A stretch of 64,000 bases of DNA, taken from the NCBI RefSeq assembly GCF_014230355.1, contig NZ_JACLAX010000001.1, positions 310,001-374,000 of the forward strand, written 5' to 3'. Below are positions 1 to 64,000 of the stretch, piece after piece (the stretch's first letter is position 1; each line of letters begins with the position of its first letter). A program made the translations under genes and the position numbers. The notes under the pieces were generated by a model. The model was not told the origin of the DNA. It made no database searches and was given only the letters and a program-made list of their open reading frames with translations. Origin of the DNA: Novosphingobium piscinae (lineage in GTDB: Bacteria; Pseudomonadota; Alphaproteobacteria; Sphingomonadales; Sphingomonadaceae).

Positions 1-1007
1 CCGCTGGTCGACGGGGTCGGGTTGACCGTGGTGGTGCAGGCGGCGGTGTTCGGCACCAGATCGCCCTGCCGGTCGTCGAGGTCGAAGCGGTAGTTGTCGC
101 GCGCCTCGTCGTCGGTGAAGATCGTGTAGATCGAGCGCAGCGAGATCTGGTTGTCGTCGTCGGCCTTCCAGTCGAGCCGGCCCGAGAGCGACCAGTTCTT
201 GCGGGTCAGGCGGTAGAGCTTGTTCTCGGTCTCCTGCACCCAGTAACGCGTCGCCGCGCCGGGGCGGGTGTCCTGCGCCACCCGCTCCCAGTCGTGCTCG
301 AAGTTGTCGGTGATCATGTTGCGTTCGTAGTAGCTGCCCGAGACCAGCACCCCGAGCTCGCCCGAGCCCAGCGGCAGGCGCTGCGAGAGCACCAGCGAGC
401 CCTCGTATTCCGGCCGCTTGCCATATTCGGCCTGGCCGTAGCCGGCCTTGGCGGCCAGGTGGAACCCGTCATAGTCGAAGGCCGAGCGGGTCACGACGTT
501 GACATTGCCGGCCACGGTCTCGCCCGGCATGTCCGGGGTCACCGCCTTGCTCACGATCACCTGCTTGGCGATCGCCGAGGGGATCGAATCGAACCGCGCA
601 TCGCGGCCTTCCGGGCTGACCACGTTGATCCCGTCGAACGACAGGGTGGTCCAGGTCTTGGGTGCACCGCGCAGCGAGATGTAGCGCGCCTGGCCCTGGT
701 CGCGCTCGACCGCGACGCCCGGCAGGCGGCTGGTCGCCTGGGCGATGTTCTGGTCGGGCAGCCGGCCGATCCCGTCCGAGGCCAGCACGGTAACCAGCGA
801 ATCCGAGCGCTTCTGCACCTCGAGCGCGGCCGCTTCGGATTCGGCGATGGGCCGGCTGCCGGTCACGACGATCGTGTCCGCAGCCTCGTCGGCGCCGGCT
901 TCGGCTTCCACCGCCAGGGCGCTCCCGGCATGGAGCAGGCAGCCGGCGGCAGACGCCAGCAACAGGCAACGCGGCGCAAGACCGCGCGAACGATCGACCA
1001 GACTCAT
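1..1007 (-). CDS. TonB-dependent receptor, N-terminal part (runs off left edge)
   Basis: This is the first ~335 residues of an outer-membrane TonB-dependent receptor. The ATG at 1007 follows GGGGAGCTATCACA, a good ribosome binding site. A signal peptide of about 32 residues ends near GSALA and is followed by an acidic segment and the TonB-box-like DTIVVTGSRP. The plug domain then follows, with IGRLPDQNIAQATSRLPGVA, RYISLRG, SFDGINVVSPEGRDARFD and IPSAIAKQVIVSKAVTPDMP, the signatures of the large 'TonB-dependent receptor plug' type that usually exceeds 850 residues. The start of the barrel is visible but its C-terminus lies outside the window. The substrate cannot be told from this fragment; receptors with this plug style often belong to carbohydrate or aromatic-polymer loci in sphingomonads (family knowledge, not shown here). 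Confidence 0.93.
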   Translation of the reverse strand, partial: MSLVDRSRGLAPRCLLLASAAGCLLHAGSALAVEAEAGADEAADTIVVTGSRPIAESEAAALEVQKRSDSLVTVLASDGIGRLPDQNIAQATSRLPGVAVERDQGQARYISLRGAPKTWTTLSFDGINVVSPEGRDARFDSIPSAIAKQVIVSKAVTPDMPGETVAGNVNVVTRSAFDYDGFHLAAKAGYGQAEYGKRPEYEGSLVLSQRLPLGSGELGVLVSGSYYERNMITDNFEHDWERVAQDTRPGAATRYWVQETENKLYRLTRKNWSLSGRLDWKADDDNQISLRSIYTIFTDDEARDNYRFDLDDRQGDLVPNTAACTTTVNPTPSTS

Positions 1008-1181
1008 TGTGATAGCTCCCCTGAACATGTCCGTTCGGCAATGTTGCGGCTGCTAACGGGTCTGTGTTGCGCTCCGGCGTCAGAGGCGCGACAGCCATCT
1101 GTCAGCCGTGTCATGCCACGGCCACACACCCTGATCGCGCGGGCGGTCGACTTTCCCCGGGCGCGCCCCTAAGCTCGCGCG

Positions 1182-1373
1182 ATGGGCACGGTGCACAAGT
1201 TCAAGCGGCCGCCGAAGAACCAGCGGCAGTTCCAGGGATATCGGCCCGGCGGGCCGGAAGATCCGCGCGGCCGCGGACCGCGGCGGCTGCGTGACTGGCA
1301 GAAGAGCCTGCTCGCCTGGACCGGGCTGGTGCTGGTCGCCACCGGGCTGTGGGCGCTGGGGATCACCCTCTAG
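1182..1373 (+). CDS. Small conserved single-pass membrane protein (63 aa)
   Basis: A 63-residue protein. It opens with MGTVHKFKRPPKNQRQF, continues with an Arg/Pro/Gly-rich stretch and ends in one hydrophobic helix (about residues 45-63, SLLAWTGLVLVATGLWALG). I recognise this as a small protein of unknown function that recurs in sphingomonad genomes, but I cannot name a function. The basic N-terminus and C-terminal helix suggest a tail-anchored inner-membrane protein with the basic part in the cytoplasm. No strong ribosome binding site precedes the ATG. It converges on the polysaccharide enzyme gene, with 36 bases between the stops. Confidence 0.6.
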   Translation: MGTVHKFKRPPKNQRQFQGYRPGGPEDPRGRGPRRLRDWQKSLLAWTGLVLVATGLWALGITL

Positions 1374-1409
1374 CCCCCACGACCGGGGTCATGGCGGCAG
1401 GCGCGCCGC

Positions 1410-4400
1410 TCAGGCGGCGACGCGGACGGGCTCTGGGACCGGCGCGGCGGGCGATTCGGTCCCGGCGGCCTCCACCGCCACGGGCAGGGCCACGATGGGC
1501 GGCGCGACCGGAGAGTCGGCCAGAGGCGCAGCCTGCAGCCCGACGCTGAAGGCGCCGCTGCGCTGCTGCGCGCCCCAGCGCACGGTGATGCCGTGCAGCG
1601 CCGCGGCGACCGCGTGGACCACCACCGCATAGAGCAACTGGCGATAGCCGAACCGCATGGCCAGCAGCCGCAGCACCGGCAAGCGCCCTTCGCGGCCGTC
1701 GATCCGGTAGGCCAGCCAGCCGCAGGCGCATTCCACCAGCGCCAGCGCCAGCCACAGGGCGACCATGCGGGTCAGGTCCTGCGCCATCACCCCCCAGCCG
1801 TGGTTGAGCGTGCTGACCGCCGCATCGAGCAAGCCGAGCACCAGCGCCAGATCGATCACCGGGGCGAGCAGGCCAAGCGCGATCTGGAACAGCCAGGCCT
1901 GCGGCAGCCCGAACCAGGCGAGGCCGCGCGGCTGGCCGCGGGCGATGACTGCGGCGTGCTTCCACAGGCACTGGAGCGTGCCGAAGGCCCAGCGGTAGCG
2001 CTGGCGGAACAGCGCCCGCAGCGTTTCCGGTGCCTCGGTCCAGGCGATGGCGGCAGGCTCGCAGGCGACCCGCCAGCCGGCCCGCTGCACCGCGATGGTC
2101 AGGTCCTGGTCCTCCGCCAGGGTATCGGCAGGATAGCCGCCCACCGCGTCGAGCGCGGCCCGGCGCCAGGCTCCCACCGCGCCGGGCACCACCGTCACCG
2201 CGCCCAGCGCCTCGAGCGCGCGCCGTTCGAGCGCCTGGGCAGTGGTGTATTCGATCGCCTGCCAGCGGGTCAGCCAGTTCACCCGGTTACCGATCTTGGC
2301 ATTGCCGGCCACGGCGCCGATCGCCGGATCGGCGAACCATTCGGTCAGCTTCATGATGGTGTCAGGTTCGAAGCGCGTATCGGCATCGAGCGCGACGATG
2401 ACATCGCCCTTGGCGATCGCCAGGCCGTGGTTGAGCGCGCGGGCCTTGCCCCCGTTCTCGAGCGTCAGCAGCGTGACGCGCGGATCGTGCCCGAACGCCT
2501 CGCGCACGATCGCGCTGGTCCGGTCGGTCGAGCCGTCGTCGATCACGATGATTTCCACCCGCACCCCCTGCGTGGCGAGCGCGCGGCGGACCGAGGCCTC
2601 GATCACCCGGGCCTCGTTGAAGGCCGGGATCAGCACTGAAACGAAGCGCGGGACGAGGTGCGGCGGAGCCGGTGCGCGGTGCCGCCCGCGCGCGACCCGG
2701 CGGGTCTGCCACAGGGCCAGCGCGGTGAGCAGCAGCACCCGGCCGAGCCCCAGCGCAATCGCGGCGGTGAACAGCCAGCCCAGCGCCTGGCGGCCGATCC
2801 GCAGGCTGTCGAACAACAGGCCATGCCGGTCCGCGCCAGCCTCGGCGGTGGCGGGAAGCAGGGGCATCGCCTGGTCGCGGCTCAGCCCGGCGAGGGTCGA
2901 GACCGGCACGAACTGATAGCCGCGCGCGCGCAGTTCGCGGATGATCACCGGCAATGCGGCCAGCGTCGCGCTGCGATCGCCGCCCGCGTCGTGGAGCAGG
3001 ATGATGCGGCGTGCCTGACCGGGGGTGCCGGATTCGACCTGCGCGATGGTCCGCGCGGCGATGGTCCGGGCGTCGGTCGTTGCCCAGTCAAGCGGATCGA
3101 CGTTCAGCCCCACGGTCAGATAGCCGAGCCGCGCGGCGATCTGCGCGACCCGCAGCTCGGCGGCGGTGTCGGGATCGGCGTCGCCCAGATAGGGTGCCCG
3201 GAACAGGTGCATGGAACGCCCGGTATAGCTTTCGACCAGGCGCTGGGTGGCATTGATCTCGAGTTCCACCGCAGCGTCGGGCAGCCGATCGAGATTGGCA
3301 TGCGTGGTCGAATGGTTGGCCAGCTCCGAGCCCTGCGCCACGATCCGCCGGACCAGCGCCGGCTGGTCAAGCACGTGGATGCCGGTGACGAAGAAGGTCG
3401 CGGGAACCCCGTGCCGGGCCAGCACATCGAGGATTTGCGGGGTCCAGTGCGGATCGGGGCCATCGTCGAAGGTCAGGGCGACCTGGCGCGGAGCATTGCC
3501 GCGCCGCTCGACCAGGTGGCCATGGGAGAGGCGATCGTAGCGCGCCGCGCGGATCAGGCCGGCGGCATCGAGCACGACGCTGCGCGTGCCGCTTTCGGGT
3601 GGGGCGGTGAGGCGCAGGATCTCGCCCGAGCCGCGCAGCTCGATCCCCGCTTCGGCGGGCAGGCGGCGAAGCGCGGCCAATGGTGCACCGGTGCCGGCGC
3701 GGGCCGCGGCCAGCACCGGCCAGAAGCCGGGATCCTCGCTGCCGAGCCGCCACAGGGCCACCCCGGCGGGACGCAGCGCGCGCAAGGCGTGAAGCTGGTT
3801 CCACGCGCTCAGCGCATCGAGCAGCCAGATTTCGCGGCGGCGCCCGGCCTCGACATAGGCCAGCCCGGTATTGCCGCTGGCCGGGTCGAACTGTGGCCGG
3901 CTGCCGGCCCGGGCGGCACGGGCCCAGGCCTCGGGCACGGTGATCGAATCGGCCAGGGGCTGGCCCTCGGCCCAGTCGAAGGCATAGCTGCCGACCGCGA
4001 CGATCGCGCGCCCGGCACCGGTGCGCGCCACGGCCTGCGCGACCACCCGGGCATACCACGCCTGCGAGGCGATCGGACCGGGCGCGCCCGACTGCCAGTG
4101 CTCGTCATAGGCCATCAGCACCACCCGGTCGGCCGCGCGGGCATAGGCGCCGAGGTCCCAGCTCGGGTCGGCCACAGGGGCGGCGAGCATGACCGGGGTG
4201 GGCGCCCCGCCGCGCGCCGCACCGAGCCTGACGCGGGCCTCGCCAAGCAGCGTGCGATAGTGGGCGTGGGCCGATACGGGCAGGTTCTCGAGGTCGAACA
4301 GCACGCCCGCGGCGCCATGGCGCTGCATCGCCGCGGCCACCCGGTCGAGCAGCAGGCGGCGGCGCGCGGGGCTGGCGAGCAGACGCGCCATGTTCACGCC

Positions 4401-4901
4401 GTCCCACCCGGTCTCGCTGTCGTTCTGGATCATCAGCAGCAGCCCGGTCCCCGGGCTGGTCGCCATGATGTCACGCAGGGCCGGATCCTCGGCCTCGATC
4501 CAGCGATGCTCGCGCCCGCGGACCGAGACCATGCCCGCGGCCACCCAGCGCAACGCGCCGACATGGGCGCGCAGCGAGCGGCGGCTGGCCTCGTCCCACG
4601 GCATGTAGAAACCGAGCGTCTCGGCCGCGGCCAGGGCGGCGGGCGGCGCAGTCGGGCCAGCGGCGGCCGGCAGCCAGGGACCGGCCGATTCCGTCGATGT
4701 CGGTCGGACGACGGGCACGGCCCGCGTCTGAACCCCTGCCTGCACCGGCGAAAGCAGCGGCGCGGGACGGGGCTCGAGGGCCGTGATCGTGCGGACAAAC
4801 AGTCCAAGGGCCCCTACCAGGATGAGCAGCAGCCCGAGCCCGAGCCGGCGGACATGCCGGCCCCGCCGTCCGGTGGGATCGTGAAACACTTGAAACTGCA
4901 C
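1410..4901 (-). CDS. Three-domain polysaccharide enzyme: GH18-like, NodB deacetylase, GT2 glycosyltransferase
   Basis: One polypeptide of about 1163 residues carries three activities. After a basic N-terminus and one membrane helix (about residues 20-40) comes a GH18/YaaH-like domain with FDLE at 202-205 (E205 would be the catalytic acid) and MAYDEH at 263-268. A NodB polysaccharide deacetylase domain follows, with TFDDGP at 477-482 and metal-binding HSTTH near 529. The last domain is a processive family 2 glycosyltransferase with DDGST at 788-792, a DAD nucleotide-sugar motif near 838, an ED(Q)D motif near 932 and QRYRW at 967-971, flanked by membrane helices. The family links synthesis of a beta-linked, probably GlcNAc-type, exopolysaccharide with its deacetylation and trimming. 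I chose the GTG at 4901 because VFHDPTGRR is a usual family N-terminus and GGCAGG lies just upstream; an ATG at 4940 and a start at 4973 are in frame. Confidence 0.9.
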   Translation of the reverse strand: MQFQVFHDPTGRRGRHVRRLGLGLLLILVGALGLFVRTITALEPRPAPLLSPVQAGVQTRAVPVVRPTSTESAGPWLPAAAGPTAPPAALAAAETLGFYMPWDEASRRSLRAHVGALRWVAAGMVSVRGREHRWIEAEDPALRDIMATSPGTGLLLMIQNDSETGWDGVNMARLLASPARRRLLLDRVAAAMQRHGAAGVLFDLENLPVSAHAHYRTLLGEARVRLGAARGGAPTPVMLAAPVADPSWDLGAYARAADRVVLMAYDEHWQSGAPGPIASQAWYARVVAQAVARTGAGRAIVAVGSYAFDWAEGQPLADSITVPEAWARAARAGSRPQFDPASGNTGLAYVEAGRRREIWLLDALSAWNQLHALRALRPAGVALWRLGSEDPGFWPVLAAARAGTGAPLAALRRLPAEAGIELRGSGEILRLTAPPESGTRSVVLDAAGLIRAARYDRLSHGHLVERRGNAPRQVALTFDDGPDPHWTPQILDVLARHGVPATFFVTGIHVLDQPALVRRIVAQGSELANHSTTHANLDRLPDAAVELEINATQRLVESYTGRSMHLFRAPYLGDADPDTAAELRVAQIAARLGYLTVGLNVDPLDWATTDARTIAARTIAQVESGTPGQARRIILLHDAGGDRSATLAALPVIIRELRARGYQFVPVSTLAGLSRDQAMPLLPATAEAGADRHGLLFDSLRIGRQALGWLFTAAIALGLGRVLLLTALALWQTRRVARGRHRAPAPPHLVPRFVSVLIPAFNEARVIEASVRRALATQGVRVEIIVIDDGSTDRTSAIVREAFGHDPRVTLLTLENGGKARALNHGLAIAKGDVIVALDADTRFEPDTIMKLTEWFADPAIGAVAGNAKIGNRVNWLTRWQAIEYTTAQALERRALEALGAVTVVPGAVGAWRRAALDAVGGYPADTLAEDQDLTIAVQRAGWRVACEPAAIAWTEAPETLRALFRQRYRWAFGTLQCLWKHAAVIARGQPRGLAWFGLPQAWLFQIALGLLAPVIDLALVLGLLDAAVSTLNHGWGVMAQDLTRMVALWLALALVECACGWLAYRIDGREGRLPVLRLLAMRFGYRQLLYAVVVHAVAAALHGITVRWGAQQRSGAFSVGLQAAPLADSPVAPPIVALPVAVEAAGTESPAAPVPEPVRVAA

Positions 4902-5053
4902 GTACCTGCCCTGCCGGTTGCGACCCTGTGGGAGACGCATAGCGGCAGGGGGCTGCAGACAGCTTAGGGCCACCTTTGCACAAAGCCCGCCTCCGCCGTA
5001 AACGCGCTGTTAAGGGCTTGGCAGAGGAGCACGTCGGGCTCGGGCCGTGGCGA

Positions 5054-6094
5054 TCAGTGTGCGGAAACCTCCGCCTTGCGGGCCTTGATGGCCCGGGCGA
5101 TCATCTGCCGGGCGCGGACCCCACCCTCGTCGATCCGATAGGCCGACAGCTTGAGATCGGGGTTGGCGCGGATGGCGGCCTGCTGGGCCTCGAGGATCAC
5201 CTTGTCCTCGGCGAAGACGCCGCCCTGCCCGCGTTTGAACCGCGCGGTGAAGCCCGGATCATCGACATCGAACTTGCGGGCCATGCCCCAGAAGTAGTGA
5301 TGGCTGGTCTCGGTTTCAGGGGTCATGAAGTCGACCACAATGCCGCGCGCACCCTGGTCATGGTCCTCCAGCGTTGCGCCGGCCCCGACCGGTGCCACGC
5401 CGACATCGATCATGACCGCCGCCGGCAGGACAAAGCGGCAGATCTGCCAGCGATCGACCAGTCCGGGGAGCTTCAGGGCATCGCGCCAGAACGGTGGCGC
5501 CTCGATGCCGGGCATCCAGCGCGAGACCACCACATCCTCTCCTTCCACCCGCGTCTCGATCGGGGCTTCCATGATTTCAGGCTGCCCGATCGAACCGGCA
5601 TGGACGTGGGTCTCATGCGTCAGGTCCATCAGGTTGTCGATCATCAGGCGATAGTCGCACTCGACGTGGTAGTAGTCGCCGTCAAAGGTCCAGCCGGGTT
5701 TCGAACAGGGCCACAGGTTGGGGATCAGGGCAGGGTCAGCCTTGGCCTTGTCGCCGATCCAGACCCAGACCATGCGATGTCGCTCGTGGGTCACAAAGGT
5801 TTCGGCGCAGATCCGCCGGTTCACGGGGTCGGTCCGGATCGGCATCTCCTGGGCGACGCCATCCGGGCCAAGCAGCAGGCCGTGATACTTGCAACGGATG
5901 CCGTCACCCTCGCGCAGGCCGATCGAAAGCGGCAGCAAGCGGTGCGGACAGGCATCGCGCATGGCCACGACCGACCGATCGAGCTTGCGGTAGAACATCA
6001 TCGGCACGCCGCAGATGGTGCGCGACAACGGCTGCGTGTCGACCTCGGCATCCCAACCGGCGACGTACCACGCATCGGTCAGCCAAGTGGTCAC
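5054..6094 (-). CDS. Rieske non-heme iron oxygenase, aromatic O-demethylase/hydroxylase type
   Basis: A 346-residue oxygenase alpha subunit of the vanillate monooxygenase (VanA)-like group. The N-terminal Rieske [2Fe-2S] domain has C49-P-H51 and C68-K-Y-H71. The catalytic domain has the mononuclear-iron motif NLMDLTHETHVHAG. The enzyme would use electrons from a separate reductase to oxidise or demethylate an aromatic acid in the cytoplasm; no reductase or ferredoxin gene is nearby. The frame is open up to 6529, but the family N-terminus (TDAWYVAGWD) is reached directly from the GTG at 6094, preceded by GGGGGGCGGACT. That GTG overlaps the TGA of a short upstream reading frame. The gene is divergent from an AraC regulator and close to a TBDR and an alcohol dehydrogenase, suggesting one aromatic uptake and oxidation locus. 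The exact substrate is unknown. Confidence 0.9.
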   Translation of the reverse strand: MTTWLTDAWYVAGWDAEVDTQPLSRTICGVPMMFYRKLDRSVVAMRDACPHRLLPLSIGLREGDGIRCKYHGLLLGPDGVAQEMPIRTDPVNRRICAETFVTHERHRMVWVWIGDKAKADPALIPNLWPCSKPGWTFDGDYYHVECDYRLMIDNLMDLTHETHVHAGSIGQPEIMEAPIETRVEGEDVVVSRWMPGIEAPPFWRDALKLPGLVDRWQICRFVLPAAVMIDVGVAPVGAGATLEDHDQGARGIVVDFMTPETETSHHYFWGMARKFDVDDPGFTARFKRGQGGVFAEDKVILEAQQAAIRANPDLKLSAYRIDEGGVRARQMIARAIKARKAEVSAH

Positions 6095-6159
6095 AGTCCG
6101 CCCCCCATGCCCGAACGGCGCCGTCCTTGCGGCTGGCATACCAAAACGGATCGACTCAT
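6091..6159 (-). CDS. Possible 22-residue leader peptide upstream of the Rieske oxygenase
   Basis: A short frame begins with ATG at 6159, preceded by a clear purine-rich ribosome binding site (GGGGAAGGGAAC). It encodes MSRSVLVCQPQGRRRSGMGG plus two residues and stops in a TGA whose GTGA overlaps the GTG start of the oxygenase. The overlap and the good site suggest translational coupling. The peptide has no recognisable function, and a chance frame in high-GC DNA cannot be excluded. Confidence 0.3.
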   Translation of the reverse strand: MSRSVLVCQPQGRRRSGMGGGL

Positions 6160-6229
6160 CGGCAGGTTCCCTTCCCCGCAGTCGCGGACCGCCCGGGTCC
6201 GGGCGGACGGCGCGTTGTTTGATATAAAG

Positions 6230-6250
6230 AATAGCAAACATATTGCTATT
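6230..6250. promoter_or_regulatory. Perfect 8-bp inverted repeat between oxygenase and AraC regulator genes
   Basis: Arms AATAGCAA and TTGCTATT are separated by ACATA inside an AT-rich island in otherwise GC-rich DNA. It sits between the divergent oxygenase gene (start 6094) and the araC-type gene (start 6382), where an operator is expected. The right part, TATTGCTAT, recurs exactly at 7343-7351 upstream of the TBDR. It is probably a binding site of the neighbouring AraC-family protein. Confidence 0.6.
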
Positions 6251-6381
6251 GTAAATAGCGTTTCGCTGGCGATGGGCCATCCTCTGGGGCAATGGATCGA
6301 CACCCCCGGTGCGAACGGATACAACCCGCGCCGGGGAACAGGACCAGGCCAAGTGGCCGGCCAGCCGAGGGGAGCGCGCAG

Positions 6382-7302
6382 GTGTTCGAGAAGCATGCGA
6401 CCAACGCGGTGTCCGCCGATGGGCGGCTCGACTACTGGAACAGCCTGGTGGCCGGCCTGTTTCCGGGCATGACCGTGGACGGCCCCGCCGATATCGAGGC
6501 CAGCTGGAGCGCCTGCCGGCTGGGCGCATTCGGCCTGAACCAAGCCTTGTCGCAGCGCGCGACCGTGCGCCGCTGGGCCGGTCATGCGCCCACCCTGTCG
6601 GACGGCCGCGGCCTGATCCATTTCCAGTCCAGCGGCTTCAGTGCCACCGCCCAGCGCGGGAACAATGCCGCGTTGTTTGCGGGCGATCTGACCTTCTGCG
6701 CCGCCGATGAGCCCTACGAGATCGAAATCTCCCAGCGCAACGCGATGTATGTGCTCGACTTTCCCTGGTCCACGCTGGAACGGCTAGGCGCCCGGCCCGG
6801 CCTGGTGCTGCGCCACCAGATCCCCGCCGTGGGCGTGCTGCGCGGCTTCATCGGCGCGATCTTCGCCCAGAAGTGGCAGGGCACCCTGCCGCGGGAGGAC
6901 AGCGACGCCCTGGGCGAGGCCCTGCTCCACCTCCTCGGCAACGCCCTGCGCGGACAGGCCAGCGCCCCGCTGCAGACAGCGCTGCACGAGCGGCTGCTCG
7001 CCTTCGTCGAGGACAACCTGGGCAACGGCGCGCTGCGCACCGGGGCGATCGCCCAGGGCCTGGGCGTGCCGGTCCGCGAGGTGCAGCTGGCCTTTGCCGA
7101 GATGGCGACCACGGCGAGCGACTACATCAACGGCCGCCGCCTGGCGCTGGCCTCGCATCGCCTGCGCCATGGACGGGGCGGCGCCTCGCTCAGCGATCTC
7201 GCCTATGAGCTGGGCTTCGCCGATGCCGCGCACTTCAGCCGGCGCTTCCGCGAGCGCTTCGGCGAACCCCCCAGCAGCTACGCCCGCCGCTTCCGGCGCT
7301 GA
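6382..7302 (+). CDS. AraC-family transcriptional regulator
   Basis: A 306-residue regulator. The first ~190 residues match the AraC-binding-like domain of the group that includes regulators of aromatic catabolism (FHFQSSGF-like core seen as LIHFQSSGFSATAQRG). The C-terminal ~100 residues form the double helix-turn-helix domain, with the second motif ending LGFADAAHFSRRFRERFGEPPSS in pieces I can read as LAYELGFADAAHF and RFRERFGEPPSSYARRF. I chose the GTG at 6382 because AGGGGAG lies 8 bases upstream; the frame is open to 6292. It is divergent from the Rieske oxygenase and 109 bases upstream of a TBDR, and both flanks carry the same TATTGCTAT motif, so it probably activates both in response to the aromatic substrate. 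Confidence 0.9.
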   Translation: MFEKHATNAVSADGRLDYWNSLVAGLFPGMTVDGPADIEASWSACRLGAFGLNQALSQRATVRRWAGHAPTLSDGRGLIHFQSSGFSATAQRGNNAALFAGDLTFCAADEPYEIEISQRNAMYVLDFPWSTLERLGARPGLVLRHQIPAVGVLRGFIGAIFAQKWQGTLPREDSDALGEALLHLLGNALRGQASAPLQTALHERLLAFVEDNLGNGALRTGAIAQGLGVPVREVQLAFAEMATTASDYINGRRLALASHRLRHGRGGASLSDLAYELGFADAAHFSRRFRERFGEPPSSYARRFRR

Positions 7303-7342
7303 CGTTCGTTCAAGCCGATCGCGGCCAGGCGTTCAAGACAAG

Positions 7343-7351
7343 TATTGCTAT
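7343..7351 (+). promoter_or_regulatory. TATTGCTAT motif, second copy, upstream of TBDR
   Basis: This exact 9-base match to part of the 6230-6250 inverted repeat lies 61 bases upstream of the TBDR start at 7412, within the AT-rich stretch AAGTATTGCTATAGAAAATA. Two identical AT-rich 9-mers flanking one AraC-type gene are unlikely to be chance in this GC-rich sequence. It is a candidate activator half-site. Confidence 0.5.
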
Positions 7352-7411
7352 AGAAAATATCGTTCCTCCCAAGCAGGCGGCCCAGCCGCTGCCAAGGGGA
7401 GAGCAACGATC

Positions 7412-10045
7412 ATGAAGCAGCATCTGCTGGCCACCGCCGCGCTTGTCGCCACGCTGGCCGCCACCACCGCCCAGGCCCAATCCGCCCAGACCCAGTCGGC
7501 CGCGACCGAAACCGGCGGCGAGGACAGCCCGATTGGCGAGATCGTGGTCACCGCCCAGAAGCGTTCGGAGAACGTGCAGAACGTCCCCATCGCGATCAGC
7601 GCCTTCACCGCCACTTCGCTGCGCGAACGCTCGGTCACCTCGGTGTCGTCGCTGTCGGCACTGGCGCCCAACGTCAACCTCGATGGCGGCACGCCGTTCT
7701 CGGGTTCCTCGGCCGTGCTTTCGGCCACGATCCGCGGCATCGGCTCGGACGACTTCGCCTTCAACATCGACCCCGGCGTGGGCATCTATCTCGACGGCGT
7801 CTACCTGGCCCGGACCGTCGGCGCCAACCAGGACCTGCCCGACGTGGAGCGGGTCGAGGTGCTCAAGGGCCCGCAGGGTACGCTGTTCGGGCGCAACACC
7901 ATTGGCGGCGCGATCAGCATCGTCACCCATGATCCGGGCAAGGAGTTCAAGGGCAGCTTCGACGTCACCACCGGAAGCTACAATCTGGTCAAGGTGCGCG
8001 CGACGGTTGACGTGCCGCTGTCCGACAGCCTGTTCTCGTCGCTCACCGCGGCCAGTCTGAACCGGCAGGGCTTCCTCAAGCGGATCCCCTTCCCCGACCA
8101 GCGCGCCGGCAATTCCGATCCGTTCACCCGCTTCGCCAACGCCGGCTACGCCAGCGCCTCGCGCGAGAGCGGGGATGCCAGCGTCAGCCTGCGCGGCAAG
8201 CTCAAGTGGGACAATGGCGGGGCGGTCACCGCCACGCTCTCGGCCGACTATACCCACCAGGACAGCTCTGGGCAGGCGACCAAGCTGCTCGGCGTCTACC
8301 CCTCGATTCCGGGTCCGTTCGCCGGCACGGCCAACCTCCCCGGCACCGCCTTCGATCCGACCGCGAGCACCGGCTTCCTGTTCGCCGGGCTGTACAACTT
8401 CTGCATCGGCAGCACGCCGGCGCAGATCGCGGCGCGCAATGCCCAGGCGCTGTGCGGACCGCGCGGCACGCAGTTCAACCCGCGCTATCAGCTGCCCGGG
8501 CTGGCCAGTGTGAACGTCGACGCCAACCCGCTTAACGACCGCCTGCCATGGGATGGGCGCTTCCTGCTGTCCGATCCCGACCTCAGCTATGCCACCGGCC
8601 CGAGCTTCAACCAGCTGACCGCCTGGGGCCTGGGCGGGACCGTCCAGGCCGAGGTCAGCCCCGACCTGACCGTCAAGTCGATCACCGCCTACCGCAACAC
8701 CCGGTGGAAGGCCGGCGTCGATGCCGACGGCTCGCCGTTGTCGTTCCTCGAGCTGACCTTCACGCAGAACCAGTGGCAGTTCAGCCAGGAGCTGCAGCTG
8801 CTCGGCAAGGCCTTCGACAGCAAGCTCAACTACGTGCTGGGCGCCTATTACTTCAAGGAAAAGGGGAACCTGCACGACTACGTCAACTTTGCCGAAGGGC
8901 TGCTCCAGGTCGACGGACCCAACAGCTTCGACACCGAGAACTGGGCCGCCTTCGGCCAGATCGACTTCCGTCCCAGCGACCTGCTCGGCTTCACCGTGGG
9001 CGGGCGCTACACCCGCGAGCGCAAGCTGTTCATCGGTGGTCAGCAGGATCTGAACGGCGGCAACTACAAGCTGTTCGGCTGCGCCGCCGGCGATGGCACG
9101 ATCGCGCCCTTCGGCAACTTCCCGCTGGCCCCGCCGGTCGGCGCCGGCGGGCCGCCCTGCTTTGCCGCGCTGTCATTCCCCACGGCGGCCAATCCGGTGC
9201 AGATCTATGTCCCCGGCGAGAACCGCAAGACCTTCTCCGACTTCTCGCCGAAGGTCGGCATGCAGCTGCATCCGACGCGCGACGTGATGGTCTACGGCTC
9301 GTGGTCGCGCGGCTACAAGACCGGCGGCTGGACCACGCGCCTGACCAACCCGCAGGGCCAGGTCGCCCCCGATTTCAACGAGGAGCGGGCCAGCACCTTC
9401 GAGGCGGGGATCAAGTCGAGCCTGCTCGACCGGCATCTCCAGCTCAACCTGTCGGCCTTCACCACGGCCTATCAGGGCGTGCAGCTCAACATCCAGATCG
9501 GCACCTCGCCGACCATCGCCAATGCCGGCGACGCGCGGATCAAGGGCTTCGAGGTGGAGATGGTCGCCGCGCCGGTCCGCGGGCTGACGATCAACGCCGC
9601 GCTCGGCCATATCGACGCGCGCTACACCGCGCTGCAGCCCGCCGCGCTGGTCAACGCCAGCCCGATCCCGGGGATTCAGGCGGGGATCTTCGTCGGCGCG
9701 CCACTGCCCAAGACCGCGAACTGGAAGATCAACGTCTCGCCGCGCTACGAATACGGCCTGGGCAACGGCGGGTCGATCGTGCTGATCGGCGACTGGACCC
9801 ATACCACCGAGGTCTGGAACGATGTCGCCCGGGCCGTGCTGCTGCGCCGTCCGACCAATGACATCGTCAACGCCAGCATCGCCTACAACGCGCCCGACGA
9901 GCGCTGGTCGCTGACCGCCGGCGGGACCAACCTGACCGCCACGCGCTTCCTCACCAGCGGCAATCTCAACCTGGCGGACGGTGCGGCCTTCGGCACCTTC
10001 AACCGTCCGCGGGAATGGTACCTGCGGTTCGGGATGACCTTCTGA
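7412..10045 (+). CDS. TonB-dependent receptor, probable aromatic-compound transporter
   Basis: An 877-residue outer-membrane receptor. It has a signal peptide ending TTAQAQ near residue 24, the TonB-box-like GEIVVTAQKRSENVQNVP, a plug domain with TIRGIGSDDF and VERVEVLKGPQGTLFGRNT, and a ~700-residue barrel ending in the outer-membrane C-terminal phenylalanine (RFGMTF). The ATG at 7412 follows AAGGGGAGAG. The VVTAQKR...NVP group is the type most expanded in sphingomonads and is often placed with aromatic catabolic genes. Its stop overlaps the start of the alcohol dehydrogenase (TGATG), so the two are translationally coupled. This suggests that the dehydrogenase acts on what the receptor imports. 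The upstream TATTGCTAT motif suggests control by the AraC protein. Confidence 0.95.
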   Translation: MKQHLLATAALVATLAATTAQAQSAQTQSAATETGGEDSPIGEIVVTAQKRSENVQNVPIAISAFTATSLRERSVTSVSSLSALAPNVNLDGGTPFSGSSAVLSATIRGIGSDDFAFNIDPGVGIYLDGVYLARTVGANQDLPDVERVEVLKGPQGTLFGRNTIGGAISIVTHDPGKEFKGSFDVTTGSYNLVKVRATVDVPLSDSLFSSLTAASLNRQGFLKRIPFPDQRAGNSDPFTRFANAGYASASRESGDASVSLRGKLKWDNGGAVTATLSADYTHQDSSGQATKLLGVYPSIPGPFAGTANLPGTAFDPTASTGFLFAGLYNFCIGSTPAQIAARNAQALCGPRGTQFNPRYQLPGLASVNVDANPLNDRLPWDGRFLLSDPDLSYATGPSFNQLTAWGLGGTVQAEVSPDLTVKSITAYRNTRWKAGVDADGSPLSFLELTFTQNQWQFSQELQLLGKAFDSKLNYVLGAYYFKEKGNLHDYVNFAEGLLQVDGPNSFDTENWAAFGQIDFRPSDLLGFTVGGRYTRERKLFIGGQQDLNGGNYKLFGCAAGDGTIAPFGNFPLAPPVGAGGPPCFAALSFPTAANPVQIYVPGENRKTFSDFSPKVGMQLHPTRDVMVYGSWSRGYKTGGWTTRLTNPQGQVAPDFNEERASTFEAGIKSSLLDRHLQLNLSAFTTAYQGVQLNIQIGTSPTIANAGDARIKGFEVEMVAAPVRGLTINAALGHIDARYTALQPAALVNASPIPGIQAGIFVGAPLPKTANWKINVSPRYEYGLGNGGSIVLIGDWTHTTEVWNDVARAVLLRRPTNDIVNASIAYNAPDERWSLTAGGTNLTATRFLTSGNLNLADGAAFGTFNRPREWYLRFGMTF

Positions 10046-11136
10046 TGGGGACGCCGGCCATCGCCGCGGTCAGCCGCACCGCCGGAGCGCCCCCGGTGCT
10101 CGAACCGGTCACGGTCGACGATCCGCGGCCCGGCGAGGTGCTGGTCCGCCTGGTCGCCACCGGGATCTGCCATACTGACATGGTGATGCGGGACGGCCAC
10201 CTGCCCGTGCCCATGCCGGTGGTGCTGGGCCACGAAGGCGCCGGGCACGTGGTCGCCGTCGGCGCCGGGGTCAGCCATGTCGTCCCGGGCGACGCGGTGG
10301 TCCTGTCCTTCGCCAGCTGCGGCGCCTGCCCGTCGTGCAGCGCCGCGGCCCCGGCCTACTGCCATGAGTTCGTGCCGCAGAACTTCCTCGCCACCCGGCC
10401 CGACGGCTCGACCGGCCTGACCGACAGCGCCGGGCCGGTGCACAGCCACGTCTTCGGCCAGTCCTCGTTCGCCACGCACTGCCTCGCCCTCGCCCGCAAC
10501 ACGGTCAAGGTCGATGCCGATCTGCCGCTTGACCTGATGGGACCGCTCGGCTGCGGCTTCCTGACCGGCGCGGGCGCGGTGTTCCATGCGCTCGACGTGC
10601 GGCCGGGCGACAGCCTCGTCGTGCTTGGCACGGGGGCGGTCGGCATGGCGGCGATCATGGCCGCGAAGATCCGCGGCGCCGGCCGGATCGTCGCGGTCGA
10701 CCGCGCGGCGGCGCGGGTCGAGCTGGCCCGGTCGCTCGGCGCCAGCGAAGGCGTGGTGGCGGACGGGCGCCCCCTTGCCGGGCACGGCCTTGCCGGGATC
10801 GATCACGTGCTCGACACCACCGGGCACGTGCCGCTGATCGAGCAGGCGATCCTCACCCTCGCCCCGCGCGGACAGGCCGGGCTGCTTGCGGCCTTCGCGC
10901 CGGGCCAGTCGCTGTCCCTGGATCCGGCCTTCATCATGAGCGCCGGACGGGTCGTGCGCGGCATCGTCGAGGGCTCGGCCGATCCCCAGGTGCTGATCCC
11001 GCAACTGATCGCCCACTGGCGCGCCGGCCGGTTTCCGATCGAGCGCCTGACCCGGTTCTACCCTTTCGCCGCCATTGCCGAGGCGATCGCCGCGGGCGAG
11101 AGCGGCGCAGTGATCAAGCCGATCGTGCGGATGTGA
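10045..11136 (+). CDS. Zinc-dependent alcohol dehydrogenase, aryl/benzyl-alcohol type
   Basis: A 363-residue medium-chain dehydrogenase. Catalytic zinc ligands are C42 (GICHTD), H63-E64 (GHEG) and the cysteine in LGCGF. The four structural-zinc cysteines are C92, C95, C98 and C106. The cofactor motif VVLGTGAVGM is present. The closest group by eye is the class III/benzyl-alcohol dehydrogenase branch, which oxidises primary or aromatic alcohols to aldehydes with NAD+. The ATG overlaps the TBDR stop by one base. An aldehyde dehydrogenase would be the expected next gene, and only its first codons remain (11139-11213). The alcohol product would therefore need another aldehyde dehydrogenase from elsewhere in the genome. 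Confidence 0.92.
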   Translation: MGTPAIAAVSRTAGAPPVLEPVTVDDPRPGEVLVRLVATGICHTDMVMRDGHLPVPMPVVLGHEGAGHVVAVGAGVSHVVPGDAVVLSFASCGACPSCSAAAPAYCHEFVPQNFLATRPDGSTGLTDSAGPVHSHVFGQSSFATHCLALARNTVKVDADLPLDLMGPLGCGFLTGAGAVFHALDVRPGDSLVVLGTGAVGMAAIMAAKIRGAGRIVAVDRAAARVELARSLGASEGVVADGRPLAGHGLAGIDHVLDTTGHVPLIEQAILTLAPRGQAGLLAAFAPGQSLSLDPAFIMSAGRVVRGIVEGSADPQVLIPQLIAHWRAGRFPIERLTRFYPFAAIAEAIAAGESGAVIKPIVRM

Positions 11137-11138
11137 CC

Positions 11139-11213
11139 GTGGACCACCCGCTGCACCTGCTGATCGATGGCCGCCTCGTCGCGGGGGCCGGGCGGCTGCC
11201 CGGTCCGGCCTGA
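11139..11213 (+). pseudogene. Stump of an aldehyde dehydrogenase gene
   Basis: Three bases after the alcohol dehydrogenase stop, a GTG opens a frame reading VDHPLHLLIDGRLVAGAGRL then PGPA and stop. LLIDGRLVAGA is the typical N-terminus of NAD-dependent aldehyde dehydrogenases. After a one-base shift at about 11199 the DNA can be read on as VRPDPAGRPPGRFALAS, which resembles the following NPATG...AS segment, to about 11270. The rest of the ~1.4-kb gene is missing and an unrelated secreted-protein gene starts at 11309. I read this as a deletion remnant of an ADH-ALDH operon. The match is short, so confidence is moderate. Confidence 0.55.
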
Positions 11214-11308
11214 CCCCGCCGGGCGCCCGCCCGGCCGTTTCGCGCTTGCCAGCGGCGAGTGGCTGGGTCAGTCACCGGGGAACGGCCAGATCACGGAGCG
11301 GACCAAGG

Positions 11309-12097
11309 ATGACAGGCTTGAAACCGGGATACCGAGACCTGTGGCGCAGCGCAGCGTTCGGCCTTGCCCTCGCTGCGGCGCTGCCGGCCGGCGCCACGCC
11401 GACCCCGGTGCTGGTGCGCGTGATCAGCCAGGACGCCAAGTTCATCGGCGACCACACCGGCGGGGCGGCCGTGGTGCTGCGTGATGCGGAGAGTCAGGCC
11501 GTGCTGGCCGAGGGGCGGACGCGCGGCGGTACCGGCGACACCGGCCTGATCATGCAGGCCACGGGCCGCAGTCCGCGCCGCGCGACCCCCGACACGGCCG
11601 GCTTCTCGGCCGTGCTCGAGATCGACCGTCCCACCCTTGTCCGGCTCGAGGTCCAGGGGCCGCTTGACCGCCCGGGTTCGGCCGTGCGCATCACCGCCGA
11701 GCGCTGGATCATGCCGGGCGAGCCGGTCACCGCCGGCGACGGCTGGGTGGTCGAGCTGCCCGGGCTGGCGGTCACCCCCACGGTCAGCCTGACCGGCGGG
11801 ATGCTCGCGGTCTCGGCGCAGGTCGAGCCGCTGTGCGGCTGCCCGATCGCTCCGGGCGGACTGTGGCCGGCCGCGGACTACCGGGTCAGCGCCAGCCTGT
11901 GGGCCGGCAACCGCCGGCTCGCCGAGGTGCCGCTGGCCTTCACCACCGCGCCCGGCGGCTTCAGCGGCCAGGTTCCCCTGCCCCCGGGTCCGCCCGCGAC
12001 GCTGATGATCTTTGCCCGCAACCTCGTCACCGGGGCGAGCGGGCTGGGCCGGATCGCGGTGCCTGCCGCGGCGGCGGGAGCGCGCAGCGCCCCCTGA
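11309..12097 (+). CDS. Secreted protein of unknown function (262 aa)
   Basis: An exported protein with a basic N-terminus and hydrophobic core (AFGLALAAALPAGATP, cleavage near residue 30). The mature part looks all-beta: short strands, many Val/Thr/Gly, and a segment LCGCPIAPGGLWPAADYRVSA with a CxC pair. I recognise no catalytic domain. Sequences like this occur beside TBDR/aromatic clusters, where they may bind or shield a substrate in the periplasm, but that is inference. The ATG at 11309 gives a proper signal peptide; the frame is open to 11246. It converges on the DeoR gene with 12 bases between. Confidence 0.7.
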   Translation: MTGLKPGYRDLWRSAAFGLALAAALPAGATPTPVLVRVISQDAKFIGDHTGGAAVVLRDAESQAVLAEGRTRGGTGDTGLIMQATGRSPRRATPDTAGFSAVLEIDRPTLVRLEVQGPLDRPGSAVRITAERWIMPGEPVTAGDGWVVELPGLAVTPTVSLTGGMLAVSAQVEPLCGCPIAPGGLWPAADYRVSASLWAGNRRLAEVPLAFTTAPGGFSGQVPLPPGPPATLMIFARNLVTGASGLGRIAVPAAAAGARSAP

Positions 12098-12109
12098 TCG
12101 GCCGGCGCG

Positions 12110-12889
12110 TCAGCCCGCGGGCAGAGCCAGCACGACCTTGACCCCGGCCGCGGCCAGGATGTCCGCCAGCTCGGGAGGGACCGCATCGGTGACGAGCACG
12201 TCGATCCGCTCGAGCCCGCAGACGATCGTGCCCGACTGGGTGCGGAACTTGCTGCTGTCGACCAGCAGGATCACCTGCTCGGCCCGCTCGATCAGGCGGC
12301 GCTCGGCGGCCACCAGCACGACGTCGGCCTGCATGATCCCCTGCGGCCCGACCGCGGCGGCGCCCATGAACAGCTTGGGCGCGTGGAAGCGCGGCATCGA
12401 TTCCTCGCCCGCGGCGGCGAGGATGATGTTCTGCTCGCGGAACACCGAACCCGAGGGCACGAGCAGGCCGGTCCCCTCCTGCGGCAGCAGCGCCTCGACG
12501 ATGTGCAGCGAGTTGGTCAGGACCTGGCAGCGCAGTCCGGCCAGGTGCGGGCACATCTGCAGCGTGGTGGTGCCGCCGTCGATCATGATCCCCTCGCCCG
12601 GCTCGACCAGCGCGGCGGCGGCCTTGCCGATCGCCTGCTTGGCGGCGGTGTTGAGCTGGATCGACTGGCTGAACGGGGTGCCGACCAGCACCGGGCCGGG
12701 ATCGCTCCCCTCGGGGCGCTTGGCCCCGCCGTGGACGCGGACGATCCGACCCGCCTCCTCCAGCTTGGCCAGGTCGCGGCGGATCGTGGCCGGCGAGGCC
12801 TGCAGCAGCCGCTCGAGTTCGCGATAGGAGACGAAGCCGGTCGGCCCGAGGGCCTCGACGATCAGCCGTTCACGCTCGGCCGCGTGCAT
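12110..12889 (-). CDS. DeoR-family transcriptional regulator of the rhamnose island
   Basis: A 259-residue regulator. The N-terminal winged helix-turn-helix has FVSYRELERLLQASPATIRRDLAKLEEAGRI in the usual DeoR arrangement, followed by RVHGGA. The C-terminal DeoRC ligand domain has GIMIDGGTTTLQM and VLTNSLHIVEAL, which binds phosphorylated sugars. It is the last gene of a four-gene minus-strand operon with the transporter, lactate dehydrogenase and kinase. DeoR proteins of rhamnose loci typically respond to rhamnulose 1-phosphate or a related intermediate (family knowledge). Its likely targets are the divergent promoters between 16740 and 16872. Confidence 0.9.
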   Translation of the reverse strand: MHAAERERLIVEALGPTGFVSYRELERLLQASPATIRRDLAKLEEAGRIVRVHGGAKRPEGSDPGPVLVGTPFSQSIQLNTAAKQAIGKAAAALVEPGEGIMIDGGTTTLQMCPHLAGLRCQVLTNSLHIVEALLPQEGTGLLVPSGSVFREQNIILAAAGEESMPRFHAPKLFMGAAAVGPQGIMQADVVLVAAERRLIERAEQVILLVDSSKFRTQSGTIVCGLERIDVLVTDAVPPELADILAAAGVKVVLALPAG

Positions 12890-12916
12890 GCCCGTCCCCT
12901 TGTGTTGCCCCGTGCC

Positions 12917-14179
12917 TCAGCTTCCCTGCCGCTCGGCAGCGAGTTGTTCAAGCGATTTGCCCTCGTTGCGCGGCGCCCAGATCGTCCCGACCACGCCGCT
13001 GATCACGAGGAAGGCGGTGAGGATCCAGGCCAGCTCGGTGAAATTGCTGGCCGCCAGCGAGGGTACGGCCAGGCTCCAGATGCCCAGGCCGATCCGGACG
13101 ATCGCAAAGGCCAGGCCCTGCGCGGTCGAGCGGATCGCGGTAGGGAACATTTCGGCGCTCCACAGCTGGAAGAAGCTCTGCGCCCCGAACCCGCCAGCCA
13201 CGCCCATGATCACGATATGGATGATCACCACCTTCAGGGTGAAGCCGAAGATCGCCAGCAGCGCCATGCCGATCACGTGCAGGAGCGCCGACAGCGCGAA
13301 CAGGCTGCGCTGGTTGACCCGGTCCGAGAGGCGCATGAACACGAACCAGATCGAGAGCATGCCGATAAAGAAGTAGCTCGCGGGGACGACGGTGGCCGCC
13401 CATTCCGGCAGGTTGTTCTGCTTGATCAGGTAGGGCGTGAAGAAGCCGTTGTAGCCGGCCCACAGGTTCCACATCCCGTACATCGTCACGAGGTAGAGCA
13501 CCGCGCCGAGATGGCGAAGGGTCAGCACGTCGCTCCAGCCGGAGGTCTTGCCGCCGGTGCTGGCCTGCAGCTCCTCCCAGCGTTCGCTTTCCTTCATGCG
13601 GCTGCGCAGGAAGGTGAGCCCGAGCGCCAGCACGGCGAGGTGGATGAACAGCCACCGCACGCCGGAAATGCCGAAGGGGGTCAGGAAGTAGCCGGCCACC
13701 AGCACGGCGACGGGGCCAAGGTACCAGAGGATCTGGGCTACCCCGGAATGGGCGCCGCGGGCATCGTCGGGGGCCTGTTCGGCGATCAGCGACCACGAGG
13801 CCGGAATGTCCGCGCCAACCGCGAGGCCGACTAGCAGGAAGCCGGTGATGATCATCCACGGCGCGGCCGCGAAGATCAGGAAGATCATGCCGAAGGCGTA
13901 GAACAGCATGTCGTACTGGTAGATGGTCTTGCGCCCGAACAGGTCGCACAGCCGCCCGCCGATCAGCGCGCCAACCCCGGCCGAAATGGCATTGGCCGAG
14001 AAGGCGCCGATCAGCCCGATGAAATTGTCGGAGAGATTGTACTGTTCCTTCCACAGCGCCAGCGCGACCGAGCCCGACACGATCGAGCCGGCGTCGATGT
14101 AGTTGGCCAGCCCGGCAAGCACAGTGTTGCGCCAGGGCTCGTCTTGCGTCCCTTTGGCATGGGGCACCGTGGTGGTCAT
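12917..14179 (-). CDS. MFS transporter, probable L-rhamnose permease
   Basis: A 420-residue inner-membrane protein with about 12 hydrophobic segments in two halves and a central hydrophilic loop near residues 205-235. The MFS signature between helices 2 and 3 reads GGRLCDLFGRKTIYQ, and the second copy is MRLSDRVNQRS. It belongs to the sugar-porter/metabolite-H+ symporter branch. Its start is 2 bases downstream of the lactate dehydrogenase stop, so it is in the same operon. The simplest role is proton-coupled uptake of L-rhamnose from the periplasm, or possibly of lactate, given its direct neighbour. Confidence 0.88.
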   Translation of the reverse strand: MTTTVPHAKGTQDEPWRNTVLAGLANYIDAGSIVSGSVALALWKEQYNLSDNFIGLIGAFSANAISAGVGALIGGRLCDLFGRKTIYQYDMLFYAFGMIFLIFAAAPWMIITGFLLVGLAVGADIPASWSLIAEQAPDDARGAHSGVAQILWYLGPVAVLVAGYFLTPFGISGVRWLFIHLAVLALGLTFLRSRMKESERWEELQASTGGKTSGWSDVLTLRHLGAVLYLVTMYGMWNLWAGYNGFFTPYLIKQNNLPEWAATVVPASYFFIGMLSIWFVFMRLSDRVNQRSLFALSALLHVIGMALLAIFGFTLKVVIIHIVIMGVAGGFGAQSFFQLWSAEMFPTAIRSTAQGLAFAIVRIGLGIWSLAVPSLAASNFTELAWILTAFLVISGVVGTIWAPRNEGKSLEQLAAERQGS

Positions 14180-14181
14180 CG

Positions 14182-15330
14182 TCAGGCTCTCCCGGCCAGG
14201 ATTGTAGGGTCGATTTCGGCGATGCGGGTGGTCCCGGTCAGCGCCATGGCGATGCGCATCTCGGCCTCGATAATGCGCAGCATGTGGCTCACTCCGGCCT
14301 CGCCGCCGGCCGCCAGGGCATAGGCCCAGGCGCGGCCGAGCAGCACGCCCTTGGCGCCGAGCGCGAGCAGGCGGACCACGTCCAGCCCCGAGCGCACGCC
14401 GCCATCGGCCAGCACGGTCAGGCGATCACCCACCGCCTCGGCGATCGGCGGCAGGGCCCGGGCGCTCGACAGCACGCCATCCAGCTGCCGCCCGCCGTGG
14501 TTCGACACGACGATGCCGTCGGCGCCCAGTTCGGCGGCCTCGCGGGCATCGGCGGGGTCCAGGATGCCCTTGATGATCAGCGGCCCCGACCATTCCGAAC
14601 GGATGAAATCGAGATCGCGCCAGTTGATCGAAGGGTCGAAATTGCCCCGCATCCACGCGAAGAAATCCTCGATTCCGGTGCGCCCCTGCAGCACCGGGGC
14701 GACATTGCCGAGCGTGTGCGGGCGGCCGAACAGGCCAACGTCCCAGGCCCAGCGCGGCCGGACCGCGGCCTGGGCGGCACGCCAGGCCGCGCCGCGCAGG
14801 CCCGGCGCGCCGGCCAAGCCAGTGTGATAGTCACGGTAGCGGCTGCCCGGCACCGGCATGTCGACCGTGAAGACCAGCGCCGAGCAGCGCGCCGCCACGG
14901 CCTGGGCCATCAAGTCGCGCATGAAGCCGCGGTCGCGGATCATGTAGAGCTGGAACCAGAACGGCCGGCTCGCCGCCGCGGCAACCTCGGGCAGGGCGCA
15001 GGCGCTGACCGTGGAGAGGGTGAAGGGAATCCCCGCCTGCTCGGCCGCGCGCACCGCCTGGCATTCGCCCCGGCGGGCGTTGAGCCCGGCGAGGCCGATC
15101 GGCGCCAGCGCCACCGGCAGCGCCTGTCGCTGCCCGAACAGCTCGGTCGAGAGGTCGAGCGCGGAGACGTCGCGCAGCACCCGCTGGCGCAGCGCCAGGT
15201 CGGCCAGGTCGCTGACGTTGCGGCGCAGGGTGGTCTCGGCGTAGGAGCCGCCGTCGATGTACTCGAACAGGAAGCGCGGCAGGCGGCGGCGCGCGGCCTC
15301 GCGGAAGTCCGCGATCGAGGCGATGATCAT
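14182..15330 (-). CDS. lldD: FMN-dependent L-lactate dehydrogenase (alpha-hydroxy-acid oxidase family)
   Basis: A 382-residue FMN TIM-barrel enzyme. The N-terminal [19 protein letters not shown] is the family opening. The catalytic histidine lies in [12 protein letters not shown] near residue 277, and FMN-phosphate binding is by [20 protein letters not shown]. It would oxidise L-lactate to pyruvate at the membrane, passing electrons to quinones. In this island L-lactate is the expected product of L-lactaldehyde made by rhamnulose-1-phosphate aldolase, so this enzyme closes the route to central metabolism. It overlaps the kinase stop by four bases (ATGA) and precedes the transporter by 2 bases. 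A related 2-hydroxy acid substrate cannot be excluded. Confidence 0.92.
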
Positions 15331-16739
15331 GCAGGGGTCTCCAGCCGGCCCGCCACCGCGGCGCTCCAGGCCGCGCGGTAGGGGGCGAGATCATGGTCGA
15401 GCGGCGCCACGCGGACCAGCTCGCCGGCCGGGCACAGCGCCGGATCGATCAGGCGCAACGCGCCGAACGAGACATCGTTGTGGGCATTGGCCGTATAGAC
15501 CGCGCAGCCGGGGCGCAGCGCCGCCAGGGCGCGGACGAAGACCTCGGCCTCGGCGAAGCGGCCTTCGACCAGGATCCGGTCGCGCGCGCCGATCAGGTCC
15601 AGCGCGGCATCGGCCACCAGCGCCGCGTAGAGGCAGGCCGCGGCGCGGCGTTGGTACCAGTCCTCCGGGCGCTGGACGAAGGTGAAGCGCCCCGCCGGGA
15701 AGGGTCCGCAGCCCGGCGCCAGCGTGGGCAGGATCATTGCCCCCGCGGCCAGGACGGCCGGCACGGCGGCGAGCAACGCCGGCTGGTCGGGCTTGATATC
15801 GACCCGGCGGGTGTCGAGCTCGATCAGCGTCTCGATCTCGCGCCCGCCCATGAACCGCGCCGAGGGGACCGGCCGGCCGAAGGCATCGACATTGACCAGG
15901 CAGTCGCGCGCCTCGGGCAGGCCCGCAGTGTCCACCGGCGCGGCCGGCAGGCGCATGGCGATGAACCAGGTCCCGGTCGAAAGCACCGTGGCCTCGTGCC
16001 CGGCGATCTCGGCAAAGCCCCGCGCGGCAAGCAGCGCGGCATTCGAATCGTGCAGCCCGGCATGGACCACGACCTCGGCCGACAGCCCGGTGCGCGCTGC
16101 CAGTTCGGGCCGCAGCGGTCCGACCACCGCGCCTGCCGGCACGACCGGCGCGAACCGGTCGGCCCAGCCCCGTCGCTGCGCCAGCGGCGAGAAGCGTCCT
16201 TCGGCCGGGCACCACAGGTCGGAATGGCAGCCCAGGCTGGTGACTTCGCTCACCGCCCGCCCGGTCAGGAGCCAGGCCCAGTACTGCGCCCAGGGCACCA
16301 GCGTGGCGCGGGCCATCGCCGCGGGGTAGAGCTGGTCGAGCCAGAACAGCTGGGTGCCGATGTTCAGCCCGTCGGGCAGGGCGGGCGAGCCGGTGCGGGC
16401 GAAGGGATCGCGCTCGGCGCGGTAGGCGGCCAGCACGGCGGGCGGGATCACCTGCTCGTAGTCGAGCGGCGGAAAGGCCGCCGCGCCGTCGACCAGCGCG
16501 ACCACCCCGGCGCCGTGGCCGACCGGGATGATCCGTTCGACCGGGTGCCCGGCGAAGTCCGCCAGGGTTTCGACCAGCCAGTCGGCAATGCCGCCCAGGT
16601 CGAGCCGGCGCACCCCGTCGGTCGCGACGAGCCGGTTCGGCCGGACCTTGCGGTCGACCATCCGGCCCGCTGCGTCCCACAGGCTGACCTTGCTCAGCGT
16701 CTTGCCGAGATCGATGACGATGGTGGCGCCCGTGCTCAA
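15327..16739 (-). CDS. rhaB: FGGY-family carbohydrate kinase, probable L-rhamnulokinase
   Basis: A ~470-residue sugar kinase with the ASKHA fold. The phosphate-1 motif is [16 protein letters not shown], the substrate loop includes [10 protein letters not shown], and the later motifs are [11 protein letters not shown] and VLSTGTWF. Rhamnulokinases and related FGGY kinases phosphorylate a ketose with ATP in the cytoplasm; here rhamnulose to rhamnulose 1-phosphate fits the neighbours. I chose the TTG at 16739 because GGGAGAGA stands 6-7 bases upstream and the phosphate-1 motif follows at once; another TTG at 16766 is in frame. It is the first gene of the minus-strand operon and is divergent from the aldolase/dehydrogenase. 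Confidence 0.88.
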
Positions 16740-16872
16740 GCGCGTCTCTCCCGCAGTCCGTTCCAAGGCCCGTTCAAACGCTCAATAACAATCATTCTTG
16801 ATCAATTCCACTAAAAAGTCTATCAGTCCCAACCACGGGCGCACTGCCGCCGCTGGCCAGACAAGGGATGCC
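16740..16872. promoter_or_regulatory. Divergent promoter region of the rhamnose operons
   Basis: The 133 bases between the kinase and aldolase genes hold an AT-rich stretch (about 16780-16825) in GC-rich surroundings. Within it TTGATCAA (16798-16805) is a perfect palindrome, and CAATAACAATCATTC lies just upstream. This is the natural place for both promoters and for DeoR operators. I cannot assign -35 and -10 boxes with certainty. Confidence 0.5.
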
Positions 16873-18984
<2,112 letters not shown>

Positions 18985-19012
18985 GGCGGCTGCCACCGAC
19001 TTGCATCACCGA

Positions 19013-19105
19013 CCGTCCTGCTGAACTTGTTTCAGCATCCATGGTGCGGGATGCCACGGGCGGTGCGGCCGGAGAGATGGACCCTGAAACAAGTTCAGGG
19101 TGACG
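19013..19105. repeat. REP-like palindromic element with 15-bp perfect arms
   Basis: CTGAACTTGTTTCAG (19021-19035) and its exact reverse complement CTGAAACAAGTTCAG (19084-19098) flank a 48-base centre. The outer parts extend the symmetry imperfectly (CGTCCTG and CAGGGTGACG). Similar GAACTTGTTTCAG repeats are scattered through sphingomonad genomes (my recollection). It lies between the aldolase and isomerase genes and could fold into a long stem in the shared transcript, or have inserted there as a mobile repeat. Confidence 0.75.
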
Positions 19106-19129
19106 AAGAACAAGAGACGAGGTGCCCTG

Positions 19130-20419
19130 ATGATCCTGCCTATCTCGGCCGACCTGATCGCCGAACACAATCACGCCCACGCCGCTGCGCTGGACGAGGA
19201 CTATGCCGCGCTGGGCCGCAAGCTCGCACGGGTCGGAATCGACATCGAGGCGGTGAAGGACCGCGTCGCCGGCTTCTCGGTGGCGGTGCCCTCGTGGGGG
19301 GCGGGCCGCGGCGGCACGCGCTTCGCCAAGTTCCCGATCCCGGGCGAGCCGACCAACATCCATGAAAAGCTGGAAGATTGCGCGGTGATCAACCAGCTCA
19401 GCCGGGTCACGCCCCGCGTCTCGCCGCACTTCCCGTGGGACAAGGTCAGCGACTACGGCGCGCTGCGCGAGGAGGCGGCAAGCCTCGGACTCGGCTTCGA
19501 CGCGGTGAACTCGAACACCTTCCAGGACCAGCCCGGCCAGGCCCACAGCTACAGCACCGGCTCGCTCTCCTCGACCGTGGCGGCAACCCGCCAGCAGGCG
19601 GTCGAGCACAACATCGAATGCATCGAGATCGGCCGCCAGCTCGGCTCGACCGACCTGACCGTGTGGGTCGGCGACGGCACCAACTTCCCCGGCCAGCAGG
19701 ACTTCGCGCGCAGCCTCGACCGCTATCTCGAGGCCGCCGCCCAGGTCTATGCCGCGCTGCCCGATGACTGGCGCATGCTGCTGGAGCACAAGATGTTCGA
19801 GCCGGCGTTCTATTCCACCGTGATCAGCGACTGGGGCAGCTCGATCCTGGCCGCGCAGGAACTCGGCCCCAAGGCCAAGTGCCTGGTCGACCTGGGACAC
19901 CACGCGCCCAACGTGAACATCGAGCAGATCGTCGCCCGGCTGCACCGCTTCGGCAAGCTCGGCGGCTTCCACTTCAACGACAGCAAGTACGGCGATGATG
20001 ATCTCGATTCGGGCTCGATCAACCCGCACCAGCTGTTCCTGGTGTTCAACGAACTGGCCGAGGCCGAAGCCAATCCGCGGGACGGTTTCCGCCCGAGCTA
20101 CATGATCGACCAGTCGCACAACGTCACCGACCCGATCGAATCGATGCTCTCGAGCGCCGAGGCGATCGCGCAGTGCTATGCCAAGGCCAACCTGGTCGAC
20201 CGCGCCGCGCTGCACGCCGCGCAGGAGGCCAACGACACGATGATGGCCTTCCAGGCGCTGCGCCGGGCCTACACGCTCGACGTCTCGCCGATCCTCGCCA
20301 AGGCGCGGGTCGAGGCGGGCGGCGCCTATGACGTGCTCGCGGTCTACCGCGACAGCCGCTACCGCGACCGCAAGGCGCAGGAGCGCAGGGCCGTGGGACT
20401 CGGCGCCGGGATCGTCTGA
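19130..20419 (+). CDS. rhaI: L-rhamnose isomerase (RhaI type)
   Basis: A 429-residue sugar isomerase of the RhaI type, distinct from the E. coli RhaA form. It is a TIM-barrel enzyme with metal-binding positions visible in TVWVGDGTNFPGQ, MLLEHKMFEPAFYST, CLVDLGHHAPNVN and GFHFNDSKYGDDDLDSGS. It converts L-rhamnose to L-rhamnulose in the cytoplasm with a divalent metal, the first step of the pathway completed by the neighbouring kinase and RhaEW. The ATG at 19130 follows ACGAGG; an upstream in-frame start at 19100 lies inside the REP-like repeat and is less likely. The repeat between rhaEW and rhaI may lower or separate expression of the isomerase. Confidence 0.95.
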   Translation: MILPISADLIAEHNHAHAAALDEDYAALGRKLARVGIDIEAVKDRVAGFSVAVPSWGAGRGGTRFAKFPIPGEPTNIHEKLEDCAVINQLSRVTPRVSPHFPWDKVSDYGALREEAASLGLGFDAVNSNTFQDQPGQAHSYSTGSLSSTVAATRQQAVEHNIECIEIGRQLGSTDLTVWVGDGTNFPGQQDFARSLDRYLEAAAQVYAALPDDWRMLLEHKMFEPAFYSTVISDWGSSILAAQELGPKAKCLVDLGHHAPNVNIEQIVARLHRFGKLGGFHFNDSKYGDDDLDSGSINPHQLFLVFNELAEAEANPRDGFRPSYMIDQSHNVTDPIESMLSSAEAIAQCYAKANLVDRAALHAAQEANDTMMAFQALRRAYTLDVSPILAKARVEAGGAYDVLAVYRDSRYRDRKAQERRAVGLGAGIV

Positions 20420-20422
20420 AGC

Positions 20423-20464
20423 CCGACCGGCCGGGAGCCCGCGCGGCGCTCCCGGCCGGGTCGG
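20423..20464. terminator. Bidirectional terminator-like hairpin after rhaI
   Basis: CCGACCGGCCGGGAGC and GCTCCCGGCCGGGTCGG pair over 16 positions with a one-base bulge around an 8-base loop. It sits four bases after the isomerase stop and 17 bases from the stop of the convergent chemotaxis gene. No T-tract follows, so it may act with Rho or by protecting the 3' end. Confidence 0.6.
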
Positions 20465-20481
20465 TCAGCCCGGTGGGTCGA

Positions 20482-22314
20482 TCAGAACTCCGACCATTCG
20501 TCGAGCGCGAGGTTGCCGCTGACCGGCGGCGGCTGATGCCGCGGCGCGGCCGGCGGGGTCTCGCGGATCACCCGCGGCGCGGGCTGCGTCATGGCGCGCG
20601 GCGCCGCCGCCGCATCGCGGCCGATGCGGAAGCTGGCAAAGGCATTGGCCAGCTGACTGGCCTCGCGCGAGAGGTTGTGCGTCGCCGCGTTGGTTTCCTC
20701 GACCATGGCCGCGTTCTGCTGCGTCATCTGGTCCATCGTGCCGATCGCGCCATTGATCTTGCGCAGGGCCTGGCTCTGCTCACCGGCGGTTTCGGCAATG
20801 GTCGAGACCGAGGTGCTGACCGTGCCGACGCGGGTGATGATCGCCTCGAGCGCGGACCCGGTGTCGTTGACCAGCGCCACGCCCGACTGGATATGCCGGG
20901 TCACCGCCTCGACGCGCTGCTTGATCGCATTGGCGGCCTCGGTGGCGCGCAGCGCCAGCGCGCGCACTTCGGAGGCGACCACCGCGAAGCCCTTGCCCGC
21001 CTCGCCGGCGCGCGCTGCCTCGACCCCGGCGTTGAGCGCGAGCAGGTTGGTCTGGAAGGCGATGCCGTCGATCATCGTGGTGATGTCCGAGATCTCGGCG
21101 CTGGCGCGGGCGACGTTGTCCATCGCCTCGATCGCCCGGCCGACGATCTGGCCGCCGGCCTCGGCCTCGCCGCGCGCCTCGACCATCGAGCCGCTCACGC
21201 TGGCCGCGATCTTGGCATATTCCTCGATCTGGGTGGTGAGGTGATCCATCGCCGACGAGGAGGCCTGCAGGCTCGCCGCCTGCTGCTCGCTGCGGGTGGC
21301 GAGGTCGGTGGTCGCCTGCTGGATCTCCGACGAGGTCAGGTTGATCGCGACAATGCTGTCCTTGACCAGCCCCATCGCCTCGCACAGCCGGGTCATCGCC
21401 TCGTTGAAGTCGTCGGCCACCGCCTGGAAGGCGGGCGGCACGTCGACGATGCGCACCGACAGGTCGGCATGGGCCACCGCGGCCAGCCGTTCGCCGATCA
21501 GCGCCATCGCCCGCTCGCGGTCGGCCACGGCGCTGGCACGCTCGATGGCGGCATCGCGGAACACCAGCACCGCGCGGGCCATGTCGCCCAGTTCATCGAC
21601 CCGTTCGGTGCCCGGGATCGCCACGTCGTTGCGGCCGTTGGCCAGCGCCGACATGGTCTCGGTCAGCTGACCGATCGGCCGCGCGATGGCGTTCGACAGG
21701 CGGCGGGCGAGCAGGAAGGCCAGGCCGATCAGGGCACTGCCGCCCAGGCCCAGAGCCACCCAGGCGAACACGATCGCCCGCTCCTGGCGCTGCGTCTGTT
21801 CGGCAATCTCCTTGGCCTTGGCCTCCTTGATCTCGCGCAGCGGCAGCACCGCGGCGCTGATCAGCACCGCCTTGCCAGCCGCGCGGATCGCCTCCTGCGC
21901 GGCGTCGCGCTGACCCGCCTTGACCAGCGCGACATACTTGTCGCCCCAGTCGGCGCGCCACTTCAGCGTCTCGGTGCGCGAGACCCGGACCAGCTCCTGC
22001 AGCGCCGGCTCGGCCAGCCGGCTCTCGAGCAGCGCCGAGGTCTTGTCGTAATCGTCGCGGCCCTCGTAGTAGGACTTCAGGTAGCTCTGGTCGGCCGTCA
22101 CCAGGAAGCCGCGCAGCTGGCTGTTCTGGCGCAGCAGCGCGGTCTCGAGGGCCAGCGTGTCCGCCAGAACGTCCTGGCTGGCCGTGTTCCGCGTGGTCAC
22201 GCTGGATACCATGGCAAGGCTGACGCCGAACACGACCATCATGATCGCTGCCGTGGCGATCAGGCTCACGAAGGACAGGCCGAGACGGCGGGGGATGCTC
22301 ATACGATCAAACAC
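20482..22314 (-). CDS. Methyl-accepting chemotaxis protein
   Basis: A 610-residue transmembrane chemoreceptor. Helix 1 spans about residues 12-38 and a mostly helical periplasmic sensor (CHASE3/four-helix type) runs to about 190. Helix 2 is near 195-215, then comes a HAMP domain, then a long cytoplasmic coiled coil whose tip reads IDGIAFQTNLLALNAGVEAARAG in two overlapping pieces, the site that contacts CheA and CheW. The C-terminus ends DEWSEF, and EWSEF fits the aromatic-x-x-aromatic pentapeptide that tethers CheR methyltransferase. The GTG at 22314 is 50 bases after the TBDR stop on the same strand, so the two probably form one operon. It may report on the compound imported by that receptor. 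Confidence 0.95.
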   Translation of the reverse strand: MFDRMSIPRRLGLSFVSLIATAAIMMVVFGVSLAMVSSVTTRNTASQDVLADTLALETALLRQNSQLRGFLVTADQSYLKSYYEGRDDYDKTSALLESRLAEPALQELVRVSRTETLKWRADWGDKYVALVKAGQRDAAQEAIRAAGKAVLISAAVLPLREIKEAKAKEIAEQTQRQERAIVFAWVALGLGGSALIGLAFLLARRLSNAIARPIGQLTETMSALANGRNDVAIPGTERVDELGDMARAVLVFRDAAIERASAVADRERAMALIGERLAAVAHADLSVRIVDVPPAFQAVADDFNEAMTRLCEAMGLVKDSIVAINLTSSEIQQATTDLATRSEQQAASLQASSSAMDHLTTQIEEYAKIAASVSGSMVEARGEAEAGGQIVGRAIEAMDNVARASAEISDITTMIDGIAFQTNLLALNAGVEAARAGEAGKGFAVVASEVRALALRATEAANAIKQRVEAVTRHIQSGVALVNDTGSALEAIITRVGTVSTSVSTIAETAGEQSQALRKINGAIGTMDQMTQQNAAMVEETNAATHNLSREASQLANAFASFRIGRDAAAAPRAMTQPAPRVIRETPPAAPRHQPPPVSGNLALDEWSEF

Positions 22315-22364
22315 GGGACCCTGTTTCCTTGGTTTGGGACCGGCACGGCGGATGGCCGATCCGG

Positions 22365-24866
22365 TCAGAACGAGAAGCGTAGCGAGCCGGTGACAGTTCG
22401 CCCGTTCATCACCTGGGCATTGGTCAGCCCGCCGGCGGGAATGGCTGCCGAGGCGAGCTGGACGATTGCCAGCTTGTTGAAGACGTTGAAGGCGTTCAGT
22501 GCCAGCTGGACACGCTCGATCGGACGGAACTGGAGGAACGGGCTGACCAGCACGTAGCCGGGCTGCTTGAGGATGTTGCTGTCCTGGGCGAAGCTTTCGG
22601 CCGTGCCGTTGACCACGGCGCCGAAGGTCACGCGCGAGAACTCCACCTGCGGCACGGCCTGGAAGGCGAAGGTCGGGATGTGGCGCGGACGGTTGCCCTC
22701 CAGCGCCGGATCGGTGCGGTCCTGGTCGATCCTGGCATCGGTCCAGGTCGCTCCGACGGTCAGGGCGAAGGGCCCGCGGCGCACCTCGCCCTCGAACTCG
22801 ATGCCCTTGGCGGCATAGGTGCGGTTGATCGGGATGACGATGACCTGGCCGGCGTTGTCCGCGCCGATCTGGTAATTGCGCTCGCTGGTCGAGGCCCAGA
22901 AGCCCGTGACATAGGCGGTGAGGCCGCCCTGGCGGAACTTGGCGCCGGCCTCGGCCTGCTTGACCGGGCTGAACGCGGTCGACGGATCGATCAGGGCGCC
23001 CGAGGCCGGATTGAGCGAGCCGGCCCCAAGGATGCGCTCGGCATTGGCGCGACCACCGCGGCTGTAGCGCGCGAAGACCGAGAAGGTTTCGGCCACCCGG
23101 TAGTTCACCCCGGCCGAGTACGACAGATAGTCATAGTCGTAGTTCACCGTGGACGGCTGGCTGAGCGGCAGGATCGCGACCTTGGTCTCGGCCGTCGTGA
23201 CGACCCCATCGCGGTCGATGTCCAGCGTGGTCCCGCCGGGACCTTGCAGCGAGGCCGAGAAGATGTTGCCCCTGACCTTGCCGGTGTCCCAGCGCAGGCT
23301 GCCACCAATCGCCAGCTTGCCGATCTGGTAGTTGGCCGAGGCATAGGGCGCCGCGATTCGGTAGGTCAGGTCGTAATGGGTGTGATAGGCCGACAGCGGC
23401 ACGGCGAAGCCGAAGCCGTAGGCGAAGACGCCCGCATTGCTCAGCCGGGTCCCGCCAGCGCTGGTCAGATCGAGCGGCATGTTGCGGCCGCCGCCGGCAA
23501 AGTCGTTGAGCGTGTTGAGGAAATTCCAATACATGTCGACCGACTGTGACGACAGGTAGACACCGCCGGTGGTGGTCAGCTTGCCCTCGCCTGCCGTCCA
23601 CACGCGGCTGGCGCGCAGATCGTTGGTCATGTTGTCGATGGCATTGAGGCGCGCGGTGATCTTGATCGACAGCGCGGCCAGCTCGGCGGGATTGAAGGCG
23701 CGGCCGGCATTGGGTCCGGCAGCATAGCTGAACGATGCGCCGGGGCCGGCGAGGATGGTGCCGAGAACGGCGGCCGGGGCCTGAACCATCGGGATCGATT
23801 CGTTGTACTCGCCGCCGATCGCCGCAAAGCGGAAGCGGTTGCTGACCGTCCAGCCGGCCAGATCGACCTGGGCCTCGAAGCCGATCGCCTTGCTGATGCC
23901 GCGCAGGCCGTTGCGGCCGTCGAAGGTCGTCGGGTTGTTCTGGTCATCCAGACCGGCGTTGCGGGCCGTGAACGGGGATTCGTAGACCGCGCCCCGAACG
24001 CTGTTGCCCGGCAGGTCATTGACCACGACCTTGTCGTTGGTGCCGGTCAGCAGCACCGGATAGAGCGAATAGTTGGGCTGCCGGTCGTCGAGGTACTTGC
24101 CGTAGAAGCGGATGTAGCCGCCGTTGAACTGCTTGGTGACGTTCAGCTTGACCTGCCCGCCGCGGAAGCCGGTGTAGCCGATCGCGCGCGGGCCCTCGCC
24201 GTCGCGGTAGAACCCGCCGACATGGAAGCGCCACCCACCGCCCAGCGGGCTGCCATAGGCGAAGTCGGCACGCTTGAGATCGAAACCGAGGCCGCTCGAC
24301 AGCTGCACCACGCCGCCCTCGGTCTCGCCGGTCTTGGAAATGAAGTTGACCACGCCGCCGGGCGAATTCGACGCGAAGGTCGAGGCCGAGCCACCGCGAA
24401 TCGCCTGGACCTGCGACAGGGTGAGATCGGCGCGGATGAACTGGTCGGCCGAGGCGAAGTGCAGATCGCCGAATTCGAGCACGGGCAGGCCGTCTTCCTG
24501 GATCTGCAGGAACTTCGAGCCGTCGGCCGCCAGCGGCAGGCCGCGGACCGTGATCGCCGAGAACCCGTCGATGTCCGAGGTTTCCGAGCGGATGCCGGGA
24601 ATGCGCTGCATGATCCCCGCGACCGAGCTGACCGAGAGCTTGGCGAGGTCGGTCTCGTCGATCACACTGGCCGAGATCGCGGTATCGAGCAGGTCGCGGC
24701 CCTTGGCCACGCCGGTGCTGAAGGTCTTGGCGGCGGGCGCCTGGGCCTGGGACGTGGCCGCGCGCGGGGCCTCTCCCTCCTGCTTGGCCGCCTCGTCGGC
24801 GGCCAGCGCGGGGGACGCGATGGCGCCCGCGAGCAGGGTGGTGGCAAGATAGGGCCAGGAACGCAT
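22365..24866 (-). CDS. TonB-dependent receptor co-located with a chemoreceptor
   Basis: An ~833-residue outer-membrane receptor with a signal peptide ending ASPALAADE, a plug domain with IMQRIPGIRSETSDIDGFS, TVRGLPLAADGSKF and VQAIRGGSASTFASNSPGG, and a barrel ending in phenylalanine (LRFSF). The plug resembles receptors for complex organic ligands rather than classic siderophore receptors. I prefer the ATG at 24866, which has GAGG at a proper distance; an ATG four codons upstream (24878) overlaps that site. The following gene on the same strand is a chemotaxis receptor, an unusual pairing that suggests coordinated transport and taxis. The ligand cannot be told. Confidence 0.92.
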   Translation of the reverse strand: MRSWPYLATTLLAGAIASPALAADEAAKQEGEAPRAATSQAQAPAAKTFSTGVAKGRDLLDTAISASVIDETDLAKLSVSSVAGIMQRIPGIRSETSDIDGFSAITVRGLPLAADGSKFLQIQEDGLPVLEFGDLHFASADQFIRADLTLSQVQAIRGGSASTFASNSPGGVVNFISKTGETEGGVVQLSSGLGFDLKRADFAYGSPLGGGWRFHVGGFYRDGEGPRAIGYTGFRGGQVKLNVTKQFNGGYIRFYGKYLDDRQPNYSLYPVLLTGTNDKVVVNDLPGNSVRGAVYESPFTARNAGLDDQNNPTTFDGRNGLRGISKAIGFEAQVDLAGWTVSNRFRFAAIGGEYNESIPMVQAPAAVLGTILAGPGASFSYAAGPNAGRAFNPAELAALSIKITARLNAIDNMTNDLRASRVWTAGEGKLTTTGGVYLSSQSVDMYWNFLNTLNDFAGGGRNMPLDLTSAGGTRLSNAGVFAYGFGFAVPLSAYHTHYDLTYRIAAPYASANYQIGKLAIGGSLRWDTGKVRGNIFSASLQGPGGTTLDIDRDGVVTTAETKVAILPLSQPSTVNYDYDYLSYSAGVNYRVAETFSVFARYSRGGRANAERILGAGSLNPASGALIDPSTAFSPVKQAEAGAKFRQGGLTAYVTGFWASTSERNYQIGADNAGQVIVIPINRTYAAKGIEFEGEVRRGPFALTVGATWTDARIDQDRTDPALEGNRPRHIPTFAFQAVPQVEFSRVTFGAVVNGTAESFAQDSNILKQPGYVLVSPFLQFRPIERVQLALNAFNVFNKLAIVQLASAAIPAGGLTNAQVMNGRTVTGSLRFSF

Positions 24867-25139
24867 CGGCAACCTCATGTCATTACGGTTGTCATGCTCC
24901 TAACCATGCCGCGTTAAGGGAGCGGCTTTCCGCAATTAGGGGTTATTTCGAGGGCGGAGGAAACCTGAATTGGACGTTAAGGCGAACCCAAAGACAAACG
25001 CCTAGCGATCATTGTGCCGATATTGATGGCAAGCCGGCATGAACGCCGCTCTCCCCTTCGTCGGAAAGCCCCCGTCTTGTATTCCTCGTCCATCGTCTCC
25101 TCCACCGCGCTCCCTGTGCGGAGTCCTCGGCGCATCGGG

Positions 25140-26192
25140 ATGCAGCTGCTGATCGAAGCCGACAAGGCGCGCGGCTTTGGCCAGATATTCATGGCCGGGG
25201 TCTTCGAGAGCCTTGCCCGCGTGCTGCCATTGGCACCCGATCTGCTCCAGATGCTCGAGACCTGGCCGGGCAACCTCGCCGATGCCGGGCTGATCTTCCG
25301 GCTCAACGCTGGTCTTCATGCGCTGGCCCGGGGCGATCGGCACCCCGGTCTTGCCGCGATCTACCGCGGCGCGGTGCGGATGACCGAGCCCGATCCGCTG
25401 GCGCTGGACCTCGCCCTGACCATCGCGCTGTGCGAGGGCGAGGACACGTTGCGGCACTGGCTGAGCGGGCCGACCCAGACCAACGAGGTCGCGCGGATCG
25501 CCGGCCTCGCCGCGCTGCTGCTCGAGCTCGATGCCCGCCGGCCGATGGAGACAGAGCTGCTCGAACTGGGCGCCAGTGCGGGACTCAACCTCAATCTGGC
25601 GCGCTACGACATCCGGCTCGGCGGCGGGCGCTGCGGCGAGCCCGGCAGCCCGGTGCAGATCGCCCCGCGCTGGCTCGGCCCCACCCCACCCGCGGCCCGG
25701 CTCCGTCTCGGTGCCACCCGCGGGGTCGATCTCAATCCGCTCGATGTCCGCGAGGCGGCCGACAGCGAGCGGCTCCAGGCCTATATCTGGCCGGGCGAGC
25801 CGGCTCGTTCGGCGCGGCTGCAGGCGGCCATCACGCTGGCCCACCGCCACCCGCCCCAGGTGGCCCGCGGGCGGGCCGGGAGCTGGCTCGGCGCGGCCCT
25901 CGCCGAGCCTCAGGCCGATGGCGTGCGGCGCGTGGTGTTCCACTCGATGGTGCTGCAGTACCTGCCTCCGGCCGAGCGCGAGACCCTGGCCGAGACCCTC
26001 GCCGCAGCGGGCGCCGCAGCGACCCCGGCGCGGCCGCTGGTGCGCGTCGGGCTCGAATGGAACGACGATCGCAGCCGGGTCGACGTCACCGCCACGCAGT
26101 GGCATGGCGGGTCCGGCTCGGGGCAGCCGGTGATCGTGGCGCACTGCCATCCCTATGCCGAATGGTTCGAGTGGCGGGGTCTGCCGGACTGA
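25140..26192 (+). CDS. DUF2332 family protein
   Basis: A ~350-residue cytoplasmic protein of the DUF2332 family. The central glycine-rich motif LLELGASAGLNLNLARY looks like the SAM-binding motif I of methyltransferases, and VVFHSMVLQYLPP with VGLEWNDD follow, which is the family pattern. The family has no established function; a methyltransferase-like fold is a reasonable inference. The frame is open to 25014, but the residues before QLLIEADKARGFG look random, and the family begins close to that point, so I chose the ATG at 25140. Its ribosome binding site is weak. It is divergent from the TBDR-MCP operon and convergent with the LysR gene, so it is probably its own transcription unit. Confidence 0.82.
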   Translation: MQLLIEADKARGFGQIFMAGVFESLARVLPLAPDLLQMLETWPGNLADAGLIFRLNAGLHALARGDRHPGLAAIYRGAVRMTEPDPLALDLALTIALCEGEDTLRHWLSGPTQTNEVARIAGLAALLLELDARRPMETELLELGASAGLNLNLARYDIRLGGGRCGEPGSPVQIAPRWLGPTPPAARLRLGATRGVDLNPLDVREAADSERLQAYIWPGEPARSARLQAAITLAHRHPPQVARGRAGSWLGAALAEPQADGVRRVVFHSMVLQYLPPAERETLAETLAAAGAAATPARPLVRVGLEWNDDRSRVDVTATQWHGGSGSGQPVIVAHCHPYAEWFEWRGLPD

Positions 26193-26225
26193 GCGCCCGT
26201 CACCCACGGGCCCGGCCGCACGGAA

Positions 26226-27128
26226 TCAGGCGGGCGGCGCCGATTGGCGCAGCTCGGCCAGCACGATCCGGAAGGCCGGAGACAGGTTGCGCCGATCCGG
26301 ATAGTACAGGTGATGCCCGGCAAAGGGCGGACACCAGTCGTCGAGCAGCCGCACCAGCCGGCCTTCGGCCAGATGCGCGCGGATCGCGGCGTCCTCGATT
26401 ACGCAGGCCACCCCGTGACCGGCCAGGGCGGCGCGCAGGGCCATCGCGGAATCGTTCACGATCAGCGCCCCTTCGACCCGCACGTTGAGGGTCTGGCCAC
26501 CGCGTTCGAACTCCCAGGCATAGAGGTTGCCGCGGGTCGCCATGCGCAGGTTGATGCAGCGATGGGCGATCAGGTCGCGCGGGCTGGCGGGCGCAGGATG
26601 ACCGGCGAGATAGGCCGGGGCGGCCAGCACCGCCATGCGCAGGTCGGGGCCGATCCGGACCGCGATCATGTCCTTCTCGAGGCTTTCCCCCAGACGCACC
26701 CCGGCATCGAAGCGATCCGTGACGATGTTGGTGAGCGCTCCGTCGACCGACAGTTCGACCGCGATCTCGGGATAGCGTGCCAGCACCCGGTCGATCGCCG
26801 GCCACAGCACGGTCTCGGCGGCATGGCGGCTCGTGGTGATCCGCACCAGCCCGGCCGGGCGCTCCTGCAGGGTGGCGATCTCGGCCATGCGCCCGGCGAT
26901 CTCGGCCAGGGCCGGACGCAGCGTGGCGAGCAGCCGTTCGCCCGTCTCGGTGGGATTGACGCTGCGGGTGGTGCGCGCCAGCAGTGTGGTGCCCAGCCGG
27001 GCCTCGATGCGCCGCACCGCCTGGCTCACCGCCGATTGCGAGGTGCCGAGCCTCAGCGCGGCCCGGGTGAAGCTGCGCTCCTCGGCCACGATCAGGAAGG
27101 TCGCCAGGTCGGGCAGGTCCTCACGCAT
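26226..27128 (-). CDS. LysR-family transcriptional regulator
   Basis: A 300-residue LysR protein. The N-terminal winged helix-turn-helix includes FLIVAEERSFTRAALRLG and SQSAVSQAVRRIEARLG. The C-terminal periplasmic-binding-like effector domain includes LVRITTSRHAAETVLWPAI and ALAGHGVACVIEDAAI. It resembles the subgroup that controls oxidoreductase genes. The ATG at 27128 is chosen by alignment of the helix-turn-helix; the frame is open to 27185. It is divergent from the two-subunit molybdenum hydroxylase genes, the standard LysR arrangement, so it probably controls them. An inverted repeat at 27144-27160 lies just upstream of its own start. Confidence 0.93.
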   Translation of the reverse strand: MREDLPDLATFLIVAEERSFTRAALRLGTSQSAVSQAVRRIEARLGTTLLARTTRSVNPTETGERLLATLRPALAEIAGRMAEIATLQERPAGLVRITTSRHAAETVLWPAIDRVLARYPEIAVELSVDGALTNIVTDRFDAGVRLGESLEKDMIAVRIGPDLRMAVLAAPAYLAGHPAPASPRDLIAHRCINLRMATRGNLYAWEFERGGQTLNVRVEGALIVNDSAMALRAALAGHGVACVIEDAAIRAHLAEGRLVRLLDDWCPPFAGHHLYYPDRRNLSPAFRIVLAELRQSAPPA

Positions 27129-27143
27129 GCGACTTATCATCCT

Positions 27144-27160
27144 GCATAATAGGTTTATGC
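27144..27160. promoter_or_regulatory. Inverted repeat, candidate LysR operator
   Basis: GCATAA and TTATGC form perfect 6-bp arms around TAGGT in an AT-rich spot 16 bases upstream of the lysR-type start and 155 bases upstream of the iorA-like start. The size and placement fit LysR autoregulatory sites. Confidence 0.5.
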
Positions 27161-27240
27161 TGATTTGCCGCTCTAATCGGCCCAATGCAAGTCTGGTACA
27201 CGGTCACCGGGACAAGCCCCCGCCACCCCGGCGGCGTGGC

Positions 27241-27300
27241 CAAGGCAAGCGCCTTGCAACCGCCTTGCAGGCGCCTTGCAGGGGCCTTGCCCGGGCGTTG
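27241..27300 (+). repeat. Phased GCCTTGC repeats upstream of the molybdenum hydroxylase
   Basis: GCCTTGC occurs at 27251, 27262, 27273 and 27284, exactly 11 bases apart, followed by the near copy GCGTTGC at 27294. The first copy also pairs with CAAGGC (27241-27246) as a 6-bp hairpin. The block ends 14 bases before the small-subunit ATG at 27315, so it is in the leader or promoter. Helical phasing suggests a multi-site protein target, but tandem duplication without function is possible. Confidence 0.7.
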
Positions 27301-27314
27301 CAGGAGGACGAAGC

Positions 27315-27833
27315 ATGGCACAGCTGAGGGTCAACGGCAGCGAACGGACCGTGACAGCCGCGGACGAGACTCCCCTGCTCTACGTCCTGCGCGGCGAGCT
27401 CGGGGTGATGACTCCCAAGTTCGGCTGCGGCCTCGCCCAGTGCGGCGCCTGCTCGGTGCTGGTCGACGGCGAGGAGGTGCGGGCCTGCGTGACCCCGGTC
27501 GGCAGCCTTGCCGGCAAGGAGGTGACCACGGTCGACGGCCTGCCCGCGCGCTGGGCCCGGCAGCGCGGGCTGTCGCCGGCGCCCGCCCTGCACCCGGTCC
27601 AGCAGGCCTGGATCGACGAGCAGGTGCCGCAGTGCGGGATCTGCCAGTTCGGCATGATGATCAAGGTCACCGAACTGCTCGAGGCCAATCCGCGACCGAC
27701 CGACGCCGACATCAAGCAGGCCCTGACCACCTCGGGGCCTTCGCCGCACCTGTGCCGCTGCGGCAGCTATGCCGCGATCCTCGAGGGGGCGCACCGCGCC
27801 GCGCGGCTGATGGCCGAGGGAGCGGCAGGATGA
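27315..27833 (+). CDS. iorA: Molybdenum hydroxylase small subunit, [2Fe-2S] (isoquinoline 1-oxidoreductase alpha-like)
   Basis: A 172-residue iron-sulfur subunit. The plant-type [2Fe-2S] cluster is held by GCGLAQCGACSVL, and the second, helical domain holds another cluster with CGICQFGM and HLCRCGSY. This is the full domain set of xanthine-oxidase-family small subunits. It passes electrons from the molybdenum subunit. The ATG at 27315 follows GCAGGAGGACGAAGC, a strong ribosome binding site. It overlaps the large subunit by four bases (ATGA). Isoquinoline oxidoreductase is the best-known member of this two-subunit type, but the group also contains aldehyde oxidases, so the substrate is open. 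Confidence 0.93.
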   Translation: MAQLRVNGSERTVTAADETPLLYVLRGELGVMTPKFGCGLAQCGACSVLVDGEEVRACVTPVGSLAGKEVTTVDGLPARWARQRGLSPAPALHPVQQAWIDEQVPQCGICQFGMMIKVTELLEANPRPTDADIKQALTTSGPSPHLCRCGSYAAILEGAHRAARLMAEGAAG

Positions 27834-30175
27834 CCGCCGTGGCCCACCAGAGCGACACGATCGCCATCCATGGCGCGCAGCTGTCCGGGTTGAGCCGGCG
27901 CGGCTTCCTCGGGGTCGCCGGAACCATGGCGGCGGTTCTGGCGATCAAGGGCGGCCCGGCGGCCGCGGCGGCCGGCAGCGCGGCACCCTCTGCCACGACG
28001 GCCGCGGGCTGGATCGAGATCCGCGCCGACAACACCGTGCTGCTGCGCACCGGCAAGTGCGATTTCGGCCAGAGCTCGATCTACACCGCCTACCGCCAGA
28101 TCGTGGCGGAAGAGCTGTGCGTGCCGCTGGCGGCGATGACCGAGGTGGTCTCGGGCGATACCGACCGCACGCCCGACGGCGGCGGCACCTTCGGCCTGCT
28201 GCGCAATGCCCAGAACCTCCGCAAGGTGGCGGCGCTGCTGCGCGAAGCGGCGCTGGAGCTGGCAAGCCGACGGCTTGGCGTGGCGCGCGCCGCTCTCAGC
28301 GTGCGGGACGGCATCCTGTCTGGCGGAGGCAAGGCGATCACCTATGGCGAACTGGTGCGCGGCGAGGCCCTGCAGCTGACCATCCCGCTGTCCGGTGACC
28401 TGACCATGCCGCTCGGCCTGCGGGTCGAAGCCAATCCGCCGCTCAAGCCGGTCAAGGACTATACGATCATCGGTCAGCCGGTGCCCAATCCCTCGCTCCC
28501 GCCGAAGATCGCCGGCGAGACAGTGTGGGTGGGTGACGTCAAGCTGCCGGGCATGCTGCATGCCCGGGTGATCCATCCGGAAACCCTGGGATCGACCCTG
28601 ATCGAACCGGGCCGGCTGGACCGGGTGGCGTTCCCGGGTGCGCAGCTGGTCCGGCTGGGCCACCTGCTTGCCGTGGCCTCGCCCGATGAATGGGAGGCGG
28701 TCCAGGCGGCGCAGGCGGTTGCGGCCGGCACGCGCTGGTCGGACTGGCAGGGCCTGCCGGACCAGGCCGACTTGCCCGACCAGATCCGCCGCAGCGTGGC
28801 CGCAGAGGCGGCCCCGCCGCGCGAGGGGCGCGCCAATGCCGGCGATCCGGCCCAGGTGCGCGGCGCGCGCGAACATCGCGCCCGCTATGCCATGCCCTTC
28901 CAGAAGCATGCCCCGATCAGCCCGATGGTCTCGCTGGCCGACTATCGTCCCGATGGCTCGGTGACCCTGCATACCCACAGCCAGAACCCGCAGCACCTGC
29001 GCCGGATGATCGCGCTGATGCTCGGAACCGGCGAAGACCGCGTGGTGGTGCGGACCTATCCCGGCGCGGGGCACTATGGCCGGTCGAACGGCGGCAGCGC
29101 CGGGAGCGAGGACGAAGCGGTGCTGTTGTCGCGCGCGCTCGGCCGGCCGGTCCGGGTACAGTGGATGCGCCACGACGACATGCAATGGTCGACCCAGTCC
29201 TCGGCCATGGTCGCGGATATCCGCATCGCGCTGGGCGGGGACGGGCGGATCAGCGCTTATGAAGCGACCCATTCCGGTCCCGGCATGCAGGACGACCGGC
29301 TGATCGGCGCGGTCCTCGCCGGATTGCCGACGATCGCGCCGCCTTCCGCCACCACGACCTATGGCTTCCAGAGCAGCCTGCTCGCCATCACCGACACCTG
29401 GATCTATGGCACCGGCGCCCCGCTGCGCGAGATCGGCAAGGGATGCCGGCATATCGGCCAGCAGCAATCGCCCCATGGTGCCGGCCTGCGCAACCATTCG
29501 ATGCGCACCCCACTGCAGTTCCAGCAAAACTGCCCGCGCGAGATCGCGATCACCGAGGCAGCCCTGCTGGCCGGCAAGGACCCGCTGCAGTTCCGTCTCG
29601 ACCATGTCCCCGATCCGCGCTTCCAGGCGCTGCTCATCCGCCTGCGCGACGAATCCGGCTGGACCTCGCGCCCCTCACCGGCTCCCGGCGCCCGGGCCAC
29701 CGGCCAGCGCGTGATGCGGGGACAGGGCCTGGCCCTGATGCTGCGCGACAACGGCTATTGGGCCTGCGCAGCCATGGTCGCGGTGACCCCGGCCACCGGC
29801 GAGGTCAAGGTCGAGCGGATCACCATCGTGGCCGACGTCGGCATCGTCATCAATCCGCTGCAGCTGCGCCGCCAGATCCAGGCGGGCTGCCTGATGGGGG
29901 TCAGCCAGGCCCTGTTCGAGGAGGTGCCGTTCGATCGCGGCAAGGTGACCGCGACCGACTGGGCAAGCTATCCGATCCTGACCATGGCCGACATGCCCGA
30001 GCTCAAGGTGGTGATCGCCGACAATCCCGGCGTGACCACTTATGGCCAGGGCTCGGAAAGCGCCAACGCCCTGGCCGCCCCGGCGATCGCCGGGGCCGTG
30101 CTGGACGCCACCGGCAAGCCGGTGCGGCGCATTCCGCTCCGGCCCGATCTGGTTCTGGCGGCGCTGCGCGCCTGA
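27830..30175 (+). CDS. iorB: Molybdopterin-binding large subunit, exported (isoquinoline 1-oxidoreductase beta-like)
   Basis: A 781-residue catalytic subunit. The twin-arginine signal SRRGFLGVAG near residues 23-32 indicates export of the folded enzyme with its partner to the periplasm. The body has the aldehyde-oxidase/xanthine-dehydrogenase large-subunit pattern: TYPGAGHYGRSNGGSAGSED, QWMRHDDMQWS, and near the end VADVGIVINPLQLRRQIQAG in two pieces and YGQGSESANALAAPAI, where the molybdenum-activating glutamate is expected. It hydroxylates N-heteroaromatics or aldehydes using water. Start codon overlaps the small subunit stop (ATGA). No XdhC-like cofactor chaperone or cytochrome electron acceptor gene is beside it. 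Its stop is 12 bases from the convergent TBDR stop. Confidence 0.93.
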   Translation: MTAVAHQSDTIAIHGAQLSGLSRRGFLGVAGTMAAVLAIKGGPAAAAAGSAAPSATTAAGWIEIRADNTVLLRTGKCDFGQSSIYTAYRQIVAEELCVPLAAMTEVVSGDTDRTPDGGGTFGLLRNAQNLRKVAALLREAALELASRRLGVARAALSVRDGILSGGGKAITYGELVRGEALQLTIPLSGDLTMPLGLRVEANPPLKPVKDYTIIGQPVPNPSLPPKIAGETVWVGDVKLPGMLHARVIHPETLGSTLIEPGRLDRVAFPGAQLVRLGHLLAVASPDEWEAVQAAQAVAAGTRWSDWQGLPDQADLPDQIRRSVAAEAAPPREGRANAGDPAQVRGAREHRARYAMPFQKHAPISPMVSLADYRPDGSVTLHTHSQNPQHLRRMIALMLGTGEDRVVVRTYPGAGHYGRSNGGSAGSEDEAVLLSRALGRPVRVQWMRHDDMQWSTQSSAMVADIRIALGGDGRISAYEATHSGPGMQDDRLIGAVLAGLPTIAPPSATTTYGFQSSLLAITDTWIYGTGAPLREIGKGCRHIGQQQSPHGAGLRNHSMRTPLQFQQNCPREIAITEAALLAGKDPLQFRLDHVPDPRFQALLIRLRDESGWTSRPSPAPGARATGQRVMRGQGLALMLRDNGYWACAAMVAVTPATGEVKVERITIVADVGIVINPLQLRRQIQAGCLMGVSQALFEEVPFDRGKVTATDWASYPILTMADMPELKVVIADNPGVTTYGQGSESANALAAPAIAGAVLDATGKPVRRIPLRPDLVLAALRA

Positions 30176-30187
30176 CCGGTCCAGCGG

Positions 30188-32332
30188 TCAGTAGCGCACC
30201 CGGATCCCGCCGCTCGCCGTGCGCGGAGCGCCGGGCTGCACCCAGAGGCGGGCGAAGCTGTTGGTGTAGTAGGTCGTGTCGAACAGGTTCTGGACCTGGC
30301 CGAACACCTCGATCCGCGGGCTGACCTGCCAGTTGGCGAACAGCCGCGCCAGGGTGTAGCCGGGCAGCTCGAAGGTGGTCGCGGTCTCGCCCAGCCGGAC
30401 GCCGACGTGCTGCACCCCCGCGCCCAGCCGCAGCCGGGTCTCGCCGATCGTGAAGGGCCGCGACGCCTGCAGGTTGAACGAGTGGCGCGGCACGTTGATC
30501 AGACGATCACCGGAGCGGATCTGCAGCCCGAAGTTGGGATCGAGCACATCCGCCTCGGCCCGCGCATCGACAAAGGCATAGGACAGCAGCACGTCGATCG
30601 CGCCGGGCAGCGTGCCCGAGAGGTCGAACTCGACCCCGCGGCTGCCGGCCCGGCCGATCGGCAGCGAAAAGCCGGGATTGCCCGGATCGGTCGCGAGGAC
30701 GTTGGACTTGCGCAGATTGAAATAGGCGATCGTACCGTTCACCGCGTTATCGAACAGGGCGAACTTGGCCCCCGCCTCGAACGAGCGGCTGGTCTCCGGA
30801 TCGAAGATCGCGCCTGCAAAGGTGGCGCCGATGTTGGAGCGGAAGCCCTCCCCATAGGCGGCATAGAGCGACAGGTCCGGGCTGGCCGTCCAGACCAGGC
30901 CGACCTGCGGGCTGAACCGTTCGAAGGTACGGCTCTGCTCGGTCCCGGCGGCACGGTTGCGCGAGCGCAGCGAGAACCGGTCGAACCGACCGCCGAAGCG
31001 CAACTGGAACTGGTCGGACAGGGTAACCTGATCCTGCAGATAGGCCCCGAACGCCTGCTGCACGTCCAGCCGGTTGGTCTGCGGGCCGGGCACCGGCAAC
31101 GGGAAGCGGCCATAGACCGGGGCCAGCACGTTGATCACGTTGGCCGCCTGGTCGGTGGGGTTGCCGCTGTTCGCGGCCGGACGGAAGCGGAGGAACAGCT
31201 GGCCGTTCTCGAACCGGTCGAAATCGGCGCCGATCAACAGGCGATGGCGCAGTCCGGCGACCGTCACATCGCCGGCCAGCTCGGCGCGGAGCACGGCATG
31301 GTCGGCATCGTAGTCCCGGTAGCGACGCTGACGCGACAAGGACTGCCCATCGACGAACAGCTTCTGCCGCGCCCCGGCCAGTTCGGCCTCGGTGGAAAAG
31401 CCGGTGAGGCGGGTCTGACGATAGCTCCCGCCGAGCAGCAGGCTCCATGCATCGCTGAAACGGTGCTGCAACTGGAGCTGATGGCCGGTGGCACGGGCGC
31501 GGATCGGGCCATCGCCAGGCTCGCCGAGGAAGCGCTCGCGCGGGACCCGGCCAAGCTGACCATTGATCGCCAGCACCCCGCGATCGAACGGCACCTCCTG
31601 GCGGGCCAGTTCGAGGTCATAGGTCAGCGTGGTATCGGCGCCCAGCTTGACCCCGATGCTTGGCAGAAAGCCGTAGCGCTCGCTGGTGATGGTCTCGCGG
31701 AAGCTGTCGGCCCGTTCGTAGTAGCCGATCAGCCGCACGGCCAGCGCCCCGCCCAGCGCCAGATTGAGATCGCTGTCGCCGCGCACCGTGGCAAAGCTGC
31801 CATAGCTGGCCGAGGTGGTTCCGCTGGTGGCCCCGAACTGGGCGCGCTTGGTGACGAGGTTGACCGTGCCGCCCGGCTCGCCGCGCCCGAACAGGGCGGC
31901 ATTGGGGCCCTTGAGGATCTCGATCCGCTCGATCCCGGCCACGTCCCGCGAACCGCCGAAGCCGCGCCCGCCGTTGAAGCCGTTGACGAGGTAGCCGCTC
32001 GGCAGGTTCTCATCGCCGACAAAGCCGCGCACCGCATAGGCATCCCACAATCCGCCGAAGTTGTTCTGGCGGGCCACCCCGGCATTGAGATCGAGAGCGT
32101 CGGTCAGGCGCAGGATATTGTTGTCCTGCAGGGTCTTCGTGTCGATCACGATGATCGCCTGCGGAATCTCGCGGGTCTCGAAATCACCGCGATAGGCCTG
32201 ACGCAGCCCGGTCACGGTGATGGCCGAGGCATCGATGGCCGAGGCATCGGCGGCGTCCTCGGCCACGGCAGGGGCAGCCCAGGCGCCAAGCAGAAGCGCC
32301 GCCAGCGGCGCGGAAATCGAACGAGACGTCAT
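30188..32332 (-). CDS. TonB-dependent siderophore-type receptor
   Basis: A 714-residue outer-membrane receptor of siderophore-receptor size. The signal peptide ends near APAVAEDA; the plug has ITVTGLRQAYRGDFETREIP, IIVIDTKTLQDNNILRL, AYAVRGF and IERIEILKGPNAALFGRGEP with GGTVNLVTKR. The barrel ends GGIRVRY, a terminal aromatic residue as usual. This layout matches ferrichrome/catecholate siderophore receptors. It is divergent from an ABC transporter with two DUF3526-type permeases; the pairing suggests that the ABC system and the receptor serve one compound, although DUF3526 systems are exporters or of unknown direction. Confidence 0.95.
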   Translation of the reverse strand: MTSRSISAPLAALLLGAWAAPAVAEDAADASAIDASAITVTGLRQAYRGDFETREIPQAIIVIDTKTLQDNNILRLTDALDLNAGVARQNNFGGLWDAYAVRGFVGDENLPSGYLVNGFNGGRGFGGSRDVAGIERIEILKGPNAALFGRGEPGGTVNLVTKRAQFGATSGTTSASYGSFATVRGDSDLNLALGGALAVRLIGYYERADSFRETITSERYGFLPSIGVKLGADTTLTYDLELARQEVPFDRGVLAINGQLGRVPRERFLGEPGDGPIRARATGHQLQLQHRFSDAWSLLLGGSYRQTRLTGFSTEAELAGARQKLFVDGQSLSRQRRYRDYDADHAVLRAELAGDVTVAGLRHRLLIGADFDRFENGQLFLRFRPAANSGNPTDQAANVINVLAPVYGRFPLPVPGPQTNRLDVQQAFGAYLQDQVTLSDQFQLRFGGRFDRFSLRSRNRAAGTEQSRTFERFSPQVGLVWTASPDLSLYAAYGEGFRSNIGATFAGAIFDPETSRSFEAGAKFALFDNAVNGTIAYFNLRKSNVLATDPGNPGFSLPIGRAGSRGVEFDLSGTLPGAIDVLLSYAFVDARAEADVLDPNFGLQIRSGDRLINVPRHSFNLQASRPFTIGETRLRLGAGVQHVGVRLGETATTFELPGYTLARLFANWQVSPRIEVFGQVQNLFDTTYYTNSFARLWVQPGAPRTASGGIRVRY

Positions 32333-32366
32333 GGCGTGCCCCCCAGCAGGTTTAGATCGGCATTGC

Positions 32367-32438
32367 GATACAATGTATCATCTGCGCCCCGATAGCCGGT
32401 CCCCCGGCAGAGTCAACAAAATGATATAACGTCTCATT
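32367..32438. promoter_or_regulatory. Two inverted repeats between TBDR and ABC operon
   Basis: GATACA-A-TGTATC (32367-32379) is a perfect inverted repeat, and AATGA...TCATT (32420-32424/32434-32438) is a second, weaker one. Both lie in the AT-rich 141-base space between the divergent TBDR and ABC genes. They may be operator sites for a metal-dependent or similar regulator; neither matches a box I can name. Confidence 0.4.
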
Positions 32439-32473
32439 GACAGGCCGATGTCGAGGCGGAATGAAGCGATGAT

Positions 32474-33205
32474 ATGATCAGCGAATCCTCTTCCCCTGCC
32501 GTCATCGCCTTGTCCGGGCTGACCTTGCGCCGCGGCACCCGCACGGTTCTGGCCGACCTGACGCTGCAGGTCGCGGCCGGCGAGATCTATGCCCTGCTCG
32601 GCGGCAATGGCGCGGGCAAGTCGACCACGCTGTCGGTCCTGCTCGGCTTTCTGCGTCCGGATGGCGGGACCGTGACGGTCGCCGGCACGGATCCGGTCAC
32701 CGCCCCGGATGCCGCACGCCGCCAGATCGCCTTCCTGCCCGAGAGCGTCGCCCTCTACGACCAGCTCAGCGCTTACGAGAACATCGCATATTTCATGGCG
32801 TTGACCGGCCACGAACCGACGCGCGGCGCGATGGACGGCGCGCTGGATGCGGCCGGACTGCAGGCCGAGGCGCGGACCCGGCGGGTCGGGGGCTATTCGA
32901 AGGGCATGCGGCAGAAGGTGGCGATCGCCATGGCCGTGCTGCGCGATGTCCCGGTGCTGCTGCTCGACGAGCCGACCAGCGGGCTCGATCCGCGCGCGAC
33001 AGCCGATTTCAACGCCCTGCTGGGCCGGCTCAAGGCGCGCGGCACGGCCATTCTGATGGTCACCCACGACCTGCTCGGCGCCGCGGACTGCGCCGACAGG
33101 ATCGGCTTCCTCGCTGAAGGCCGGATCGTCGACGAGGTGCGCCCGGCTGACGGGATCGACGTGCTGGCGCTCCACCATCGCTATGGCGAGGCCGCGGCCG
33201 CATGA
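32474..33205 (+). CDS. ABC transporter ATP-binding protein
   Basis: A 243-residue nucleotide-binding subunit. Walker A is GGNGAGKST (about residues 43-51), the Q-loop region reads IAFLPESVALYDQLSAYEN, the signature is YSKGMRQKV, Walker B is VLLLDEPTSGLD, and the switch histidine lies in MVTHDLLG. It resembles NosF-type ATPases of copper/ABC-2 exporters. It is the first gene of a three-gene operon; its stop overlaps the next start (ATGA). Two different permeases follow, so the working complex is probably one permease heterodimer with two ATPase copies at the inner membrane. Confidence 0.95.
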   Translation: MISESSSPAVIALSGLTLRRGTRTVLADLTLQVAAGEIYALLGGNGAGKSTTLSVLLGFLRPDGGTVTVAGTDPVTAPDAARRQIAFLPESVALYDQLSAYENIAYFMALTGHEPTRGAMDGALDAAGLQAEARTRRVGGYSKGMRQKVAIAMAVLRDVPVLLLDEPTSGLDPRATADFNALLGRLKARGTAILMVTHDLLGAADCADRIGFLAEGRIVDEVRPADGIDVLALHHRYGEAAAA

Positions 33206-34647
33206 AGACAGTCCGTTTGCTGGCCGGCAACGACTGGCGGCTGATGGCGCGCAGCCGGGTCGCCCAGCTGGCGCTGCTGATGCTGCTGGCCCTGTCGATC
33301 GTCGCAGCCGTGACCGCCGTGGCCCACCGTGACGACAGCAATGCCCTGCGCGCCCGGTTCCAGCAGCAGGCCGACCGGGCCTTCGACGGCCAGCCCGCGC
33401 GCCACCCGCACCGCATGGTGCATTACGGGCACTTCGTGTTTCGTCCCCTCCCCGCGCTGGCGGGATTCGACCCGGGGGTCGACGGCTTCACCGGCAACAC
33501 CATCTTTCTTGAGGGCCATCGCCAGAACAGCGCCAATTTCGGCGATGTGCGCCAGTCCTCGCTGCTCGCCCGGTTCGGCCAGCTCACCCCGGCCTTCGTG
33601 CTCCAGGCGCTGGCGCCGCTGGTGCTGATCTTCGTGGGTTTCGGACTGATCGCCAACGAACGCGAGCGGGGCACGCTGCGCCTGCTCCGGGTTCATGGCC
33701 GCTCCGCCGCCGAGGTGCTCGGCGGCAAGCTGCTCGCCCTGGGCGGGATCGCCGCCGTGCTGCTGACCCCGGCGCTGGCGGCGCTGATCTGGCTGGTCGC
33801 CAGCGCCCGCGCCGAGCCGCTCGCCGCCGGCTTGCTGGCGCTCGGCTATATTGGCTATCTCGCCCTGTGGGTGCTGGGGATCGTGATCGTCTCGGCCCTC
33901 GTGCGGTCCGCCCGCGGCGCGCTGATCGCGCTGCTCGGCCTGTGGACCCTGACCACCATCCTGGTGCCGCGGATCGGACCCGACATCGCGCTGCGGCTCG
34001 AACCCCAGCTGACCCGGCTCGAGACCGATATCGCCATCCAGCGCGACCTGCAGCGCCTGGGTGACAGCCACAATCCCGACGACCCGCATTTCGCCGCGTT
34101 CAAGGCGAGGATCCTGGCGCAGTACGGGGTCTCGCGGGTGGAGGATCTCCCGCTCAACTACCGTGGGCTCGTCGCGCTCGAGGGCGAACGCCTGACTGCG
34201 AGCCTGTTCGACCGCTACGCCACGGCCCAGTTCGCGCAGCAGCGCCGGCAGGGCACGATTGCCACCAGGCTCGGCCTGCTGAGCCCGGCCGTGGCGATCC
34301 GCAGCCTGTCGATGGCCCTTGCCGGGACCGACCTCGAGGGCCACCGGCGATTTCTCCAGCAGGCCGAAGCCTATCGCTACGGCATCGTCCAGCGGCTCAA
34401 CCGGCTGCAGGCCGAAACCGTGACCTATGTCGACGACGGCAACCGCAACCGCGATCCCGAGGCGGCCCGCCGCGTGCGGATCGATCCGCGGCACTGGCAG
34501 GAGGTGCCCGACTTCACCTACCGGCCCGCCAGCCTGGCCGAACGGCTCGCCGCGGCGGCGCCGGGCGCCGGGATCCTGCTGGTCTGGCTCGGGTTGGCTG
34601 CGGCCGCGGCTGTCGCCGCGATCCGCCGTCTCGAGGAGACGGTCTGA
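33202..34647 (+). CDS. ABC-2 type permease, DUF3526 family (first)
   Basis: A 481-residue inner-membrane protein. An N-terminal helix (about residues 20-45) is followed by a ~100-residue extracytoplasmic loop, then five closely spaced helices (about 135-285) and a second large soluble region (about 285-450) before a final helix. The segment NERERGTLRLLRVHG is the ABC-2 motif before the helix bundle. Large loops between the first helix and the bundle are typical of DUF3526 permeases. It overlaps its neighbours on both sides (ATGA with the ATPase, TGATG with the second permease), so the three are made together. The substrate is unknown; linkage to a TBDR suggests siderophore or peptide traffic. 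Confidence 0.87.
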   Translation: MKTVRLLAGNDWRLMARSRVAQLALLMLLALSIVAAVTAVAHRDDSNALRARFQQQADRAFDGQPARHPHRMVHYGHFVFRPLPALAGFDPGVDGFTGNTIFLEGHRQNSANFGDVRQSSLLARFGQLTPAFVLQALAPLVLIFVGFGLIANERERGTLRLLRVHGRSAAEVLGGKLLALGGIAAVLLTPALAALIWLVASARAEPLAAGLLALGYIGYLALWVLGIVIVSALVRSARGALIALLGLWTLTTILVPRIGPDIALRLEPQLTRLETDIAIQRDLQRLGDSHNPDDPHFAAFKARILAQYGVSRVEDLPLNYRGLVALEGERLTASLFDRYATAQFAQQRRQGTIATRLGLLSPAVAIRSLSMALAGTDLEGHRRFLQQAEAYRYGIVQRLNRLQAETVTYVDDGNRNRDPEAARRVRIDPRHWQEVPDFTYRPASLAERLAAAAPGAGILLVWLGLAAAAAVAAIRRLEETV

Positions 34648-35924
34648 TGGGGCCGGGGGTGATCGGACTGTGGCGCCACGAACTGCGCCTGTTCCTGCGC
34701 CAGCCGATGGCGCTGCCGCTGCTGCTGCTGGTCGTGCTGCTGTCCGCGGGCAGCGTCTGGGCCGGGCTGGCCGAGGTCGCTCACCAGCGCGAGGTGATTG
34801 CCCGCATCCAGCCCCAGCAGGCCGCGGACGTGGCGGCGGTGGCGGCCTCGGCGGCGGCCGACGGCGATCCCGGCAACGCGGCCTACTACACGCACCATGT
34901 CACCTGGGACCCGCCATCGGACCTGGCCTTCATCGCGCTTGGCCAGCGTGACGTCGCGCCCTTCGTGCTGCGCGTCCGCGCGCTCGCGCTGGAGGGCCAG
35001 ATCAACGAAAGCGAGACCTACAACGCCGAGCTGGCGCTGCCCGGCCGGTTCGACTGGGCTTTCGTGCTGACCTATCTTGCGCCGTTGTTCGCCATCGCGC
35101 TCCTGCACGATCTGGTGGCCAGCGAACGCGAGGCCGGCCGGCTTGCGCTGCTGGGGGCGATGGCCCGATCGCGGCGCGGGCTGTGGGCGCGGCGCGCGCT
35201 CCTGCGCAGCGGGCTGCTGTTCGCCGCCCTGACCCTTCCGTTGATCGTCGGCGGCCTGATTGCCAACAGCGGCTGGGCGCTGCTGGGCGTGATCGGACTG
35301 GCCGCCGCCTACCTTGCCTTCTGGACCCTGGCCTGCCTCGCGGCGGCATGGCTGAGGCTCGGCTCGGTGAGTGCGGCGGCCGCGCTCGCCGCGGTCTGGC
35401 TGATCGTCACGCTCGTCCTGCCCGGACTGGCGCTGGTGGCGATCAATGCCGCGATCCCGGTCCGGCAGGGGGTCGAACTGACCCTGGCCCAGCGCGAGGC
35501 GGTCCACGGCGGTTGGGACAAGCCCAAGCCCGCCACCATGGCGGCCTTCTTCCGGGCCGAACCGGCGTGGCGCAACACGGCCCCGGTGCGCGGCGGGTTC
35601 CACTGGAAATGGTACTATGCCTTCCAGCATCTCGGCGATCTCAGCGTGGCCGAACCGGTGCGCGCCTATCGCGCCGGGTTGGAACGGCGCGATGCCCTGA
35701 CCCGGCAGGTCGGCTATGTCCTGCCGCCGGTCGGGCTGCAGCTGGCGCTCCACCGCCTCGCGCGGACCGATCTGCAGGCGCAGCTCGCGTATCAGGACCG
35801 GATCCGCGCCTATCATGCCCAGCTGCGACGGTTCTACTATGGCTACCTGTTCACCGATCGCCCGTTCCAGGCCGCCGACTTCGCCCGCGCTCCGCGCTGG
35901 CCCGAGCCGCCGCCACAGCCCTGA
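34647..35924 (+). CDS. ABC-2 type permease, DUF3526 family (second)
   Basis: A 425-residue paralogue of the preceding permease with the same plan: N-terminal helix (LLLLVVLLSAGSVWAGLA), an extracytoplasmic loop, the motif VASEREAGRLALLGAM, a helix bundle through about residue 270, and a soluble C-terminal part. It lacks the last helix visible in the first permease, so the pair are not interchangeable and probably form a heterodimer. It starts in the stop codon of the first permease. A GC-rich hairpin follows the stop. Confidence 0.87.
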   Translation: MGPGVIGLWRHELRLFLRQPMALPLLLLVVLLSAGSVWAGLAEVAHQREVIARIQPQQAADVAAVAASAAADGDPGNAAYYTHHVTWDPPSDLAFIALGQRDVAPFVLRVRALALEGQINESETYNAELALPGRFDWAFVLTYLAPLFAIALLHDLVASEREAGRLALLGAMARSRRGLWARRALLRSGLLFAALTLPLIVGGLIANSGWALLGVIGLAAAYLAFWTLACLAAAWLRLGSVSAAAALAAVWLIVTLVLPGLALVAINAAIPVRQGVELTLAQREAVHGGWDKPKPATMAAFFRAEPAWRNTAPVRGGFHWKWYYAFQHLGDLSVAEPVRAYRAGLERRDALTRQVGYVLPPVGLQLALHRLARTDLQAQLAYQDRIRAYHAQLRRFYYGYLFTDRPFQAADFARAPRWPEPPPQP

Positions 35925-35928
35925 CGGC

Positions 35929-35954
35929 GCCGCGCCCCTTGTAAGCGGCGCGGC
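35929..35954 (+). terminator. Hairpin after ABC operon
   Basis: GCCGCGCC and GGCGCGGC form a perfect 8-bp stem with a 10-base loop five bases after the second permease stop. No T-tract follows. It probably marks the 3' end of the ABC operon. Confidence 0.5.
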
Positions 35955-36047
35955 AGGCCCCATATCCAGCCTATCGGCTCATTCCCTTGTGCGTAGGCGC
36001 GGCCGGCTGAGAGACCATCGCGCTCCCGCTTACATGGAGAGCCCGCT

Positions 36048-36362
36048 ATGGTCGCCGACCCGCCGATCCCTGATTCCCAGTCCGACCTGTCGTCCCCAGC
36101 CCGCAAGCCGGGCCGCTTCATCCGCCCCCGCCGGCAGCCGTCGCCGCTGTCGGCCGAAGCCGCGACCCGGCAGGGCACGATCATCCGTCTGGTCTGCGCG
36201 CAGATCAGCCCGGTCGATCAGGCGCGGCTGTTCCTCAATACGCACCATGCCGGGCTCGGCGCGGTTCCGCTCAACCTCGCCGGTGAGAGCCCTGCGGGGC
36301 TGGCCGTGGTTGCGGCCGAGGTGGCCCGGATGAGCCTGGCCGCCCGGGGACACGGCGCATGA
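36048..36362 (+). CDS. Small protein with DUF2384-like (MbcA/ParS) toxin-binding segment
   Basis: A 104-residue protein. The first ~40 residues are Pro/Arg/Ser-rich and probably unstructured. The rest includes ISPVDQARLFLNTHHAGLGA and VPLNLAGESPAGLAVVAAEV, which resembles the C-terminal DUF2384 domain of Xre/MbcA/ParS antitoxins (a WLNTPHPALGG-like motif followed by PLDLA...GLAAVEA). The usual N-terminal helix-turn-helix is missing and no RES-domain toxin is beside it. GGAGAG lies 7 bases before the ATG. It overlaps the next gene by four bases (ATGA). The antitoxin relationship is by sequence pattern only. Confidence 0.65.
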   Translation: MVADPPIPDSQSDLSSPARKPGRFIRPRRQPSPLSAEAATRQGTIIRLVCAQISPVDQARLFLNTHHAGLGAVPLNLAGESPAGLAVVAAEVARMSLAARGHGA

Positions 36363-36571
36363 GCCGCGCGATGAACATCGCCCTGCCCGAGCAGAAGGTG
36401 CGTGACATGTGCCAGCGGGGCGGCGTGACGATCAGCGCGATCGAGACCCTGCCCGATGGCGGCACCCACCTAGTCTGCCTGACCTCGGAAGGCGCCGAGG
36501 AGATGCGCACCAAGCTCGGCAACCACCTGATCGCCCACCGCGTCAAGCGCTTCGCGTTCTACCGCGCCTGA
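36359..36571 (+). CDS. Small protein of unknown function (70 aa)
   Basis: A 70-residue soluble protein (core: MNIALPEQKVRDMCQRGGVT, later GGTHLVCLTSEGAEEMRTK and VKRFAFYRA). I recall near-identical small proteins in other sphingomonads but no function. Its start overlaps the stop of the DUF2384-like gene, so the two are co-translated and may interact. It is not a recognisable toxin: no RES, PIN, RelE or MazF features. An internal ATG at 36371 is an alternative start. Confidence 0.6.
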   Translation: MSRAMNIALPEQKVRDMCQRGGVTISAIETLPDGGTHLVCLTSEGAEEMRTKLGNHLIAHRVKRFAFYRA

Positions 36572-36600
36572 CCCTGTGGCAGGATCAGGCGCGAGAGGGT

Positions 36601-38733
36601 TCAGAAGTCGATCGAGGCGCTGGCCCGGACCGTGCGGGGCTGGCCCTGCAGCAAGGCTGCGGAGAACACGTCGAACGCGGACGCCCAGAACCGCCGGTTG
36701 GCCACGTTATCGACCCCGAAGCGCAGGGTCAGTGGCTTGTCCGCGACCACCGCGACATAGCGCGCGCCCAGATCGAAGCGGGTCCATTCGGGCAGGCTCA
36801 GCGTGTTGGCGACATTGACCGCCTGCCGTCCGGTGTGCACGACCCGCCCGGTCAGGGTGAACCCGGTGGCCGGCACGTCCCATTCGAGGCCGGCGTTGGC
36901 GGTCCATTCGGGCACGCCCACGGCGCGGTTGCCCTGGTTGACGCCCCCGCTGGTCCGGCGCAGCCGCGCATCGACCACCGACAGGCCGCTGATCACCCGC
37001 AGCCCCGGCACCGGCTCGCCATTGGCGGTGAACTCGACGCCCTGGTTGCGCTGCTCGCCGAACAGCCCGAACCGCTTGAGCCCGCCGCCGGCATCGACCG
37101 CATAGCCGACCGGCAGGTCAATGCGGAACAGCGAGAGGCCCAGATCGAACCCGCCCGCGCGCAGCTTGCCGCCCACCTCGTACTGGATCGACCGGACCGG
37201 TGCGAAGACCTGGCCAGCATTGATCACGGTGGCATCGAGCGGCGCGGTAGGACCCTGCTGCAGGCCCTCGATGCGGTTGGCGAACAGGGCCAGCCCGGTG
37301 ACCGGCTTGATCACCAGCCCCGCAACCGGGGTCAGCGCCGAGCGGTCGTAGACGCTGTCGAGCTGGCCGCCGTTGTAGTAGTTGTAGCTCTTGACCAGCA
37401 TGTCCTGCAGCCGCACGCCGCCGGTCAGCAGGATGCGGTCACCCCACAGGCCCACCGTGTCCGCGGCGAAGGCCGAGAGCAGCCGGGTGCGGCTGATCGG
37501 GAAGGGATCGGCCAGGTTGCCGCCGACAAAGGCGGAGGCCGGGATCGCCACGGTCGCCGGGTTGGTCAGGTTGGTTGCGAAACCGGCGAAGCCCGGGCCA
37601 TAGAGGAAGTCGAAGGCATTGCGGTTGACCTGCCATACCGCGGCCCCGCCCAGGTTGATCTCCTGGGTGACAGCCTGCCCAAGCTTGACCCGCAGGCCCG
37701 CCTGGAACGCGGCATTGTTGTCCGTCCGCGGGACGTAGAGCGCATTGCCGTTGGCCGCGCCGGTCGCCGCGTCGAGCACGGTGATGCCGCCATAGATGCC
37801 CTCCTCGCGGCCATCGCGCAGACCGCCAGTGGCATAGAGCATGGCCTTGTCGCCCAGATCCTGCTCGATGCGCAGCACCCCGAACAGGTCGCGCAGCCGG
37901 GTATAGGTCCAGGGCTGGGCATAGTTCGCGCTGGCGGCCGGCACGGCCGGCAGGGTGGCGGTGCCGATCGTCACCTTCGGCCGCAGGCCGCGCACCTCGA
38001 CGTTCTGGTAGCCAAGGTCGAGCGCCACCCTCGTATTGTCGTCACGCCAGTCGAAGGCCGCGCCAAGCGTCGTCGTGCGGCGGAACTCGCCGTCGATCGC
38101 CACGTCACCACTGCGGTAGGCGCCGTTGATCCGCACCCCGAAGGCCCCGTCCGCCCCGAACCGGCGCGACAGATCGAGGCTGCCGCCGACGTGCCGGTCG
38201 CCGGTATAGCCGAAAGTCGCGCGGGTCAGCGGCTGCTCGCCGGCGCGCTTGAGCTGGAGGTTGACGCTGCCGCCCACCGCCGATCCGCCGGGGGCCGCGC
38301 CGTTGAGAAAGGCCGAGGCACCGTTGAGCACCTGCACGCTCTCGAACAGCTCGGGGGCGATCAGCTGGCGCGGGGCGATCCCGTACAGCCCGTTCAGCCC
38401 GACATCGTCGCCAAAGAGCGCGAAACCGCGGATCACGAACTGCTCGGCAGCATTGCCGAAGCCATAGCTCGTGCGCACCGTCGGATCGTTCTCGAGCACC
38501 TGGCCGAGCGTCAGCGGCTGCTGGTTGAGGATCAGCGCGGCATTGTAGCTGCGGACCATGAAGGGCACGTCCTCGCCGCGCTTGGCTCCGAGCACGCCGA
38601 GCGATCCCTCGTCGCTGACCGCCGTCGCATTGGTGCGCTGGGCGGTGACGACGATGTCGGCGGCGGGTTCGTCGGCGAGAGCCGTCGTGGCCGGGACGAA
38701 CAGGCTGGCGGCAAGCAGAGGGGCATATTTCAC
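36601..38733 (-). CDS. TonB-dependent siderophore receptor of a PepSY operon
   Basis: A 710-residue outer-membrane receptor. The GTG at 38733 overlaps the stop of the small upstream gene (GTGA) and leads into a signal peptide (YAPLLAASLFVPATTALA). The plug has ADIVVTAQRTNATA, YNAALILNQQPLTLGQVLEN, FVIRGFALFGDDV and GASAFLNGAAPGGSAVGGSV. The barrel ends RASASIDF with a terminal phenylalanine. The size and plug match TonB-dependent siderophore receptors. It is the third gene of an operon after a PepSY membrane protein, a common arrangement in which the PepSY protein is thought to act as a ferric-siderophore reductase. Expression is probably iron-controlled through the Fur-like box at 40105-40123. 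Confidence 0.94.
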   Translation of the reverse strand: MKYAPLLAASLFVPATTALADEPAADIVVTAQRTNATAVSDEGSLGVLGAKRGEDVPFMVRSYNAALILNQQPLTLGQVLENDPTVRTSYGFGNAAEQFVIRGFALFGDDVGLNGLYGIAPRQLIAPELFESVQVLNGASAFLNGAAPGGSAVGGSVNLQLKRAGEQPLTRATFGYTGDRHVGGSLDLSRRFGADGAFGVRINGAYRSGDVAIDGEFRRTTTLGAAFDWRDDNTRVALDLGYQNVEVRGLRPKVTIGTATLPAVPAASANYAQPWTYTRLRDLFGVLRIEQDLGDKAMLYATGGLRDGREEGIYGGITVLDAATGAANGNALYVPRTDNNAAFQAGLRVKLGQAVTQEINLGGAAVWQVNRNAFDFLYGPGFAGFATNLTNPATVAIPASAFVGGNLADPFPISRTRLLSAFAADTVGLWGDRILLTGGVRLQDMLVKSYNYYNGGQLDSVYDRSALTPVAGLVIKPVTGLALFANRIEGLQQGPTAPLDATVINAGQVFAPVRSIQYEVGGKLRAGGFDLGLSLFRIDLPVGYAVDAGGGLKRFGLFGEQRNQGVEFTANGEPVPGLRVISGLSVVDARLRRTSGGVNQGNRAVGVPEWTANAGLEWDVPATGFTLTGRVVHTGRQAVNVANTLSLPEWTRFDLGARYVAVVADKPLTLRFGVDNVANRRFWASAFDVFSAALLQGQPRTVRASASIDF

Positions 38734-38948
38734 GGGCTGACTTTCCGGTTGGACCCGCGCCGCTTCGGGCGCTGGCGGGTGAGGTGGAGGGAGAACAGGG
38801 CCAGCGGCAGGGCCAGCGCGGCGGTGCAGACCAGGTCGCGCCAGCCATCCCCGGTCAGCCCGAGGACCAGCCCGCCGAGCGACAGGGCCGCCAGCAGCAG
38901 CGGGACCGCAAGCACGGCAGCGGGGCGGCGCGTGGCCGGGCGGGTCAT
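38730..38948 (-). CDS. Small two-helix membrane protein in siderophore operon
   Basis: A 72-residue protein. Its ATG overlaps the PepSY gene stop (ATGA) and its TGA overlaps the TBDR GTG (GTGA), so it is translated in a coupled chain. It has two hydrophobic helices (about residues 11-30 and 35-55) and a very basic C-terminus (RQRPKRRGSNRK). Small proteins in this position of PepSY/TBDR operons are often DUF3325/DUF3649-like; I cannot assign it to one of these. It may support assembly or function of the PepSY reductase. Confidence 0.8.
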   Translation of the reverse strand: MTRPATRRPAAVLAVPLLLAALSLGGLVLGLTGDGWRDLVCTAALALPLALFSLHLTRQRPKRRGSNRKVSP

Positions 38949-40069
38949 GACATCCCCTGTGAGCGCGGCCGGCGCTTGCCCCACCACAACAGCAGACCGG
39001 ACCACAGCACCCGGATCGTCGCCAGATCGAGCAGCGCCCAGACGAGCTTGAGCCCAAACCCGCCATAATCACCAAAATGCAGCGGCCGCGACAGCATCAG
39101 CGCCTGCATCGAGACCGGCATGGTGCGCAGCGCAGCCAGCCGGCCGGAGACCGCATCGACAAGCGCCGGGGTCAGCAGATGGCTGGTCAGCGGGGTATCG
39201 CCCTGGAAGAAGATCGCATAGTGGCGGCCGCTGCTCCAGGCCCCGCCGGGAAAGCCGATGAACTGCGGCAGAAGTCCGCCCCTGGCGGCCTCCGCGGCGG
39301 CCAGCGCCCGGTCGACCGAGCCGTAGCGGACCGGGTCGAGCCGCGGCGCCTGCCCGGCTCCGGCCACCATGCTGGACAGCTCGCGCTGCCGCCAGGCCGC
39401 GGTCAGCGGATCGGCGAAGGCATTGAGCGCGCCGGTCGCCCCGATCACCAGTGTCCAGCCGAGGATCACGATCCCCAGCAGGTTGTGCTCGTCGAGCCTG
39501 GCGATGCGGGACGAGCGTCCCTGCCGCAGCGTGCCGAACGGCAGGCGGCGCATGAACGGCACGTAGAGCACCACGCCCGAGATCAGTGCGATCAGGAACA
39601 GGATCCCCATGACGCCCAGGAACAGCATCCCGGGCAGCCCGAGCAGCAGGTCGGTGTGGAGCTTCAGCAGCACGGCCATCAGCCCGTCGCCGCGCACCTC
39701 ACCCAGCGCCTGCCCGGTCGCACGATTGTAGGAATAGAGCCGCATCTCCGCCGGCGCCGCAGCGGGGTGCGGCCCCACGGTCACGGTGATTTCAGGCGTA
39801 TCGGAGCTGAATCCGACAAACAACGGGACACCCCGACTGCCGCGATCGGTCCGGTAATCGCCGAGTGCCGCGGCGATGATCGCATCGAGCAGCCGGCCGC
39901 CGCGGGCCGAAGGCACCCCGCTCAGCTCTGGCCGAGGGCCCAGCGCGTCCAGTTCGTCATGGAAGATCAGCGGCAGGCCGGTGAGGCACAGCAGCAGCAG
40001 GAAGGCGGTGCAGACCAGACTGGTCCACCGGTGGGTCCATTCCCATGCCCTGATCGTGCAGCTCCGCAT
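38945..40069 (-). CDS. PepSY-associated transmembrane protein, probable ferric-siderophore reductase
   Basis: A 374-residue inner-membrane protein with four hydrophobic segments: about residues 15-37, 140-165, 190-215 and 335-360. The periplasmic loops hold PepSY-like sequence. Conserved histidines that could bind heme or iron are visible in KLHTDLLLGLPG, LDEHNLLG and RPLHFGDYGG, as in FoxB/VciB-like PepSY proteins. The first gene of the operon PepSY - small membrane protein - TBDR, it would reduce iron released from an imported siderophore in the periplasm (role inferred from family). The promoter region is shared with a divergent TBDR and contains a Fur-like box. Confidence 0.9.
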   Translation of the reverse strand: MRSCTIRAWEWTHRWTSLVCTAFLLLLCLTGLPLIFHDELDALGPRPELSGVPSARGGRLLDAIIAAALGDYRTDRGSRGVPLFVGFSSDTPEITVTVGPHPAAAPAEMRLYSYNRATGQALGEVRGDGLMAVLLKLHTDLLLGLPGMLFLGVMGILFLIALISGVVLYVPFMRRLPFGTLRQGRSSRIARLDEHNLLGIVILGWTLVIGATGALNAFADPLTAAWRQRELSSMVAGAGQAPRLDPVRYGSVDRALAAAEAARGGLLPQFIGFPGGAWSSGRHYAIFFQGDTPLTSHLLTPALVDAVSGRLAALRTMPVSMQALMLSRPLHFGDYGGFGLKLVWALLDLATIRVLWSGLLLWWGKRRPRSQGMS

Positions 40070-40104
40070 CGGCGCTGCAGCTAGGCCAGCTGCGCTCCTG
40101 AGTC

Positions 40105-40123
40105 AATGCGAATGACTCGCAAT
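40105..40123. promoter_or_regulatory. Fur-like box between two TBDR operons
   Basis: AATGCGA-ATGAC-TCGCAAT is an inverted repeat with 6 of 7 matching arm positions, followed by AGCATTATTT. It lies 36 bases upstream of the PepSY start and 220 bases upstream of the divergent TBDR. GCGAATGA-x-TCGCA patterns are found upstream of iron-uptake receptors in proteobacteria. I infer iron repression of both units. Confidence 0.6.
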
Positions 40124-40342
40124 AGCATTATTTCGAGACAAAGCGGACCATCGTGGCCAGGGGCAGCATCGCCGCCGGGCTTACAGTCCCTGTCAGATCG
40201 CGGTCTTGGCCATGCCGCAGAACCGACCCCGAGCGGTAACCGAACTGGCATTCGGCTGTCACCTCCACCGCCTAACGCCGGCCAGCCCAACGGGCGCGGC
40301 CGGGTCGGCGCGCCACCGGGCCACACACAGGGAGGTCCTTTC

Positions 40343-42658
40343 ATGCCGAAGTTCATCGCGTTTCTGCTCGCCACCAGCGCCCTGCTGCCGCAACTGGCCC
40401 GTGCCGCGGAGCTCGCCGACGAGGCGGAGGGCGAGGCCGCGGGTGAGGCCGCGTCCGAAATCGTCGTGTTCGGCCAGGGCCAGACCCGCCAGGTCCAGGA
40501 GATCAAGGCCGCCGACATCCAGGTCCTCACCCCGGGCAGCAGCCCGCTGCGGGCGATCGAGAAGCTGCCCAGCGTCAACTTCCAGTCGGCCGATCCGTTC
40601 GGCGCCTATGAATGGTCGACCCGGGTGACGATCCGCGGCTTCAACCAGAACCAGCTCGGCTTCACGCTCGACGGCATTCCGCTCGGCGACATGTCCTATG
40701 GCAACTACAACGGCCTGCACATCAGCCGGGCGGTGTCGGGCGACAACATCGGCCGTACGTTGGTCTCGCAGGGCTCAGGCTCGATCGACACCCAGTCGAC
40801 CAACAACCTTGGCGGAACGCTGCAGTTCTTCACCGCCGATCCGGCCGACGTGCTGGGGGTGACGGCCCATGTCACCGGTGGCTCGTCGAACACCGCGCGC
40901 GGCTTCCTGCGGGTCGGCCTGGGCCAGGCCGACGGGCTGCGCGGGTTCGGCTCGGTGCAGTACTACAAGACCGACAAATGGAAGGGCGATGGCCAGCAGC
41001 GCCAGTGGCTGCTCAACGCCAAGATCGTCGCGCCGGTGGGCGATTCGACCATCGAGGCCTATGTCAGCCATTCCGACCGGGCCGAGCAGGACTACCAGGA
41101 CCTTTCGCTCGGGATGATCAGTCGGCTCGGCTATGACTGGGACAACTTCGGTCCGTCCAACTATGCGCTGGCCGTGCGCGTTGCCGATATCGGCGCCAAC
41201 CGCGGCGACAGCGGCACCACCCCGCTCAACCCCGCCGCCGGCACGACCTATCCGGCGCCGATCACCACACTCGACGACGCCTACTACGATGCCTCGGGCC
41301 TGCGCCGTGACACCCTCGCCGCGATCGGGCTGACCTCGCCGTTCGGCGAGCAGGTGACCTGGGCCCTCAAGGGGTATTGGCACCACAACCTCGGCCAGGG
41401 CACCTGGGGTACGCCCTATGTCAACAGCCCGACCGGCGTGCCGATGGCGGTCCGCACGACCGAATACGAGATCAACCGGGTCGGCCTGTTCAGCACGGTC
41501 AAGGCGCAGCTCGGCTTCAACGACCTGACGATCGGCGCATGGTACGAAAGCAACGACTTCCAGCAGGCCCGCCGGTTCTATGCCTATGCCAGCCGGACCA
41601 ACCCCGGGCTGGATCACCGCAAGTTCATGCGCAATCCCTTCTTCACCCAGTGGGACATCCAGTTCGTCACGCGCACCTTCCAGTACTTCGTCGAGGATAC
41701 GATCGATCTCGGGGCGGCCAAGATCAATCTGGGCTGGAAGGGCTTTGCCGTGACCAACCAGGCCACCCCGACCGTCCTGGGAGGACGGACCGTGGGCAAG
41801 CTCAAGACGATCGACTGGTTCCAGCCGCATCTCGGGGCCACCTACAAGGTGACCGACGCGGTCGAGGCCTTCGCCGGCTTCACCCAGGTCACCCGCGCCT
41901 TCGCCTCGGCCACCACGGCCGGGCCGTTCTCGTCAACCCAGCTCGGCTTCGACGCGATCAAGCCGTTCCTCAAGCCGGAACAGTCCGACACCTACGAGGC
42001 CGGGCTGCGCTTCGGCGCGGGCGGGTTCCACGGCGTGCTCGCCGGCTACTGGGTAAACTTCCGCAACCGTCTGCTGACCATCCCGACTTCGGTCGGCATC
42101 GTTGGCGCGGCCAATGCGCTGCAGAACGTTGGCGGCGTCCAGGCAAAGGGGATCGAGGCCAGCGGCGAATACAAGCTGGGCGCCTGGACGGTGTTCGCCA
42201 GCTATGCCTACAACGACAATACCTACCAGGACGACGTGGTGATCCGCAACGCGGCCGGGGTGGCGACGTCGGTGATCCCGACCAAGGGCAAGACCGTGAC
42301 CGATTCGCCGCGTCACATCGCCCATGCCGAGATCGCCTACGACGATGATGCGCTGTTTGGACGGATCGGGGTCAACGCCATGTCGAAGCGCTTCTTCACT
42401 TATACCAACGGCCTCGTCACCACGGGCGACGGGCTGGGTGCGGTGCCGGGCCAGACGATCGTCGATGCCACGCTGGGCTACCGCTTCGATATCGGCCTGG
42501 GCAAGCCGGTCGAGCTGCAGCTCAATGCCACCAACCTGTTCAACAAGCGCTACATCGCCACGATCGGATCGAACGGGTTCGGCAACGTCGGCGACAACCA
42601 GACCTTCCTTGCCGGTGCGCCGCGCCAGGTCTTCGCCACGCTCAGGGTCACCTACTGA
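40343..42658 (+). CDS. TonB-dependent receptor coupled to a phosphodiesterase
   Basis: A 771-residue outer-membrane receptor. The ATG at 40343 follows GGGAGG and begins a signal peptide ending PQLARAAE. The plug has SEIVVFGQGQTRQVQEIKAA, SPLRAIEKLPSVNFQSADPF, TRVTIRGFNQNQLGFTLDGI and SIDTQSTNNLGGTLQF. The barrel ends TLRVTY. This plug type (ADIQVLTPGSSPLRAIEKLP) recurs in sphingomonads but the ligand is not established to my knowledge. The stop overlaps the start of a secreted phosphodiesterase (TGATG), suggesting that the receptor imports a phospho-compound, or a metal complex of one, which the enzyme cleaves. The Fur-like box upstream suggests an iron link, and an inositol-phosphate or nucleotide-like iron chelator would reconcile the two (inference). 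Confidence 0.94.
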   Translation: MPKFIAFLLATSALLPQLARAAELADEAEGEAAGEAASEIVVFGQGQTRQVQEIKAADIQVLTPGSSPLRAIEKLPSVNFQSADPFGAYEWSTRVTIRGFNQNQLGFTLDGIPLGDMSYGNYNGLHISRAVSGDNIGRTLVSQGSGSIDTQSTNNLGGTLQFFTADPADVLGVTAHVTGGSSNTARGFLRVGLGQADGLRGFGSVQYYKTDKWKGDGQQRQWLLNAKIVAPVGDSTIEAYVSHSDRAEQDYQDLSLGMISRLGYDWDNFGPSNYALAVRVADIGANRGDSGTTPLNPAAGTTYPAPITTLDDAYYDASGLRRDTLAAIGLTSPFGEQVTWALKGYWHHNLGQGTWGTPYVNSPTGVPMAVRTTEYEINRVGLFSTVKAQLGFNDLTIGAWYESNDFQQARRFYAYASRTNPGLDHRKFMRNPFFTQWDIQFVTRTFQYFVEDTIDLGAAKINLGWKGFAVTNQATPTVLGGRTVGKLKTIDWFQPHLGATYKVTDAVEAFAGFTQVTRAFASATTAGPFSSTQLGFDAIKPFLKPEQSDTYEAGLRFGAGGFHGVLAGYWVNFRNRLLTIPTSVGIVGAANALQNVGGVQAKGIEASGEYKLGAWTVFASYAYNDNTYQDDVVIRNAAGVATSVIPTKGKTVTDSPRHIAHAEIAYDDDALFGRIGVNAMSKRFFTYTNGLVTTGDGLGAVPGQTIVDATLGYRFDIGLGKPVELQLNATNLFNKRYIATIGSNGFGNVGDNQTFLAGAPRQVFATLRVTY

Positions 42659-44082
42659 TGCGCCGCGCCGCGCTGGCCGCCCTTGTTCCGGTCCTCGCCC
42701 CGGTCCTGGCACCGGTCCTCGCCCCGGTCATCGCCCTCGCCCCGGTCCCGGCCGGGGCGGCACCGGCCAGCGCGGCCTCACCGCCCCGCGCCGGGCAGCC
42801 CGTGCTGCTGGTCTCGATCGACGGGCTAAGGCCCGACGACGTGCTCGCCGCCGAAGCCCGCGGCATCAGGGTACCCAACCTGCGGCGCTTCGTCGTCGCG
42901 GGCAGCTATGCCACAGGGGTCACCGGGGTCCTCCCGACGCTGACCTACCCCAGCCATACCACCCTGCTCACCGGCACGGCACCGGCGCGGCACGGCATCG
43001 TCAACAACACCACGTTCGACCCCACCCAGATCAACTCCGGCGGCTGGTACTGGTACGCCGCCGACCAGCGCGCGCGGACCCTGTGGGACGCGGCGCGCGA
43101 GGCCGGCTGGACTACCGCCAACATCCACTGGCCGGTGAGCGTCGGCGCCGCCAACCTGACCTGGAACCTGCCGCAGATCTGGCGCAGCGGGCACGACGAC
43201 GATCGCAAGCTGCTGACCGCCCTCGCCACCCCCGGGCTGGTCACCGTGCTCGAACAGGCTTGCGGCGAGCCCTATGCCCAGGGGATCGACGAGACCCTGG
43301 CGGGGGATCGCAACCGCACCCGCTTCGCCGCCAGTCTGATCCGCCGGCACAGGCCCGGCCTGGTCACCGTCTACCTGGCCGCGCTGGATCACGAGGAGCA
43401 CGCCTCCGGTCCGGGCAGCCCCCAGGCCGTGGCCGTGCTGGAGGCGATCGATGCCCTGGTGGGCGAGCTGGCCGAGGCCGAACTGGCCGCGCATCCCGAT
43501 GCCGTGATCGCCCTGGTCAGCGACCATGGCTTTGCCGCGACCGATAGCGAGGTGAACCTGTTCCGCCCCTTCGTCGAGGCGGGCCTGATCACCGCCAACG
43601 CCGAGGGCAAGATCACCGCCTGGGAGGCGATGCCTTGGCCCTCGGGCGGATCATTCGCGATCGTGCTGGCCCGGCCCGACGACGCCGCGCTGGTCGCCCG
43701 GGTCCGCGCACTGCTTGACCAGGTCCGGGCCGATCCAGCAGCCCGCATCGCCAGTGTCAGCGACGGCACCGGAATTGCCGCGGCCGGAGGCAATCCGCAG
43801 GCGAGCTTCTATGTCGAGCTGGCGCGGGGTGCACTGTCGGCTCCGTGGCGCGGTGCCTCCGCCCCGCTGACCCGCGCCTCGACGTACAAGGGCATGCACG
43901 GCTACTTTCCGCAAAGTCCCGAGATGCGCTCGACGTTCATGATCCGCGGCCGCGGCATAGCCGCGGGGCGCAACCTTGGCGTGATCGACATGCGGGCGAT
44001 CGCCCCCACCCTGGCCGGGCTCATGGCGGCCCGGCTGCCAGGTGCCGAAGCAGCGCCTGTCGATCTGGCTCCCGCGAGGTAA
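42658..44082 (+). CDS. Secreted nucleotide pyrophosphatase/phosphodiesterase (alkaline phosphatase superfamily)
   Basis: A 474-residue ectonucleotide-pyrophosphatase/phosphodiesterase-like enzyme. The signal peptide contains four PVLA repeats. The two-zinc site is complete by eye: SIDGLRPDD (first Asp), YPSHTTLLTG (threonine nucleophile), DHEEHASGPGS (Asp and His), SDHGF (Asp-His) and KGMHGYFP (His). Such enzymes hydrolyse phosphodiester or pyrophosphate bonds in the periplasm. The ATG overlaps the TBDR stop by one base. This coupling indicates that the substrate arrives through, or is released for, that receptor. Downstream, two hairpins separate it from a convergent gene. Confidence 0.93.
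   Translation: MRRAALAALVPVLAPVLAPVLAPVIALAPVPAGAAPASAASPPRAGQPVLLVSIDGLRPDDVLAAEARGIRVPNLRRFVVAGSYATGVTGVLPTLTYPSHTTLLTGTAPARHGIVNNTTFDPTQINSGGWYWYAADQRARTLWDAAREAGWTTANIHWPVSVGAANLTWNLPQIWRSGHDDDRKLLTALATPGLVTVLEQACGEPYAQGIDETLAGDRNRTRFAASLIRRHRPGLVTVYLAALDHEEHASGPGSPQAVAVLEAIDALVGELAEAELAAHPDAVIALVSDHGFAATDSEVNLFRPFVEAGLITANAEGKITAWEAMPWPSGGSFAIVLARPDDAALVARVRALLDQVRADPAARIASVSDGTGIAAAGGNPQASFYVELARGALSAPWRGASAPLTRASTYKGMHGYFPQSPEMRSTFMIRGRGIAAGRNLGVIDMRAIAPTLAGLMAARLPGAEAAPVDLAPAR
42688..42735 (+). repeat. Four 12-bp tandem repeats in a signal-peptide coding region
   Basis: CCGGTCCTCGCC-type units at 42688, 42700, 42712 and 42724 encode PVLA PVLA PVLA PVIA in the signal peptide of the phosphodiesterase. 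Copy changes keep the frame and would only alter the hydrophobic-core length, so the export efficiency could vary by slippage. Confidence 0.75.
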
Positions 44083-44114
44083 CAGCCACGGAACGACGGG
44101 CCAAGCCGACCAGC

Positions 44115-44170
44115 GGCCCGGTGCCCCAGCGCCGCGGCAACCGGGCCTGGCTCGCCGGCGGTAGCGAGCC
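44115..44170. terminator. Two hairpins between convergent genes
   Basis: GGCCCGGT (44115-44122) pairs perfectly with ACCGGGCC (44140-44147), and GGCTCGC (44149-44155) with GCGAGCC (44164-44170). They lie between the phosphodiesterase stop and the stop of the convergent SnoaL-like gene, and probably end transcripts from both sides. No T-tract is present. Confidence 0.5.
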
Positions 44171-44182
44171 GGGGCACCCCTC

Positions 44183-44767
44183 TCACCAGCGCTCGCCGTC
44201 GCTCCCCACCTCGATCGGGCGCTGGTAGCTGCGGTCCTTCTTGCTCCAGACCGAGCGCAGGAAACCCTTGCACATCGGGCCGTTGACCCAGTCGGCCGGG
44301 CCATCGAGCGACATTTCGACGGTGCAGCGCCGGTAGAGCAGGCGCCACTCCGGCGTGCCGTCCGGACCGGCGCGGCGCTCGAGCCGGTCGAAATAGCGCC
44401 CCGGAGCGATCTTCATGGTCGCGCGGTCGGGCGAGAGCATCGTGCCGATCACATAGGTCTCGCAGTGCGCCGTATCGCCTGCGATCTCGCAGGTGTGGGT
44501 GGTGATGTTGTGCATGGTCGCCGAGAAGAACCGGGCATGCCCCAAGTTCGCCCGCGCCGGATAGTCGGGCGCCGGGGTCACGATCGGACCATGCTCGTCC
44601 ACGCCGTCAGGCCACCAGCAGGCGGCAATCAGGTCTTCGTCCTGGCGATCGCGACCGCGGGCCTAGCGCATGATGCAGTCAAGGATGTCCTGTCGCGCCT
44701 TGAGCTCGCGAACCGTGGCGGCGAGCGCGGTGAGATCGGGCGTGGGATCGGATGGGGTATCGGTCAT
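44183..44767 (-). pseudogene. SnoaL/NTF2-like protein gene interrupted by one in-frame TAG
   Basis: Starting at ATG 44767, the frame encodes a normal SnoaL-like N-terminus (VRELKARQDILDCIMR), hits TAG at codon 35 (44663-44665) and continues without another stop for ~159 codons (ARGRDRQDEDLIAACWWPDG, HGPIVTPAPDYPARANLG, ITTHTCEIAGDTAHCETYVI). In the family this position is usually tyrosine (CIxRYARGxDR), so one base changed TAT/TAC to TAG. The whole gene would be 194 codons, a usual size for these nuclear-transport-factor-2-like dehydratase/isomerase or hydroxylase-helper proteins. It lies 55 bases downstream of the secreted hydrolase on the same strand. The rest of the frame has not decayed, so the lesion is recent, a sequencing error, or suppressed. 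Confidence 0.8.
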
Positions 44768-44822
44768 GGCTTGCTATCCTTGCGGGCTGGCGGACGTCAG
44801 CCGGCCACCGCCGCGCTCCCGC

Positions 44823-46985
44823 TCATTGCACCACCACGCGCACGCGATCGAGGTTCTGCAGCAGGGCATAGGGGGTGCCGTGGGCCACCGGGCGCTGCGC
44901 CGCGCCGCGCAGGGTGACGAACCAGGTGCCCGGCTGGGCGAAGGTGTGGCTGGCGGTGACGGTCACCGCCTTGCGCCCGCGACCGACCCGACCGGTGGTG
45001 GCGAAGCGCCCGGAACCGTCGAAGTCCCATTCGGCGGCGGTGATCGTGCCGCCTCCCGGGGCGGCGGTGATCGCGCCGACGAACTGCACCGGCTGCCCGG
45101 CCTTGACCACGGCCCGCTGGCCGCCGTTCACGGTCAGCCGCACCACCGGCTGGATCCCCTGACGCTGCGCCGCGGTCGGGGCGACGATGACCTGGCCGTC
45201 CTCCACCCGGTACTGCGTCGAGGGGGGTGGCGCCACACCGCGCTCGACCCAGGCCGACAGGTCGCGCAGCGCCTGCTGCAGCGGGCCGTTGTAACTGACC
45301 GTGCGGGTGCGATCCTCGATCCCCGGCTCGTCGCCGTGCTGGGCATAGTCGGTGTACCACAGGCGCACGTGCTGATCGGCCGTGGCGCCGAAGTGCTGCG
45401 CGATACGCTGGCGGTACCAGTCGGCCTGCCACGGCATGGCCTCGCGGTCCCACAGCGAGGACATCAGGATCATCTTGCCGGTGAACACCCCGGTCTGCAT
45501 CGGCCCGAAGCTGGCGCGCATGAAGGCCGGACCCATCAGGAAGGGACGCTGCGGATAGAGCGGCTTGCCGTCCGCCCCGCGGAACTGGTCCCAGACCTTG
45601 AAGTCGGCGCTCGGCACCTGGTGCCAATGGTAGGTTTCGAGCGCGAGGAAGTTCGAGTTGTCGAGCCGCACCTCGTCCCCTGCACTCAGCTTGGCCACGA
45701 CCGTGGGATCGGTCACCCCCAGCACGGCCATGTCGCCGATCACCCGGGCCACCGGGATCAGGCTGCCCTTGGCATTGCCGCCCAACACCGCCAGGTCCCC
45801 GCCCAGGAACTTCACCTTGGGCGGCATCGCGCTCAGCCGGACGGCGACGATGCGCCTGGCCTCCTCCTCGGCGCGCGCCTTGAACGCGGTGTCGACCCCG
45901 CCGCGCTCGCGGTTGCTGCTGGCATCGGTGTTCAGCCCGAGCCGGACCGCCTCCGCGCCGGTGATCAGCGCGCCGATCGTGCTGGTGAACTGTAGCCGGG
46001 CATCGGCGAACTGTTCCGGGTGATCGAAGCCGAGGTAGCCGGGCTTGGTCCAGAAGTCCGAGAAGTAGGCCGCATCGACCATCTTGATCGCCGGGTAGAG
46101 CGCGGCCAGCCCATGGATGCCCATGGTCTTCCACCCGAACCACGAGCGCATCGGGAAACCCATCCGGGTCACCTCGCGCAGCACCGCCGCCTCCGCCGGG
46201 GACAGCCCGGCATAGGGATCGCCGCTGCCGCCCGGCTCGATCGCGTCGACGATCTGCGGGAACTTGTCATCCAGGATGCGCATCGCGCGGATGCGGGCGG
46301 TGAACATGTTGGGGATGGCCACAGGAGATCCCGGCACATAGGGCACGGCGCCGTCCCAGACGCCCGGAGCGCTCTCGAACCCGACGATCGTGCGGAAGGC
46401 CCCGCCCGAGCCGCCGTAGAGATAGCCGTAGGGCCGCTGGCCCGCGTAGCGTCCCGAACGGTACATGGCGCGGGCAACGGTGCGCGAATAGAGCGCCGCC
46501 GCCGCATTGGCCTTGTAGGCCGTCAGCGAGGGATCGGGCTGGCGCACCGCCGAGCCATCGCCGAGGTTGACCGTCCCGCCGCCGTTGGTCTCGACGAAGT
46601 AGGCCCCGCTGGCGATCGCGAAGCCGATCTTGTTGAAGGCGCCGGGGGGCATGGTCTGACCCTCGTTCTCGCTCCCCGGAACCGGGGTCACGTGCTGGAA
46701 GAAGCGGCCCTGGTACTGCCCCGGCGGCGGAAAGTAGAACGAGAAGCGCGCATCGGTGCCCTTGAACCCGCCATGGACATAGCGATGCCGCACCGGCTGG
46801 TCGCGCCACTCGTCCTGGTCGATGTAGGGCTCGGCGAAGACCTTGTAGGCCGGGTCCGACAGGCGGACCTCGGCGCTGGACGCGGCGCTTGCGCCGGTCC
46901 CGGTCGGCACCGCGTCGCCAAGCGCAGGGGCAGCGAGGCCGGCCAGCAGCAGGGCGGCGAGCGGGCGGTAGAGCTTGGCGTTCAT
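44823..46985 (-). CDS. Secreted alpha/beta-hydrolase-like protein with PKD-like domain
   Basis: A 720-residue exported protein. The ATG at 46985 follows AGGATGCCATC; the signal peptide ends near APALGDAV. The first ~400 residues look like an alpha/beta-hydrolase: an N-terminal strand-rich region, GAYFVETNGGGTVNLG, and a nucleophile elbow GYLYGGSGGAFRT (GGSGG). A later part holds WYTDYAQHGDE, where the catalytic histidine could be. The C-terminal ~110 residues contain ITAAEWDFDGSGRF and SHTFAQPGTWFVTLRG, a PKD/Ig-like domain. I recognise the family only as secreted hydrolases of unknown substrate in sphingomonads. It forms an operon with the amber-broken SnoaL-like gene and is divergent from a MAPEG gene across a strong hairpin. 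Confidence 0.78.
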   Translation of the reverse strand: MNAKLYRPLAALLLAGLAAPALGDAVPTGTGASAASSAEVRLSDPAYKVFAEPYIDQDEWRDQPVRHRYVHGGFKGTDARFSFYFPPPGQYQGRFFQHVTPVPGSENEGQTMPPGAFNKIGFAIASGAYFVETNGGGTVNLGDGSAVRQPDPSLTAYKANAAAALYSRTVARAMYRSGRYAGQRPYGYLYGGSGGAFRTIVGFESAPGVWDGAVPYVPGSPVAIPNMFTARIRAMRILDDKFPQIVDAIEPGGSGDPYAGLSPAEAAVLREVTRMGFPMRSWFGWKTMGIHGLAALYPAIKMVDAAYFSDFWTKPGYLGFDHPEQFADARLQFTSTIGALITGAEAVRLGLNTDASSNRERGGVDTAFKARAEEEARRIVAVRLSAMPPKVKFLGGDLAVLGGNAKGSLIPVARVIGDMAVLGVTDPTVVAKLSAGDEVRLDNSNFLALETYHWHQVPSADFKVWDQFRGADGKPLYPQRPFLMGPAFMRASFGPMQTGVFTGKMILMSSLWDREAMPWQADWYRQRIAQHFGATADQHVRLWYTDYAQHGDEPGIEDRTRTVSYNGPLQQALRDLSAWVERGVAPPPSTQYRVEDGQVIVAPTAAQRQGIQPVVRLTVNGGQRAVVKAGQPVQFVGAITAAPGGGTITAAEWDFDGSGRFATTGRVGRGRKAVTVTASHTFAQPGTWFVTLRGAAQRPVAHGTPYALLQNLDRVRVVVQ

Positions 46986-47028
46986 GATGGCATCCTGCGA
47001 AGGCACGGGGGTTGACCGTTGCCGGGGT

Positions 47029-47066
47029 GGGCAGGCCAGGGTCAGACGTGGGGACCCTGCCTGCCC
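47029..47066. promoter_or_regulatory. Strong hairpin in the divergent leader region
   Basis: GGGCAGGCCAGGGTC pairs with GACCCTGCCTGCCC over 14 bases with a single bulged C and a 9-base loop. It stands 43 bases upstream of the secreted hydrolase start (minus strand) and 190 bases upstream of the MAPEG start. As DNA it could be an operator; as RNA it would be a stable 5' leader stem of the hydrolase mRNA. Confidence 0.5.
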
Positions 47067-47257
47067 GCAGCCGCCATACGTTAGGCCATGCCCGGTCACC
47101 GGGCGATGCGGTCCGGTGGGATAACGCCGGGACGATGCCTTGTGCCCGCCCGGCCAAGCCGATTGCATTCCGGACTTGCACCGGATCAAGCTCGACGGAG
47201 ACAGGCTCTTCCCCTGATCGCCGCAGTCGGGGCAGAAGGCCGGAACGGGAGAGTCCG

Positions 47258-47692
47258 ATGGGTGAAGCGCAGACGCCGCTGGCGATCTTCCTGCCGGTGC
47301 TGCTGGTGGTGGCGCTCACCTTTGTCGCCTTCGTGAAGATGGCGATCGAGCGCGCCGCAGCGCTCAGGGCCGGGCAGGATCCTGCGTTCTACCGGGTCTA
47401 CCTCGGCGCGCCGGAACCGGAGAAGACCCGGGCGGCGGTACGCCACTGGGACAACCTGTTCGAACTGCCCACGGTGTTCTATGCGGGCTGCCTGACCGCC
47501 TTCGTGCTGGCCGCCGTCTCGGGCTGGACCCTGCTGTTCGCCTGGCTCTTCGCCATCGGCCGCCTGATCCAGAGCCTGGTCCACATGTCCTACAACAACC
47601 CCAACCACCGCGGCGGCGCCTTCACCCTGTCGGTGCTGGGGTTGCTGGCGCTGTGGGTCGATCTCGGCCTGACGGTCGCGGGACGGCTGTGA
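47258..47692 (+). CDS. MAPEG-family membrane protein
   Basis: A 144-residue inner-membrane protein with four helices and the MAPEG signature around HWDNLFELPTVFYAG and HMSYNNPNHRGGAF. Bacterial members are glutathione-S-transferase-like or of unknown activity. The ATG at 47258 follows GGGAGAG. The SDR gene starts 4 bases after its stop, so the two form an operon; the pair could detoxify or modify a hydrophobic carbonyl compound (inference). Confidence 0.88.
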   Translation: MGEAQTPLAIFLPVLLVVALTFVAFVKMAIERAAALRAGQDPAFYRVYLGAPEPEKTRAAVRHWDNLFELPTVFYAGCLTAFVLAAVSGWTLLFAWLFAIGRLIQSLVHMSYNNPNHRGGAFTLSVLGLLALWVDLGLTVAGRL

Positions 47693-47696
47693 CGCC

Positions 47697-48569
47697 ATGA
47701 GCCAGGCCCGACCGCCCGTCGCGATCGTCACCGGAGCCAGCCGGGGCGCCGGGCGGGGCATCGCCATGGCCCTCGGTGCGCATGGCTGCACGGTCTATGT
47801 GACCGGGCGCTCCGCCCGCGCCGGCGACCATGCCCTGCCCGGCACGATCGCCGAGACCGCCGCCGCGGTGACGGCGGCGGGCGGACAAGGCATCGCGGTG
47901 CGGTGCGACCACGCCGACGACGCCCAGGCGGAGGCGCTGGTCGCGCAGGTGCTGGCGCAGCAGGGGCGGATCGACATTCTCGTCAACAACGCCGCTGCCG
48001 TCCACGACGAGCTCACCCACCCGGGCAACTTCTGGGAGAAGCCGCTCAAGCTGGCCGACATGATCGACGTGGGTCTGCGCAGCTCCTACGTGGCGAGCTG
48101 GCTGGTCGCGCCCACCATGGTGGCGCAGGACAGCGGGCTGATCGTGTTCACCTCGGCCTCGGGCGCGGCGCACTACTCGATGGGCCCGGCCTATGGCGCG
48201 CACAAGGCCGGGGTCGACAAGCTGGCCTTCGACATGGCGGTCGATTTCCGCGCGGCCGGAACGCAGGTCGCCGCGCTGTCGATCTGGATGGGAGCCCTCG
48301 CCACCGACCGGCTGAAGGGCATCATCGCCGCCAACCCTGACAAGTTCGGCCATCTGCTCGACCAAACCGAGACGCCGGAATTCACCGGCCATGTCATCTG
48401 GGCGCTGTTCAACGACCCGGGCCTCGCCGCCCGCTCGGGGCAGACCCTGATCGGCGCCGAAGTGGCCCGCGCCTTCGGGATCACCGACGCCGGTGGCCGA
48501 GTCCCCCCATCCTACCGCGACACCCACGGCGTCATCCCGCTGGAGTACTACGGCAACGTGGTGCGTTGA
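47697..48569 (+). CDS. Short-chain dehydrogenase/reductase
   Basis: A 290-residue SDR. The cofactor motif is VTGASRGAGRGIA (TGxxxGxG), followed by YVTGRSAR, NNAA and active-site SASGAAHY...AYGAHKAG; the catalytic tyrosine and lysine are in YGAHK. The C-terminus is longer than average and ends IPLEYYGNVV, similar to DHRS1-like SDRs. It follows the MAPEG gene by 4 bases. Substrate unknown. Confidence 0.92.
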   Translation: MSQARPPVAIVTGASRGAGRGIAMALGAHGCTVYVTGRSARAGDHALPGTIAETAAAVTAAGGQGIAVRCDHADDAQAEALVAQVLAQQGRIDILVNNAAAVHDELTHPGNFWEKPLKLADMIDVGLRSSYVASWLVAPTMVAQDSGLIVFTSASGAAHYSMGPAYGAHKAGVDKLAFDMAVDFRAAGTQVAALSIWMGALATDRLKGIIAANPDKFGHLLDQTETPEFTGHVIWALFNDPGLAARSGQTLIGAEVARAFGITDAGGRVPPSYRDTHGVIPLEYYGNVVR

Positions 48570-48580
48570 GCGTGGGCACC

Positions 48581-48649
48581 CGATCCTGGCGGAACTGCGC
48601 CGTGGCGTGGACGCTCGAGCAGCCGATCCGGGCCAGGATCGCGTCCACG
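48581..48649. repeat. Two interleaved perfect inverted repeats
   Basis: CGATCCTGGC (48581-48590) pairs with GCCAGGATCG (48632-48641), 10 bp perfect. CGTGGACGC (48606-48614) pairs with GCGTCCACG (48641-48649), 9 bp perfect. The pairs are interleaved and share base 48641, so only a pseudoknot or two exclusive hairpins can form. It occupies most of the 99 bases between the SDR and the convergent MarR gene. Confidence 0.7.
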
Positions 48650-48668
48650 TCCGGCCACACCGGTCGGG

Positions 48669-49169
48669 TCAGGCGGCGGGATCTTCCTGCATTTGCAGGA
48701 GCATGGTGGCGAACAGCTCGACCTGGTCGCGGCTGAATGCGGCCAGCCGGGTCTGCACGAGATCCGTCACGCGCGTGCGGAACTCCGCGGTAACCTTGCT
48801 CCCTAGCGGGGTGAGCCGCAACAGCGAGCGCCGGCGATCGTCGCCGGTCTGCGCCGCGATCAGCCCGGCATCGGTCAGCCTGACGAGTTCGGCGGTAACC
48901 AGGCTGCGGCCAATGCGCAGCACCAGGGCCAGATCCTTGGGGTATTCGATGCCCTTGTCGATCAGGCTCAGGATGAAGGCCCCGCGCGGCCCCAGGCTGT
49001 AGCGTTCGGTCACCGCGCTGCCCGCGGCATTGATCGGGCGCTGCGCGAAGACCAGCCCGGTCACGATGCGCGAAAGCAGCGCCTGGTCCAGCGCCTCTGG
49101 CGCGGGCTTCGCATTGTCCGCGCGGCGCAGCAGGTGCTCCAGCAACTGGTCGCGGCGATCTTGGGGCAT
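48669..49169 (-). CDS. MarR-family transcriptional regulator
   Basis: A 166-residue winged-helix regulator. The core includes FILSLIDKGIEYPKDLALVL then RIGRSLVTAELVRLTDAGLI, the recognition helix, and the wing GDDRRRSLLRLTPLG. The ATG at 49169 is chosen because the frame upstream to 49304 is Arg/Pro-rich and unlike a protein. It converges on the SDR gene and may control the MAPEG-SDR unit or the exported operon behind it; no ligand can be told. Confidence 0.9.
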   Translation of the reverse strand: MPQDRRDQLLEHLLRRADNAKPAPEALDQALLSRIVTGLVFAQRPINAAGSAVTERYSLGPRGAFILSLIDKGIEYPKDLALVLRIGRSLVTAELVRLTDAGLIAAQTGDDRRRSLLRLTPLGSKVTAEFRTRVTDLVQTRLAAFSRDQVELFATMLLQMQEDPAA

Positions 49170-49320
49170 GCGGCTGGGATCCCGGATCGGTTGAGCGCGC
49201 TCCCCTACCAAGCCTGCCGGCGGCCGCAAGCCGAAGTTGGCCCGGCCGGCACCGGCCGTTATCGGACAAGCCCGCAGGCACCGCCCTGCTGGCCTTGCGC
49301 GCAAAGCCCTCGATCGCGGT

Positions 49321-49349
49321 GGCGGGGAGCAGGCGGCCGCCGCCCCGCC
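49321..49349. terminator. Hairpin after the DUF1552 operon
   Basis: GGCGGGG (49321-49327) pairs with CCCCGCC (49343-49349) around a loop that itself contains the palindrome GGCGGCCGCC. It lies 23 bases after the DUF1552 stop on the minus strand and probably ends that operon. Confidence 0.45.
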
Positions 49350-49371
49350 AGCCCGGTCAGGCCACGGCGGA

Positions 49372-50712
49372 TCATGCCAGGATCTCGCCGATCGACTTGC
49401 TGGTGGCCATGCTCTGGGTGCCCCAGCTATCGACCGACACGCCCATGGCCTGCTGCAGGGTCAGCCCGACGCGGCTCACCGGCGTGCCCATGCCGTCGAC
49501 ATAGAGCCCGGTCCTGACCCGCCCGCCGGCGCTGCCGGCGGTCATCATCGGGATATTGTCGATCGTGTGGAACTTGGCGAACTCGGTTTCGGAGTGGGCG
49601 AAGACCAGCGTGTTGTCGAGCAGCGTGCGCGGCCCCTCCTGGATCCGGTCGAGCGCGCTGACGAAGTAGACCCAGGCCTCGAAGATCCGGCTGAGGAAGT
49701 AGCTCGCCTCGGGCTGGTAGCCGAGGCGGTTGTCGAGCGCCTCCTCGTGGGTCAGCTGGTGGTGGGTGATCGTGCTGCCGATCCGGGTCAGCGACGAGGC
49801 CCCGTTGTTGAACATCATGTTGAACACCCGGGTCTGGTCGCAGGCCAGCGCCATGACGAGGAGATCGGTCATCAGTGCATGGTTGACCACCACGTTCTCG
49901 ATCTCGGCATTGACCGGCCGTTCCTTGACCGGGGGCAGGACCCGGCAGGCCTGCAGCGGTTCGGGTCTGGTCAGCTCGACCTCGAGCTGGTTCTCGAGCT
50001 GGCGCACCGAGGTGAAGTACTGGTCCAGCTTCTCGCGGTCCGCGGCGCCGACCGCACGTTCGAGGGCGCGGCGCTGCTCGCCCACCGCCGACAGCACGCT
50101 GCGCCGCGCCATGACCACCGGATCGGGCACGAAATCGGCGCTGTTCGGGTCCTTGAAACCGATCCCGAACAGCCGCTGGTACAAGGCGCTGGCCGAGGTC
50201 TCGGACGGGTTGAGATTGCCGCCGCCGCGCCCGCTGAGCGAATTGCGGGCATCTCCCGCCGCCGACATCTCGAGGCTGCGGAAGCGCGTGCGGGTACCGA
50301 TCCGGTCGCCGATCGTGACGTCGAAGCTCTCGCCGGGCAGGCCGCGCTCGGCGGTGAGCGCCCGGCCCGTCCGGATCGCCGCCCCACCCGAGGTGTGCGG
50401 GAGATTGGGAGCTCCATCCAGCATCACGTTGAAATTGCCGAGGATATTGATCTTATGCGCGAAGGGCCGGATCGGCTCGAGCTCGGGCTTGAGATCATAA
50501 CCGGGCCCGGGCTTGTCGGGGAACCAGCGGGTGGGATTGACTCCCAGCCCCCAGAACCAGGTTCCGAAGCGCACCGGAACCGGACTGCCGGTGGCGGCCA
50601 TGGCCTCGCCGTTCCCGTCGAGAAAGGCGTCGAGCAGCGGCACCCCGACAGTGACGGCAGCGCCGTGGAGCAGGCCGCGCAGGGCCGAGCGGCGGGTCAG
50701 ATCGATAGCCAT
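49372..50712 (-). CDS. DUF1552 family exported protein
   Basis: A 446-residue protein with a twin-arginine-type start (LTRRSALRGLLHGAAVTVGVP), so it is probably exported folded. The body matches DUF1552: FGTWFWGLGVNPTRWFPDKP, LPHTSGGAAIRTGRAL, NVVVNHALMTDLLVMALACD and LLDNTLVFAHSETEFAKFHT, with HSE and other His/Asp positions typical of the alkaline-phosphatase-like DUF1501/1552 group. The function is not established. The ATG follows GGAGGACGCCCC. It is the last gene of a five-gene exported operon, directly after the DUF1592-type protein. That pair is inherited together in Planctomycetes, Myxobacteria and some sphingomonads (family knowledge). Confidence 0.9.
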   Translation of the reverse strand: MAIDLTRRSALRGLLHGAAVTVGVPLLDAFLDGNGEAMAATGSPVPVRFGTWFWGLGVNPTRWFPDKPGPGYDLKPELEPIRPFAHKINILGNFNVMLDGAPNLPHTSGGAAIRTGRALTAERGLPGESFDVTIGDRIGTRTRFRSLEMSAAGDARNSLSGRGGGNLNPSETSASALYQRLFGIGFKDPNSADFVPDPVVMARRSVLSAVGEQRRALERAVGAADREKLDQYFTSVRQLENQLEVELTRPEPLQACRVLPPVKERPVNAEIENVVVNHALMTDLLVMALACDQTRVFNMMFNNGASSLTRIGSTITHHQLTHEEALDNRLGYQPEASYFLSRIFEAWVYFVSALDRIQEGPRTLLDNTLVFAHSETEFAKFHTIDNIPMMTAGSAGGRVRTGLYVDGMGTPVSRVGLTLQQAMGVSVDSWGTQSMATSKSIGEILA

Positions 50713-50730
50713 GGGGCGTCCTCCGTGACG

Positions 50731-52416
50731 TTACCGGCGCCGGCTGCGCGTGGCCGTCCCGGACAGGGGCGCGGCATCGACGGCATAGGCTTCGGGCATG
50801 GTGACCACATCCAGAAACAGCTGGCGGATGCGGTGGTTGCGGGCGGCAAAACGGTCGGTCAGAGCATCGACCCGGGCGGAGTCGTCAACCGGCTTGCCGG
50901 TCGCATACTCCAGCGCGCGCGAGGCCACGCAGGTGGCGGTGTCGCGGCTTTCGGCCAGGGCCTGGCCAAGCCCGGCCGCGCCTTCGAACAGCTTGCCATC
51001 GATGCTGCCCGAGACATCGATCGGCGCGTCGTTCTCCCGCGTGCGCCGGGCGCCGATGCCGTCGAAGCGTTCGAGCGTCAGTCCGATCGGATCGGTGATC
51101 GCGTGGCAGCCGGCGCAGACCGGATCGGTATTGTGGGCGTCAAGCCGGATGCGCGCGGTCGGCATCGCCCGGTTGGCGATGTCCTGGACCGCGGTGAAAT
51201 TCACGTTGCCAGGGGGATTTGGCACCGGCTGGCACATCAGCAATTCGCGCACCGCCCGGCCGCGCAGCGTGGGCGAGCTCCGCCCCGAGTGCGAATACAT
51301 CGCCAGGAACCCGGCCTGGCCCAGCAGGCCGGCCCGGTCGCTGCCTTCGGGAAACTCATAGCGCACCCAGCCCTGCGACCGGGAGACCGGAACCTGGTAG
51401 AGCGCCGCCAAGGGCCGGTTCATCCAGGTCTGCCGGGTGGTGAACAGCTCGCGGTAGTCACCGTCCCGGGTCAGCAGGTGATCGGTGATCGTGAGCAACA
51501 TCTGTTCGGGCAGGGCCTGGGCGACCGCCGGATTGAAATAGGGAAAGACCAGCGGATCCTTGGCCAGCTCGTCGAACCGCTCGAACAGCAGCATGTCCGC
51601 GAAAAAGGCGCGGATGCCGCTGGCGAAGCGCGGCGAGGCGACCATCTGCCCGGCCATCGCCCGCAGCCGCGCCGGATCGGTCAGTTCGCCCGCCGCGGCG
51701 GCATCGAGCAGGGCGGCATGGGGCGTCGTGTTCCACAGGGTGAAGCTGAGCCGGGCCGCGCGCGAAGGGTTGTCCAGACGGAACCTGCCGGGCGCCGCAG
51801 GGTCGGGCTCGGCCCGCTCGATCACGTAGAGGAAATGCGGCGAAACCAGCATCGCGGCGAGCGCCAGCTCCAGCCCGCGGTCGACCGAGCCGCCGGCCGT
51901 GGCCGCGCGATCGGCCAGGTCGGCATAGAACGCGCCCTCGTCCGGGCTCAGCGGCCGCCGGAACAGGAGCCGGCCCAGCCGGTCCAGCGTCGGCCGCAGG
52001 CAAGCGCGGTCGGGTGTGGCACCGCTGCCCCCGGGACAGACCACGAACTGGTCACGGTGCGCCGGATCGAACACCTGCGCCGCAATCTGCCGGGCCATGG
52101 CGTCGAACTGCTCGAGCCCGGCCGGCGAGATGCTGGCCGCGCGCGCGCCGCTGGCGATCAGCTCGTGGGCAGGCCGGACAATCGGCTCGAACCGTCCGGC
52201 CACCCGGATGTCGGTGCCGAAGATATCGGCGATGGTGTTGCGGTACTGGGCTTCGGTGAGCCGCCGCATGCCGACGATGCGCCAGTCGGGACCGGCCGGC
52301 GCGATGGCGCGCTGCGCGGCCGGCGCCGCATCGAGCGGCTTGGCCGCCCACACGGTGCCAAGGGCCGCGGCGCAGGCCAGGCCGAGCGCAAGGGTGGGGT
52401 GACGCAGCTTGATCAT
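50731..52416 (-). CDS. DUF1587/1595/1592/1588/1585 multi-domain exported protein
   Basis: A 561-residue protein with a signal peptide (LALGLACAAALGTVWA). All five domains of the planctomycete-type array are readable in order: DUF1587 (RRLTEAQYRNTIADIFGTDI), DUF1595 (LGRLLFRRPLSPDEGAFYA), DUF1592 (AMLVSPHFLYVIERAE), DUF1588 (GRAVRELLMCQPVPNPPG and CAGCHAITDPIGLTLERFDG) and DUF1585 (TATCVASRALEYATGKPV). The CAGCH is a possible c-type heme site. The N-terminal PSCyt1 cytochrome domain present in planctomycete versions is missing. The ATG overlaps the stop of the upstream gene (ATGA). Its role is unknown; with the cytochrome c' partner it could be part of a periplasmic oxidation chain. Confidence 0.92.
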   Translation of the reverse strand: MIKLRHPTLALGLACAAALGTVWAAKPLDAAPAAQRAIAPAGPDWRIVGMRRLTEAQYRNTIADIFGTDIRVAGRFEPIVRPAHELIASGARAASISPAGLEQFDAMARQIAAQVFDPAHRDQFVVCPGGSGATPDRACLRPTLDRLGRLLFRRPLSPDEGAFYADLADRAATAGGSVDRGLELALAAMLVSPHFLYVIERAEPDPAAPGRFRLDNPSRAARLSFTLWNTTPHAALLDAAAAGELTDPARLRAMAGQMVASPRFASGIRAFFADMLLFERFDELAKDPLVFPYFNPAVAQALPEQMLLTITDHLLTRDGDYRELFTTRQTWMNRPLAALYQVPVSRSQGWVRYEFPEGSDRAGLLGQAGFLAMYSHSGRSSPTLRGRAVRELLMCQPVPNPPGNVNFTAVQDIANRAMPTARIRLDAHNTDPVCAGCHAITDPIGLTLERFDGIGARRTRENDAPIDVSGSIDGKLFEGAAGLGQALAESRDTATCVASRALEYATGKPVDDSARVDALTDRFAARNHRIRQLFLDVVTMPEAYAVDAAPLSGTATRSRRR

Positions 52417-53597
52417 CGCGCGCTGGCTCCGGTCGCGGCGGGAAGGTCGTTGACGAAGGCGGGGATCGCCACCACGCGCATGGCGCTCGACACCGCGGTG
52501 CACTTCCCGGTCTTCCGGTCGCGCACGCCATCGGCATAGTGGAGCAGCGTGGCCAGCATGCCGGCGCAGTCGATACCGGCCGTGGTCGCCGCGCCGACCC
52601 CGCCGATTGCCGGACTCTGGATGACCTCGAAGGCCGGCCGATAACCGCCCAGCAGCCCTTCGAGGCGGCCGTCCGGACGGAACACCAGCCGCAGCCGGCC
52701 CTGGTTGAAGGTATAGCGCGACCGCGAACCGCGCAGGTCGCGTGCGCCACCCTGGCCCCAGGTCTGGGCAAGGACGATGGTGGTCGGCTCCGTGGTGAGC
52801 ACGCCCTTGTTGATGCGGCCTTTGAGCACGTTGCGGTGGCGCGGGCCGCTGTTGCTGACGGTGAAGCTGGCGCCCGGCAGGAAGCGCCCCTTGGCGTCAG
52901 CCGGCGGACGGTCGGCTGTGTTGGCGTAGATCACCTCGACGTCGTCGTCGCGGTCGAAGCTGTCGATCCCGCGCAGCAGCAGCACCTGGGTCCATTCGCC
53001 GGAGGCATGGAACTGCCGTAGTCCGCTGGCGATATCGCCGGCGATCCCGTCCTTGCCGCGCCACTCCAGGGTGCAGCCCATCACCCGGTATTCCTGGTTG
53101 TCGATGCCGGTTTCGCCAGCGGGCGAGGTGAATTCGCCGTGCTCGCAGCTCTCGCCGCCGGCCCCGCGATCGAGGTCGAGCCCCTGGGCCGTGGGGCTCT
53201 GGACCGTGCGCAGCAGCGGCCGCCGAAACCGGTCGGGCTGCGAACAGATGTTGGTGTTGCCCGGCCCCACGGCGGTCGCCTGCCACCGCCGGGTGAACTC
53301 GGGCTCGTTCTCCTTGAGCGCCAGCCGCGCCCGCTCCGCCTCGGGCAGGGACGCGAGGTAGGCCTCCTTGAGCTTGGGCACGGTGCCGTCGGGGCAGGCC
53401 TCCTTGCCCTGCACCACCGGCGGGGCGAACTCCTCGACCACGAACCCCAGCTCGCCATTGGCCGGCGGGGGTGGCAGCTCCGGGCTGCTCTGGGCGATCA
53501 CGGTGCCCGGTTCGCCGGGGGTGACCGCAGCAAATCCGGCGGCCAGCCCGGCCAGGCCGGTCAAGAGGGTCAGGGTGGTGGTCTTGAGGCTGGTCAC
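52413..53597 (-). CDS. Exported protein of unknown function (394 aa)
   Basis: An exported protein (signal LTLLTGLAGLAAGFA) of 394 residues. Cysteine-containing segments KEACPDGTVPKLKEAYL, NTNICSQPDRFRRP, GESCEHGEFTSPAGE and RVMGCTLEWRGKDG suggest two or more disulfides. The second half is strand-rich (VEVIYANTADRPP, RHRNVLKGRINKGVLTTEPT, RSRYTFNQGRLRLVFRPDGR). No known domain recognised. It seems specific to this type of DUF1592/DUF1552 operon. The GTG at 53597 has GGAG 8 bases upstream; its stop overlaps the DUF1592-type start (ATGA), so synthesis is coupled. Confidence 0.75.
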   Translation of the reverse strand: MTSLKTTTLTLLTGLAGLAAGFAAVTPGEPGTVIAQSSPELPPPPANGELGFVVEEFAPPVVQGKEACPDGTVPKLKEAYLASLPEAERARLALKENEPEFTRRWQATAVGPGNTNICSQPDRFRRPLLRTVQSPTAQGLDLDRGAGGESCEHGEFTSPAGETGIDNQEYRVMGCTLEWRGKDGIAGDIASGLRQFHASGEWTQVLLLRGIDSFDRDDDVEVIYANTADRPPADAKGRFLPGASFTVSNSGPRHRNVLKGRINKGVLTTEPTTIVLAQTWGQGGARDLRGSRSRYTFNQGRLRLVFRPDGRLEGLLGGYRPAFEVIQSPAIGGVGAATTAGIDCAGMLATLLHYADGVRDRKTGKCTAVSSAMRVVAIPAFVNDLPAATGASAR

Positions 53598-53609
53598 TGC
53601 GGGACTCCG

Positions 53610-54419
53610 TCAGGGTTGCAGCGGGTGGGCGCCCGCCGGCAGCGACGCGGGATCAGCGTGGTCCGCGACGAACACCGGCTGGTTGCGGTGGGCCCATTGC
53701 GCCGTGTCGCCAGAGCGCTCGACCGACCACTCGCCCACCCCGGCGCTGGCCAGCGGGGCGGGGAACGGGGCCCAGCGGCACGGCGCGGTGCACGGGCCGG
53801 TGAACAGCAGCCGCCCGTCGGTGTCGGTCAGCCGGTAGGCCCCGGCGATGAACCGGGTGGCAACACTGGGCGGTACGGTCAGGCGGGGCCGCGGCGGGAT
53901 GTATTTCAGCGTGTTCCAGGTCCGGTCGTCAGCGCCATCGTGAACGGTCGAACGGCTGTCCGCGCCGCGGCGGACATAGACCATGTGCCAGCCCTTATAG
54001 ACCCACTGCGGACCATCCGGGCCGGCGATGATCGTCCAGTCGGGCGCGGCCTGGGGCAGAACATATCCCGGCGCCGTGCGGGGCAGGCCGTCGGCGGGGA
54101 AGCGGATGTTGGGCACGCTGCCCTTGGGCGCGCGCAGCGGCTCCCATGTCTTGCGGCAATCACGAGTGCAGTACTGCGCAGCGTCGGGAGACCAGCGCAG
54201 GACCGTGCGCATGTCCATCCCGTAGAGCACCCGCCCGGCACGATCGGTGTAGACCGCCTGTCCCTCGCCGGTCCGCACGACGACATCCGCCGGGAGCGGC
54301 GAGCCATCCGCGGGAGGGAGCGGAAAATCGGCCGGCTGGGCGGCCGCGCCGGCCGGCATCACGGCGCCAGCGCCGAGCAGGACGGCCAGCAGGTGCAGGG
54401 GTCGGACGCGGCGGATCAT
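53610..54419 (-). CDS. Exported secreted-repeat (lipoprotein-15-like) protein
   Basis: A 269-residue exported protein (signal LHLLAVLLGAGAVMPAGA). It contains the secreted-repeat pattern of PF03640 twice: DRAGRVLYGMDM with CTRDCRKTWEPLRAP, and LTDTDGRLLFTGPC with CRWAPFPAP. The conserved Cys-x3-Cys...W.P parts suggest metal or heme binding or disulfides. Proteins with this repeat occur beside cytochromes. It lies 2 bases after the cytochrome c'-like stop and 12 bases before the 394-aa gene. Confidence 0.82.
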   Translation of the reverse strand: MIRRVRPLHLLAVLLGAGAVMPAGAAAQPADFPLPPADGSPLPADVVVRTGEGQAVYTDRAGRVLYGMDMRTVLRWSPDAAQYCTRDCRKTWEPLRAPKGSVPNIRFPADGLPRTAPGYVLPQAAPDWTIIAGPDGPQWVYKGWHMVYVRRGADSRSTVHDGADDRTWNTLKYIPPRPRLTVPPSVATRFIAGAYRLTDTDGRLLFTGPCTAPCRWAPFPAPLASAGVGEWSVERSGDTAQWAHRNQPVFVADHADPASLPAGAHPLQP

Positions 54420-54421
54420 GG

Positions 54422-54877
54422 TCAGTCCGTCCGCGTGCGGAAGCTGTCGTGGCAGCCCTTGCAGGTCTCGCCGAGCTTGCGGGCCGCGCCGCGCATGGTC
54501 TCGGCATTGCCGCTGCCAACGGCCTGCTGGAACCCGGCGGCCGCAGCGGCAAAGGCATCCTGGGCGGCCTTGAAGCGGGCCGGCTGCCGCCAGATCTCGG
54601 CCTTCGCCTTGGTCTTGCGCCCGGGCGCCGGGCCCGATCCGGCAGGGAACAGCCCGTACTGGGCCTGCGCGACAGTGCGCATGTGGCGCGCCGCCTGGGC
54701 GAGCAGGACCGGCTGGACCTCGTCGGTGCGCAGGCCATCATTGACCGCCTTGAACGAGGCGCCGAGCTCCCGGTAGGTATCGATCCGTGACGCGATCGGA
54801 TCCGGCGCGGCTGCGACCAATGGTGCCGCGAGCATGGCGGCGGTCAACGCGGCCACCCCGCAATGTCTGCGTGCCAT
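54422..54877 (-). CDS. Cytochrome c'-like protein
   Basis: A 151-residue exported heme protein. The signal peptide ends near APLVAAA, and the mature part is a four-helix bundle with the heme motif C139-K-G-C-H143 close to the C-terminus, the standard position in cytochrome c'/c556. The ATG follows GAGAGGACC. Such proteins transfer electrons or bind nitric oxide in the periplasm. It is the first gene of the exported operon with the secreted-repeat, unknown, DUF1592-type and DUF1552 proteins. An inverted repeat 39 bases upstream may control the operon. Confidence 0.9.
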   Translation of the reverse strand: MARRHCGVAALTAAMLAAPLVAAAPDPIASRIDTYRELGASFKAVNDGLRTDEVQPVLLAQAARHMRTVAQAQYGLFPAGSGPAPGRKTKAKAEIWRQPARFKAAQDAFAAAAAGFQQAVGSGNAETMRGAARKLGETCKGCHDSFRTRTD

Positions 54878-54915
54878 CGGTCAGGTCCTCTCGTGTTCTT
54901 ATCGTGAGGCCGACA

Positions 54916-54936
54916 ATAGTTCATTTATTGAATTAT
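54916..54936. promoter_or_regulatory. Inverted repeat upstream of the exported operon
   Basis: ATAGTTCA-TTTAT-TGAATTAT has 7 of 8 matching arm positions in an AT-rich island 39 bases upstream of the cytochrome c'-like start. It is a candidate operator for the five-gene operon. It is unrelated to the 55904 repeat by sequence. Confidence 0.5.
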
Positions 54937-54986
54937 GCAACACCGCTCCTCGCGGTCCAACCCGGTGGCCCGCGCCCCGGGGGCGA

Positions 54987-55766
54987 CTAGACCGCAGCCA
55001 CCGTCACATAGAGCCCCACCGCGATCACGACCGCAGCGAAACCCCGCTCGAGCAGAGCCTTGCGGCGGCTGAGCACCTGTCCCAGCGCGATCCCCGCCCC
55101 GGTGCCGAACAGCCCACCGACGACCATCAGGCTGGTCACCGGCCAATTGACCAGACCCGAGGCGGCATAGGAGGCCGCGGTAGTCAGACCCAGCGCGCTG
55201 ACCACCACCAGCGAGGTGCCGATCGCGTTGGACAGGGGCATAGCCGTGGCCAGGATCAATCCGGGCACGATCAGGAACCCGCCCCCGATCCCGAAAAAAC
55301 CCGCCGCGAGGCCGACGAGCAGCCCGAGCGGGAGGAGCCGGGGCAGCAGGGTTGCGGCACTGTCGCGGGTCAGGCGCACATCGGGTGCGTCCGCCTTGCG
55401 GCGCGGATGCAGCAGCGACAGGCCCACGCCGATCATCAGCAGCCCGAACAGGGCCAGCAGGCGCGTGCCATCGACCGCCTTGCCGAGCTCCGCGCCGAGT
55501 GCCGCGCCGAGTGTGCCCGAGAGCGCGAACACACCGGCACAGCGCCATTTGACCCGCCCTGCCCGGGCGTGGCCGACCAGACTGGCCAGGGCATTGAGGG
55601 TCACCGCAACGGCCGCGGTGCCGATCGCGGCATGCGGCGATCCCACCCCGACGCCATAGACCAGCAGCGGCACGGCGAGGATCGATCCGCCCCCACCGAC
55701 CAGTCCCAGCACCAACCCGATCAGGGCCCCGGATGCCAGCGCGGCGAGCATGGTGGCGAGGGCCAT
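54987..55766 (-). CDS. TauE/SafE-family sulfite/sulfur-compound permease
   Basis: A ~259-residue inner-membrane protein with about eight helices. The two TauE repeats are visible as GLVLGLVGGGGSILAVPLLV and GLAAGFFGIGGGFLIVPGLI. The family exports sulfite or related sulfur anions. I chose the ATG at 55766 just before the first helix; an in-frame ATG at 55823 would add 19 basic residues. It is divergent from a persulfide-dioxygenase-like gene across a BigR-like operator, matching the known BigR regulon (permease plus Blh) for hydrogen-sulfide detoxification. Confidence 0.9.
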   Translation of the reverse strand: MALATMLAALASGALIGLVLGLVGGGGSILAVPLLVYGVGVGSPHAAIGTAAVAVTLNALASLVGHARAGRVKWRCAGVFALSGTLGAALGAELGKAVDGTRLLALFGLLMIGVGLSLLHPRRKADAPDVRLTRDSAATLLPRLLPLGLLVGLAAGFFGIGGGFLIVPGLILATAMPLSNAIGTSLVVVSALGLTTAASYAASGLVNWPVTSLMVVGGLFGTGAGIALGQVLSRRKALLERGFAAVVIAVGLYVTVAAV

Positions 55767-55903
55767 CACGGTCTGGGCCTTACCGCTCCGGTCCCGGGGC
55801 AGGATCCGCAGCAGCCGCGCCATCCCGCACCCGCCCGGCCTTGGTCGCGAAGGTTGTGAGGTGCATCGGCGAATTCAGCATGGGCCCACTCCGTTGGCAC
55901 TTG

Positions 55904-55927
55904 ATATATTAGATTTGTCTAATATAT
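55904..55927. promoter_or_regulatory. BigR-like operator, perfect 10-bp inverted repeat
   Basis: ATATATTAGA-TTTG-TCTAATATAT has perfect arms and lies 25 bases upstream of the metallo-beta-lactamase gene and between it and the divergent permease. AT-rich palindromes of this kind bind the persulfide-sensing ArsR-type repressor BigR/SqrR in front of blh genes. No bigR-like gene is in the window, so the repressor would be encoded elsewhere. Confidence 0.7.
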
Positions 55928-55952
55928 TGTCAAGGCATCACAGGAACCGATC

Positions 55953-56843
55953 ATGCCGCTGACGACAATCACACCACCCTTCATCGAAGCCTTCTTCGAC
56001 GAGGCCACCAATACCGTCAGCTATCTGGTCGGCGATCCGGACACACGCACCGCGGCGGTGATCGATCCCGTGCTCGATTTCGACATGGCGAGCGGCGTGG
56101 TCGACACCCGTTCGGCGGACCGCATCCTGGCCTTCGCCCGCGACCAAGACTGGCACGTCGCCATGGTGCTGGAAACCCACGCGCATGCCGACCATCTTTC
56201 GGCCGGCGCGATCATCAAGGCGCGGACCGGCGCCTGGATCGGCATCGGGCGGCACATCCGCGATGCGCAACGCGTCTTCGGGCCGGCCTTCGCCATGACC
56301 GACCTGAAAATGGACGGGTCTGATTTCGACCGCCTGTTCGACGAGGGCGATGCCATTCCCCTGGGGTCGCTAACGATCGGGGTGATGCACCTGCCCGGGC
56401 ACACTTCGGCCGATGTCGCCTACCGGATCGGCGACGCCGTGTTCGTCGGCGACACGCTGTTCATGCCCGACTACGGCACCGCCCGCACCGACTTTCCGGG
56501 CGGCGATGCCCGCACGCTCTATCGCTCGATCCGCCGGCTGCTGGCCCTGCCGGACGAGACGCGGTTGTTCCTGTGCCATGACTACAAGGCGCCGGGACGG
56601 GAGGACTACCGCTGGGAGACCACGGTGGGCGAACAGCGCCGCACGAACATCCATGTGAACGACAGCGTCGACGAGGCCGCCTTCGTGGCTCTGCGCGAAG
56701 GCCGCGACGCGGCGCTGCCGGCACCCAGGCTGCTGCTGCCGTCGATCCAGGTCAACATCCGCGCCGGCCGCTTCGGCGCAGCCGAGCCCAATGGCGTGAG
56801 CTACCTGCGCATCCCGGTGAAATGGCGATCAGCGGGCGCCTAG
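55953..56843 (+). CDS. blh: Metallo-beta-lactamase-fold persulfide dioxygenase-like protein (Blh/ETHE1 type)
   Basis: A 296-residue cytoplasmic enzyme. The metal motif H76-A-H78-A-D80-H81 is followed by a histidine in [12 protein letters not shown], an aspartate in [20 protein letters not shown] and a histidine in [11 protein letters not shown]. The sequence [19 protein letters not shown] is characteristic of persulfide dioxygenases (ETHE1/Blh), which use one iron to oxidise glutathione persulfide to sulfite. No rhodanese domain is fused. With the divergent TauE-type permease it gives a plausible route: persulfide oxidised to sulfite, sulfite exported. Its stop overlaps the stop of the convergent autotransporter gene in CTAG. 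Confidence 0.92.
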
Positions 56844-59800
56844 AAAGCCACGCTCAACCCGGCGCGTAGCGACAGGTCGGTGCCGCCGAGCGTCTTCTCG
56901 GCCGCAGCAGCCAGTTGCCAGGTGTAGTCGAAGCCGCCCTGCAGGATCCGCGCCTCGCCCAGCCAGCCGCTTTTCAGCGCGTCTGGCGTGATCGCAAAGC
57001 TGGCGCCATCGGTATAGTTGGCCGTGGTCACGCCCATCCGGCCCGCCAGCTGGTTGCGGCGGCCGCCTTCGAGTTCGATCGTGAACGGCCGTCCGTCGTG
57101 CGAGGATGCCCCGAAGCTCCACCCGGCCGTCAGCGTGGTGCGTGCGGTCAGCGCACTGCTCCGGCGCCGGCCGACATTGAGCAGGATGGCGGCCGAGCCG
57201 GTTTCCGTGTGGGCATTCTCGCGCAGGCCGACGAAGTCCACCGTGGCCATCGGCTTGAGCGTGAAATTGCCCGGCAGCGCAAACTTGTACGAAGCACCGC
57301 CGCTGCCCGAGGCCCACCAGCCCGACCAGCTCGAAGCCGCGGTATAGCTGAGCGCGCTGCCGCTGCTGGTCCCGGTGAAGGTGCGGGTCGACGCGGCCGT
57401 GACGCGGCCAAGGCTCGTGCGGGCGAAGGCGTAGAACGGGCCCTTGCTGATCCGCCAGAACGCGCCAAGCTCGTAGCTGTTGGTCTTCACGGCCTGGGCA
57501 GCACCGTTGTGGATGGTGCCACCGAACCAGGCACCGGTCACCCCCAGCATGCCAATGGCGGTGCCCTTCTCCCAGCCCCCGGTGAGCCCGAAGGCGCTGC
57601 TGGTCCAGCCCGCCGTACCGGTGGCGGTCTTGCTGCCCCGGAAATAGGCCGGTTCGAGCCAGGCCCCGACCTCGCTGATCTTGTAGAGCGAGGAATCGTC
57701 GGTGACGTGCCGGGTGGCGAGGCGCGATCCGCGGGTCACGAAATCGAAGACCCCGCCGGCATGATCGGGCAAGAGCGCATCGAACTGCGTCGCCAGGGCG
57801 GTCTGGCCATCCACCTCCAGCAGGCTGTTGGCCAGGGCGGAATAGTTAGTCGCATTGGCATAGATCGCATCGTAGCCCGCGCCCTGGCTGCTGGTCAGCC
57901 CCAGCTCGCTCGCCGACTTCCGGGCGATGGTCAGCACCAGATCGTTGCCCTCCGCCGCCACCGCGCCCTTGAACAGCAGCGGCAGCACGGTGGTGCTGTC
58001 GGTGAAGGTCGGCGTCCCGCTGAGGGCTCCGGCTGTCAGGATACGATATGAGCCGGGTGCCTTGGCGAGCGACGAAACCGTGGCCGAGACCTTGGCGCCG
58101 GTGGCGAAGCTGGCCGTGTTCGCCTGGATCAGCGAGCTCGTCCCGGCGCTGCCGTCGATATAGGCCTGCAGCGTCCCCCCGGCATTGACGGTCAGGTCGT
58201 TGATCGCCAGCGTCGTGGCCGAGGCCGCGCCGAAGCTGCCGCCGTTGACCGCGACCGACAGCGCCGAGCCCCCGGAAATCGCCGTGCCGCTGAAGACCGC
58301 GCTGCCGCCGATTGTGAGCAGGGCGGGTTGCCCGCTCAGGCTCAGCGCGCCGGTGAAACGGGCCGTATCGCCAAGGGTGATGTCGGCGCGGCCGGAGCCG
58401 AACCGGAGCGTTCCGGTCCAGCGGGCATCGCCTGACAAAGCCACGCGGTCGCTGCCGCCACCGAGCACGGCGGTGCCGGTGACCGTGCCCGACTGGATCG
58501 CGATCGTGTCGTTGCCCGACCCGGTGAGGATGTCGCCCAAGGTGCTGGTGTAGACCAGCGCCGTGTCGGCGTCGTAGGTCGCGGCCGCCTGCTCCACCTT
58601 CTGTTGGGCCTGTTGGTAGGCGGTCAGCGCCTGGGTATAGGTAACCCCGCTCGTATTGGCCGAAAGATCGAGCGCCACGCTGGCGATGCCGGCGGTCGCC
58701 GAGATCGTGCCGCTGTTGACCACGCTGGTCAGGCTGCCCGACAGATCGCGCACGGCATAGGCCCCGGTCCCGCCAGTCTGGCTCAACGTGGCCTTGATGG
58801 ACCCGCCATTGGTCAGCTGGCTGACCGTGCTACCCGGATTGATAAGGACAGCGGTGGCGGTGGCGTCGATAGCCGTGGCGCTGATGGCTCCCGTCACGCC
58901 GATGCCGCCGGGCAAGGCCACCGTGCCGCCCCGCCCGCCGATCACCACACCGAAGGCATCGGTCGCGCTGTATCCTGCGGTCGCTCCGACCGTACCGTCG
59001 ATCGCAAGCGAATAGGTGCTGCCGTTGATCGAGGCGGCCCCGGCACCGATCACGGTGTTGCTGGCGCCGCCAATCTGCAGGGCCGGATTGTTGCCGTAGG
59101 CGGTCAGGTAGGCCGCCGAGGTGGTCGTGCCGGTCGAGGTACAGGAGACCACGGAGTTGACGGTCGTGGCGGTGCAGGGAGCATAGAGCACAATGCCCTT
59201 GGCGACATTGCCGGCGATCTCGACCAGCGCCTTGTCCTGTTTCAGGGCAGCGGCGGTCAGCAGTTGGGTGGTGCTGGCATCCGTGGTGTAGGACGTCGCC
59301 TGGGCGAACACGCCGGACAGCGCGACCCCGCCGCCGATGTCACCGCTGGCGACCACGGCCTGGGTGCCCGATCCTGCCACGGTGATCGTGCCGCCCACGG
59401 CGAGATCGCCCGTGACTGACTGCACGCCCAGCCCGACGCTGCCATCGCCCTTGACCGCGATCGTGCCGGTATTGGTGATCGTCCCGGAATAGAGCCCGGT
59501 CACGCCGATGCCGGCCGAGTTGAGCCCCTTGACCGAGATCGTGCCGGAGTTGCTCAGGCTGCCACTCGCCGGCCCGGTCACAAGGATGCCATACCGGCCC
59601 GTCGTGTTGGCGATCGGTCCCGCTGCGGCGCTGGTGCCGGTGATCGTATCGACCGTGTAGCTCTCGCTCGCGGTGATGACGCCGGCATTGCTGACCACGC
59701 TGTTCGTTCCGGCATTGACCAGGATACCGCCGCCGTTGCTGACCGTACCGGTCGCCAGCGTCGCTCCGCTCGCAACGGTCACCGCATTGTCCGAGGCCAC

Positions 59801-59998
59801 GATGATCGCCGGTTGCCCCGACACGGCAATCGACCCCCCGCTCGCTACGGTCACGTCGCCGGCCGATGGCGTGGCCAGCGGCGTCGTGGTGGCTGTACTG
59901 ACGGTGGTGGACGCGAGCGCCGGCACGCCCGCCGCTCCGGCCAGCGCGGGGATCAGCACCAGCGAGGACAGGCGGGTGGGGTGAAACATAGTCTTCAT
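56840..59998 (-). CDS. Autotransporter (type Va) with beta-helix passenger
   Basis: A 1052-residue surface protein. The ATG at 59998 follows AGGATCCGAC; the signal peptide ends near GVPALA. The passenger (to about residue 700) is Gly/Thr/Ser/Val-rich with recurring short units (SNSGTISVKG, TITNTGTIAVKGDG, VVNSGTISATAG), the pattern of a right-handed beta-helix. The last ~280 residues form the autotransporter beta-barrel and end [10 protein letters not shown], with the terminal phenylalanine needed for barrel assembly. No protease or lipase motif was recognised, so adhesion or biofilm function is likely. It is divergent from an ECF sigma factor gene. Confidence 0.93.
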   Translation of the reverse strand: MKTMFHPTRLSSLVLIPALAGAAGVPALASTTVSTATTTPLATPSAGDVTVASGGSIAVSGQPAIIVASDNAVTVASGATLATGTVSNGGGILVNAGTNSVVSNAGVITASESYTVDTITGTSAAAGPIANTTGRYGILVTGPASGSLSNSGTISVKGLNSAGIGVTGLYSGTITNTGTIAVKGDGSVGLGVQSVTGDLAVGGTITVAGSGTQAVVASGDIGGGVALSGVFAQATSYTTDASTTQLLTAAALKQDKALVEIAGNVAKGIVLYAPCTATTVNSVVSCTSTGTTTSAAYLTAYGNNPALQIGGASNTVIGAGAASINGSTYSLAIDGTVGATAGYSATDAFGVVIGGRGGTVALPGGIGVTGAISATAIDATATAVLINPGSTVSQLTNGGSIKATLSQTGGTGAYAVRDLSGSLTSVVNSGTISATAGIASVALDLSANTSGVTYTQALTAYQQAQQKVEQAAATYDADTALVYTSTLGDILTGSGNDTIAIQSGTVTGTAVLGGGSDRVALSGDARWTGTLRFGSGRADITLGDTARFTGALSLSGQPALLTIGGSAVFSGTAISGGSALSVAVNGGSFGAASATTLAINDLTVNAGGTLQAYIDGSAGTSSLIQANTASFATGAKVSATVSSLAKAPGSYRILTAGALSGTPTFTDSTTVLPLLFKGAVAAEGNDLVLTIARKSASELGLTSSQGAGYDAIYANATNYSALANSLLEVDGQTALATQFDALLPDHAGGVFDFVTRGSRLATRHVTDDSSLYKISEVGAWLEPAYFRGSKTATGTAGWTSSAFGLTGGWEKGTAIGMLGVTGAWFGGTIHNGAAQAVKTNSYELGAFWRISKGPFYAFARTSLGRVTAASTRTFTGTSSGSALSYTAASSWSGWWASGSGGASYKFALPGNFTLKPMATVDFVGLRENAHTETGSAAILLNVGRRRSSALTARTTLTAGWSFGASSHDGRPFTIELEGGRRNQLAGRMGVTTANYTDGASFAITPDALKSGWLGEARILQGGFDYTWQLAAAAEKTLGGTDLSLRAGLSVAF

Positions 59999-60240
59999 GT
60001 CGGATCCTCGATGACTGTCCGGCGGGACGTGCGTTGCCTGGGCTGAACGGGGAAGCCGACCAAACCCTTCGATCGATCGCGACTTTTTTTGGCGCCTTGC
60101 GGCTGCCGCGCGGGAACGCGACTGCGACGACGTAAATCGACGGTTCATTCTCGCCGCCCGATCAGGCGTAACCGGTCCGGGTGCGGACACCCTGCCGGCC
60201 GAGACCTGCCAGCACGAGAGCCGCCTTGATCCCATCCGAC

Positions 60241-60864
60241 ATGACCATCCGCGGCGCCGGCGCGGGCGTGCCCGAGACCAGCGAGAGCGTCGAGGATGCG
60301 ATCCTCATGCGCGCGGTCGCCCGGGGCGAGACTGAGCCGTTCGCCGTCCTGGTCCGGCGCCATGGCAGCCGGCTCTACCGGATCGCCCTGCGGATGACCG
60401 GCGACGGAAGCGAGGCGGAAGACATCGTCCAGGAGTGCTTCACCCGGCTGTGGCAGGCCGCGCCCGGCTGGCAGCCTCGTGGCGCCGGGCTGGCCGGGTG
60501 GCTCTGCCGGGTGACCATGAACCTGTGCCGCGATCGCCATCGCCGGCTGCGGATCGTCGCGGACGGGGCCATCCCCGAACGGGCTGACGACCAGCCGTTG
60601 GCCGATCGCCAGATCGAGCTGGTCGAAGCCCAGCAGGCCTTGCTGCGCGCGCTGGCGGACCTGCCCGAACGTTACCGTGGCGCGCTGGTCTTGTGCTACT
60701 ATGAGGGGCTCTCTAACGTGATGGCCGCGGACATCCTCGACCTGAGCGTCAAGGCGCTCGAATCCCTTCTGGTACGCGCCCGCAAGCAGCTGCGGACCTT
60801 GCTGGAGCGGGAACAGTACCGGATCCGGCACGTCAGGACCGAAGTAGGGGAAGAGGCAGCGTGA
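60241..60864 (+). CDS. ECF-type RNA polymerase sigma factor
   Basis: A 207-residue sigma-70-family protein. Region 2 reads FAVLVRRHGSRLYRIALRMT and EAEDIVQECFTRLWQAA, and region 4 reads ALADLPERYRGALVLCYYEG and LSVKALESLLVRARKQLRTL. The linker is short, as in ECF sigma factors. I chose the ATG at 60241; a TTG at 60226 with GAGAG upstream is possible. The next gene overlaps its stop (GTGA) and encodes a one-helix membrane protein, the usual place of an anti-sigma factor. The divergent autotransporter may be a target. Confidence 0.93.
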   Translation: MTIRGAGAGVPETSESVEDAILMRAVARGETEPFAVLVRRHGSRLYRIALRMTGDGSEAEDIVQECFTRLWQAAPGWQPRGAGLAGWLCRVTMNLCRDRHRRLRIVADGAIPERADDQPLADRQIELVEAQQALLRALADLPERYRGALVLCYYEGLSNVMAADILDLSVKALESLLVRARKQLRTLLEREQYRIRHVRTEVGEEAA

Positions 60865-61541
60865 TCGAGCAGCAAACCCGCCCGGACCGCGATCCCGATG
60901 ACGATAGCGACCTGATCGCAGCGCTCGCCGCCCTGCCGCGCCCCGAGGCGCCGCCAGCCCTGCTCGCGCGGATCGTGCAATCTGTCGAACCACCGGCAGG
61001 TGCCGCGGCAGCCCCGCCATTGCGGCCGGCACAGCGGCTGGCTCGCGGGGCAACCTGGGGGGCCGTCGCAGCCGGCCTCGCGCTTGGCCTCATCCTGTTG
61101 CTGGGCCGTCAGGCGCCGCCCCCCAGCGCTGCCCCGCCGCCGGGTGCGCAGGTTGCCGCACAGCAACTCCCCGCGGCCGGCGCGGCGCAGGCCCCGTTGG
61201 GCAAGACCGAGACAGCACGCAGCGCCCGCCTTGCTGCGGCCGGGCCGGTCACGTCCCGGGCAGCGGCCGGACGAACCGGTCCGGAGGGCCAGGCCCCCCT
61301 GATCAGCATGGATCGGCCGGCTTCGCCGCCTGCTGTGGCCGAAGCCGAGACGGTACCCACCGTCCAGCGGGGCGCCGAGCCCGAAGCCGCCACACCAGTG
61401 CCGCAGCCGGTGCTGGCCCAGCCGGCCGTGGATGAAGCGATGCCGCGGCTCGTCGAGGCGCCCAGCTTCGGGCCCGCTCCCGCACCGCGTCCGACTGCCA
61501 GCCAACGCCCGCCGATGGGCTTCCGCCCCGCCGGCAACTGA
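60861..61541 (+). CDS. Probable anti-sigma factor, single-pass membrane protein
   Basis: A 226-residue protein. The first ~60 residues are cytoplasmic with DLIAALAALPRPEAPPALLA, one helix lies at about 64-82 (TWGAVAAGLALGLILLLG), and the remaining ~140 residues are Ala/Pro-rich and would lie in the periplasm. It has no zinc-binding HxxxCxxC motif and no cysteine, so it is not a ZAS-type anti-sigma factor; the assignment rests on position, the GTGA overlap with the sigma gene and topology. The GTG follows GGGGAAGAGGC. Confidence 0.75.
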   Translation: MIEQQTRPDRDPDDDSDLIAALAALPRPEAPPALLARIVQSVEPPAGAAAAPPLRPAQRLARGATWGAVAAGLALGLILLLGRQAPPPSAAPPPGAQVAAQQLPAAGAAQAPLGKTETARSARLAAAGPVTSRAAAGRTGPEGQAPLISMDRPASPPAVAEAETVPTVQRGAEPEAATPVPQPVLAQPAVDEAMPRLVEAPSFGPAPAPRPTASQRPPMGFRPAGN

Positions 61542-61705
61542 GCCGCCGAGCCGTACCCGGGTGCGGCGCCCGTCCCCGCCGGGAGACGAGCGCCCCGTGC
61601 AGACCTTGATCGGACAAAGCGGAAGTCAGCGGACAACCGAACGGTCAATTCGCCCATGGCCTTGCCCGCCATGGAACGATATGGCGCGGGCTGGAGCGCG
61701 GGGAT

Positions 61706-61727
61706 CCCGACACGCGTCGGGTCTTTC
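61706..61727 (+). terminator. Terminator-like hairpin after the sigma operon
   Basis: CCCGAC-ACGC-GTCGGG followed by TCTTT, 165 bases after the anti-sigma stop and 46 bases before the next gene. Flanking GGAGCG/CGCTCC lengthen the stem. It fits an intrinsic terminator, although the T-run is short. Confidence 0.5.
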
Positions 61728-61772
61728 CCCTCGCTCCGCCGCACTTGCTGCTCTTGACGGATATCCGCCCTT

Positions 61773-62714
61773 ATGCCCACCGGTCTGGTTGCCCTGCTTG
61801 ACGACGTGTCGCTGATTGCCCGCACTGCCGCCGCATCGCTCGACGATGTCAGCGCGGCGGCGGCGCGGGCCGGGAGCAAGGCGGCGGGCGTTGTGATCGA
61901 CGATGCCGCGGTCACCCCGTCCTACGTGACCGAGTTCACCCCCGACCGCGAGCTGCCGGTGATCGCCCGCATCGCCCGGGGCAGCCTGTTCAACAAGCTG
62001 GTGATCCTGCTCCCGGCTGCCCTCTTGCTCAGCGCGTTCCTGCCGGCCGCGATCACGCCGCTGCTGATGGCTGGCGGCCTTTTCCTGTGCTTCGAGGGCG
62101 CGGAAAAGCTGATCGAGAAGCTGACCGGCGAGACGCACGGCGAGACTCTCGCCGACCACCCTGTCGATACGGTCACGTTCGAGAACGCGCGCGTGGCCGG
62201 GGCCGTGCGGACCGACCTGATCCTCTCGGCCGAGATCATGGCCATCGCCTTGGCCGAAGTGGCCGATCAGGGGATCGTGCAACAGGCGGTGATCCTCGCG
62301 CTGGTCGGCCTCGCGATCACGGTGATCGTCTATGGCGCCGTTGGCGCGATCGTGAAGATGGACGATGTGGGCCTGCATCTGACGCGGCAGTCCTCTGGCG
62401 CGGCCCGCGGGGTGGGAACGTTCCTGCTGCGGGCGATGCCGGTGCTGCTGGTCTTCCTCTCGATTGTCGGCACCGCGGCGATGCTGTGGGTTGGCGGCAG
62501 CATCATCCTGCACGGGCTCGAGGTCCTGGGCATCGGCGGTCCCGCCCACGTCGAACACGCCGCGCGCCACTGGGTGGAGCAGGCCACCGGGCCGCTCGGC
62601 GGCCTGTTCGGCTGGTTGACGCATGCCGGGCTGTCGGCCGTGGTCGGGATCGTGCTCGGCGGAGCGGTCGCGCTAGTCGTGCACCTGGTGGCGAAGCGCA
62701 AGGACCGGCACTAG
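61773..62714 (+). CDS. yedI: DUF808 family inner-membrane protein (YedI-like)
   Basis: A 313-residue membrane protein. The N-terminus MPTGLVALLDDVSLIARTAA and AASLDDVSAAAARAGSKAAG are diagnostic of DUF808. Helices follow at about residues 65-110, 155-200, 230-260 and 285-305. A conserved loop reads CFEGAEKLIEKLTGE. The family (E. coli YedI) has no assigned function. It stands alone between a terminator-like hairpin and the convergent SDR gene. Confidence 0.93.
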   Translation: MPTGLVALLDDVSLIARTAAASLDDVSAAAARAGSKAAGVVIDDAAVTPSYVTEFTPDRELPVIARIARGSLFNKLVILLPAALLLSAFLPAAITPLLMAGGLFLCFEGAEKLIEKLTGETHGETLADHPVDTVTFENARVAGAVRTDLILSAEIMAIALAEVADQGIVQQAVILALVGLAITVIVYGAVGAIVKMDDVGLHLTRQSSGAARGVGTFLLRAMPVLLVFLSIVGTAAMLWVGGSIILHGLEVLGIGGPAHVEHAARHWVEQATGPLGGLFGWLTHAGLSAVVGIVLGGAVALVVHLVAKRKDRH

Positions 62715-62774
62715 GCCCCGGCAGGGGCTCGGGCAGCCGGGCAACCGGGCAGCCTGCGCCGCCCCTGTAGCCGG

Positions 62775-63653
62775 TCAGCCGCGCGCCACCCGGTCGAGTG
62801 CGGCGCGCACCAGCCGTTCGCTCTCAATCCAGAGCCGGTCGCGCACCGCCTGGTCGGCCACGGTCGGGTTGGGTGTGCGCCGGGCCCGCTTGTGCCAGTA
62901 GTCGCCATTCGACTCCGCGGCGTCCGCTGCGGTGGCGAGCCAGACCAGCGTATCCGCGCCCTCGGCTTCGCTCAGCTTCTCGAGGCCCTTGAGGCGGGCC
63001 TGCGTCTCGGGTGAGGCCCCCGCGAAGAAATTGCTGTCAACTGCTCCGGGATGCACCGCGTGGGCGACGATGCCGTCCCCGTCGAGCCGGTCGGCCAGCG
63101 CCCGTGTGAACAGCACGTTGGCCAGTTTGCCCGTGCAATAGGCCCGCCCCGGATTGTAGGCGGCCAGGCCCTGCAGATCGTCGAGATCGAGCTGCGGGAT
63201 CATCTCGCTCGCATCGGACGAGGTGTTGAGAATGCGCACCGTCCCATAGGGCCGTCCGTTGGCCGTCTGCCGCAGCAGCGGCAGCAGCTCGCAGGTCAGC
63301 AGGAACGGCCCCAGATGATTGCCGGCGAAGTTGGCATCGAGCCCTTCGCTGGTCAGCACCAGTTCGCTCGCCATGCCCCCGGCATTGTTGACCAGCAGGT
63401 CGAGCCGCCCGGTCAGGGCCTCGACCTGCCGGGCCAGGGCCAGCGTCGCGCCCATCAGCGACAGGTCTGCGGCGAGCATGTCGGGAGCCGGCCCGGTGGC
63501 CACCGCGCCGATCTCGGCCGCGGCCTCCCGCATCCGCGCGGCGTTACGGCCCGTCCCGATGACCCACCAGCCGTCAGCCGCCAGGGCCATGGCGACATGC
63601 TTGCCAATCCCCGAACTGGCCCCGGTGACCAGCGCGACCCGCGGACTGTCCAT
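62775..63653 (-). CDS. Short-chain dehydrogenase/reductase, retinol-dehydrogenase-like
   Basis: A 292-residue SDR with cofactor motif VTGASSGIGKHVA, NNAGG, a catalytic serine in LNTSSDA, and the active-site YCTGKLAN. The spacing and C-terminus (HPGAVDSNFF and later SNGDYW) match the retinol dehydrogenase/WW-oxidoreductase-like branch. The ATG at 63653 has a very strong ribosome binding site, AGGAGGGAG, 8 bases upstream. The frame is open without a stop through the upstream amidohydrolase end, which gives the appearance of a fusion (see that entry), but the site shows that the SDR is translated on its own. Confidence 0.92.
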   Translation of the reverse strand: MDSPRVALVTGASSGIGKHVAMALAADGWWVIGTGRNAARMREAAAEIGAVATGPAPDMLAADLSLMGATLALARQVEALTGRLDLLVNNAGGMASELVLTSEGLDANFAGNHLGPFLLTCELLPLLRQTANGRPYGTVRILNTSSDASEMIPQLDLDDLQGLAAYNPGRAYCTGKLANVLFTRALADRLDGDGIVAHAVHPGAVDSNFFAGASPETQARLKGLEKLSEAEGADTLVWLATAADAAESNGDYWHKRARRTPNPTVADQAVRDRLWIESERLVRAALDRVARG

Positions 63654-63682
63654 GTGCGGCGCTCCCTCCTGCCAGTCGGTGC

Positions 63683-64000
63683 TCAGGCCTGCTCGGCCTG
63701 GCGCTCGTCGCGCATGCTTCTTGAACATCGCCATGACGTCGCCCGAGGTCACCGGCCGCGGCGGCTCGCCATCGCCCACCGGGCGCGCGCCGCCAGACGA
63801 CTTGGGCGTGGTGTCCACGCCCTTGGCCCGGGCCCGGGCGCGGCAGGCCCCGACGGTCATGTCCTCGCGCCGGTTGTGTTCGAGGAACGCGTCGAAGCGG
63901 AACCAGCGGATCGCGTTGCCGTGGGTGACCTTGTCGATCTGTGCATCGCTCAGGTGCTGGACCGAAGCCCACAGGTATTCGGGCACTTCCGGCCACAGCG
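63683..64000 (-). CDS. Amidohydrolase-2 family protein, C-terminal part (runs off right edge)
   Basis: The last ~105 residues of a metal-dependent amidohydrolase: LWPEVPEYLWASVQHLSDAQ, DKVTHGNAIRWFRFDAFLEH, then a polar tail ending SGDVMAMFKKHA. GNAIRWFRFDAF is the usual end of the family's TIM barrel. In the literal frame there is no stop before the SDR. A two-base CG contraction at 63707-63713 would explain this: restoring it gives HARDERQAEQA and a TGA at 63683-63685, a normal distance before the SDR ribosome binding site. I therefore place the end at 63683, as inference. Most of the enzyme is outside the window. Confidence 0.72.

Follow-up and report, generated by a model that had tools for sequence, protein, structure and literature searches.

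A co-inherited C-D-E gene module of Novosphingobium piscinae and other Alphaproteobacteria as a possible exported heme-dependent enzyme

Planctomycetes and Verrucomicrobia are the groups in which the DUF1592, DUF1588 and DUF1552 domains were described, and the excerpts available assign no function to them. Genes encoding PSCyt3/PSD2-5 proteins and HXXSHH proteins form pairs that were first noted in these groups, and the PSCyt3 genes of Verrucomicrobia usually adjoin a family of unknown genes, according to the accessible part of one report (PMC5615132). A related system is Cbp2D of Cellvibrio japonicus, which bears the X132 domain and is described in the available sections as important for growth on insoluble cellulose (PMC8981238, PMC12542752). 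X132 has a CxxCH motif and contains DUF1587 according to a Cbp2D figure legend (PMC8981238, PMC10916295); these excerpts state no known activity for X132 itself. In the parts available of two further papers, DUF1587/1588/1592/1595 are named among the domains to add in the design of an anaerobic Pseudomonas (PMC7789669), and a CBM2-bearing DUF1592 protein from a lignocellulose community was matched to Cellvibrio (PMC6004670). Our literature searches retrieved neither DUF1592 together with DUF1552 nor HXXSHH, and a Novosphingobium-centred search was likewise empty.

Five genes, here called A to E, were identified on the minus strand of the window, the whole 64-kb stretch of the Novosphingobium piscinae genome that was analysed. 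Gene A (54877-54422) encodes a cytochrome c' of 151 aa with a CKGCH motif (PF01322, 8.6e-25), a putative accessory electron carrier. Gene B (54419-53610) encodes an accessory protein of 269 aa, tentatively assigned to the secreted-repeat (Lipoprotein_15-like) proteins by homology to proteins that match PF03640. The three core genes follow: C (53597-52413; 394 aa), predicted to be exported and belonging to an unnamed family; D (52416-50731; 561 aa), with the domain order PSD3-PSD5-PSD4-PSCyt3-PSD2 (DUF1587/1595/1592/1588/1585); and E (50712-49372; 446 aa), an HXXSHH/DUF1552 protein with a twin-arginine start (PF07586, 9.5e-53). The tight same-strand arrangement described in the original prediction is present, with intergenic gaps of 2 (A-B), 12 (B-C) and 18 (D-E) bases and one ATGA overlap shared by C and D. 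The same order recurs in other genomes, so the arrangement is not due to chance. All five products are hydrophobic near the N-terminus (best mean hydropathy over 12 residues 1.87-2.51), and on these means an export start is predicted for all of them, as had been proposed. The two products said to carry CxxCH do so, A as CKGCH and D as CAGCH.

Compared with the described PSCyt3/PSD and HXXSHH pairs, D and E have the same Pfam domains, but D lacks PSCyt1, E is divergent and the unnamed gene C precedes D. All five domains of D score over their Pfam cut-offs (bits/cut-off: PSD3 37.6/23, PSD5 63.7/34.2, PSD4 97.9/23.3, PSCyt3 92.4/27, PSD2 47.1/25.8). DUF1587 (PF07626) spans residues 51-116, the CAGCH motif lies in PSCyt3 at residues 434-438, and a CxxCH is conserved in all 21 aligned D proteins. 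The Pfam scan found no PSCyt1 in D. Four long-form loci (L053-L056) show the D/E-type adjacency of the described pairs; PSCyt1 is over the cut-off in L053, the one long D scanned of the four. A single CxxCH is present in each of 17 aligned C-linked D proteins, and two in each of the four long ones. In the tree, all C-linked D proteins separate from nine others of long or multi-domain type with a support of 1.000. By its domain content, D is classified as a short variant of the PSCyt3/PSD proteins rather than the long PSCyt1 form.

E matches PF07586 with 180.2 bits (gathering cut-off 30), and by this score it is assigned to a divergent HXXSHH subfamily. The literal HxxSHH is read in the long forms but not in E, which has HQLTHE at 318-323; the histidines at positions 1 and 5 of the motif are kept in 21/21 aligned sequences. 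R7-R8, H106, H318, H322, H382, D366 and S374 are also invariant in this alignment.

X132 of Cbp2D, which with the Teredinibacter proteins TERTU_2913 and TERTU_3803 is among the closest known systems, has DUF1587 and CxxCH in common with D, the likeness to Cbp2D being one of description only. In contrast to Cbp2D, D stands alone, has neither carbohydrate-binding nor X183 modules, and has separate C and E partners. The statement that homologous pairs have no established function therefore needed a qualifier, since DUF1587 and CxxCH occur both in D and in the X132 domain of Cbp2D, although X132 has no known activity in the text available. In other classes, relatives of D have starch- or cellulose-binding domains fused to them: CBM26, together with GSDH and cytochrome c, in L153 and L155, and a cellulose-binding-protein domain in L156. 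DUF1501 and DUF1800 are likewise encoded by neighbouring gene pairs in Sphingomonadaceae, but their profile similarity to D and E is not significant, and both are absent from the N. piscinae genome. In profile comparisons, short D meets DUF1800 with a probability of 55.7% over about 70 C-terminal positions and long D with 0.4%; by Pfam, D scores 14.4 bits against DUF1800, under the cut-off of 26.1.

No Pfam or NCBIfam family matches C at E <= 0.1, in agreement with the earlier view that it contains no known domain. It had also been called cysteine-rich, which does not hold, as only 6 Cys occur in its 394 residues. The structure model (pLDDT 84.8) shows a predicted barrel-like sheet with helical additions, for which a calycin/avidin-like barrel is a candidate fold. 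A total of 419 C homologues were found, and on these comparisons C represents a new protein family whose members number in the hundreds and which marks the module.

D and E adjoin C at 35 of the 36 alphaproteobacterial C loci with enough surrounding sequence. The linkage was found in 8/8 Sphingomonadaceae copies, at 11/11 loci in other alphaproteobacterial genomes and in six of seven inspected plasmid loci. The genome-contig search gave 12 loci, two of which are cut and stand outside the count; all ten that continue far enough past C show the linkage. Among the loci inspected, the complete module closest to that of N. piscinae is in N. aerophilum, and S. herbicidovorans MH has a single copy next to its glycosidase island. 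Distance correlations over 32 loci are 0.907 (C-D), 0.936 (C-E) and 0.914 (D-E), and the best value among 999 permutations per pair was 0.373. These results show that C, D and E are one co-inherited gene module. The co-occurrence of the genes in other genomes, on which the original prediction could have failed, leaves it unrefuted, since the C-D-E order recurs; a co-inherited set with predicted export is borne out for these three genes by the 35/36 linkage and the matched divergence. The suggestion that C occurs only with its partners stands for these 35 loci and fails at one plasmid, in strain TomTYG65, which rules out a strict rule that C is never without D-E.

A unit of five genes is not supported: many loci that have a complete C-D-E lack A or B, which are optional beside the core. 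A scores 88.5 bits against PF01322 (cut-off 26.5), with its CKGCH near the C-terminus at 139-143, and CxxCH is present in 13/13 aligned A proteins. The planctomycete cytochrome domain was thought to have moved into this separate gene. This was rejected: A is a cytochrome c' and not PSCyt1, and it accompanies long D proteins that still hold the second CxxCH; cytochrome c' and b561 genes adjoin three of the four long D genes, and all four products keep this second, N-terminal motif. B was present in 12/12 genome-contig loci, one of these cut. The secreted-repeat assignment of B is supported by three more distant homologues beside other copies, which match PF03640 (3e-39 to 5e-63, 133-209 bits), but weakly so for B itself, which has no Pfam match and whose close relatives match PF03640 only below the cut-off.

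As in known pairs of cytochrome c' and b561, A belongs to PF01322, and a cytochrome c' gene followed by a b561 gene adjoins several module copies. The A of the window differs in that b561 is absent from the whole 64 kb; a b561 gene adjoins a second cytochrome c' gene on another contig of the N. piscinae genome. A cupredoxin gene lies between E and C in one copy (L145). Downstream of E, a MarR-like protein is encoded at 49262-48669 on the minus strand, with matches below the Pfam cut-off and far below the NCBIfam cut-offs. A homologue occurs near the triad in 6/12 loci of the genome-contig search, and this candidate is a likely regulator. Further along the same strand, gene K (46982-44823) encodes a PKD-containing protein of 719 aa with a hydrophobic start (PF00801, 6.3e-7). 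K homologues recur near the module in two relatives (L010 and L162), and K is a possible partner.

All 12 module-bearing Sphingobium plasmids have a gene for a GH106 rhamnosidase at a distance of 14-17 kb from D-E, and 11 of these plasmids come with strain names of tomatine degraders. Near GH106 the plasmids carry C-D-E, but only D-E in TomTYG65. This setting resembles the Sphingobium saponin-degradation islands (Nakayasu et al. 2023, PMC10653915). The order GH3-GH106-(hydrolase)-GH78, found in TomTYG64 and S. herbicidovorans, equals that of the locus tags of the characterised SpGH3-1/106-1/78-1, a likeness drawn from the tag order in the available text, which contains no mention that we found of a cytochrome, DUF or hypothetical protein. 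GH78 and GH3 genes adjoin the triad in the nearest relative (L010). Over 34 loci, the neighbours include TonB receptors (11/34), Rieske oxygenases (7/34) and GH3 (5/34). A single substrate for all loci was ruled out, as the neighbours differ. Judged from these neighbours, the substrates may be plant glycosides, steroid/terpenoid-like aglycones or other lipophilic plant compounds, varying by locus, and the module likely helps bacteria use plant-derived compounds.

The reading we prefer, with a probability of roughly 45%, is that C-D-E forms an exported heme-dependent electron-transfer enzyme acting on a compound from outside. The products of C, D and E, all predicted to be exported, would act together on a substrate taken up from outside. 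D would carry heme c at CAGCH and accept electrons from the substrate; E, probably folded with a metal because it is Tat-exported, would likely be the catalytic subunit; and C, as a barrel-shaped partner, would hold the substrate or keep the complex assembled. Electrons would pass to cytochrome c' (A) and then via cytochrome b561 to quinone or an oxidase; in N. piscinae the b561 would need to be supplied by another contig. The redox role first suggested is plausible, given the CxxCH conservation in D (21/21) and A (13/13) and the cytochrome c' and b561 genes beside several copies. More tentatively, C-D-E may represent a new class of exported three-subunit heme oxidoreductase, in which the barrel C binds the substrate and the DUF1552 protein E is catalytic; it would oxidise plant glycosides or steroid/terpenoid aglycones outside the cytoplasm, as a soluble three-gene form of Cbp2D-type polysaccharide chemistry.

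Electrons may also run the other way. b561 enzymes are commonly quinol-linked, and quinol could feed b561 and cytochrome c'; D would then reduce a partner that activates oxygen, either E or a secreted oxygenase, in line with the proposal made for Cbp2D and LPMOs. The DUF1587 and CxxCH common to D and X132 speak for this flow, as does X183, another Cbp2D domain, a cytochrome that reduces LPMOs according to the text available. However, no copper monooxygenase was found among the selected neighbours scanned with Pfam, which are a part of all neighbours, and the GSDH fused to D in L153 and L155 is a dehydrogenase-type domain that fits sugar oxidation; we consider the reverse flow rather doubtful. 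No such sugar-oxidising activity was seen for a related domain pair in Teredinibacter, according to the accessible part of that study (PMC10916295). It is unlikely that E is instead a metal hydrolase of the alkaline-phosphatase/sulfatase type that frees a group from the substrate, with D as a structural or maturation partner and heme secondary. The invariant residues H106, H318, H322, H382, D366 and S374 (21/21) would suit such an enzyme, the all-E profile meets those of DUF1501 and of sulfatases over one common C-terminal stretch, and DUF1501 adjoins DUF1800 as a similar pair in related genera. DUF1501 and sulfatases, taken to be related, reach only 48.7% with each other in this comparison, and unrelated pairs 0.1-1.0%. 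The probabilities for E are low (3.6-12.5% for DUF1501, 0.4-8.3% for sulfatases), the short-form E profile alone meets DUF1501 at its N-terminal part instead, and the CxxCH of D is invariant in 21/21.

Cytochromes c' often bind NO, and A together with the heme of D might bind NO or peroxide when the cells encounter toxic plant compounds. RND efflux genes near the module in Sphingobium would fit this protective role, but we regard it as improbable, as cytochrome c' is gone from many copies that keep C-D-E and the identified neighbours are mostly catabolic. That these exported genes came together by chance and share no function is hardly credible in view of the linkage at 35/36 loci and the matched divergence.

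In its three-gene form the module is compact, occurs in culturable sphingomonads and lies beside saponin glycosidase genes with partly known substrates. The function of DUF1592/DUF1588/DUF1552 proteins is therefore directly testable by gene deletion. D ties the PSCyt3/PSD domains to X132 of Cbp2D, a link that we did not find in the portions of the literature available. If true, the reading of C-D-E as a three-subunit oxidoreductase would provide the first function for the DUF1592/DUF1552 families.

Five genes run on the minus strand from 54877 to 49372. Their spacers measure 2, 12 and 18 bases and the remaining pair overlaps by ATGA, so the same-strand gene arrangement described in the original prediction is borne out. 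They encode a cytochrome c' (A, 151 aa), a secreted-repeat-like protein (B, 269 aa), a 394-aa protein (C), a PSD3-PSD5-PSD4-PSCyt3-PSD2 protein (D, 561 aa) and an HXXSHH/DUF1552 protein (E, 446 aa). Pfam identified cytochrome c' in A, the five planctomycete domains in D and HXXSHH (DUF1552) in E. B and C have no Pfam match, and no NCBIfam name exceeded its cut-off for any of the five. At 55953-56843 (plus strand) and 54987-55823 (minus strand), a 296-aa ORF that resembles a metallo-beta-lactamase fold by eye adjoins a TauE/SafE exporter (TauE by Pfam). A TonB-receptor-like frame lies at 6788-10042, approximately 40 kb from the module.

Comparison with other genomes indicated that the conserved unit is C-D-E. 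In the set of 12 loci from genome contigs, two of them broken off at contig ends, B is present at every locus, and C is followed by D and E wherever the contig extends far enough (10 loci). C was identified in 7 of 199 Sphingomonadaceae genomes (8 copies), and D and E adjoin all eight copies. Among the same 199 genomes, PSCyt3 occurs in 11 and PF07586, the family of E, in 12 at E ≤ 0.001 (11 over the cut-off). The other four that have both D and E (G031, G046, G144 and G164) encode a long D, with a second, N-terminal CxxCH, and no C. C was also found in 6 of 385 alphaproteobacterial genomes, five of them outside Sphingomonadaceae. At all 11 further loci from this search, D and E share the strand of C, and the order is C-D-E except at L145, which has a cupredoxin and a further small gene separating E from C. 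Six of the seven plasmid loci inspected are C-D-E. Overall, C, D and E occur together at 35 of 36 loci. Among these loci, the expected restriction of C to the company of D and E holds except on the TomTYG65 plasmid, where C is 200 kb from D-E. Co-occurrence of all five genes is partial: A-B-C-D-E is contiguous in nine loci (L002, L003, L004, L006, L010, L013, L051, L052 and L162), but L007 and L009 have A at another position and no A was found at L005.

The three proteins also diverge together. Across 32 loci, their pairwise distances give correlations of 0.907-0.936, and the best of 999 permutations per pair reached 0.373, although these permutations overstate independence because the loci are related. 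In the D phylogeny, all 32 C-linked D proteins are separated from nine long or multi-domain D proteins with support of 1.000. This tree was built without L004, a draft-genome locus whose D region (11169-12866) shows D matches in two reading frames, possibly a sequencing error.

C is a real and new protein family. At least 419 homologues were retrieved with the window protein, at least 430 with its profile and at least 182 with a distant relative as query; the three sets overlap, and in each approximately 8,000 candidates were scored and the best 120 listed. Among the matches listed, names, where the source supplies any, are of the "hypothetical protein" kind. "Cysteine-rich", as C had been called, is an overstatement for 6 cysteines in 394 residues. 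All of 71 members have C118 and C344, and nearly all have C68 and C175, a pattern that suggests two disulfides. The predicted structure (pLDDT 84.8) is a barrel-like sheet with helical insertions, and a fold search with this model gave no significant match. C occurs in two tandem copies followed by D and E in L005 (9524-11826). In Sphingobium herbicidovorans (L161, 10539-11884), the annotation places two overlapping hypothetical genes in the C region, and the profile match is one stretch of it.

All 21 E proteins compared, with identities as low as 25 per cent, share R7-R8, H106, H318, H322, H382, D366 and S374. Judged from these residues, E could be a Tat-exported protein with a putative metal site. 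Profile comparison with DUF1501 and sulfatases found no significant similarity. In many relatives (L004, L010, L013, L049), the gene after E encodes a glyoxalase/VOC protein; the window lacks it. DUF1501 and DUF1800 genes are adjacent to each other in Sphingomonadaceae (L059-L098; present in 16 and 15 of 39 genomes); the window's genome has neither.

Among 21 aligned D proteins (L004 dropped for its frame break, L135-L145 outside the count), all 17 C-linked forms have one CxxCH and all four long forms have two; one CxxCH and H428 are invariant in all 21. PSCyt1 is barely over the cut-off in the long form L053 (23.8 bits vs 22). The long form L157 has the second CxxCH, and the Pfam scan found no PSCyt1 in it at E ≤ 0.001. 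The proposal that A is the planctomycete cytochrome domain supplied as a separate gene, that is, a moved PSCyt1, was rejected, since cytochrome c' and b561 also adjoin three of the four Sphingomonadaceae long forms. No b561 gene was found within the 64-kb window; contig C43 of the same genome carries two PF01292 genes, one adjoining a second cytochrome c' (L057, 1387-2601).

The neighbors of 34 C loci include TonB receptors (11), Rieske oxygenases (7), GH3 (5), luciferase-like oxygenases (4), GH78, sulfotransferases and FMO-like proteins (3 each), GH106, MFS transporters and K (2 each), and a sulfatase (1). The same seeds gave no match at four long-form and five other-class loci. This contrast is weak, because the window and the C loci supplied the seeds, the loci differ in length (two of the 34 span 50 kb), and a cluster of large proteins, common to L051, L054, L055, L143 and L145, falls outside the identities surveyed. 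The nearest relative, in Novosphingobium aerophilum (L010; 84 per cent in C), has K, an MFS transporter, GH78 and GH3 ahead of A-B-C-D-E. K, a 719-aa protein at 44823-46982 (minus strand), has a hydrophobic start and a PKD domain, with no other Pfam match over the cut-off; N. aerophilum and the RL4 plasmid (L162) each have a homologue close to the triad, in a different position in each. In L137, E is followed by a KshA-type oxygenase, and in L139 by a homologue of it; such oxygenases also lie 5-9 kb from the module in both Sphingobium islands. No glycosidase or Rieske gene was found in the window flanks with the neighbor seeds.

A search of plasmid records with C gave 13 matches, of which 12 are from Sphingobium, and E and a GH106 rhamnosidase (limit 1e-60) match exactly the same 12 Sphingobium records. 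By listed coordinates, 14-17 kb separate GH106 from the module on each of the 12 plasmids (measured from D in TomTYG65). A cbb3 oxidase control matched 23 Sphingobium records including these 12; therefore, within plasmid records, 11 carry neither the module nor GH106 on that plasmid. GH106 without a C match occurs in two further records, one from Sphingomonas parapaucimobilis and the other a plasmid of Novosphingobium sp. P6W, a strain with a C homologue on a larger contig. Eight of the 12 have E proteins with at least 99 per cent identity, so the plasmids represent few independent events. The gene order GH3-GH106-hydrolase-GH78 in the Sphingobium islands is the locus order of characterized saponin hydrolases. 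Tom strain names appear on eleven of the 12 records; the alpha-tomatine-degrading isolates in the available text of PMC10653915 are named in this way. According to that text, all its isolates degrade tomatine, and S. herbicidovorans MH degrades it with accumulation of putative intermediates. On the TomTYG65 plasmid (L166 10193-11443 and L165 22875-25882), the displaced C, the sole C match there, adjoins GH39 with GMC oxidoreductase genes nearby, and the D-E-cytochrome c'-b561 locus lacks C. A saponin GH39 also appears in the portion of PMC10653915 consulted, which contains no discussion of C, D or E.

PF07586 was found in 8 of 398 genomes of the phylum. Six regions from these genomes, probably Gammaproteobacteria and thus outside the window's class, were searched with profiles: D and E are present in five, neither in L158, and C in none of the six. 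Four of their D proteins have 1590-2368 residues, with CBM26, a GSDH domain and cytochrome c in L153 and L155, an Sde0182_C (cellulose-binding protein) domain in L156 and Ig domains in L154. D also matches a Pseudoalteromonas plasmid protein annotated as "starch-binding protein". The CAZy domain X132 of Cbp2D is accompanied by DUF1587 and CxxCH according to the accessible parts of PMC10916295, where a legend prints DUF1687, and PMC8981238; both state that X132 has no characterized homologue. Cbp2D has an important role in growth on insoluble cellulose (PMC12542752, in part). By the shared DUF1587 and CxxCH, D is X132-like in its domain features.

Collectively, C-D-E is a real, conserved and probably exported module containing a new protein family, and we rate it a variant of the PSCyt3 and DUF1552 pairs, a known but uncharacterized kind. 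The mechanism is most likely electron transfer, in which an external substrate would give electrons through the putative heme of D to cytochrome c'; we infer the direction, catalytic subunit and substrate. In two alphaproteobacterial genomes of one genus (G520 and G441; L135-L142), four C-D-E loci each have differing neighbors, a pattern that would fit amplification of the module to serve several substrates.
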